Virus record (IMG/VR): IMGVR_UViG_3300033182_000519
Span: 1-33,340 of that record
Strand: one strand, 5' to 3'
From: a virus
DNA: 33,340 nucleotides
In this document: positions 1 through 33,340 of the stretch, one piece after another
How the letters are laid out: each line of letters begins with the position of its first letter
Numbering within the stretch: position 1 is the stretch's first letter
Made by a program: the position numbers and the translations under genes
The notes under the pieces: generated by a model
What the model saw: the letters and a program-made list of their open reading frames with translations, nothing else
What the model was told of the DNA's origin: nothing
Databases searched by the model: none

Positions 1-119
1 GAAGGACTAACTTCATTTAATTTTTCGTAAACAAAATTAGCATCATGAAAATATCTAGATTGATAACGCCCATCAATCTTTACAACTTCATTACCTTTAA
101 TATTTCGTTTAAACTTCAT
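1..119 (-). CDS. 5' end of an unrecognised protein (runs off the window)
   Basis: Only the first 39 complete codons are inside the window. The protein begins MKFKRNIKGNEVVKIDG and remains open to the left edge. The start is chosen because the ATG at 119-117 follows a purine-rich stretch (AGAAGAG, about 7 bases upstream). It overlaps the 3' end of the preceding glycosyltransferase gene by 11 bases, the same overlap seen at the next junction upstream. Position in the cassette suggests co-translation with the glycosyltransferases. The visible residues are basic and hydrophilic and carry no motif I recognise, so no function is assigned. Confidence 0.6.
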   Translation of the reverse strand, partial: MKFKRNIKGNEVVKIDGRYQSRYFHDANFVYEKLNEVSP

Positions 120-1161
120 TAAATTTCTCTTCTAACCAATCAAAATCATTTATTCGACTAAGTTCAGTAATATTACCAATATTATTGCGACCAAACTCCA
201 TACCGCTTCTCGCACCTTGAATTGCGTAATCTCCGAATCGTCGTTCGGCTCCAACAGTTGTCCAAATCTGTAACCTCCTTTCCGTCTCTTCATCTACTTG
301 TCCTCTAATAGTTCTGCTTGATAATTTAACGCATTCTCTAAATGCACTTTTCCATGTATTGAATTCATCTGTATTAAAAACAGTAATATTTGACACATAT
401 GGTACTGGTTTAAATTTATTAGATATGCTTGTTGTCATATCAGCAGTATCTGTTTTCATGTTTAAAGTAGCTTCTCTTGGAAGCAGTTTAACTCCTCCAT
501 AGCCATATTCTAAATCATTTATTGGGTTTTTACTGCGCCAAACATGAACACTATCTCTATCCCAAACAGGTACTTGATAATTAAATGCGAAATCGTCTAC
601 TAACTCTGCATCACCGTCAACTACCCAAAACATGTCTGTGTTACATAACTTTGCCGCTTCGATATGAGCTTGATGTATACCTTTTACACCGTGTACACGT
701 TTAGCATTGGGTGCTTTAGATAATAAAGAATTCCAATTTTTATCAGCATTCGGTTCTTTATAACTTATAAAAACAACATCAAAATCTAATGTATTAGGTT
801 CTGGGTCGCTGGCTATAATATCTATTTCTTTTTTATGAACAAAAAATCTATTGTCAAGTTCTCTATTTGTTATTTTTAAATTTTTTGGAAACAAACAGAT
901 ACCATCATAATAGTCTTTATTTTTAAATACATGGACGTACTGTAAATCCCACTTAGTAGCTCTATGTGAAAAATCAAAATTATCTCTTACAATTAAATCA
1001 TCCCAAACAACCCAAAACATTTTAGTAAAGGATTCTGAACTTAATTGTTCAAAATTTTTAATATTTTCTATCTTCTGTGCATTAGGAAATCTTGTCTTAA
1101 ATTCTAACCATTTAGACTCATCTATATCGCTCCGACTTGCATAAAATAAATCATATAGCAT
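109..1161 (-). CDS. Putative glycosyltransferase with an internally duplicated domain
   Basis: 350 residues. The second half (from about residue 125) has a GT-A-like sugar-transferase layout: a strand DVVFISYKEPNAD, then APNAKRVHGVKG, then a DxD-type metal/nucleotide-sugar motif in FWVVDGDAELV, and a late IWTTVGAE..FGDYAIQGARSG block. These blocks are shared with the 299-residue gene immediately upstream, so the two are paralogs. The first half (residues 1-115) is a diverged copy of the same fold: YDLFYASRSDID, FPNAQKIENIKN and MFWVVWDDLIV align with the blocks above, but the DGD has become WDD. The start at 1161 is preferred over an in-frame ATG at 1188. It follows AGGG at good spacing and gives an 11-base overlap with the preceding gene, where 1188 would give 38. 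The acceptor is unknown; a fibre or other virion protein is a contextual guess. Confidence 0.7.
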   Translation of the reverse strand: MLYDLFYASRSDIDESKWLEFKTRFPNAQKIENIKNFEQLSSESFTKMFWVVWDDLIVRDNFDFSHRATKWDLQYVHVFKNKDYYDGICLFPKNLKITNRELDNRFFVHKKEIDIIASDPEPNTLDFDVVFISYKEPNADKNWNSLLSKAPNAKRVHGVKGIHQAHIEAAKLCNTDMFWVVDGDAELVDDFAFNYQVPVWDRDSVHVWRSKNPINDLEYGYGGVKLLPREATLNMKTDTADMTTSISNKFKPVPYVSNITVFNTDEFNTWKSAFRECVKLSSRTIRGQVDEETERRLQIWTTVGAERRFGDYAIQGARSGMEFGRNNIGNITELSRINDFDWLEEKFNEV

Positions 1162-2050
1162 CACTTGCCCTATAATAAGTATTACCAAGTTCTATTGTTT
1201 CGTCGTATAAGTCTAATATGTACTTGCTTTGTTCTGCATCTAAGTATGGCCAATCTAAACCTAGTTCGATTTTTATCTTTTTACCTAAATTAATAATCTC
1301 AGGAAGTAAATCTCCCTTCAGTGGATCTACTACTTCAGCATACAAATCTCTCAGAACTTCAAAATCTCTAACTTGCACATAATCCCAATCTGTGCAATTT
1401 GTCATATAAGTTCCTTGGCGTGCTCCTAGAATTGCATATAAACCGTTCTCTTCGTGAGCTCCAACCGTGGACCACATTCTTAAACGGTGTATATTATGCC
1501 ACCATATCTGTTGTTTAATCTCCTGCGGAGGAACTTTAACTCCATTAAGTAGTGTCATTTTAACACCTTCACGGAATCCTGCTCGCCATGCCTGGAATGC
1601 GCTACCTGTTATAATGCTATCACTATATACTCTTGGAAAATTCTTATATCCATCTTCCCAACAGAAATCTACCTGTGCCCTGTCGCTTGTAGCATTCTCG
1701 TGTGTTTGCATATTAAGGACAAAATCTTTTTTCCATATTTTTAATCCGCCGTTGCCATAACGCAACCCGTTAATGCTATTACGTCCGCACCAACCATACA
1801 CTTGTATTTTAGGATCGTCCATTTTTAGATCAACATCTAAAAATTCATGTCGAACAATATTATCAGCATCTACAGTTATAAACCAATCTGTTTCGCTCAT
1901 TTCTGCCGCAACTTTGTGTGCGTGGTCGCTGCCTTTTACTCCGTGTACACGTTTTGCCCATGGAACTTTATTACATAAATCAGCATAATGCAAATCTGCA
2001 TTAGGTTCATCGTAACTTAAAAATATTACATCAAATTCTATTACTTTCAT
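1151..2050 (-). CDS. Putative GT-A-type glycosyltransferase
   Basis: 299 residues. It opens with a Rossmann-like strand (MKVIEFDVIFLSYDEPNAD), has a conserved VPWAKRVHGVKGSDHAHK segment, and a DxD-type motif in FITVDADNIV near residue 60. That motif is where GT-A enzymes bind divalent metal and the sugar-nucleotide phosphate. A conserved YGNGGLKIWKK block and a C-terminal MWSTVGAH..NGLYAILGARQG block are shared with the downstream gene, so this is the single-domain relative of that two-domain protein. No signal peptide or membrane segment is evident, so it probably acts in the cytoplasm. The start ATG overlaps the stop of the preceding gene as ATGA, which implies translational coupling. Donor and acceptor cannot be read from the sequence. 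Confidence 0.72.
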   Translation of the reverse strand: MKVIEFDVIFLSYDEPNADLHYADLCNKVPWAKRVHGVKGSDHAHKVAAEMSETDWFITVDADNIVRHEFLDVDLKMDDPKIQVYGWCGRNSINGLRYGNGGLKIWKKDFVLNMQTHENATSDRAQVDFCWEDGYKNFPRVYSDSIITGSAFQAWRAGFREGVKMTLLNGVKVPPQEIKQQIWWHNIHRLRMWSTVGAHEENGLYAILGARQGTYMTNCTDWDYVQVRDFEVLRDLYAEVVDPLKGDLLPEIINLGKKIKIELGLDWPYLDAEQSKYILDLYDETIELGNTYYRASDAI

Positions 2051-2670
2051 TTGGTTTCTAATATATACTTTTTAAATAATCGTCTAGTGTAAACACTAAT
2101 ACGTTTAGGCAAATTATCTGTTTTTATAATTACCTTATTATCGTTTAATTCTTTTATTGTCACTGAAAATGTTTGATGAATGATGTGAGGATCATTGTAA
2201 TCAGTAATTAAAAAATTCATTTCAGTCTCTCCGTCCCAAAAAATTCTTCTACTTTTAGTTTTTTGTGAACTAGGTGATTTAGTTCCCCCTAATTCTGTCG
2301 AGAGTTCAATAATAATTTTACTTTCATTAGGTTCAAATGTCAAGTAAACATCAAAATCTGTATCATTACTCCATTCTTTTGATATAATCCTATGTAATAC
2401 ATCGTCTATTTTTGTTAAATTTTGTACTTCTACAATTTCTAATTTTTCCGACGTTGGATCTATGAAACAAGAATGTAATTTAATTCTTCCTTCTAAAATA
2501 TCAATTGCGATATCGGAAGGCAATTCTACTTTGTTAATATCATCAAAAGAATAATCAGGACCTACTTTTAATACAGATCCAGATATTGGATCAAAAACTG
2601 CAGAATAAGTTATTGCTTCTGGTTGAAAATTTTTAATCCATTCATCAAAATCAACTAATTCTTGTTCCAT
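2047..2670 (-). CDS. Conserved-looking phage protein of unknown function
   Basis: 207 residues, acidic in the first two thirds and basic at the C-terminus (KRISVYTRRLFKKYILETK). The N-terminus has EWIKNFQPEAITYSAVFDP followed by a GSVLKVGPDYSF segment. The central part alternates hydrophobic and charged residues in a way that suggests a beta-rich fold. I see no catalytic motif, DxD motif, signal peptide or membrane segment. It lies between two glycosyltransferase genes, overlapping the upstream one by 16 bases and the downstream one by 4 (ATGA), so it is made together with them. The start follows GAGGA about 6 bases upstream. It could be a partner or acceptor-recognition subunit for the transferases, but nothing in the sequence proves that. 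Confidence 0.75.
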   Translation of the reverse strand: MEQELVDFDEWIKNFQPEAITYSAVFDPISGSVLKVGPDYSFDDINKVELPSDIAIDILEGRIKLHSCFIDPTSEKLEIVEVQNLTKIDDVLHRIISKEWSNDTDFDVYLTFEPNESKIIIELSTELGGTKSPSSQKTKSRRIFWDGETEMNFLITDYNDPHIIHQTFSVTIKELNDNKVIIKTDNLPKRISVYTRRLFKKYILETK

Positions 2671-3497
2671 GCAATATCCTCTAGTATGCTAACAATTTCT
2701 AAGTCAACTTTGTCTTTTTCAACATAATGAACTATATCGGTTTGTTGATAATTACCAATTTTTAATTTTCCGTTAACATCAAAATAAAACCCTACATGAT
2801 CTGAGACTAGATCGGCTGGCCATGCAAAATTTTGTACGTGTCCTTTCATATGAACTACTCTAGGAAATTCTAACGGGTAAGCAATATCATCAGAAATATC
2901 TAATATTTTTGATGCAAGTGCAAATGCTTCGTCAGTTCCTATAATAGAAGGTTTATAATTTAATAAGAACAAATTTGAATATTCGGTTGGATTTTTTATA
3001 ATACTACGTCCTAGTTCAAAAAATTCTTTAACTACCGGTGTATCTTTCTTAAAAAAAGTATAAAAACTATATAAATTTGGTAAATCGTTTTTAACAAATG
3101 CTTGTCTATAATATGTATTGGTTACTAATTCTGATCTATACGTATAACTTTTATTTGCAATATACAATTCTGTATTTTCAATAAAATAATCAATCCAATG
3201 ACTATAATCACGCATAAACAACATATCTGCATCTAAACATACCGTATATTCGAACGGGGTTAGCTCGTCCATCCAAGAACGCCCGTCCCAAAATGTTTCT
3301 TGGTTCCATTCGATAATATGATCGAATACCCATGTTGATTTAAATCTCGATAAATCACTTTTATCATCTATTACTAATGCTACCTTATCATAACCTTCTT
3401 TCTGAGTATTTTTTATACTCAACGCCAATGCATATGCTAATAATGCATAATCGACATTGTCTGATTTAGATACAACAATTAAATACCCAAAATTCAT
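2655..3497 (-). CDS. Putative glycosyltransferase, GT8-like GT-A fold
   Basis: 280 residues. The N-terminal segment FGYLIVVSKSDNVDYALLAY resembles the opening strand and helix of GT-A glycosyltransferases of the GT8/glycogenin type. At about residues 84-96 YTVCLDADMLFMRD carries the DxD motif in its usual context after a hydrophobic strand. Near the C-terminus VHMKGH and IVHYVEKD offer histidines in the position where GT8-like enzymes complete the metal site. The length is typical for a single catalytic domain. There is no signal peptide or membrane anchor. The start has a GGAG sequence upstream and overlaps the preceding gene by ATGA. Together with the next two transferase genes downstream it forms a multi-enzyme sugar-transfer cassette. 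The specific sugar and target are unknown. Confidence 0.72.
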   Translation of the reverse strand: MNFGYLIVVSKSDNVDYALLAYALALSIKNTQKEGYDKVALVIDDKSDLSRFKSTWVFDHIIEWNQETFWDGRSWMDELTPFEYTVCLDADMLFMRDYSHWIDYFIENTELYIANKSYTYRSELVTNTYYRQAFVKNDLPNLYSFYTFFKKDTPVVKEFFELGRSIIKNPTEYSNLFLLNYKPSIIGTDEAFALASKILDISDDIAYPLEFPRVVHMKGHVQNFAWPADLVSDHVGFYFDVNGKLKIGNYQQTDIVHYVEKDKVDLEIVSILEDIAWNKN

Positions 3498-4357
3498 TTC
3501 AACTCCATAAGTTGTTTTGAATTACGTAAAATACTTCTTTTATTCATAACATGAACATCCATGCCTTTAATAGATGTTGCATAAAATATGTCATTTAATT
3601 TTTCAGAAACTAAAAAAACCAAATTGCCATCGTCATTCACAGAATGCAATATATCTTTATCAATGAATGTATTAAGAGCTGGCAAATTAATTCTGCTAGA
3701 TGTTTCGAATCCGTCTAAAATATGTTTTGCTATACTAAAACTAATATCATTTCTATATTGTTTATCGTTAAATCTAAAAATATCAGCAAATAATTTATAA
3801 TTAACTTTTATATGTTCTACTAAATCAAAAAATACCTTTGTTTTTTCATTTTTTGTAAACATTACAGTTGTCGCCCAATACATTTTAATTCCAGTATCTG
3901 AAATATATTTGTCGTGGTAACCAACACGCTCGTCTGAAACTAAATCCTTATAAGACTCTGCTATTAGAATATCTTCTTCTACGTTCCAATAATTTGATAA
4001 GCTATTAGAAAAAATTAAAAAATCGCTATCTATTAATAGTGTTCTTTCATAGGGGGTAATATTCCAAACAGAAAACCTATTACCATTAGTAAATGGAACA
4101 GTAGACGGAGCCGCACCATCGTATAGATTTCTAACATTTCCATATTCTGGTCGTTCTACTACAATTATCTTATCAAACAAACTAACCGCACTGTTGTAAA
4201 TTTTAGATTCTTTCATCCAATCTATTGTAGACTGATCAGTAGCTAACGATACTGGAACCTTTAAATGCGTTTGTGCAAGATGTCCCGAAATCATAGCTGT
4301 TTGAACATAATCAATTTCTCGATTATTATGTGCAAAAATTAATACACCGTTATTCAT
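3494..4357 (-). CDS. Putative GT-A-type glycosyltransferase
   Basis: 287 residues. The start GVLIFAHNNREIDYVQTA and the segment YERTLLIDSDFLIFSNS (about residues 103-119) give the strand-DxD-strand arrangement of GT-A transferases, here as DSD. The C-terminal ...MDVHVMNKRSILR contains a histidine that may belong to the metal site. It is clearly different from the 299/350-residue paralog pair and only distantly like the 280-residue neighbour, so the cassette contains at least two transferase lineages. No targeting signal is seen. It overlaps both neighbours by ATGA. A cytoplasmic enzyme that adds a sugar to a phage protein is the favoured reading, although capsular-polysaccharide or host-surface modification cannot be excluded. 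Confidence 0.7.
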   Translation of the reverse strand: MNNGVLIFAHNNREIDYVQTAMISGHLAQTHLKVPVSLATDQSTIDWMKESKIYNSAVSLFDKIIVVERPEYGNVRNLYDGAAPSTVPFTNGNRFSVWNITPYERTLLIDSDFLIFSNSLSNYWNVEEDILIAESYKDLVSDERVGYHDKYISDTGIKMYWATTVMFTKNEKTKVFFDLVEHIKVNYKLFADIFRFNDKQYRNDISFSIAKHILDGFETSSRINLPALNTFIDKDILHSVNDDGNLVFLVSEKLNDIFYATSIKGMDVHVMNKRSILRNSKQLMELK

Positions 4358-4698
4358 TGTATTAACTTTTCTACTGAGCGACTTTTCTTCAGGCTTTGAT
4401 ACTCTTCGTAATACTCGTTAGTAGACGTAAAGTATCTATCAAATATTTCGTCTTTAAATCCTTCTAAATCTTCTATTAAAATAGGATTATCGTTGACATC
4501 TAGAAGTATTGCGGTTTTTCTCCCTTTAGAATTTAAAATTTCAACAAATGTTAATAAACCTCGATTAATTTTAAAAATTCCTCCGTTGTACCCGTAGGTT
4601 AACTGCCCTTCGATTTTTTCTTTTAAAGTTTTTCTTCGAATGGTAAGTGTTTGACGGTAATTGGAAAATTCTAAGGCTTTTTCAAGCTGTTCTTGCAT
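4354..4698 (-). CDS. Small conserved-type protein, first gene of the glycosyltransferase cassette
   Basis: 114 residues. It has an N-terminal helical, basic stretch (EFSNYRQTLTIRRKTLKEK), a middle with YGYNGGIFKINRGLLTFVEIL and ILLDVNDNPILIEDLEGF, and a charged helical C-terminus (DRYFTSTNEYYEEYQSLKK). From memory, similar small proteins occur in other T4-like marine phages, but I cannot name a function. The size and absence of catalytic motifs are compatible with a virion accessory or assembly protein. It is the first gene after a TATAAATA late promoter (4725-4732). Its ATG follows AGGAG at 5-base spacing, so the start is firm. The stop overlaps the next start as ATGA. Confidence 0.8.
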   Translation of the reverse strand: MQEQLEKALEFSNYRQTLTIRRKTLKEKIEGQLTYGYNGGIFKINRGLLTFVEILNSKGRKTAILLDVNDNPILIEDLEGFKDEIFDRYFTSTNEYYEEYQSLKKSRSVEKLIQ

Positions 4699-4724
4699 GT
4701 GTTCTCCTAATTAAAGTAGCATAT

Positions 4725-4732
4725 TATTTATA
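4725..4732 (-). promoter_or_regulatory. T4-type late promoter for the glycosyltransferase cassette
   Basis: The minus strand reads TATAAATA, an exact match to the T4 late promoter -10 element. It lies in one of the few true intergenic gaps (4699-4759). Transcription would start about 6 bases downstream and leave a leader of about 20 bases with an AGGAG ribosome-binding site before the ATG at 4698. Confidence 0.75.
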
Positions 4733-4759
4733 GTGCTAACTAGGAGAAGAAAAATTATT

Positions 4760-5737
4760 TTAGACCAAACTCCAAGAATCGAATGTTATAGAAGGAGTTT
4801 CAACAGTAAAGGTTCCGGCACTTGGCGGCTGCATAGTTCCGGTTGCTTCGATTGTTCTTATTGACACAGAAAATGTTCCATTCACTAAATCATCAGGAGC
4901 TGTGCGTTGTCCGGGTCCTGATGGAACAGCATCATCTGGGTCTACGTAGCCATCGTAAAAAGAAACTTTAAATTCAACAGTTGGAGCGGTACCTGCACTA
5001 TTGCTTGTTACTCCTGGTGTTCTAGCATATATCCTATAAACGTTTGCTCCGTAAGGAGACGAATTAGTTCTGGTATACCAAGGGCTAACATAAGAACCTG
5101 CACATCTAAAATAATTTAAACCATCAGTTGGACTATCCCCAGTTCCTGGATATGCTCCACTAAACACCTGAGCGGCTGCTGTTGTTAACGTGCTAGACCA
5201 AGTATTATTTTGACTGCTAGATGTTCCGCCTGTTCGCGAACTTGTTATTTCGATCTGCGACCCTGAATTAAAAAAATGTCTTGCCTTTTCGGCGGTAGTA
5301 AATGTTACTGTAAAGTAAAAAACTAATTCGTCAGATGATGAATAACGTCCCCAGTTTCCTGCATTATAATTGCTTGTTCCAAAGTTTGTAGTTTTGTATC
5401 TACCTAACGGAGGTAATGTCAAACGATTCGCATCTAACGTATTTGCGACGCTTAACCAATATTCAACAGGTTGATCGGTAAGATGATATTTAATTGTATT
5501 GCCTTCGGATGGGGTAGGCAATGTTGGTACTGTATTATACTGATGTAGATGTGTATTAATTATATCATACTGTAAGTTGACATATTCGTTTACTGTTACT
5601 TTATTAGATTCTGTAACTTGTGAACTTTGTAAAACTTGCCCGTACCCTCTAGTTGCTGAGCCAGTTCCTAAAATATTAGCAATTTTGTCTCGAATAGTAT
5701 TGTAATCGGTTTTTGAAATTTTATCATTAACAGCCAT
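4760..5737 (-). CDS. YGYGQ-type putative virion/appendage protein, paralog 2
   Basis: 325 residues and paralogous to the gene just upstream. The N-terminal part reads KTDYNTIRDKIANILGTGSA followed by RGYGQVLQSS and then LQYDIINTHLHQY. A C-terminal domain has FTTAEKARHFFNSGSQIE, SSRTGG and W..TLTTAAAQVF. The same ordered blocks occur in the 304-residue neighbour. The rest is rich in Ser, Thr, Gly and Pro, as expected of an extracellular beta-structured phage appendage. No enzyme motif is visible. It closes the fibre block and lies just before the late promoter of the glycosyltransferase cassette. An AAGAGGT sequence lies upstream of the ATG. Role is inferred from context: minor fibre, tip or decoration protein. 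Confidence 0.75.
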   Translation of the reverse strand: MAVNDKISKTDYNTIRDKIANILGTGSATRGYGQVLQSSQVTESNKVTVNEYVNLQYDIINTHLHQYNTVPTLPTPSEGNTIKYHLTDQPVEYWLSVANTLDANRLTLPPLGRYKTTNFGTSNYNAGNWGRYSSSDELVFYFTVTFTTAEKARHFFNSGSQIEITSSRTGGTSSSQNNTWSSTLTTAAAQVFSGAYPGTGDSPTDGLNYFRCAGSYVSPWYTRTNSSPYGANVYRIYARTPGVTSNSAGTAPTVEFKVSFYDGYVDPDDAVPSGPGQRTAPDDLVNGTFSVSIRTIEATGTMQPPSAGTFTVETPSITFDSWSLV

Positions 5738-5753
5738 ATTATTATTTAACCTC

Positions 5754-6668
5754 TTAAGAAGTTGATATAGTGCTAAATGAATACGTTGGAGATGTTATTG
5801 TAAATGATCCTGCAGCAGGGCTCGGTTGTAACGTTCCGGATGCTTTAATTTCTTGTGCAAATAAAGTTAATGTACCGTCAACTTGATCTCCTGGCGCTGG
5901 AGTGCCTGGATCTGTATAAAGATCCTGCCAAGTTGCACGCAATGTAACTACTTTAGCGGTTCCTGCAGAATTGTTTGCAACATCGCACTTTGCTTCTAAT
6001 TTAAAAGTGTTTCCTGCATAAGCAGAGGAACCGCTTAAAATATAATATTGTTGATAAGAATTAGTTAAATTATAAAAACTGCAAGTGGGGTGTGTATCCG
6101 CACCGAAATCTTGTTCAGCTGCTGTTGTTAACATATTTGTCCAAGATGTATTTTGAGAAGTTGCAGAGCCGCCTGTTCTTGTAGAGTACATTCTTATTTT
6201 GCCGCCGCTATTAAAAAAATATCGGGCTTCATCTGCTGTGGAAAATGTTACGGTTAATGTTGCGGTAGCTGTTGAACTCCAAGCAGAAGATGTAGTAGCT
6301 GACCCTTCTGAAGATAAGGTAAATTGTCCTATTCCTAAATTAAATCTTTGAGTTCTAGCAAGATCGATTAAAGTATTGTAACGTGTTGGAGCGTCTGCTG
6401 CTGAAGGCGATATTACTCCTCCTGTAGCCGCTCCAGGAATTACAATCGATGGAGTTGTTCCGTCTTGGTGTACTTTAATGTTGATTATATCGTATCGCAA
6501 ACCTTCCCATTGTGCTTTAGTTATTATTTGTCCCGAAACTGCAGGTGTGCTCTGCAAACTTTGTCCGTAACCGTAGGTTCCTGAACCGATTCCTAAAACT
6601 TCCAAAACTTTGGTACGAATAGAATTATAATCTAATGCCTCAATATTCGATTGGCTTGCTATTGTCAT
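5754..6668 (-). CDS. YGYGQ-type putative virion/appendage protein, paralog 1
   Basis: 304 residues. Key blocks are ALDYNSIRTKVLEVLGIGSG, YGYGQSLQS, LRYDIINIKVHQDG, then FSTADEARYFFNSGGKIR, YSTRTGG and W.NMLTTAAEQDF, closing with a beta-rich DLYTDPGTPAPGDQVDG segment. All of them have counterparts in the gene downstream, so the pair arose by tandem duplication, though identity is moderate and the middle sections differ. Composition is strongly Ser/Thr/Gly-rich with no catalytic motif. The ATG overlaps the preceding fibre gene's stop as TAATG (1-base overlap), so its translation is probably coupled to that fibre. A structural role on the virion surface is the likeliest reading. Confidence 0.78.
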   Translation of the reverse strand: MTIASQSNIEALDYNSIRTKVLEVLGIGSGTYGYGQSLQSTPAVSGQIITKAQWEGLRYDIINIKVHQDGTTPSIVIPGAATGGVISPSAADAPTRYNTLIDLARTQRFNLGIGQFTLSSEGSATTSSAWSSTATATLTVTFSTADEARYFFNSGGKIRMYSTRTGGSATSQNTSWTNMLTTAAEQDFGADTHPTCSFYNLTNSYQQYYILSGSSAYAGNTFKLEAKCDVANNSAGTAKVVTLRATWQDLYTDPGTPAPGDQVDGTLTLFAQEIKASGTLQPSPAAGSFTITSPTYSFSTISTS

Positions 6669-8413
6669 TATAGTACCACTACTTCAATTACTTTGATACC
6701 TTCTTCACTATTGCTTTCTAAAGCAATACCAAACACATTTTCGCCACTTCCAATAACAGCGTAACCGTTTGATCCTGCGACAAGTCTGTCACCCTTTTTA
6801 ACTTTTCCGCCTACTTTACAAGGCACACGGCCTTTAAGTGCAATATATTGACCATCTGCTTCGCTATTCATCATATAAGCAGGATTTGTAGAAACAACAC
6901 CAAGTGCTCTATCCCCTACTTTACATGCTTCAACGTCGTGCTCTACATCTTCGCAAACCGAAACTACTGTGCCTGGTGAATACTCTTGATCAGTTGTATA
7001 TTTTTCTGCCAAGTCAGCATATCTTGCCGCTGTTGCTGTTCCTTTAAATAGGTTTGAAGTTATATCTCCTGAACTGTCTCTCACAACAACAGTCGATGGA
7101 GTTGCAGTGGTTGCTGAAGAAACATACGAAGCACCAGACTTTAATAAATCTGCTTTGTCTGCAATTCCTACAAATTGAGTTGCAGTAATATTACCGCTCG
7201 AATCTCTTACAGGAATAGAAGTCTTATCAGCAGTACTTGGCAATGTTAGTGAAGGTGAAATTGCTGTTAATGTATCTGCACTAGATGCATTACCTACAAC
7301 ATTACCTACAACATCTCCTGTTAATGTTCCTTTTAAATTTGCTCCAGCATAACCAATTTGTTTTGTGTTAGCATCAACCATAACGGTTGTATCATTTGCA
7401 AGTAACGTACCTGTTTGTATACCGGTTGTATTTCCTACAACGTCGCCTGTTAAGTTTCCGTAAAGGTCAGTAGCATGTACTTCTTTCCAAACACTACTAG
7501 AAGCACCTAACATATATGAATCCGTTGCTCCTGGCACAACACCGTCTTGTGTAATATTAACTACATTGCGAACGTCCGATGCACTTACTGTAATTCTAAA
7601 TCTTAAAGGATTTCCTAAGCGATTTTCAAAAACAACTTCATCATCGTTCTCTACTCTAATACGTAAATCAGGAGCATTACCTACTGTAAATCCTGGATCT
7701 TGGAATGCAATCTCTTCTGTAAAAGTAATTGCACCTTTTTGTAAAAAGTTTGAAGCCTCTACGCCACCTAATCTTAAAGCGTTTGACGCATTACCCCAAT
7801 ATACAAAATCTGTGCTTACTCCGCTAGTATTTGTTTTTGCAAGAGTGAATCCTTTCTTGATATCTGTAAAATCATCGATAGGATTTAATGTGCTGTTAAG
7901 TGTAAATTCGTCTGCACTTACAATACCAATCACTTTACCCGAAGCACTAAGTTTTAAAATAGTATGATTTGTGTTTAATGTATCTTTTACAACCTGAGCA
8001 GTAACCGCACTTGCACCTAAGTCTGGAGATGCTTCCGGACCAACTAAAATAAATTCGGCTCCTGACCAAGTGTATAACTGTTTAGCAGAAGTGTCCCACC
8101 ACAATTCGCCAACATCCAGCCCTGATGGAGCAGTTGTATTGGTTTCTGTTCCGTTTGCTACCTTCCATTTTGAACCGTCGTAGAACTTTAAACGCTTATT
8201 TCCGCTATCATACCAAATCTGTCCAGCAACTGCCTTAGGCGGTGCTGTAGTATTTGCAAAATTCTCTAAAATATGAAGGAAATTTTCATTTTGAACTTCA
8301 CCGTAACCTGCGTAGTTTTTACCTACAAAACGGATATCGGTAGTGGTATCAATTGTACCGTCTTCTACCGAAGTTAAAAATGTTCCATTAAATCTGTCTA
8401 CTTGATATGCCAT
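6668..8413 (-). CDS. Tail fibre-like protein with the shared GYGE/NENF N-terminal module
   Basis: 581 residues. Residues 1-130 carry the anchor-like module common to four fibre genes in this window: FVGKNYAGYGEVQNENF, ILENFANTTAPP, then two short repeats of the type GQIWYDSGNKRLKFYDGSKW and GELWWDTSAKQLYTWSG. The middle has fibre-type GNLTGDVVGN and IPVRDSSGNI repeats. The C-terminal ~115 residues form a distinct domain (ADLAEKYTTDQEYSPGTVV, ALGVVSTNPAYMM, ALKGRVPCKVGG, KKGDRLVAGSNGYAV). It resembles a C-terminal domain seen on other phage and bacterial fibre-like proteins, possibly an assembly or chaperone domain; that is from memory and not proven. The ATG follows an AGGAAACC site and a late promoter at 8437-8444. 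Confidence 0.85.
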   Translation of the reverse strand: MAYQVDRFNGTFLTSVEDGTIDTTTDIRFVGKNYAGYGEVQNENFLHILENFANTTAPPKAVAGQIWYDSGNKRLKFYDGSKWKVANGTETNTTAPSGLDVGELWWDTSAKQLYTWSGAEFILVGPEASPDLGASAVTAQVVKDTLNTNHTILKLSASGKVIGIVSADEFTLNSTLNPIDDFTDIKKGFTLAKTNTSGVSTDFVYWGNASNALRLGGVEASNFLQKGAITFTEEIAFQDPGFTVGNAPDLRIRVENDDEVVFENRLGNPLRFRITVSASDVRNVVNITQDGVVPGATDSYMLGASSSVWKEVHATDLYGNLTGDVVGNTTGIQTGTLLANDTTVMVDANTKQIGYAGANLKGTLTGDVVGNVVGNASSADTLTAISPSLTLPSTADKTSIPVRDSSGNITATQFVGIADKADLLKSGASYVSSATTATPSTVVVRDSSGDITSNLFKGTATAARYADLAEKYTTDQEYSPGTVVSVCEDVEHDVEACKVGDRALGVVSTNPAYMMNSEADGQYIALKGRVPCKVGGKVKKGDRLVAGSNGYAVIGSGENVFGIALESNSEEGIKVIEVVVL

Positions 8414-8436
8414 AGCGGTTTCCTATTTCTTCCTTG

Positions 8437-8444
8437 TATTTATT
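8437..8444 (-). promoter_or_regulatory. T4-type late promoter before the 581-residue fibre gene
   Basis: The minus strand reads AATAAATA, matching the relaxed NATAAATA form of the late promoter used in T4-like marine phages. It overlaps the stop codon of the upstream gene (TAA at 8442-8440). The predicted transcript would have an 18-base leader containing AGGA before the ATG at 8413. The same 12-base context, TGAATAAATACA, recurs at the promoter near 16412. Confidence 0.55.
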
Positions 8445-8883
8445 CATTTATTGGTGGCAGCGGTTTTGGATTAAAACTGTAAACATTAGGATTATCCTTA
8501 TAAGTTTGTATTGCCTGATTGTGATTACTCACTTTTTGATTAATCCAATTACACATTTCTGTAAATTCTGGTGTTAGGGGTATCCCGGCAGACATTAAAC
8601 AATCTGTGATAATATTTAATTGCTTATGGATAGGGTACTTTGATAAAATTTCTTTATTTGTGAGTTCGTCAATGCCAATCTCTTCTAATAAAGGATAATC
8701 ATTAAGAGATCGTATGCCACCGGTATCAAAATCGCCCCAGTAGTATTCATTCTCAATGTCATATTCCATTACTTTATGGGGGATATCTCCAAAAATAAGA
8801 CGTGCTTCAAACTGCGAATCATACGGTTGAGCCGTCATTACTTGTGTTTTGTCCTCACCAAATATTAAAATCATTTTTGTCAT
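8440..8883 (-). CDS. Small protein in the fibre cluster, possibly fibre-associated or chaperone
   Basis: 147 residues from the chosen ATG at 8883, which overlaps the oxygenase stop as ATGA. An alternative in-frame ATG at 8898 would extend it by five residues. The N-terminus (MTKMILIFGEDKTQVMTA) and the acidic middle (EYDIENEYYWGDFD) are unremarkable. The C-terminal half (IHKQLNIITDCLMSAG, then TPEFTEMCNWINQKVSNHNQ) is helical. It has the general look of the C-terminal helical region of phage tail-fibre-assembly or fibre-associated proteins, in which a W-I motif follows a short Pro/Thr turn. That similarity is weak. Position between two fibre genes supports a fibre-related job. No enzyme motif is present. 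Confidence 0.75.
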   Translation of the reverse strand: MTKMILIFGEDKTQVMTAQPYDSQFEARLIFGDIPHKVMEYDIENEYYWGDFDTGGIRSLNDYPLLEEIGIDELTNKEILSKYPIHKQLNIITDCLMSAGIPLTPEFTEMCNWINQKVSNHNQAIQTYKDNPNVYSFNPKPLPPINE

Positions 8884-9377
8884 CTTACTTTTCCCCAACT
8901 TAATGCTAGGCTAAATTTTGGCCTTTCATTAGTTTCGATTTTTGTCACTTCGTGTAATAAATTTACCGGAAATACTAAATGCATACCTGGCTCTTCGTCT
9001 ACTAAATGACCTTCATTTTTTTCATCGTACCACTTAAAATGCGGAGCGTCCGATCTTAAAAAAATTAATTTAAACTTCCAATATCCACCAACACTATCCC
9101 TGTGCGGTTTAAGATAGTCTCCTGGGTCATATCGATTAATACAATAACCATCGCAAGATCTATCTTCTTCCGGGAGTGAAATATCAATTAACTCCCTTAA
9201 ATCTTTTGGCATGTTCCAACGAAACATGCTTTTTAAACTACTTTCTCCGTATGCGGTTACAAAATTATATTCTTCGCCTTCTTTTCTTATATGAAAAAAA
9301 TCTTCATATTTTTCTGCAAGATCTACAATCTTATCAACGTTCTTAATATAATTTGGTATCGACGATACTTCTATCAT
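8880..9377 (-). CDS. 2-oxoglutarate/Fe(II)-dependent oxygenase
   Basis: 165 residues. The iron triad is visible: an HxD in LKPHRDSVGGYW near residue 87 and a distal His in NLLHEVTKI near residue 144. A following Arg in NERPKFSLALSW (near residue 153) is in place to bind the 2-oxoglutarate carboxylate. The hydrophobic double-stranded-helix strands before and after fit a compact prolyl-4-hydroxylase-like enzyme. Such enzymes hydroxylate protein or small-molecule substrates using O2 and 2-oxoglutarate; this substrate is unknown. The ATG at 9377 overlaps the stop of the 756-residue fibre gene as TAATG, and this start is preferred over an upstream in-frame ATG at 9410. Small 2OG oxygenases are frequent in T4-like cyanophages. 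Its location between fibre genes makes a fibre substrate attractive but unproven. Confidence 0.88.
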   Translation of the reverse strand: MIEVSSIPNYIKNVDKIVDLAEKYEDFFHIRKEGEEYNFVTAYGESSLKSMFRWNMPKDLRELIDISLPEEDRSCDGYCINRYDPGDYLKPHRDSVGGYWKFKLIFLRSDAPHFKWYDEKNEGHLVDEEPGMHLVFPVNLLHEVTKIETNERPKFSLALSWGKVR

Positions 9378-11647
9378 TAAACGTAACTCCAAACCCCCGA
9401 ATATACCCAAGATGTTCCATTAGAAGTATATCTTAATTTATAACCCGAGTTACTTTGATAAATTGTTGTAGAAGTACTAACACTTGCTGTGCCCCATCTA
9501 TACGCTTGAATCCATCTATTAGCACTAAAACTTGAACTCGATCCAGCATATACATAATTCACAATTAATTCAAACGTTGTTCCGCTACTAACTGTTTTTG
9601 CAGATATATAAGCTTCAATGATATCTCTAAACTGTGAAGACGGAGAACTTGTATTTACTGATGGACTAGTAATAGCTAGTGACTTCGGTCTTGCATTGGA
9701 AATAGCAATATCAACATATTCTGTTGTAGCAATCTTAGTGCTGTTATCGTTTGGAGATTGTGTAGTTGATCTTTCTGCATTTGATGCAATTCCTGTTACA
9801 TTACCAGTAACATTTCCTGTTAAGTTACCAGTAACATTTCCTGTTACATTACCAGTAACATTTCCTGTTACATTACCAGTAACATTTCCTGATAAACTTG
9901 CTGTAATTGTTCCTGCACTAAAGTTTCCACTAGCATCTCTTGCTACTACTTTATCTGCAACATTATTTGGGGTACCGTCAACATTTAACGTTGTTGCTAC
10001 TACGCCATCATAATTTGATCCTGTTAGATATGTTCCTACGTTTAATGTTGCAAACGTTGCTGCTCCCCACACAGGAGTTCCTGTTCCTCCTGATCTTAAA
10101 ACTTGTCCTGGGGTACCTGCAGGAACAAATGCTGTTACACCAGTAGCACTTTGATAAGGTATTGTTCCGGCTCCGCCACCAACAAAATTAGTCGAAGATG
10201 TTGCTAGTGTAGCAGTATCTGCATTACCTTGTAGATGGCCTACAAAATCATCTGCATATATTTTTTTGAACGCCAATGCATCGCTACCCATATTAATTTC
10301 AGAATCTCTTACAGGTATTATTGACGGGTCCGCATCGCTGCTTCCTAATTCTATATTTCTAACAGCAGGAGCAAATAAAACTGAAGTTTCGTCGTTGGTT
10401 ACACTAGTATCAGCAATCGCTATAGATAGTCCTTTAGTTTCTGCCGAAGAACCAACTGTTGGTAAATTGCTCGAGACTAATAAATTTAAATTATTTCCTG
10501 TACCGACTTCTATTCCTGCATCTTTAACATATAAATGTGTTAAAGTTCCAACAACTTCTAAACTTGAATTTCTAACATTTGATGCTAATTCTGTACCTGT
10601 AAGTGTTTTTGCGGCTGCCGGAACAGTAACATCTACACTGCCGTCAAAAGAAACACCATTGATTTTTACAGGAGTTTTTAATTTTGTAGTGGTGCTTGAA
10701 TTTCCAGATAGAACAGGGCCTATCACCGTTGCAGCTTCTATAACATTAAACGTGCTAGTTCCTGTTGTAGTATTAACATTACCGTTTAAATTTGCTGTGA
10801 TTGTTCCTGCACTAAAATTGCCTGCGCTATCTCTAGCAACTATCTTTCCGATAGAATTAGAAGTGCTTGCATTAATATCCCAGGTTATTTCAGTTGTGCC
10901 ATCAAAATCATTTCCTAGTATGTAATCGCCAGATATTAACTTATTTGTAGTACTACTTTTGATTGTAATATCCGATCCACCATTAAACCCTACACCGTTA
11001 ATTTGACGAGTAGTATCTAAAATAGTAGCTCGATCTGCTAGTCCTTTAAGATTTCCAGTTATATTACCTATCACCGACATTGTTAAACCTTGTCCAACAT
11101 CGGTAATTCCAGGTATTGAATTTGAATCGTCTATCGTAAATGGTGAACGAGATATTACTCCTAATACTAAATCATCAATTAACAATTTTATAATAGGATA
11201 ACGTTTTCCGTCTGTTGCTAAAATAGTAGTTGAATGTGTTCTTGTATCACCAAAATCTTCAGCAGCTTCTGGACCTATCTGGCGCCATTCACTGCCAGTC
11301 CAAGTATAAAGAACATTAACAGGTGTTTTTAACCAAAATGCTCCAACGGAAGGCACTGTTGGAGCTGTTATTCCTACTTGAGCCGATCCTACAATTGCCC
11401 AAGCGGTTCCGTCATAAACATAAAAATTACTGTCAACAGTATTAAACCATGTTTGACCAGATACTGGACGTGCAGGAGGCGCATCGTTTGCAAAATTTTC
11501 TAGTAAAAATAGAAAATTTTCATTTTGAAGTTCGCCGTACCCTGTATAGTTTCGTCCTACAAGACTAATAGTAGATGTAGTATCTACTGTTGCATCTTCT
11601 AAAACTGCAAACTCTACTCCAGAATATCTGTTAATTATATAAGACAT
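9377..11647 (-). CDS. Long tail fibre-like protein with tandem GNVT repeats
   Basis: 756 residues. Residues 1-130 hold the shared module (LVGRNYTGYGELQNENF, LLENFANDAPP, GQTWFNTVDSNFYVYDG, GAFWLKTPVNVLYTWTG). The centre is built of fibre-type beta repeats such as NGVGFNGGSDITIKS, KIVARDSAGNFSAGTITANL and PAGTPGQVLRSGGTGTPVW. Residues about 585-617 are a tandem GNVTGNVT array encoded by a 24-base DNA repeat. It is followed by TKIATTEYVDIAISNARP, a segment that typically precedes the fibre's distal domain. The last ~100 residues are aromatic and Ser-rich and probably form the distal tip. AGGAG lies upstream of the ATG. It is translationally coupled to the oxygenase gene that follows. Attachment to the baseplate through the N-terminal module is inferred from its conservation. 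Confidence 0.85.
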   Translation of the reverse strand: MSYIINRYSGVEFAVLEDATVDTTSTISLVGRNYTGYGELQNENFLFLLENFANDAPPARPVSGQTWFNTVDSNFYVYDGTAWAIVGSAQVGITAPTVPSVGAFWLKTPVNVLYTWTGSEWRQIGPEAAEDFGDTRTHSTTILATDGKRYPIIKLLIDDLVLGVISRSPFTIDDSNSIPGITDVGQGLTMSVIGNITGNLKGLADRATILDTTRQINGVGFNGGSDITIKSSTTNKLISGDYILGNDFDGTTEITWDINASTSNSIGKIVARDSAGNFSAGTITANLNGNVNTTTGTSTFNVIEAATVIGPVLSGNSSTTTKLKTPVKINGVSFDGSVDVTVPAAAKTLTGTELASNVRNSSLEVVGTLTHLYVKDAGIEVGTGNNLNLLVSSNLPTVGSSAETKGLSIAIADTSVTNDETSVLFAPAVRNIELGSSDADPSIIPVRDSEINMGSDALAFKKIYADDFVGHLQGNADTATLATSSTNFVGGGAGTIPYQSATGVTAFVPAGTPGQVLRSGGTGTPVWGAATFATLNVGTYLTGSNYDGVVATTLNVDGTPNNVADKVVARDASGNFSAGTITASLSGNVTGNVTGNVTGNVTGNVTGNLTGNVTGNVTGIASNAERSTTQSPNDNSTKIATTEYVDIAISNARPKSLAITSPSVNTSSPSSQFRDIIEAYISAKTVSSGTTFELIVNYVYAGSSSSFSANRWIQAYRWGTASVSTSTTIYQSNSGYKLRYTSNGTSWVYSGVWSYV
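9798..9893. repeat. Four tandem copies of a 24-base unit inside the fibre gene
   Basis: Plus-strand copies begin at 9798, 9822, 9846 and 9870. The core TTACCAGTAACATTTCCTG is identical in all four; copy 2 differs at its second and third bases and copy 4 at the last positions. Each unit encodes two GNVT tetrapeptides on the minus strand, and copy 2 encodes one GNLT. Because the unit is a multiple of three, gain or loss of copies would keep the reading frame. Confidence 0.9.
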
Positions 11648-11667
11648 GTAAATCCGCTCCTAATCTA

Positions 11668-13560
11668 TTATGGTGGTAATACCGTATCGCTCATGTGTGT
11701 CCATACACCAAGCACGATTTGAAATTCTTTAATAATACGTGTTGTCGAGATTGGCGGGGCTGGTACTGTTGCTGTACTAATCGCAACACTAACTACTGCA
11801 GGTGCAGTACCTGAAGGAGTATTAAATGTTGCTGTACTTGTATTAATCAATGGGTTAATATCTAAGTTAGTTGTTGAATTTGAAAGCAAGGTACACAGTA
11901 TTCTTGCCACTGAATCATCTCTAAATTGAGAATTCCCTATACCAGTTACACTTTCCGGCGGACACAGTCTGTTTAATATCTCATCTCTTATATAACTATT
12001 TGGTTTACCGTCCGATAAGTCCATACTAAAATATATTGGTCTTGTTTCTGCAATATCATCCACATATTCTTTAGTGGCAGCATCCTGTTGATCTACAGGA
12101 TCTGCCATATTGGTTATTCTAGCTGTTGTGTTTAATTTAACATTACCGTAAAGCGTAGGATCTACATTACTTGCATCTGGATATAATTCTATATCGTCAT
12201 CGTTTCCAAGCGTAGAAATTCTATTATCTTCTAGGCGCATCTGCGCTACCGGAGGGATGCCCGGTCCAATATTTACAACGTTTTGAATACCAAACGATGT
12301 AACACCTGGAATAGCAGTAATTCCTACACCTAAACTATTACCGCTTAATACAGTAACACCATCAATTTTAAACTCTTTGCCTACTGCTAAATTAAAATGC
12401 TCCGAACTAGTCCAAGCATTAGAAGCTAATGCTGGATAGTCAGCGTCTCCTGGATCTCCCAATTCTGACCAAAGCATAATGTGTTTGGTTGCACCTTCAA
12501 GAATAATTCCGCCGCCGCTTGCATTTGCATCAGTAGGAGTAACATCGTCTTGTTTTGCTAATTGTATATTCTTATCTTCGATAGTCAAAGTAGAAGCATT
12601 AACAGATATAGTATCTCCATTAACTGTTAAGTTGCCTTGAATAACCACACTACCACCAAAAGTAGCCTCACTATCTGTAAACCCTTCGTAGAAATCGATT
12701 GTTCGATTGCTGCCGTCAATTACAATTGCATCTTCTTGAGTATTGTCTCGTCTTACATTTAAAATTAGTTGTTTGTTAGTTGCTGCGTTTGAAAGAAAAA
12801 CATTACCGTTGTTTACTGTTAAATTTGCTTGTCCAGCACTACCAACTACTAAACCTAAGTCTGTGGAAATACGAACTTGTCCGTCGATTTGGTTTGAGGT
12901 ATCTTTTCTTACATATGTAATTGCATCAACATTTCCTAATTTTTCTGAATTAGTACAAGTTACATTAAACTTGATTCCGGACAATGTACCAGCATTAAAA
13001 CCAGGTATAATATCTCCTGTAAATCCGTCTATTGCATTTTTAGGTGTAAACGAATCTTTTGAAAATATTCCAAGTAAAACTCCACTATTATACAAATATG
13101 TTATAACTCGAGTTTGGTTTAGTGAATCTAATATGCTATCAACAACTAATCCCGAAGTACCTTGGGCTTCTGAATAACTTGGTCCTAATAATATAGTTTG
13201 ATCTCCATCGTAAAAATACAACTGTCTGTCTACATCATTAAACCAAAGATCACCTACACCTAATGTAGTAGGCTGAGTGCTACTAATAGTAGCCGAACTT
13301 ACTGGAAGAAATGCATTTCCGCTGTAAACTTTTAGTTTAAGCTCTGTTGCATCAAACCAAATTTGTCCTCTAATAGGGCGGTCCGGCTCTGCTGTTCCTG
13401 CAAAATTTTCAAGTAATTTTACAAAATTCTCGTTGAAATGTTCACCATAACCACTATAATTTTTACCAATCAATGTTAAATCAGTAGAAACAATATCTAC
13501 CTGACCGTCTGCTACCGTAGCAACAATGGTTCCGTCTGTTTTGTTAATTTGATAAGCCAT
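11668..13560 (-). CDS. Tail fibre-like protein with shared N-terminal module and distinct C-terminus
   Basis: 630 residues. The first ~130 residues contain the common module: LIGKNYSGYGEHFNENFVK, LLENFAGTAEPDRP, GQIWFDATELKLKVYSG and GDLWFNDVDRQLYFYDG. The middle includes a typical fibre segment, NLTVNGDTISVNASTLTIED followed by NIQLAKQDD and GGGIILEG. Around residue 500 DAATKEYVDDIAETRP gives the short linker seen before distal domains in phage fibres. The C-terminal ~120 residues have two cysteines (LNRLCPPE, RILCTLL) and a Thr/Ser/Pro-rich beta segment. No enzyme motif is present. An AAGG sequence lies upstream of the ATG. It is probably one arm of a multi-fibre adsorption apparatus. Confidence 0.84.
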   Translation of the reverse strand: MAYQINKTDGTIVATVADGQVDIVSTDLTLIGKNYSGYGEHFNENFVKLLENFAGTAEPDRPIRGQIWFDATELKLKVYSGNAFLPVSSATISSTQPTTLGVGDLWFNDVDRQLYFYDGDQTILLGPSYSEAQGTSGLVVDSILDSLNQTRVITYLYNSGVLLGIFSKDSFTPKNAIDGFTGDIIPGFNAGTLSGIKFNVTCTNSEKLGNVDAITYVRKDTSNQIDGQVRISTDLGLVVGSAGQANLTVNNGNVFLSNAATNKQLILNVRRDNTQEDAIVIDGSNRTIDFYEGFTDSEATFGGSVVIQGNLTVNGDTISVNASTLTIEDKNIQLAKQDDVTPTDANASGGGIILEGATKHIMLWSELGDPGDADYPALASNAWTSSEHFNLAVGKEFKIDGVTVLSGNSLGVGITAIPGVTSFGIQNVVNIGPGIPPVAQMRLEDNRISTLGNDDDIELYPDASNVDPTLYGNVKLNTTARITNMADPVDQQDAATKEYVDDIAETRPIYFSMDLSDGKPNSYIRDEILNRLCPPESVTGIGNSQFRDDSVARILCTLLSNSTTNLDINPLINTSTATFNTPSGTAPAVVSVAISTATVPAPPISTTRIIKEFQIVLGVWTHMSDTVLPP

Positions 13561-13573
13561 CTATTTCTTTACC

Positions 13574-15739
13574 TTAGGTTACTGTGAATTTTGGTGGACC
13601 ACTTCTAATAATATAGTTCAATGTCTGGTATGGATTCATAATACCGATCGGACTTCCTAAACTAAATCCTGTACTTGGAGTATTAACCCCACCAGAGTCT
13701 GGTAGGTATTGTGCGTCACCCGGCGATGTAGGTCCAAACCCGGATGTTGATGTAGACACTCCAGTAGAAGTTGCTGTAGTATCTCTCGAATTAGTTACTG
13801 CTATCGCAGCATATTGCTGATTAGCGGTTCTCATAGTGTGAGAGTGATCAGGCAAGTTTCCTAATGTTAGTGAAACAGAACTCTGACCTGATGACGCAGC
13901 AAGCGTTGAAGCTTCAACACCTTCAACTCTTGCCGGACTAGGTTCGCCGCCGCCAGCATCTACGAAACCTCCTGTAGCATTTGGAACAGTTTGCCCGTTG
14001 TCCATATTATGCTTACCCAATGGGAATCTACCACGCAAGTCTGGAAGTCTGTAAGTGTTAACGCCGTTTAGTGGTGCTGTTCCATTATATCCTGTACCGA
14101 TAACATCGTATAACTCAGGGAATCTTGTTTTTTCAACTTCTGAACCATCACAAAATAAGAATCCTGTTGGTGCAGTTACACCTGCATACGGTAATATTGT
14201 TCCTATAGGAATACCTAAGTCTCCTACAAATACATCTCTAGATTGTTTAAGAAGACCACTCGAAGCACCTGCTGCTGCACTGCCTCTATAAACTAGAATA
14301 TAATCTGTTTTTTCTGATGTATTTGGAAGTGGCTCATCTTTACTTGTAATAATATTTGCAGTTAGAGATGTATTAAAGATCTTAGTGTAGCTACCTACTT
14401 GTCCATCGAATGTTATGGAAGGCGAAGCTACGTCGCCTGCCATTGAAAATGTTGTAATATTTTTTAAGTTTGTTGCAGTATTTGCGTTACCAGTAATATT
14501 ACCATCAATCGTACCAACAATTGTATCGGCTGTAATAGTTTTTGCTCTTACTGTATTCCAACGCAATGCTGTAGTACCAAGATCGTATGTTTCGGTTGAA
14601 GCCGGAACAATGTTTTTAGTTTTTGTTGTTCCTTCAACTAATAAACCGCTACCAACAATTAAACTTTTTGTTATTGCTGCTCCGCCTTTTGTTATAAAAC
14701 TTCCACTACTAAGAGATGATGTTTCTTCATCTCCTGTAATTTGAATTTTTCCTGTAACTCCGATATCTCCGTCTACATCTAATGCATTATTCGGAGATGC
14801 GACATTTATTCCTACTTTATCTTCAATTACACGAAAGATTGTAGACGGTATTCCGTCTCTATTTGTTTGCAAATCGATTGAACTACCGGAAGCCGAGTTG
14901 TATATCTTTGCTGCTGTTGCTGACGTGGAAACATTTAAGTTTCCGTCTACTCCTATTACTATACCACTATTATTTCTAACATTTATTCCGTATTCTGTTG
15001 TGTTTATTTGATCGGATCTTAGAAATTTTCCTGCCGGAACAGTAACATCATTAACTATTAAATTATCTGCGCTCTCTGCTGTACCAATTAATTTAGGAAG
15101 TGCTCCTCCTAAGAAAATTGAAGCAAATTCTGTCCTTTCAGTTTCAGTTGCCGGTGTAGCAACATTGATTCCTGCTTTAACTAAAGCAAAACCTGAAATA
15201 CCAATCTTTGGAGTAAATGTGTCTTTAGAAACTACTGCAACTGGAATATCTGCAATATAAAATACTAATATTCGTTTATCGTTATTATCCGAGTCTGCTA
15301 CCGTCTCGACAGCAGGACCATATCTTAAACCATCGATGGTGCTTTCGTCAGGTCCAACAAGTATCCATCTTGTTCCTGTATAAATTCTTAACTGCTGATT
15401 TGTAGTATCAACCCAAAGTTCTCCTACTTTAGATTGTTCTACACCGGGCTCCGTAGGAGCTTTTTGTATATTAGATGCTGCTTTCCAGTTAGTATTATCC
15501 CACAATTGTAATACACCGTTCGCTGTATCATACCAAATTTGACCTTCGATTGGGTTAACTGGTGCAGTTTCGCTGGCAAAATTCTCTAATAAATGTAAAA
15601 AGTTTTCGCCGATAATCTGACCATATCCAGTAACATTACGTCCCGGAAATGTTAAACTAGTATCTTGACTTGAAGTATTGTCATATACTGTAATTGGAGT
15701 TTTATTATTACTATCTGTAAAATTAACTGTATATGGCAT
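13574..15739 (-). CDS. Short tail fibre/tail-collar domain protein
   Basis: 721 residues. The shared fibre module fills the first ~130 residues (FPGRNVTGYGQIIGENF, LLENFASETAPV, GQIWYDTANGVLQLWDN, GELWVDTTNQQLRIYTG). At about 510-570 is a phage tail-collar domain: IGTILPYAGVTAPTGFLFCD, then LPDLRGRFPLGKHNMD. Near residue 630 LPDHSHTM supplies a His-x-His pair. In T4 gp12 and similar tips, equivalent histidines from three chains bind a metal ion. The C-terminus MNPYQTLNYIIRSG is the usual end of collar-type proteins. It is therefore the most gp12-like of the fibre genes, a host-surface-binding trimer is likely, and gene order just after baseplate genes fits. GAGG precedes the ATG, two bases from the upstream stop. 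Confidence 0.88.
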   Translation of the reverse strand: MPYTVNFTDSNNKTPITVYDNTSSQDTSLTFPGRNVTGYGQIIGENFLHLLENFASETAPVNPIEGQIWYDTANGVLQLWDNTNWKAASNIQKAPTEPGVEQSKVGELWVDTTNQQLRIYTGTRWILVGPDESTIDGLRYGPAVETVADSDNNDKRILVFYIADIPVAVVSKDTFTPKIGISGFALVKAGINVATPATETERTEFASIFLGGALPKLIGTAESADNLIVNDVTVPAGKFLRSDQINTTEYGINVRNNSGIVIGVDGNLNVSTSATAAKIYNSASGSSIDLQTNRDGIPSTIFRVIEDKVGINVASPNNALDVDGDIGVTGKIQITGDEETSSLSSGSFITKGGAAITKSLIVGSGLLVEGTTKTKNIVPASTETYDLGTTALRWNTVRAKTITADTIVGTIDGNITGNANTATNLKNITTFSMAGDVASPSITFDGQVGSYTKIFNTSLTANIITSKDEPLPNTSEKTDYILVYRGSAAAGASSGLLKQSRDVFVGDLGIPIGTILPYAGVTAPTGFLFCDGSEVEKTRFPELYDVIGTGYNGTAPLNGVNTYRLPDLRGRFPLGKHNMDNGQTVPNATGGFVDAGGGEPSPARVEGVEASTLAASSGQSSVSLTLGNLPDHSHTMRTANQQYAAIAVTNSRDTTATSTGVSTSTSGFGPTSPGDAQYLPDSGGVNTPSTGFSLGSPIGIMNPYQTLNYIIRSGPPKFTVT

Positions 15740-15741
15740 AA

Positions 15742-16383
15742 TTAAACCTCAGTAAAACCTGTTAAACTTTGTATGCGAATTGTATAATCAATTTGCAAAA
15801 TTCTATTAAGTGATTTTTGCACAGGATGAAAAACTACGTGAGTTAAAAGTTTGCCGTCACCTGCAGGATCATATGATCTCAATCCTAATTCATCAAAAAC
15901 AAAATTACTGTCCATATCAACACTGTTATCAAATGCTTCTTGTTCGTCCGGTTCACCGTAATCTAGTACACAACTAATAATAATATCGCTGTATGTTGCA
16001 CCTGAAATATGACGAATTTCCATTTTATTTCTAACAGGATCTACATTTTCTATGGCATTTTGATCTACTACTTTTGAATAAGTTTGATTATACAAACTAG
16101 AGTTAACACCAATTGTATTAGGCGTTAAGTATGTAATTAATCCTGTAGGATCAACTGTAGTTCCGCCGGTGCCGAACACCATTTCATAAATCCAACCTTC
16201 TCCTTGATTAGAAAGGCTTTTCACCATCGCCACACTCATGTTTTCATAGTGAATTGCATTGCGCTTGTCAATTAAGACTTCTCCAGTTTCTGGGTCAAAA
16301 ATCTTAATATGCCCTTCGAAATTAAAGCCTCCTGTTTCGTTAGGACGTTTTTCAAGGTTTTTGTTGTTTTCTTGGTTTGACAT
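15742..16383 (-). CDS. Putative virion/baseplate-associated protein
   Basis: 213 residues from the ATG at 16383. The start is chosen because the late promoter at 16409-16416 would place the transcript start near 16403. That makes the in-frame ATGs at 16443 and 16404 unusable, and the purine-rich GAAGAGAAAG sits just before 16383. The protein has a charged, disordered N-terminus (SNQENNKNLEKRPNE), then FNFEGHIKIFDPETGEVLID, NAIHYENMSVAMVKSL, IYEMVFGTGGTTVDP and a C-terminal FDELGLRSYD...THVVFHPVQKS segment. The pattern is beta-rich without catalytic residues. Position between the giant baseplate-region protein and the collar fibre suggests a baseplate or fibre-connector part. I cannot match it to a specific T4 protein. 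Confidence 0.78.
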   Translation of the reverse strand: MSNQENNKNLEKRPNETGGFNFEGHIKIFDPETGEVLIDKRNAIHYENMSVAMVKSLSNQGEGWIYEMVFGTGGTTVDPTGLITYLTPNTIGVNSSLYNQTYSKVVDQNAIENVDPVRNKMEIRHISGATYSDIIISCVLDYGEPDEQEAFDNSVDMDSNFVFDELGLRSYDPAGDGKLLTHVVFHPVQKSLNRILQIDYTIRIQSLTGFTEV

Positions 16384-16408
16384 ATCTTTCTCTTCGGTTT
16401 CCATAGTG

Positions 16409-16416
16409 TATTTATT
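16409..16416 (-). promoter_or_regulatory. T4-type late promoter before the 213-residue gene and fibre block
   Basis: The minus strand reads AATAAATA (NATAAATA late-promoter form). It overlaps the stop codon of the giant gene (TAA at 16414-16412). A start about 6 bases downstream gives a leader of about 20 bases with a GAGAAAG site before the ATG at 16383. It likely boosts fibre gene expression over the giant gene upstream. Confidence 0.55.
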
Positions 16417-19400
16417 CAGGTAACTTGGTAGTCTTTTCCGCAATGAATCTAGCGATTGGAGAATTGTTTTCTAACAAAGTAATACCGCTAGTTGCTGTAT
16501 TTTCTCCTCTATCGTACCAAGTATTACCAATTTTTCTTATAATTGAAATTCTAGTTCCAGCAGGAAGAGGTTGCGTTAAACGAATATAATCATTTATGCC
16601 GTCAACACTAAACTCTGCTTCTATTTGTTTATCACCTGCAGGACTGGTTGCAGAAATTGTTTCATCAAAAACAGTTACTGGCATTTTTCTAAGTCTAGTT
16701 CCTGCGCCAAACACTTCAATAGTGTCGCATTGTCCAAAATCATTAGGTATCGTGTTTCTGAACCAACTTGAACTTGCGCTCTTTTCTGGTACAAATCCAA
16801 TAGGTCCAATTAATAGACTGCTTCCGTCGCTGTAAAAATCTACACGATCTTGATTTTCTTTGTAAGGAAGAGACTCTTCTACACCAGTATTAACAACAGG
16901 TGTACCTTTTGGTGACAATTCTTTGATTGACGACCCTAAAGATCCTCTTCTAAGTTGCGAAAGTATATTTCCTGTTTTCTGCAAATATTCGATTCTTTCA
17001 TTGTTAATAATAACAACGCCTGGAATATTTCTAGAAGGTAATGGGGTATCCAATACCGAAGCATCTGTTACTTCGATTGTTAAATCATAATAGTATAAAT
17101 CTTTTGCTAATGTGACTTCTGTTTCCGAGAAGCGTTTAAAATGATATACATTTAACATATCTTTATAGATTTCATAAGCACTTGGCAATTTGTAGGTATC
17201 TACACCGAACATAACAATTTTAATTAAATCATTTTCTGTGGTTTCATTTATTAATTCTACAACCTTACGTTTAGTTAATACAGAATAATCTATATCTTGT
17301 GTCAAACGAATGCCATTTTTATAAACCCATACATAACTTGCAGATAGTGGTTCCCTAGTTAATCGATAATGTATTTTACCTCCGGTATATTCATCCGATA
17401 TCATTTTCATCGAAGGATATTCGCCAAACCATGTAATTTCTACTTTATCTCCTGGATTTAGTGCTACATCAGAATCTATTACAATATTATTTCCAATTAT
17501 AGAATATTCTGCTCTAAAGTCGTTTTCAACTACAATCTCGTCTCCGATCGAAAGTTTATCTTCTAATACTGTTATTTCCTTACTAGTTCCGTTATAAACA
17601 TAATCTGTAACGAAAATTCTTTCCACATTATTAATTAATACTCGAATGTTTGTAGGAAGAATTGCGCCTGCAGCTTCAAACGGATCTGTTCCTATCTGGA
17701 ATACATTATTAGTTCCGTCATAAACTACATATTTAGAATCTACACCACGTAGTGCAGTTCCATTTACTTCAACTAACATTGAAGCATAAGCACTACCTCT
17801 TGACAGATTTACAAAATTATCTAAATCAAAGTTTCTAGAACTTCCGTCAATTGTTATTTCTTGACTGTTTATTCGAACAATTGGTAACTGTGTTGAATCT
17901 ACGTCTGTTGCAGCTGATAAGCAAATAATTTTAACTGCTGCAAATCTTGCTGGTTTTTCAGCAAACTCAATTAATGTTCTATCAGTGGTATCGACTACAT
18001 CGGTGCTATTAACAAACCCAACATCTTTTTCTATACCGTTTACTGTTACGAATACATTAGAAGTATCATCGTAATTAGCATCTGTTAAAAATAATGATGT
18101 ATCGCCATCAGCTTCAAACTCCTGATAATCTAATAGATTCATGCCGCCAATTCCGATCGAAATAATTTCAATTACAGATCCTGTAACTGGTGCTGTTAAT
18201 AATTCTACTACATTGTTAACAAAATCAATTTCATAATCTACACCTGCAATTTTCTTAGATTTATCAACATATACTAATACTGAATTATTTTCTAAAATAT
18301 TCTGTCCTACAGCAAAAAATCTCTCGGTGCCATCGGCTAATATAATCTTACTTTGTACTGGAGCAGCTCCTTCTGGAGCTATCTGGAATACCTTAATACT
18401 AAAACTATCTAGTACTTGTCCAGGAACATTTTCTTCCGGTGAAAGGACCTGATCAGGATCAATAAATTTTCCGCCTTCGATAACAATTTCTTCTGCAGAA
18501 GTTCCGTTAGCAGTAGCATACGCTCCGTTCATAACTGCAAGACTTCCGCCTGAAATTTTAGTATCCAACAAGTTTGGATCCGATATAGTTACAGAACCGT
18601 CTGATTCTACAGGTCTGAAAATCAGAATGTCTCCTGTCTGAGTTTCTAAATAATCTTCTAATAAAACAGTATTGGTCGATCCGTCTCCGTAGAATGTTGG
18701 CATTTGTGCGTGAGGATTTGTTACAGAAGAACTGTCCCAGGTATTATCATAATTAGGATCGTCAATTCTTATTATTGGTGAATTAGGATCTACTCGTCTC
18801 AAATAAATGTTTAACTCTTGCCCTGCTTCAGGAGTGTATGGTAATGTAATAAAACTTGTGCTTCCATCGCAAACAACATAATAATCACTCGCCGCTTCAA
18901 CGCTATCCCACCCATCAGTGAACCAAGGCAAAGCGTCCCAACCGCCAGTTACTTCAAATGTTGTACCTTGAACTTGTACTCCACCAAAGTCAATACCAGT
19001 CATTAATTGACCTAACTCTTTACCTTTCATCCCCAATGATGGATTATAGTACTTGTCTATTCTATTAACGCTATCTAATAACTCGTCATTTTTTTCGTAA
19101 ACTATTTTAATAACATCTCCAGTTTCCGGAGGTGGGGTGAATGTTATTTTACCCTTCAACAACGAGAATGTATCTGTCGATGACTTATACAACGAAATTG
19201 TATATTCGTCTGCTAATGCTACTTGATTGTTTCTAGTAACTTGTATTTTACTTTTGTCTCTAGTTGGCGCATAAGACAAATTAAATACGCCGCTTGAACC
19301 AGACGCTACAAACGTTTCTTCGTATTCGTAATTACGATATACTCCGTCTTTTGTAATTCTATCAAACTTAATTCCTACATTAACAGTTCTAGCAACTGTA

Positions 19401-22400
19401 TTACCTAGTATTGCAACTGCTTTGCCTATTGCTGCACCTGAAGGATTCCCTCCAACTATACGAACAGTCGGAGCAACTGTATAACCTGATCCTTCGTTAA
19501 TAACTCGAACACCTACTAATCTACCGTTTGAAATATATGCTTGCGCTTCTGCACCAGTACCGTTACCTTCAATTACAACTTTAGGAACACTGGTGTATTC
19601 TTCGCCCGGTGCTGATACTTGTATTTCTACAATAGAGAATCCGTTATTATCATACCACCATTTCCAAGGATATTGTGTTATTCGATAATCTGATTTATTT
19701 ACAGGTGTTGTTGTTCCAGTTATTGTATCATATGCTACCGGAAGATCAAAATCAGCAACGCCTGTTGGAGCATCATCTGTTTCTTGATATCGGCTTATGT
19801 ATTTTCTAACTGTAGTTCTATATGGTTTGACTTCGTCAATATAGTCGGCATAATAAGACAACCCGTCATTTTTAAAGTTTGGTCTTCTACAAAAACATCC
19901 AATGGTATGAGTTGCAGTTAAGAAACTAGTCTTAAATGCCCAATTTATATAGTGCTGTTCTGCTAGAGCATAACGTATGCAAGAGAAGAATAACAAGTTC
20001 CATTGATTTTCATAATCCCCATTGAAAATATCATCTTTAAGAGCTGCTAAGATTTTTCTTACTTCTGCAGAATTTTCTACATCATACAATCCAGTATCAA
20101 ATGATCTATTATTATCATATCCAATTCCAGATAATGTAGTATCGTATATTGTAGACAATAGTTCGATAGTACCCAACTCTCTTCCTACTAAGAGCAAATT
20201 ATCAAAAGGATTTAATTCTGTATCTGAAATCTTTTCAAATACTGCCCAACCACCAGCACCGTATTCCTTAACTTTTATTAAATCTCCGACATTGAGATTT
20301 AGTAAATTTTCTTCATACAGCATACTAAATTCAGCAACAATTCTTGATGTCACGCCATATCCAGCCTTCCACCAATCTTTATATTGCCAATATCTTCTAG
20401 TATCAAACGATTGAGAACGTATTCTAAAGAATGATCGTCTGTCATCATCCCACGCATATATTCCCCAGAAACCGTTTGAATTTTCATCAGAACTAATAAG
20501 AACACTATACGGCCTTACCGATGCAGATGCTTTGGTATATTTTCTTCCTTTTGAAGTAACTGTTACTGAAACAACTTGTCCTTGATTGTCAATTGTACAA
20601 GTAGCTTCTGCTCCTGATCCATTTCCTTTTATTTCAACTGGTGGAGCAACTTTATAACCGTAGCCGGAATCAATTATATCAACTGATGCTATTTCTCCAT
20701 CAACAATATTAGCTGATAAAGTAGCAGTCCTAATTCTAATTGTTCCTACTGTTTGTAAATCAATATAATTTTGTATAGATTCATCATACAAATTAAGAAG
20801 ACTACTTGGTTCTTCTTCGAACGAATTTAAATTATCAAAATCAATAATATTTGCAAAAGGTTCTAACTCTAAAATTCCATTAACCCTATCTACCATCATT
20901 CGTAGTAGTTCAAGTCTATCTTTGAACATACTCTGGCGAGGACGGAATTTTAATCCGTATTTTTGTTTCTCTGGTAAGTTAGGATCTGGAACTCTATTTC
21001 CTTCTTTGTCGTAACCTACTATACTATCAATCCATTTTTCTTCTAGCTTAGTAGAAGGCACGCTTGTTGCAACACCTTCGCTCAATAATTGATATTCGTT
21101 ATGAACTGGATTTTTAACTTCTATATCTTTATAATATTGTATGTTTAATAACGCCGTATCCGTTGAAATAACATTATCAAAGTTATAAGCAAGAAGTTTA
21201 TCCGAATCTATCAATGACAAATATGTAATATTTAAGGATGAAGGATTCTCAATAAGCAACGATACAGTTGCCGCAGAAATTCTTCTTCCGACTACATCTG
21301 CCGGAATAACTGTGGTGCTTTTTACCCAGAAATAGTAATATGTGTCAACTACTTCTCCTGTTACAGGATTATAAAATTGTTTGACACTATAAACAGTATC
21401 ATCTGGATGCTTTGGCTGTCCTGAAATTCCTACTGCTAATCCTTCGTTTGTATCAGCTAATACACTCCACTCCGAAGGCAACAGTCTTGTCTTAACCCAT
21501 TCATAAACATCAATACTTGCGCCAAACGCTAACGAATTCCAATTACCAACACGATAAGCAATATCTCCTTGTTCGTAATGAACCCATTTAGCAGTACTTA
21601 AATCCCACCATAGTTGTCCAACATTCTTTTCAGACCATGCTGTTCTCGCATCGACTACAACACTGTCTGTTCCTATTGTATATGTTGCAGGATCATACAG
21701 TGTCTTAAATTTTAACTCTTGCTCAGCAATGTCAAGAATTTTAAGTTTTGCGTGATCTACTATGTCAACATCTTGTATTTTTAAATCATTAACATTGTCG
21801 TAAAGTGCAATATTTTTTAATTTTTCAAAATCAACAACAGGAGTCTGCTGTGTTAATACTTTAAATGAACTTACTCCTGATTGTTTTGTAAACGCTCTAA
21901 CCGTTCCAGTCTTAGAACCATCATATAATACAAATCCGTCTAGTTGTATATTAGGTTCGATGTAATCAGGCGATCCTACTATTACTTTGCTATCAGTACA
22001 TGCAACTGACCAACCAAACGACTCATTTAATGATAAATCTGTTTCTAACTTTTCTGTCAGCAAATAACGCCCGTCTTTGAGTTCATAGACATAAACAGAT
22101 CCAGCAAACCCTTGTTTGCTACTAAAACTAGTTCTGCCTTCATCAAATGATGTTGTTGAACTATCAAATCTTACAGGTAAATCAAAAGGAGAATTGTTAG
22201 CACCTACAGCAATCATTCCTGTATTTGGACTAATGCATATGCTTTGTCCAAAATATTCGTTCGGATACTGCTCATAACTTTCTAGTTTTTGCTTCAATCT
22301 AAATTGCAAGAAAGAACTATCTGAATCGTATTTGAACACATATGCAGATCCTTGATTCTGATAATTAATATCAGCTTTTGGACTAGAAATTACAAGTGTA

Positions 22401-25400
22401 TTTCCTGAATAATCCAACGACATAGCGTGAGCAAACAAGTCGCCTGAACTAATTGTTTCGTCTGGGTTTAAATCATTAATTGCTTCTAAGCTGCCGGCTG
22501 TGATTGTCTGATCTAGGTTATAAACACCGTATTCATTTCGTCTGTATACGTGTGCTTTTCCTATAGGCTCAGCAGAACTATCGCCAACATTTGTCCATGG
22601 TAATCCTTCGTCAGGTGGCTGGTTGTAGCTTCTAATCGTTGAATCTACAGGATGCCAACCATCATTAATTAATTTATGATAATGATCTTGGTATTGTACT
22701 ACTGCTCCTTCCACATATTCAACGTCTGGTCTCCATATACCTTGATAATTTGCAAAGTATTGTCCATCTGCTTGCGGAGAACCTACAACTAATACACTTG
22801 CATCATAGTTAGTTGTCAAAGTTGTTCCAAACTTATCTCCATACTTGATAAGTTCTGCCAACTGTGTCGAAGTTAGCATTCCAGATGCTAATGTAGAACC
22901 GTCATCTTCTAATGAAACGCTTTGCGGCAATGAACATTGTGTTACTACTGAGTCTAATCTTACCCAATCGTTGGATAACAATGTAATTGTGCTACCGTCT
23001 CCGTAATTGTCTGCGGTTGCTTCCCAAAATGCACTTTCTTGCCAAACAATCGATCCTTTAGGATAAAATGTAGATCCTGTATTATCGTATCTTCCTCTAT
23101 AATTTGGATTTTCTGCATGATACCACTTGTTAGTTGAATCATAATTAAAGATATAAACTCTTCCTTTTTCGTTTAAAGAGCCCGTTGCAGAAACTATCAT
23201 TGTGTAGCCGGTAGTTGTTTTCCCTATAACTACACTAGATCCAAATAATTCATTTTCGTCAGGTCGAGGACTTAATAAAGTATATCTTAAGTTCCATTGT
23301 TGATCCGCATATTCGTAAGCAAACACCGCACCTTGATTAGAGAAACCTGGGTGTGTTCCTGTGTCATACCCTTCAATTACAAGAGCTGGTTCCCAATCTT
23401 CGCTATAAACGTTTATTGTGCTGCCATCTCCAATTACATCTCGAGTGGCTTTCCAAAGTTTACCGTCATAAAGAACAATATCACCGGTTAGGTAAGTTTC
23501 AGAAGGATCAAAAATTCCGTTAAAAGCAGAACTAATTCCGCTGGCGTTTGGTGCGCCTATAATTAACCATTTATCGTCCGGACTCTTTGCCATAGACAAT
23601 CCAAACGAATTATTAAGGTTGTCTTTAAAGTCATCTGGCGGTGCAACAATTTGTTTCATCTTTAAACCGGAAGAGGTTTCGATGTAGCTCATTACATAAC
23701 CTGCCGGTGGCATACTAGCAAGTATGTTAGTTGTTGTATTATTATAGAGAACTTTATAGCCTGTTTTTATTGGGTCTGTTATACCAAAATCTGCTATTCT
23801 ATTATAAGAATATTGTTTTTGCTTTTGTACAACTTCCCACAACCCATTTTCGTTGTGATCTATCCATAATTTAGATCCGTCTTTTAATAATGCTGCTGAT
23901 TGTAATTCAATATCATTGTAAGAATTAAATCTCGACTCTTGCAACACATACAATCCAAAATATGTACTTTGATCTATCTCAGGCTCTTGTGTATTTTCTG
24001 GAACTTCGATAGTTACATAATACTCGTTAAAGATTCCATCCTTAACTGTTTCAACGTTTGAAACTTTGAAAAATCCAACCAAGTTAACAATTGTTTTAAT
24101 ACCTATAATATCTCCTATTTCAATATTATGAGGTTTATTAATTGTAAGTATTGCGTCGTTATTATTTCCTAAAACTGCATTAACTACTAGTAACTCTTGT
24201 GCATAATGAAAACGTAATACAGTCCAAGTATCATTATCAAATGTTACCCATATGTGGTCATTATCATTAAATGCAGAAATATCTCCTGTTAATAAATCAT
24301 CTCGATTTCTTATAACAAATGTAGGTTGGTCTGATTTAACATAACCTGCTGTACGAATTGGTTCTGCATCATAGGACAATAAATTAACATCTGTGGTGAA
24401 TGGGATAGATTTTATTGTGAAATCTTCTTCAGGAACTCTATAGTAAAAATCAATAAACGTGCCTGGATCATTTTTCACCATTATTAATGGTTGCGGATCT
24501 GTTTCAAATTTATTCTTAAATAATTCGATTTCAGTTTCTACAATCTGATCAGTGCCGCCTAGTTCGCCTATTCTAAATGCCCATTCTTCATTTAACTCGA
24601 TACTTCCACCAGACTGACGAACGCTCAGTTTGTCAAATACTTTGTTAATTGAATTCGCTGTACCTTTTTCTCTAATAAATCCTTGGTATAGCTGGAATTG
24701 TGTTACAGGATCTTCTGCTAGATTTTCTAGATATTCTCTAGTTTGATAACCAATAGCGTGCCTTGCTAACTGTCTTTGAGTATCGCTTAATCCGTCTGTT
24801 GACACATCGAAGTAATCTTCAAACTCTGCAATTCTGTAATCAAAGTTAGGAATTAAGCTCTTAGTTGGATTTGAATCTAAGATTGTCCAATAGTTTGCAT
24901 TAAACGTTTCTGTTCCGATATGGTTTGATTTAGAAGTCCAATATTTTGATTTGTAACCAACAATGTCTCCCAATCGATAATCTTGGAAAGGTGTCCATTT
25001 TTCAATAGAAACATTATCAAATATAAACCCTGGGCTGGTATAATCCCCGTCCCAATCCACTGTGCGGAATCCTTGAGATTTTATTCTTTCTTGTCGATAA
25101 CCAGTTGCTTTATCAAAAATTATATCATTGAAAACAGTTCTATGATCAAATACTGTAATATGTTCTTTTAACACAAAATGAAGTTTTAAGTAATAGATAC
25201 CTTGACTAGTGTTTTTTGTGTTTATAATAAACTTTTTAAAATCTCTCTTAACATCGATATATTTTGGATCTAATGGTTGGCCGTTTCCTTGCAAGACATT
25301 ATAATCGTAGAAAGAATCTAATAAATTATCAACTACACCAACAGACCCATCAATTTCAATAGTAGATGCTGCTGGACTTAATGTTATTAAAGATCCAATC

Positions 25401-28400
25401 GCCCAGTTATGTTTGTTCCAGAAAACAAATTCTTTACATGCTGTTGTCCAGTCTTGTGCAACTTGAGACTCGCCATCGTAATTATTAAATAAAAATCCTT
25501 CACTCTTTAGGTATGCTTCATAACCTAATAAGAAATCTACAAGCTCTTGAATTCTTATAAATTTAGTTCCATAACTTAATCTTAAAACTTTTAGGTTGTT
25601 AAAGTTTCTTCTCTTTTGAAATTCTACAGCACCCACTAACGGTAATTTTGGTAATTTAGCCCAAACAGTTGTATCAAACGAAGTTGTACTAGTATGAGTT
25701 TTTAAACATCTATAATATGTACCATTGTATTCTGCTACAACACCGTTATTATATAACTGATCTGCTTTCCATGTAACAAACGATTCACTAATTCCACCAA
25801 CACTGATTGTTGGATCTTTTTGGTTAGCTCGAGGTTGGAAGTATTCAAAATACGGTTTTGTATCATCGTATCCTGTAACAATCCATCCGCCTTCAGTTTT
25901 TTGTACAATTACTCCGCTGTAGGTTAATGTTCGAACAGGGGTACTAACATTAAAAATAATATCGTAATTTTCCGGAGGGATATAAATGTTACCAGATGAT
26001 GAACTTGGATTTTTACTATCTAGCAAATATTTGTGTTGGTTTTTATCAACAAAACCTGATAATCTTGTAGACAACTTAACATCTAGATTTGTTAAAGCAT
26101 CTACGATATTTGATGCGTCAACACCAAAAGATTTGGCATATGATGCAACATAATTTATTAATCCTGCAGACAAATCTACACCAGCGACTGGAACAGTTAT
26201 ATCTTCTAATGTTTGATACAATAATGTATTTTTATTAACCAGTTGCCCTGCAACATTTCTAGTTGTTACTGATCTGTTTAAATTAGACGTAATAAAATCA
26301 AACGGTCTTAACAAGCACATTGCTATAGTTACAGCGAACGGCCAGTCTGAGCTAGATCTCCAAGCATATTCTACTGGAGCAACATCACCTAAAACAAACG
26401 GGCCTTTGTTATTAATTAATGTGAAGTTATTTGCAAGACCTGAATCCAAAGGACTTAACAAGTTACCTTCGTCGTCTACCGGTAAATGATTTAATATTCC
26501 TGGTCTCTTATATCTATCAACAATACCAGCTCTGTCTCCTTGACGGATTATACCAGCTTCTAAATCTTCCCACAAAATTAAGTTGCCGCGTGTGTATGGT
26601 GCGGGTCCGTATTCTTCTTCCCACCAATCTGGTTTTTCAGAAAAACCTAACATTTCCCACGGACGAACATGTGGTCTATCTGTATCATAGAACCATTTGT
26701 ACACACCTCTCCACCAACCTGGAATATTTTTAGTATCGGTAGGATCGGTCATATTTGAATAAGTGTAAGTGAAAGAGTCTTCACTATCAAAATATTCATT
26801 TAATGTATATCCGGTATTTGTGTTGTTAATCCATTTTAAAAATGTTTGAGTAACAATGTCGTCGAACTCTGATTTAGAATATAAACCGTAGCCGTAATAA
26901 CTAGACACTACTTTATCTAAATCAAATACATTGTGATCATATTCAATTTTAATATTATTATAAATTCTTAATTCAAGTTCTAATATTAAATCGTCTCTAA
27001 AATCACCGTAAGTAAAAATAATACTTCCGTCGTGTCCTTGTATTACTTCTCGTGGCGTAGAATACGTGTCGTCGATAAACTTCATAGGTCTGTATTTTTT
27101 ATACATACCTAAAACAGTTGGCGTAGGAGGAATATGACAAAATGCTGTTGTTACATATTCTCTAATTTGAATTCTATCTCCTTCTGCTAAATCAACAAAC
27201 AGTCTTACAAAACCAAAAGTACCATCAAACTCATAATCGGCGCCATTTAAAAGTTGTCGATTATTTAGATATACATATACAGCCTTTCGACTCATTTCAG
27301 TTAAATCAAACTTTTCGCTAAGTGCAAAAGTTTTTATTCCGGTGTCTTCAACTTCATAATCGATAGAATTATAAGCACCCGTACCAATCATGTCGGTATC
27401 AGCAAATGGACTTTCAATATTTTTTGTTATTGTTAAACTTTTAATAATATCATCTAAAAAGTCTGCAATATTTTCATTAAAATCAATCTCTGTTGATTTG
27501 TTAATCAAGTTATTTTTAAAACTAGAATATTGATTCTTAGAATATTCTATAGATTTAATAATATTATAAGTTTTATCGCATAATAATTTAACAGATAATG
27601 GTGTTATACCAGCATGCTTCATAAAACGCTTTGCGTGCTGTTGATAATCTGACAAATCTCTTAAATTAGAAGGACCAGGTATTACTCCATCAAACCTATC
27701 ATCAAATTCTAAAGAACTGTTTAAATGATCTAATGCTTGACCTAATGTAAACGATTTTAATTCTTCGTTTAGAGGATTTTTTTCTAATCCTTCAGGCAAT
27801 TCATAATACCCATTCTTAGGTTCAATATCTGCTAAAATCTTAACTGACAATACATCATTTTCATTAAATGTGGTATTATCAAAGTAGAATGTATTTCCTC
27901 TTCTAGTGTACGTGTCTCTTAAAGGATAACCATTTAAATAAAATTTAATTATCGACTCTTCTAATTGATCAAATTCATCCCAATCTACAGTTAATAAAGA
28001 TCCGCCTGTGGTTTGTCTTATTAAAACTGTACTGTCAATTATAGGTTGCAATCTGTCATTGCTTGTACGAATCCACCCGTTTACATATTCGCTACCTAAT
28101 TCGTAAAATCCTGTTGAAATCTTTTTAGAATAGTTAACTTTTTGCTCAGTCCACGTAAATGTATCAGTATCCCAGTCCCAATTAAATTCAATATCGCCTA
28201 CGTTATCAATATTGAGATAACTTAATGGAAAACCTAATTCTGGATCTATTCTTCCGTTGCCTTGTTTATAACTTAAAATATTACAACCATTAAATGTATT
28301 ACTTGGATATGTTTCGGCGTTTCCAAGACTTACACCGTTTTCATTGAATACATCGAATTTAGGAGGTTGGTTAACTGTTGTTTTTTCTTGACTTTTTACC

Positions 28401-30154
28401 CATTTAGAACCGTCATAGTGCAGCATAGTGCCAGAATTTTTATTTCCTCTGCGAACAAGAACACAATCGCCTAATACCGATTCGGCGTCCTCTGTTTCAA
28501 CTAGATTTATTTGACGTTTTCCATTGTGAGTTATAAAATTAACTTTATAAATTTTATTATTTGCTAAACTATCAGTGTCTGCTACTACAAGTATTCTTGC
28601 TCCTGCAAATAAAAACTCTCCGTCAACATTGTAGGTTGAACTTCCTTCGATTTTTGAAAATACATCTGTAGTATAATCATCCACATAGTCAACAGTTTGT
28701 TTGGCATTTATTCCGTAGTTAAACAATTTTAAATTTGGCAGGAATTCAATTATTGGACGTTTTGCTCTTGCAGTTTCGGGTGCTTCAAATACTCGACCTT
28801 TTTCTGCATACGCACGTTCAATGGCATTTCTATGGAACCATCTATTATAACGACTCCACGGATTATTGTCTTTACTACTTCTAGAAATAGTGATATAATC
28901 TTTTACTGATGGAAAACTAGTCGCATCATCAAAAGGTTGCGTATCAAAACCTTCATTATCATATAATACCTCAGGAACATCCGATGTTAATGTAGGTGCA
29001 ACTAAATCTTCGAATTTTATTAATTCTATTTTATTTCCAACGCCCTCAATTAACCAGGTACCTGTAGCATACTTTTCTGGTAAAACTGTATTTTTAAATT
29101 CTACAATTAAGCCATTTGTAAATTCAACGTCATTACTAGAAGTGTAATATGATTTTCCTAATATCTCCTTTTCAACATCAATCAACGTATTGGTATCGAT
29201 GTCTGCGATAATAAATCTCCCTAATCTAAAAGGATCAATATCACTTTGATAATATAAATGATCAGGGGCATCTAATGGAACTGTAAACGTTAAAATTCCT
29301 TTTTTAACTCCGTTATTAGTAACACCGTCTGTGTAGTCTAAACTATCTCTAGAAGCATTTTTATCTAATAATTCCCAATCTTGGCTATCTATATCTATAC
29401 TGCTTCCGTCGCCTGCATCAACATCTTGTTTTGCACGCCATAATTTTCCGTCATATACTGCAAGTTCTCCGGCACTATAATCTCTGTTAGGAACAAATAA
29501 TAATGATCCGGTATCATAATTTGTTCTTAGTGTAAATCCTTCTCCGGGAGAATTTACATTAAACTCATATGTTTGTCCTCTATATAAAATTAATTCAGGA
29601 TTAATAGAATATCCGTCTGGAGTGAACACCCATCCTGATCCAATTCCTTGTTTAACTTTATATGTGCTTTGTATTCCTTGACGTTGTCCTTCAACTGCGA
29701 CTGGGCTTGGTCCAAGAGGTAACCAATAATATTCTCTATAATTTACAAACTTATCCCAATCAATAGGAGGATTCCAACTGTAATGTTCTTGAAAGTTTAG
29801 TTTGTTATCTTTTTCGTTAGTTGTTCCAAAGAAATTTAACTGATTTTTAAAATCTAAATAATCATAAAAATCCGTTATGTTTTCTTCGTTATCAGTTGTA
29901 ATGACACCTGGTTCTAATTGATATCTACTTCTTAACGTTTCGTTGGTGTCTAGATAAATGCTAGAACCATTAAATGTTTTTCCGTATCGGCGGCCTACAT
30001 ATCCAACTATTCTATCCAACACACCTGGTTGAATTAAAGGATCAAATGCTCCTGCAAAGAACTTTTCGTTTGCAGTTGTTCTAAAAATATTAGGTAGAAA
30101 ATCTACCGTTCTTCTTATAGGTAATTTACTTTGAGGGAACGCCTTTTCATCCAT
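16412..30154 (-). CDS. Giant 4580-residue virion protein of the baseplate/tail region
   Basis: 4580 residues in one open frame. The N-terminus (residues 19-60: DFLPNIFRTTANEKFFAGAF, IVGYVGRRYGKTF) is of a type I associate with very large structural proteins of T4-like marine phages. About 1138-1198 is Trp-rich (WWRGVYKWFYDTDRPHVRPW). About 2180-2770 looks like an FG-GAP beta-propeller. Six modules resembling chitin-type CBM5/12 folds occur near residues 221, 1455, 1718, 2211, 2352 and 2475. Two GNG(S/T)GAEA beta modules lie at about 3155 and 3511. Repeated NGxxL..DY...I.L...GD.I.I segments follow to about 4295. Near 4378-4420 is INNERIEYLQKTGN.LSQLRRG. Its ATG overlaps the upstream wedge gene as TAATG. 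It occupies the gp7/gp8 position of the T4 order, so a baseplate or adhesin role is inferred. No protease, nuclease or signal peptide was seen. Confidence 0.85.
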   Translation of the reverse strand: MDEKAFPQSKLPIRRTVDFLPNIFRTTANEKFFAGAFDPLIQPGVLDRIVGYVGRRYGKTFNGSSIYLDTNETLRSRYQLEPGVITTDNEENITDFYDYLDFKNQLNFFGTTNEKDNKLNFQEHYSWNPPIDWDKFVNYREYYWLPLGPSPVAVEGQRQGIQSTYKVKQGIGSGWVFTPDGYSINPELILYRGQTYEFNVNSPGEGFTLRTNYDTGSLLFVPNRDYSAGELAVYDGKLWRAKQDVDAGDGSSIDIDSQDWELLDKNASRDSLDYTDGVTNNGVKKGILTFTVPLDAPDHLYYQSDIDPFRLGRFIIADIDTNTLIDVEKEILGKSYYTSSNDVEFTNGLIVEFKNTVLPEKYATGTWLIEGVGNKIELIKFEDLVAPTLTSDVPEVLYDNEGFDTQPFDDATSFPSVKDYITISRSSKDNNPWSRYNRWFHRNAIERAYAEKGRVFEAPETARAKRPIIEFLPNLKLFNYGINAKQTVDYVDDYTTDVFSKIEGSSTYNVDGEFLFAGARILVVADTDSLANNKIYKVNFITHNGKRQINLVETEDAESVLGDCVLVRRGNKNSGTMLHYDGSKWVKSQEKTTVNQPPKFDVFNENGVSLGNAETYPSNTFNGCNILSYKQGNGRIDPELGFPLSYLNIDNVGDIEFNWDWDTDTFTWTEQKVNYSKKISTGFYELGSEYVNGWIRTSNDRLQPIIDSTVLIRQTTGGSLLTVDWDEFDQLEESIIKFYLNGYPLRDTYTRRGNTFYFDNTTFNENDVLSVKILADIEPKNGYYELPEGLEKNPLNEELKSFTLGQALDHLNSSLEFDDRFDGVIPGPSNLRDLSDYQQHAKRFMKHAGITPLSVKLLCDKTYNIIKSIEYSKNQYSSFKNNLINKSTEIDFNENIADFLDDIIKSLTITKNIESPFADTDMIGTGAYNSIDYEVEDTGIKTFALSEKFDLTEMSRKAVYVYLNNRQLLNGADYEFDGTFGFVRLFVDLAEGDRIQIREYVTTAFCHIPPTPTVLGMYKKYRPMKFIDDTYSTPREVIQGHDGSIIFTYGDFRDDLILELELRIYNNIKIEYDHNVFDLDKVVSSYYGYGLYSKSEFDDIVTQTFLKWINNTNTGYTLNEYFDSEDSFTYTYSNMTDPTDTKNIPGWWRGVYKWFYDTDRPHVRPWEMLGFSEKPDWWEEEYGPAPYTRGNLILWEDLEAGIIRQGDRAGIVDRYKRPGILNHLPVDDEGNLLSPLDSGLANNFTLINNKGPFVLGDVAPVEYAWRSSSDWPFAVTIAMCLLRPFDFITSNLNRSVTTRNVAGQLVNKNTLLYQTLEDITVPVAGVDLSAGLINYVASYAKSFGVDASNIVDALTNLDVKLSTRLSGFVDKNQHKYLLDSKNPSSSSGNIYIPPENYDIIFNVSTPVRTLTYSGVIVQKTEGGWIVTGYDDTKPYFEYFQPRANQKDPTISVGGISESFVTWKADQLYNNGVVAEYNGTYYRCLKTHTSTTSFDTTVWAKLPKLPLVGAVEFQKRRNFNNLKVLRLSYGTKFIRIQELVDFLLGYEAYLKSEGFLFNNYDGESQVAQDWTTACKEFVFWNKHNWAIGSLITLSPAASTIEIDGSVGVVDNLLDSFYDYNVLQGNGQPLDPKYIDVKRDFKKFIINTKNTSQGIYYLKLHFVLKEHITVFDHRTVFNDIIFDKATGYRQERIKSQGFRTVDWDGDYTSPGFIFDNVSIEKWTPFQDYRLGDIVGYKSKYWTSKSNHIGTETFNANYWTILDSNPTKSLIPNFDYRIAEFEDYFDVSTDGLSDTQRQLARHAIGYQTREYLENLAEDPVTQFQLYQGFIREKGTANSINKVFDKLSVRQSGGSIELNEEWAFRIGELGGTDQIVETEIELFKNKFETDPQPLIMVKNDPGTFIDFYYRVPEEDFTIKSIPFTTDVNLLSYDAEPIRTAGYVKSDQPTFVIRNRDDLLTGDISAFNDNDHIWVTFDNDTWTVLRFHYAQELLVVNAVLGNNNDAILTINKPHNIEIGDIIGIKTIVNLVGFFKVSNVETVKDGIFNEYYVTIEVPENTQEPEIDQSTYFGLYVLQESRFNSYNDIELQSAALLKDGSKLWIDHNENGLWEVVQKQKQYSYNRIADFGITDPIKTGYKVLYNNTTTNILASMPPAGYVMSYIETSSGLKMKQIVAPPDDFKDNLNNSFGLSMAKSPDDKWLIIGAPNASGISSAFNGIFDPSETYLTGDIVLYDGKLWKATRDVIGDGSTINVYSEDWEPALVIEGYDTGTHPGFSNQGAVFAYEYADQQWNLRYTLLSPRPDENELFGSSVVIGKTTTGYTMIVSATGSLNEKGRVYIFNYDSTNKWYHAENPNYRGRYDNTGSTFYPKGSIVWQESAFWEATADNYGDGSTITLLSNDWVRLDSVVTQCSLPQSVSLEDDGSTLASGMLTSTQLAELIKYGDKFGTTLTTNYDASVLVVGSPQADGQYFANYQGIWRPDVEYVEGAVVQYQDHYHKLINDGWHPVDSTIRSYNQPPDEGLPWTNVGDSSAEPIGKAHVYRRNEYGVYNLDQTITAGSLEAINDLNPDETISSGDLFAHAMSLDYSGNTLVISSPKADINYQNQGSAYVFKYDSDSSFLQFRLKQKLESYEQYPNEYFGQSICISPNTGMIAVGANNSPFDLPVRFDSSTTSFDEGRTSFSSKQGFAGSVYVYELKDGRYLLTEKLETDLSLNESFGWSVACTDSKVIVGSPDYIEPNIQLDGFVLYDGSKTGTVRAFTKQSGVSSFKVLTQQTPVVDFEKLKNIALYDNVNDLKIQDVDIVDHAKLKILDIAEQELKFKTLYDPATYTIGTDSVVVDARTAWSEKNVGQLWWDLSTAKWVHYEQGDIAYRVGNWNSLAFGASIDVYEWVKTRLLPSEWSVLADTNEGLAVGISGQPKHPDDTVYSVKQFYNPVTGEVVDTYYYFWVKSTTVIPADVVGRRISAATVSLLIENPSSLNITYLSLIDSDKLLAYNFDNVISTDTALLNIQYYKDIEVKNPVHNEYQLLSEGVATSVPSTKLEEKWIDSIVGYDKEGNRVPDPNLPEKQKYGLKFRPRQSMFKDRLELLRMMVDRVNGILELEPFANIIDFDNLNSFEEEPSSLLNLYDESIQNYIDLQTVGTIRIRTATLSANIVDGEIASVDIIDSGYGYKVAPPVEIKGNGSGAEATCTIDNQGQVVSVTVTSKGRKYTKASASVRPYSVLISSDENSNGFWGIYAWDDDRRSFFRIRSQSFDTRRYWQYKDWWKAGYGVTSRIVAEFSMLYEENLLNLNVGDLIKVKEYGAGGWAVFEKISDTELNPFDNLLLVGRELGTIELLSTIYDTTLSGIGYDNNRSFDTGLYDVENSAEVRKILAALKDDIFNGDYENQWNLLFFSCIRYALAEQHYINWAFKTSFLTATHTIGCFCRRPNFKNDGLSYYADYIDEVKPYRTTVRKYISRYQETDDAPTGVADFDLPVAYDTITGTTTPVNKSDYRITQYPWKWWYDNNGFSIVEIQVSAPGEEYTSVPKVVIEGNGTGAEAQAYISNGRLVGVRVINEGSGYTVAPTVRIVGGNPSGAAIGKAVAILGNTVARTVNVGIKFDRITKDGVYRNYEYEETFVASGSSGVFNLSYAPTRDKSKIQVTRNNQVALADEYTISLYKSSTDTFSLLKGKITFTPPPETGDVIKIVYEKNDELLDSVNRIDKYYNPSLGMKGKELGQLMTGIDFGGVQVQGTTFEVTGGWDALPWFTDGWDSVEAASDYYVVCDGSTSFITLPYTPEAGQELNIYLRRVDPNSPIIRIDDPNYDNTWDSSSVTNPHAQMPTFYGDGSTNTVLLEDYLETQTGDILIFRPVESDGSVTISDPNLLDTKISGGSLAVMNGAYATANGTSAEEIVIEGGKFIDPDQVLSPEENVPGQVLDSFSIKVFQIAPEGAAPVQSKIILADGTERFFAVGQNILENNSVLVYVDKSKKIAGVDYEIDFVNNVVELLTAPVTGSVIEIISIGIGGMNLLDYQEFEADGDTSLFLTDANYDDTSNVFVTVNGIEKDVGFVNSTDVVDTTDRTLIEFAEKPARFAAVKIICLSAATDVDSTQLPIVRINSQEITIDGSSRNFDLDNFVNLSRGSAYASMLVEVNGTALRGVDSKYVVYDGTNNVFQIGTDPFEAAGAILPTNIRVLINNVERIFVTDYVYNGTSKEITVLEDKLSIGDEIVVENDFRAEYSIIGNNIVIDSDVALNPGDKVEITWFGEYPSMKMISDEYTGGKIHYRLTREPLSASYVWVYKNGIRLTQDIDYSVLTKRKVVELINETTENDLIKIVMFGVDTYKLPSAYEIYKDMLNVYHFKRFSETEVTLAKDLYYYDLTIEVTDASVLDTPLPSRNIPGVVIINNERIEYLQKTGNILSQLRRGSLGSSIKELSPKGTPVVNTGVEESLPYKENQDRVDFYSDGSSLLIGPIGFVPEKSASSSWFRNTIPNDFGQCDTIEVFGAGTRLRKMPVTVFDETISATSPAGDKQIEAEFSVDGINDYIRLTQPLPAGTRISIIRKIGNTWYDRGENTATSGITLLENNSPIARFIAEKTTKLPE
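21865..23610 (-). other. FG-GAP-like beta-propeller region with inserted carbohydrate-binding-like modules (part of the giant protein)
   Basis: Six repeats begin with an FG-type strand ending in a GAP/GSP-like turn: FGLSMAKSPDDKWLIIGAP, FGSSVVIGKTTTGYTMIVSA, FGTTLTTNYDASVLVVGSP, FAHAMSLDYSGNTLVISSP, FGQSICISPNTGMIAVGA and FGWSVACTDSKVIVGSP. Each is paired with a later strand of the GxVYxFxYD type (for example GRVYIFNYD, GSAYVFKYD, GSVYVYELKD). This is the layout of integrin-alpha-like propellers, although the classic calcium loop is not well kept. The first three repeats carry inserted YxxGxxVxYxGxxYxA modules. Boundaries are approximate. Confidence 0.6.
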
Positions 30155-33100
30155 TATGTATTACTCGTATTGTTACCAACTTCTGAAGTTGTAATAGCAG
30201 ATACTATTTCCACATCGTCTACTTTAGCACCACTAATAAAAATTTCGTCTGGTTGACTTTGAATTTCAAACAAACTTCCAAATCCCTGGTCGGCTTGTCT
30301 AGGAACTATAACTAAGTTGCTGACATCTAGAGATACTTGACCTAGTATGTAAGTTGTTAATTCGCTTAGGTAGAATCTGTCACCAAAGTCCCAATTATCA
30401 ACCGAGAAGAACGAATTTATAGCAGAAATTATTCTAACCTTTAGATTGTTATCATTTACAGATCTTGAAGGATTTTTAACTACTTTAAATTTTGCCTGTA
30501 CTTTGGTATCTGCTTCGGCACCAAATAAAATTTTATATTTTACTGGGTGGAAAACTATTTCATCACTTATGCTTTTTATTAAATTCAATGACGATCCGTA
30601 ACTTCTACTTAAACTGTCAGTAGTTGGACGTTCAGGTTTAACAGAAGATCCTCCTGAAAGATATCTTCTGTAATCTATATCATAAGCACGTGTCAAAAGG
30701 AATACATCTATAATGTTACTAACGCTAGGATCTATACGTCTATTATCGCTTGCATTGTGTATATACTGGAATTTAATTCCTTTTCTTCCTATATTGGCTG
30801 TATACGAACTTTCTAAAACAAGTGTATTGGTAGTCAAATCAACACGCTTTACACGATCTTCATTAGCATCATAAAAATAAACAAGTTCCCCGTCTAGCAT
30901 TTCGTCTTCGGTGCCTGGCCAGAAATCAAAAGAAGTAATTAAAGATTCTTTTTGATAAACTCTAATTGGAGTTGTTTCAGTGTCTACCAATTCATATACT
31001 GTAGAACCATAATTGTCTAAAGTTTCATTGAAAAATAAGTAGTTTAAATCTAAATCTTCGCCTACAACTTTTTCAAAAGATTCTGGATTATCGATAACTC
31101 CATCTGCATCCGAGTCGCTAAATGCTATTTTAACTTTGTCTGTGCTTTCATACCCGTCGTCAAACTTAATTGTGTCGTCTATTTCAAAAACAACATCATT
31201 AACTAAAGGAGATATTAAATCGCTTGCGGTATTAATACCTAAAATTTTAACTTGATCTTTTGCAACTTCGCCGGTTACTGAATTATAAGACTTTTCATTA
31301 ACATCAAAATAAAATCTATTTTGACTAATGCTTCCAAACACATAATCTAAAGTTCTAATTCTAACAACATATTCGTCTGCTTTTTTAATGAATGCTACCA
31401 TCCAAGATGAATCTAAATTTTCATTAGTAGTGTCGCCGGCTTTACCTAAACTAAATGGAGTGTTAGTAGATAAATTAGCGGTTTGAATGATTTTCCAAGA
31501 AGCTGTAACTCTATCATAACGTAATCCAAAGTCTATATTCAATAATATAAAGTTTGCAATTTGTGTTTCTAATGTAGGACTAAGATCATTAACAAACTTT
31601 GGAACTATTCTGCTGGCTATCGCGCCGCTAGGAACAATGTCACTAAACACAACGGGCCCTAACCCTGTACTTAAAATTCCTCTTCCAGCATTAGTACCGT
31701 CACCTGATACGCTAACAACTTTTGTCCAAATATAAGACGTTTGTTTAGAATCCGTAGCATCTGTATCTACTAGTTTTCCTTTCTTAAATGATTTACCTTC
31801 AGGAGGAACAAATTTAATACTGGCTCCTGATAATACATATTTTAGACTGTTTGTTGCGTACGATGCAACTTTAAGCAACCCGCCGTCTACATAGTTTTGA
31901 AAATAACCAGTATTCTTATTAATATCTTCAGTCACACTTACCCAACGTGTATTTGTATCTGTAAATAAGATTTTACTAAACTTGGTTAGATAAAAATTAT
32001 AAACATCAGTACTAGTGAATACCGGCTCTAGTTGATTTTTAATAAAAGTAATAACTTGTGTACGGTTGGTATATTTAAAACTTAAAGATCTCAACCCTTC
32101 TTGTTTATAAATGTATCCGTCATCAGCAAAAACATTAATACTGCTATACTTTCCGCTTGCATCGATTACGTCAAAATTTCTACTAATTCCACTTGATGTT
32201 CTATTAATTGCTTTTACTTTTAAAATATCTTGACTACTTGTTAACGGTGCTAAATTGTAATCCTCAGCAGTAATCATTCTGTTTTGCGTGTAATACTGTG
32301 CAGGAGCATTTTTTCTTATGTTTGCAATACTTTCAGCAGAACTTGCTGAACCTACAGTAACATCCAACCCTAGTCCAATAGTTAATGTATGTTCGACGCC
32401 TTGTTTATTTTGATATCTAACAGCAATAGAAATATTTCTCATTTCGTTTGGAGAAATATTATATGTTAGCCCATTACTAACTCTATAATAGACTCTAAAT
32501 GGTCCTTGTGGTAAGTTACCGTATACGCCGTCGGCGAATACTAAATCGATCTTATCATTTTCTTTAGTTTGTATAGAATAAAAATTTCTAATTCCATTTT
32601 CAATACTGTTGTATGCAATGTTATTTCCCATCAAACTAGATACTTTTGCCCACTGCGAAGACTGAGCACCGTTTGATGTCATTTTAAACAACCACACATC
32701 GTCGTTGTTGATATTTTTACTATCAATACTTACTTTTTCATTTGTTGTCGGAACGCTAATTGCAAAATCTGCTACTTCTAATGATCCTTGTTTAAACATT
32801 AAAAAGAATCCGCTATTAGCACTACCTGGACCTCTTCCGTCTTGACGATATACAAATCCCAATTGATTTCCAGGAACCGGAGCTTCTTCATAAATTGAAT
32901 TACTATTTTTAAACGACGTACTAACAAGTTCAAACGTCATACGTTTTCCTGCAACTGTTTTATTAAAGGTATAGATTGGAACGTCTGAGTTTATTGTTCT
33001 AAAACGATATTGTTGCGAAGCAATGCCTTCAATTGTAGCATTGCCCTGGCTTCTGCCAAATTCAGTATTATCTGCCATGGCGGCATTAAGAATCAAAGTA

Positions 33101-33340
33101 AACTGTTCTGCCCAGTTTGCATTTGTTGGATCGTTCCAAACAACAGTTTGTTGGGAAAGATTTTTTCCGTTACTATCTACTAGTTGTTCGCTTGTAGAAA
33201 TAGATTTAAACTTTAATAAACCTTTAGCACACTTGTTACGCTTTGCATTATAAGAAAGCATACGTGCAATTCTTAATACACTTTCTTTTCTACTTGCAAG
33301 CTCTATAAAATTTTCTCTACTAGCAAGATCCACACGGAAA
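30154..33340 (-). CDS. Baseplate wedge protein, gp6-like, 5' end missing
   Basis: At least 1061 residues are visible; the frame is still open at the right edge (codons TTC CGT precede the GTG at 33333), so the true start lies outside. The first visible part, SRENFIELASRKESVLRIAR followed by MLSYNAKR, resembles the early region of T4-type gp6. Residues about 334-358 (numbered from 33333) contain NIRKNAPAQYYTQNRMITAE followed by DYN, the R-AP...Q-R..T..DY signature of gp6 and baseplate-J-like proteins. gp6 forms the ring that joins baseplate wedges. The remainder is beta-rich, and the C-terminal ~150 residues (VKYKILFGAEADTKVQAKFK, WDFGDRFYLSELTTYIL) look like the conserved end of the family. 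T4 gp6 is about 660 residues, so this is a longer form with extra insertions. It could instead be a gp6/gp7-type hybrid. The stop overlaps the giant gene's start by one base. Confidence 0.78.
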   Translation of the reverse strand, partial: FRVDLASRENFIELASRKESVLRIARMLSYNAKRNKCAKGLLKFKSISTSEQLVDSNGKNLSQQTVVWNDPTNANWAEQFTLILNAAMADNTEFGRSQGNATIEGIASQQYRFRTINSDVPIYTFNKTVAGKRMTFELVSTSFKNSNSIYEEAPVPGNQLGFVYRQDGRGPGSANSGFFLMFKQGSLEVADFAISVPTTNEKVSIDSKNINNDDVWLFKMTSNGAQSSQWAKVSSLMGNNIAYNSIENGIRNFYSIQTKENDKIDLVFADGVYGNLPQGPFRVYYRVSNGLTYNISPNEMRNISIAVRYQNKQGVEHTLTIGLGLDVTVGSASSAESIANIRKNAPAQYYTQNRMITAEDYNLAPLTSSQDILKVKAINRTSSGISRNFDVIDASGKYSSINVFADDGYIYKQEGLRSLSFKYTNRTQVITFIKNQLEPVFTSTDVYNFYLTKFSKILFTDTNTRWVSVTEDINKNTGYFQNYVDGGLLKVASYATNSLKYVLSGASIKFVPPEGKSFKKGKLVDTDATDSKQTSYIWTKVVSVSGDGTNAGRGILSTGLGPVVFSDIVPSGAIASRIVPKFVNDLSPTLETQIANFILLNIDFGLRYDRVTASWKIIQTANLSTNTPFSLGKAGDTTNENLDSSWMVAFIKKADEYVVRIRTLDYVFGSISQNRFYFDVNEKSYNSVTGEVAKDQVKILGINTASDLISPLVNDVVFEIDDTIKFDDGYESTDKVKIAFSDSDADGVIDNPESFEKVVGEDLDLNYLFFNETLDNYGSTVYELVDTETTPIRVYQKESLITSFDFWPGTEDEMLDGELVYFYDANEDRVKRVDLTTNTLVLESSYTANIGRKGIKFQYIHNASDNRRIDPSVSNIIDVFLLTRAYDIDYRRYLSGGSSVKPERPTTDSLSRSYGSSLNLIKSISDEIVFHPVKYKILFGAEADTKVQAKFKVVKNPSRSVNDNNLKVRIISAINSFFSVDNWDFGDRFYLSELTTYILGQVSLDVSNLVIVPRQADQGFGSLFEIQSQPDEIFISGAKVDDVEIVSAITTSEVGNNTSNT

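Follow-up and report, generated by a model that had tools for sequence, protein, structure and literature searches.

A seven-bladed FG-GAP_2 propeller predicted at a variable site in the giant wedge-region protein of an uncultured jumbo phage

Giant protein and flanking genes

The window, by which is meant the whole 33,340-nucleotide stretch of IMG/VR record IMGVR_UViG_3300033182_000519, contains an ORF of 4580 amino acids on the minus strand (16412–30154) encoding a giant virion protein of the phrog_10938 family (PHROG, E = 5.5e-303). Its N-terminal scaffold (residues 1–1892; 24479–30154, minus) is common to jumbo phages that lack the propeller described below, the C-terminal scaffold (16412–21865, minus) is conserved from residue ~2764, and both flanks of the propeller are phrog_10938, as the scaffold profile match indicates. 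Homologous scaffold was found in seven isolates, PA5oct, Atu_ph07, Phosso, SCTP-2, 2.275.O, 121Q and RaK2, at ~24–31% identity; the annotation of the PA5oct homologue, gp355, describes a virion protein seen by mass spectrometry.

The giant gene adjoins a gene for a gp6-type baseplate wedge subunit (30154–33333, minus; phrog_10646, E = 4.5e-254; T4-type phrog_219, E = 4.8e-17), an arrangement repeated in PA5oct, Atu_ph07, Phosso, 121Q and RaK2. These matches support the first-pass annotation of the sequence, which had placed a propeller inside a giant virion protein of the baseplate region. The position of the giant gene after gp6 is consistent with the T4 gp7 wedge gene order, and gene order suggests a baseplate location for the protein. 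Profile searches with the scaffold found no homology to T4 gp7 or gp6, the gp7 comparison using two scaffold profiles built on few sequences.

On the other side, the giant gene is followed by a conserved phrog_11259 neighbor (15742–16443, minus; E = 6e-72), which has ~80% identity in relatives; most downstream neighbors are ~45–57% conserved in longer stretches of the relatives' loci. Four fibre-type proteins are encoded nearby (6668–8413, 9377–11647, 11668–13560 and 13574–15739) and have related N-terminal ~190–260 residues, as if plugged into a single attachment point; the protein at 13574–15739 has a tail collar domain. In the gene at 9377–11647, the first ~470 residues are kept in relatives and the C-terminus beyond them is non-conserved. 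An apparent loss of this C-terminus in relatives was discarded, since the loci ended there and longer stretches contradict it. Amid the fibre genes, 8880–9410 gave a weak 2OG-Fe(II) oxygenase match, and the adjacent ORFs at 4760–5737 and 5754–6668, which lack PHROG matches, are paralogues sharing 36% identity across ~330 columns.

Repeat family

Residues 2080–2830 of the giant protein matched Pfam FG-GAP_2 (PF14312) with E = 6.3e-20 (71.5 bits; cut-off 23). When the whole 4580-amino acid ORF was searched, FG-GAP_2 was the top Pfam match (E = 2.5e-15) and CBM_5_12 the second-best family, and FG-GAP_2 was matched individually by all 52 aligned sequences (E ≤ 0.01). All six segments previously reported, each running from FG to GAP or GSP and followed by a GxVYxF strand, are present between residues 2182 and 2763. 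The integrin FG-GAP family PF01839 scored 13.1 bits on the same region, under its cut-off of 22.1, and the strict DxDxDG calcium motif was not found in residues 2080–2830; the sole loose match to that motif precedes blade 1, outside the blades, and occurs in 7 of 52 relatives. By these two family tests, the domain is not an integrin. Searching 50,697 phage records with the propeller by tblastn gave no match at E 1e-3, and sequence searches against solved structures gave CBM-type matches only and no propeller.

Predicted fold

The fold was modeled with AlphaFold using 52 sequences, comprising the window protein and 51 from viral contigs, which gave a mean pLDDT of 81.2 and a pTM of 0.79. A model from six close relatives had been too poor to use (pLDDT 54), a defect that the 52-sequence alignment remedied. 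Strands in the model form seven blades of four strands each, and a further strand at the N-terminus occupies the "Velcro" position of integrins. Integrin alpha heads ranked first in a Foldseek search of solved structures. With VIA-align, integrin alphaL aligned at 3.0 Å across 360 residues (Z = 36.5) and the seven-bladed WD40 ring 3fm0 at 2.6 Å across 312 of its 328 residues (Z = 32.2), while 367 of the 441 residues of integrin alphaV aligned in one piece; the alignments start at model residue 28, which corresponds to chain residue 1 of the integrins. All blades are covered, because the alphaL and 3fm0 alignments span the ring, and the alignment of nearly the whole closed WD40 ring and of alphaV indicates that the modeled ring closes.

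The general seven-bladed fold is secure in the model, and within the limits of prediction both the fold and the family of its repeats can be taken as settled. Integrins are the nearest solved fold to the model, by a margin over WD40 that is not wide. The FG-GAP propeller originally called is thus upheld by the FG-GAP_2 score, the seven-bladed model and the rank of the integrin alpha heads; the model, hmmscan and the fold search gave neither of the results that the first-pass annotation had set against its own call, namely failed closure or matches to unrelated fibre modules only.

The domain, with its inserted modules, spans residues ~2113–2769 (21848–23818; minus strand here and for all blades), as judged from Pfam, AlphaFold and fold matches. 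The interval first proposed, 21865–23610, lies in the right region and falls short of this span; its six segments correspond to blades 2–7 and missed blade 1, which makes seven blades in total. An N-terminal strand (2115–2120; 23795–23812) is the probable closing strand on blade 7, based on the predicted strand and the structural alignments. Blade 1 (2135–2170; 23645–23752), upstream of the first interval, consists of four predicted strands without the FG signature. Model strands place blade 2 at 2187–2293 (23276–23596), blade 3 at 2304–2346 (23117–23245), blade 4 at 2445–2551 (22502–22822), blade 6 at 2635–2702 (22049–22252) and blade 7 at 2716–2769 (21848–22009), the B-C loops of blades 2 and 4 being split by small modules resembling CBM5/12; blade 5 (2578–2624; 22283–22423) is the best Pfam stretch and the clearest FG-GAP_2 unit. 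Repeat spacing is irregular because several blades are split by such modules. The stretch SLPQSVSLEDDGSTL (residues 2408–2440; 22835–22933, minus) is highly conserved in relatives and has very low model confidence. An eighth blade formed from SLPQSVSLEDDGSTLASGML, within the same residues, was rejected, as pLDDT was mostly <50 and no blade strands were present.

The predicted domain shares with the integrin alpha propeller its seven four-stranded blades, the FG...GAP signature, an N-terminal strand placed where it would close the ring and the placement of extra domains in B-C or D-A type loops. It differs in matching FG-GAP_2 and not PF01839 above cut-off, in having only 15–18% identity, in blades without DxDxDG, and in lacking both thigh domains and a partner of the integrin beta type.

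CBM5/12-like modules and loops

Three modules interrupt the propeller (all minus strand). Module 1, in loop B2-C2 (2212–2259; 23378–23521), matched CBM_5_12 alone with E = 2.3e-5, just under the cut-off; module 2, in loop D3-A4 (2353–2402; 22949–23098), has the sequence pattern of module 1 and no Pfam match alone; and module 3, in loop B4-C4 (2470–2524; 22583–22747), gave a weak match alone (E = 0.024). Taken as a whole, the propeller region scored 29.5 for CBM_5_12 against a cut-off of 26.2, with single propeller modules below the cut-off or unmatched, and 51 of 52 relatives matched the family. On this sequence evidence "CBM-like" is the right strength of label for the propeller inserts. Elsewhere in the giant protein, a module outside the propeller (1458–1504; 25643–25783, minus) matched Pfam above cut-off (E = 1.1e-6) and a weaker one (221–266; 29357–29494, minus) fell below it (E = 0.0048). 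Long arrays of CBM5/12-like modules were also seen in ORFs of 1846 and 2786 amino acids from related viruses (G001 and G003; records L124 and L126). Since such modules are also present in other parts of the giant protein and in further viral ORFs, they need not serve the propeller.

The small inserts share their sequence pattern with CBM5/12 chitin-binding modules (ChiA1, 1ed7; chitinase, 2rts) and with Anabaena Cis19/All3316, and differ from the chitin-binding modules in that two of the three score weakly or go unmatched when taken singly; chitin binding by them is putative. The family profile at module 2 matched All3316/Cis19 with E = 0.0015. In the Anabaena contractile system, Cis19 forms baseplate crown trimers, and a truncated All3316 mutant has been described (PMC8894136); we read that paper as meaning that All3316 is Cis19. 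Since it matches a baseplate crown protein, the small CBM-type fold may be structural. Contact with glycan by the modules is plausible from their sequence.

In the window propeller, the A-B and C-D loops are all 2–6 residues long; B-C and D-A loops range from 4 to 98 residues and house all three CBM-like inserts. In propellers generally, B-C and D-A loops are often the longer ones. Strand order and topology suggest that the loops with the three modules share one face; if blade 7 is closed by the N-terminal strand, the chain ends would exit from the opposite face. In the 52-row alignment, a subset of relatives (L034, L046, L048–L051 and similar loci) carries an insert of up to 195 amino acids in loop C3-D3, on the face opposite to the CBM-like inserts. 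Insert content differs between relatives.

Conservation and selection

Pairwise identity was calculated among the window protein and 37 distinct full-length relatives. The propeller core averaged 52.6% and the inserts 43.7%, with scaffold parts at about 55–63%. Values of pN/pS were pooled over 18 closer pairs, some nearly duplicate, and regions of the giant protein were compared with each other. The core came out at 0.074 and the CBM inserts at 0.127, against 0.079 and 0.087 in the scaffold and 0.144 in the linker that precedes the propeller. The propeller core is under strong purifying selection, similar to that on the scaffold, and the 18 pairs gave no sign of diversifying selection in it. 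This constraint, gauged against the protein's own scaffold, argues against a fast-evolving receptor-binding tip.

Distribution of the propeller

In all seven isolates examined, the site flanked by the two anchors (at residues ~1892 and ~2764) is occupied by 250–1530 amino acids of other sequence without FG-GAP; in Atu_ph07 and Phosso this sequence consists of long glycine-rich repeats. The phrog_10938 giants (PA5oct gp355, 121Q gp582, RaK2 ORF070 and those of Atu_ph07 and Phosso) have the same scaffold on both sides of the site and differ from the window protein in what lies between. Among environmental loci, the best 80 of 582 were sampled by the C-terminal anchor; both anchors were intact in 74 of these, and all 74, which are nearest relatives, partly redundant and non-independent, contain the propeller. 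The outlier L151 (PAOW01000002.1) has the same gene layout, carries FG-GAP_2 at the corresponding site and has a C-terminal part with ~31% identity, so the arrangement is not confined to a single close clade. This record is filed under a Euryarchaeota MAG and resembles a jumbo phage tail region. A viral scan with the SCTP-2 anchor found no relatives, and one with the compact L115 propeller found four loci only.

The same propeller fold occurs in FG-GAP proteins of other large viruses (Phosso and Atu_ph07 ORFs; uncultured Caudovirales and giant-virus BFVD entries), which differ in being stand-alone where seen, outside a wedge-region giant protein. In Phosso (PV764938; ~48–69 kb and ~92–94 kb), two further giant ORFs of 3702 and 3182 amino acids, which contain most of its 42 FG-GAP_2 matches, are accompanied by ORFs of ~400 amino acids, and Atu_ph07 (NC_042013) has a 409-amino acid FG-GAP ORF at ~243 kb.

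Possible function of the propeller

The reading we favor, and hold at about even confidence, is that the propeller acts as a rigid accessory platform and presents small modules close to the baseplate. An integrin-alpha-like FG-GAP_2 propeller would be built into the variable site of the wedge-region giant protein, with its ring anchored by the two ends on the scaffold side and its B-C and D-A loops bearing CBM5/12-like and other small modules on one face. These modules would either touch a glycan, on the cell surface or in the environment, or provide docking points for further parts of the tail. The exposure of one face and any binding by propeller or modules are inferences, as is the position on the baseplate. 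We rank generic surface or glycan contact a little above pure docking, since lineages can dispense with the propeller, which nonetheless carries varying modules of binding type; an adhesion role is plausible.

It is somewhat unlikely that the propeller and its CBM-like modules are a purely structural part that braces wedges or docks fibre proteins and makes no cell contact. Scaffold-like constraint favors such a role, as do the presence of the propeller in 74 of 74 intact relatives (from the best 80 of 582 loci) and the match of a CBM-type module to All3316 (Cis19) of the Anabaena crown trimers (PMC8894136), but insert content varies among relatives, and isolates with the same scaffold do without the propeller, which is thus not needed for a basic baseplate.

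Quite unlikely is a receptor-binding propeller, the view taken in the first-pass annotation, in which a specific host receptor would be recognized by the face or the CBM modules, setting host range apart from the tail fibres. The integrin-alpha fold, the CBM5/12-like inserts in ligand-face loops and the greater variation of inserts than core (43.7% versus 52.6% identity; pN/pS 0.127 versus 0.074) would fit; the core, however, is conserved like the scaffold with no sign of diversifying selection, and four separate fibre-type proteins are encoded adjacent, one of which (9377–11647) has the non-conserved C-terminus. Chance beta-rich repeats in a fibre-like protein with no propeller, to which the poor shallow model from six sequences (pLDDT 54) could have pointed, are highly improbable given the Pfam match (E = 6e-20), the deep-alignment model and the full-ring matches.

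On a broader proposal, an integrin-alpha-type propeller would serve a widespread group of uncultured jumbo phages as a second tail-end adhesion organ. Its ring would show several modules that bind glycan, all on one face, and would sit at a fixed site in the wedge-region protein, a site that in other lineages houses different modules. We consider this broader proposal unlikely as it stands. No paper describing such a propeller was found in the literature searched, which leaves out most subscription papers. The analysis places an integrin-like propeller in a protein of the contractile phage tail region and points to a fixed site in a giant protein where lineages carry different accessory modules, providing a concrete target for studying the initial contact of jumbo phages with cells or particles.
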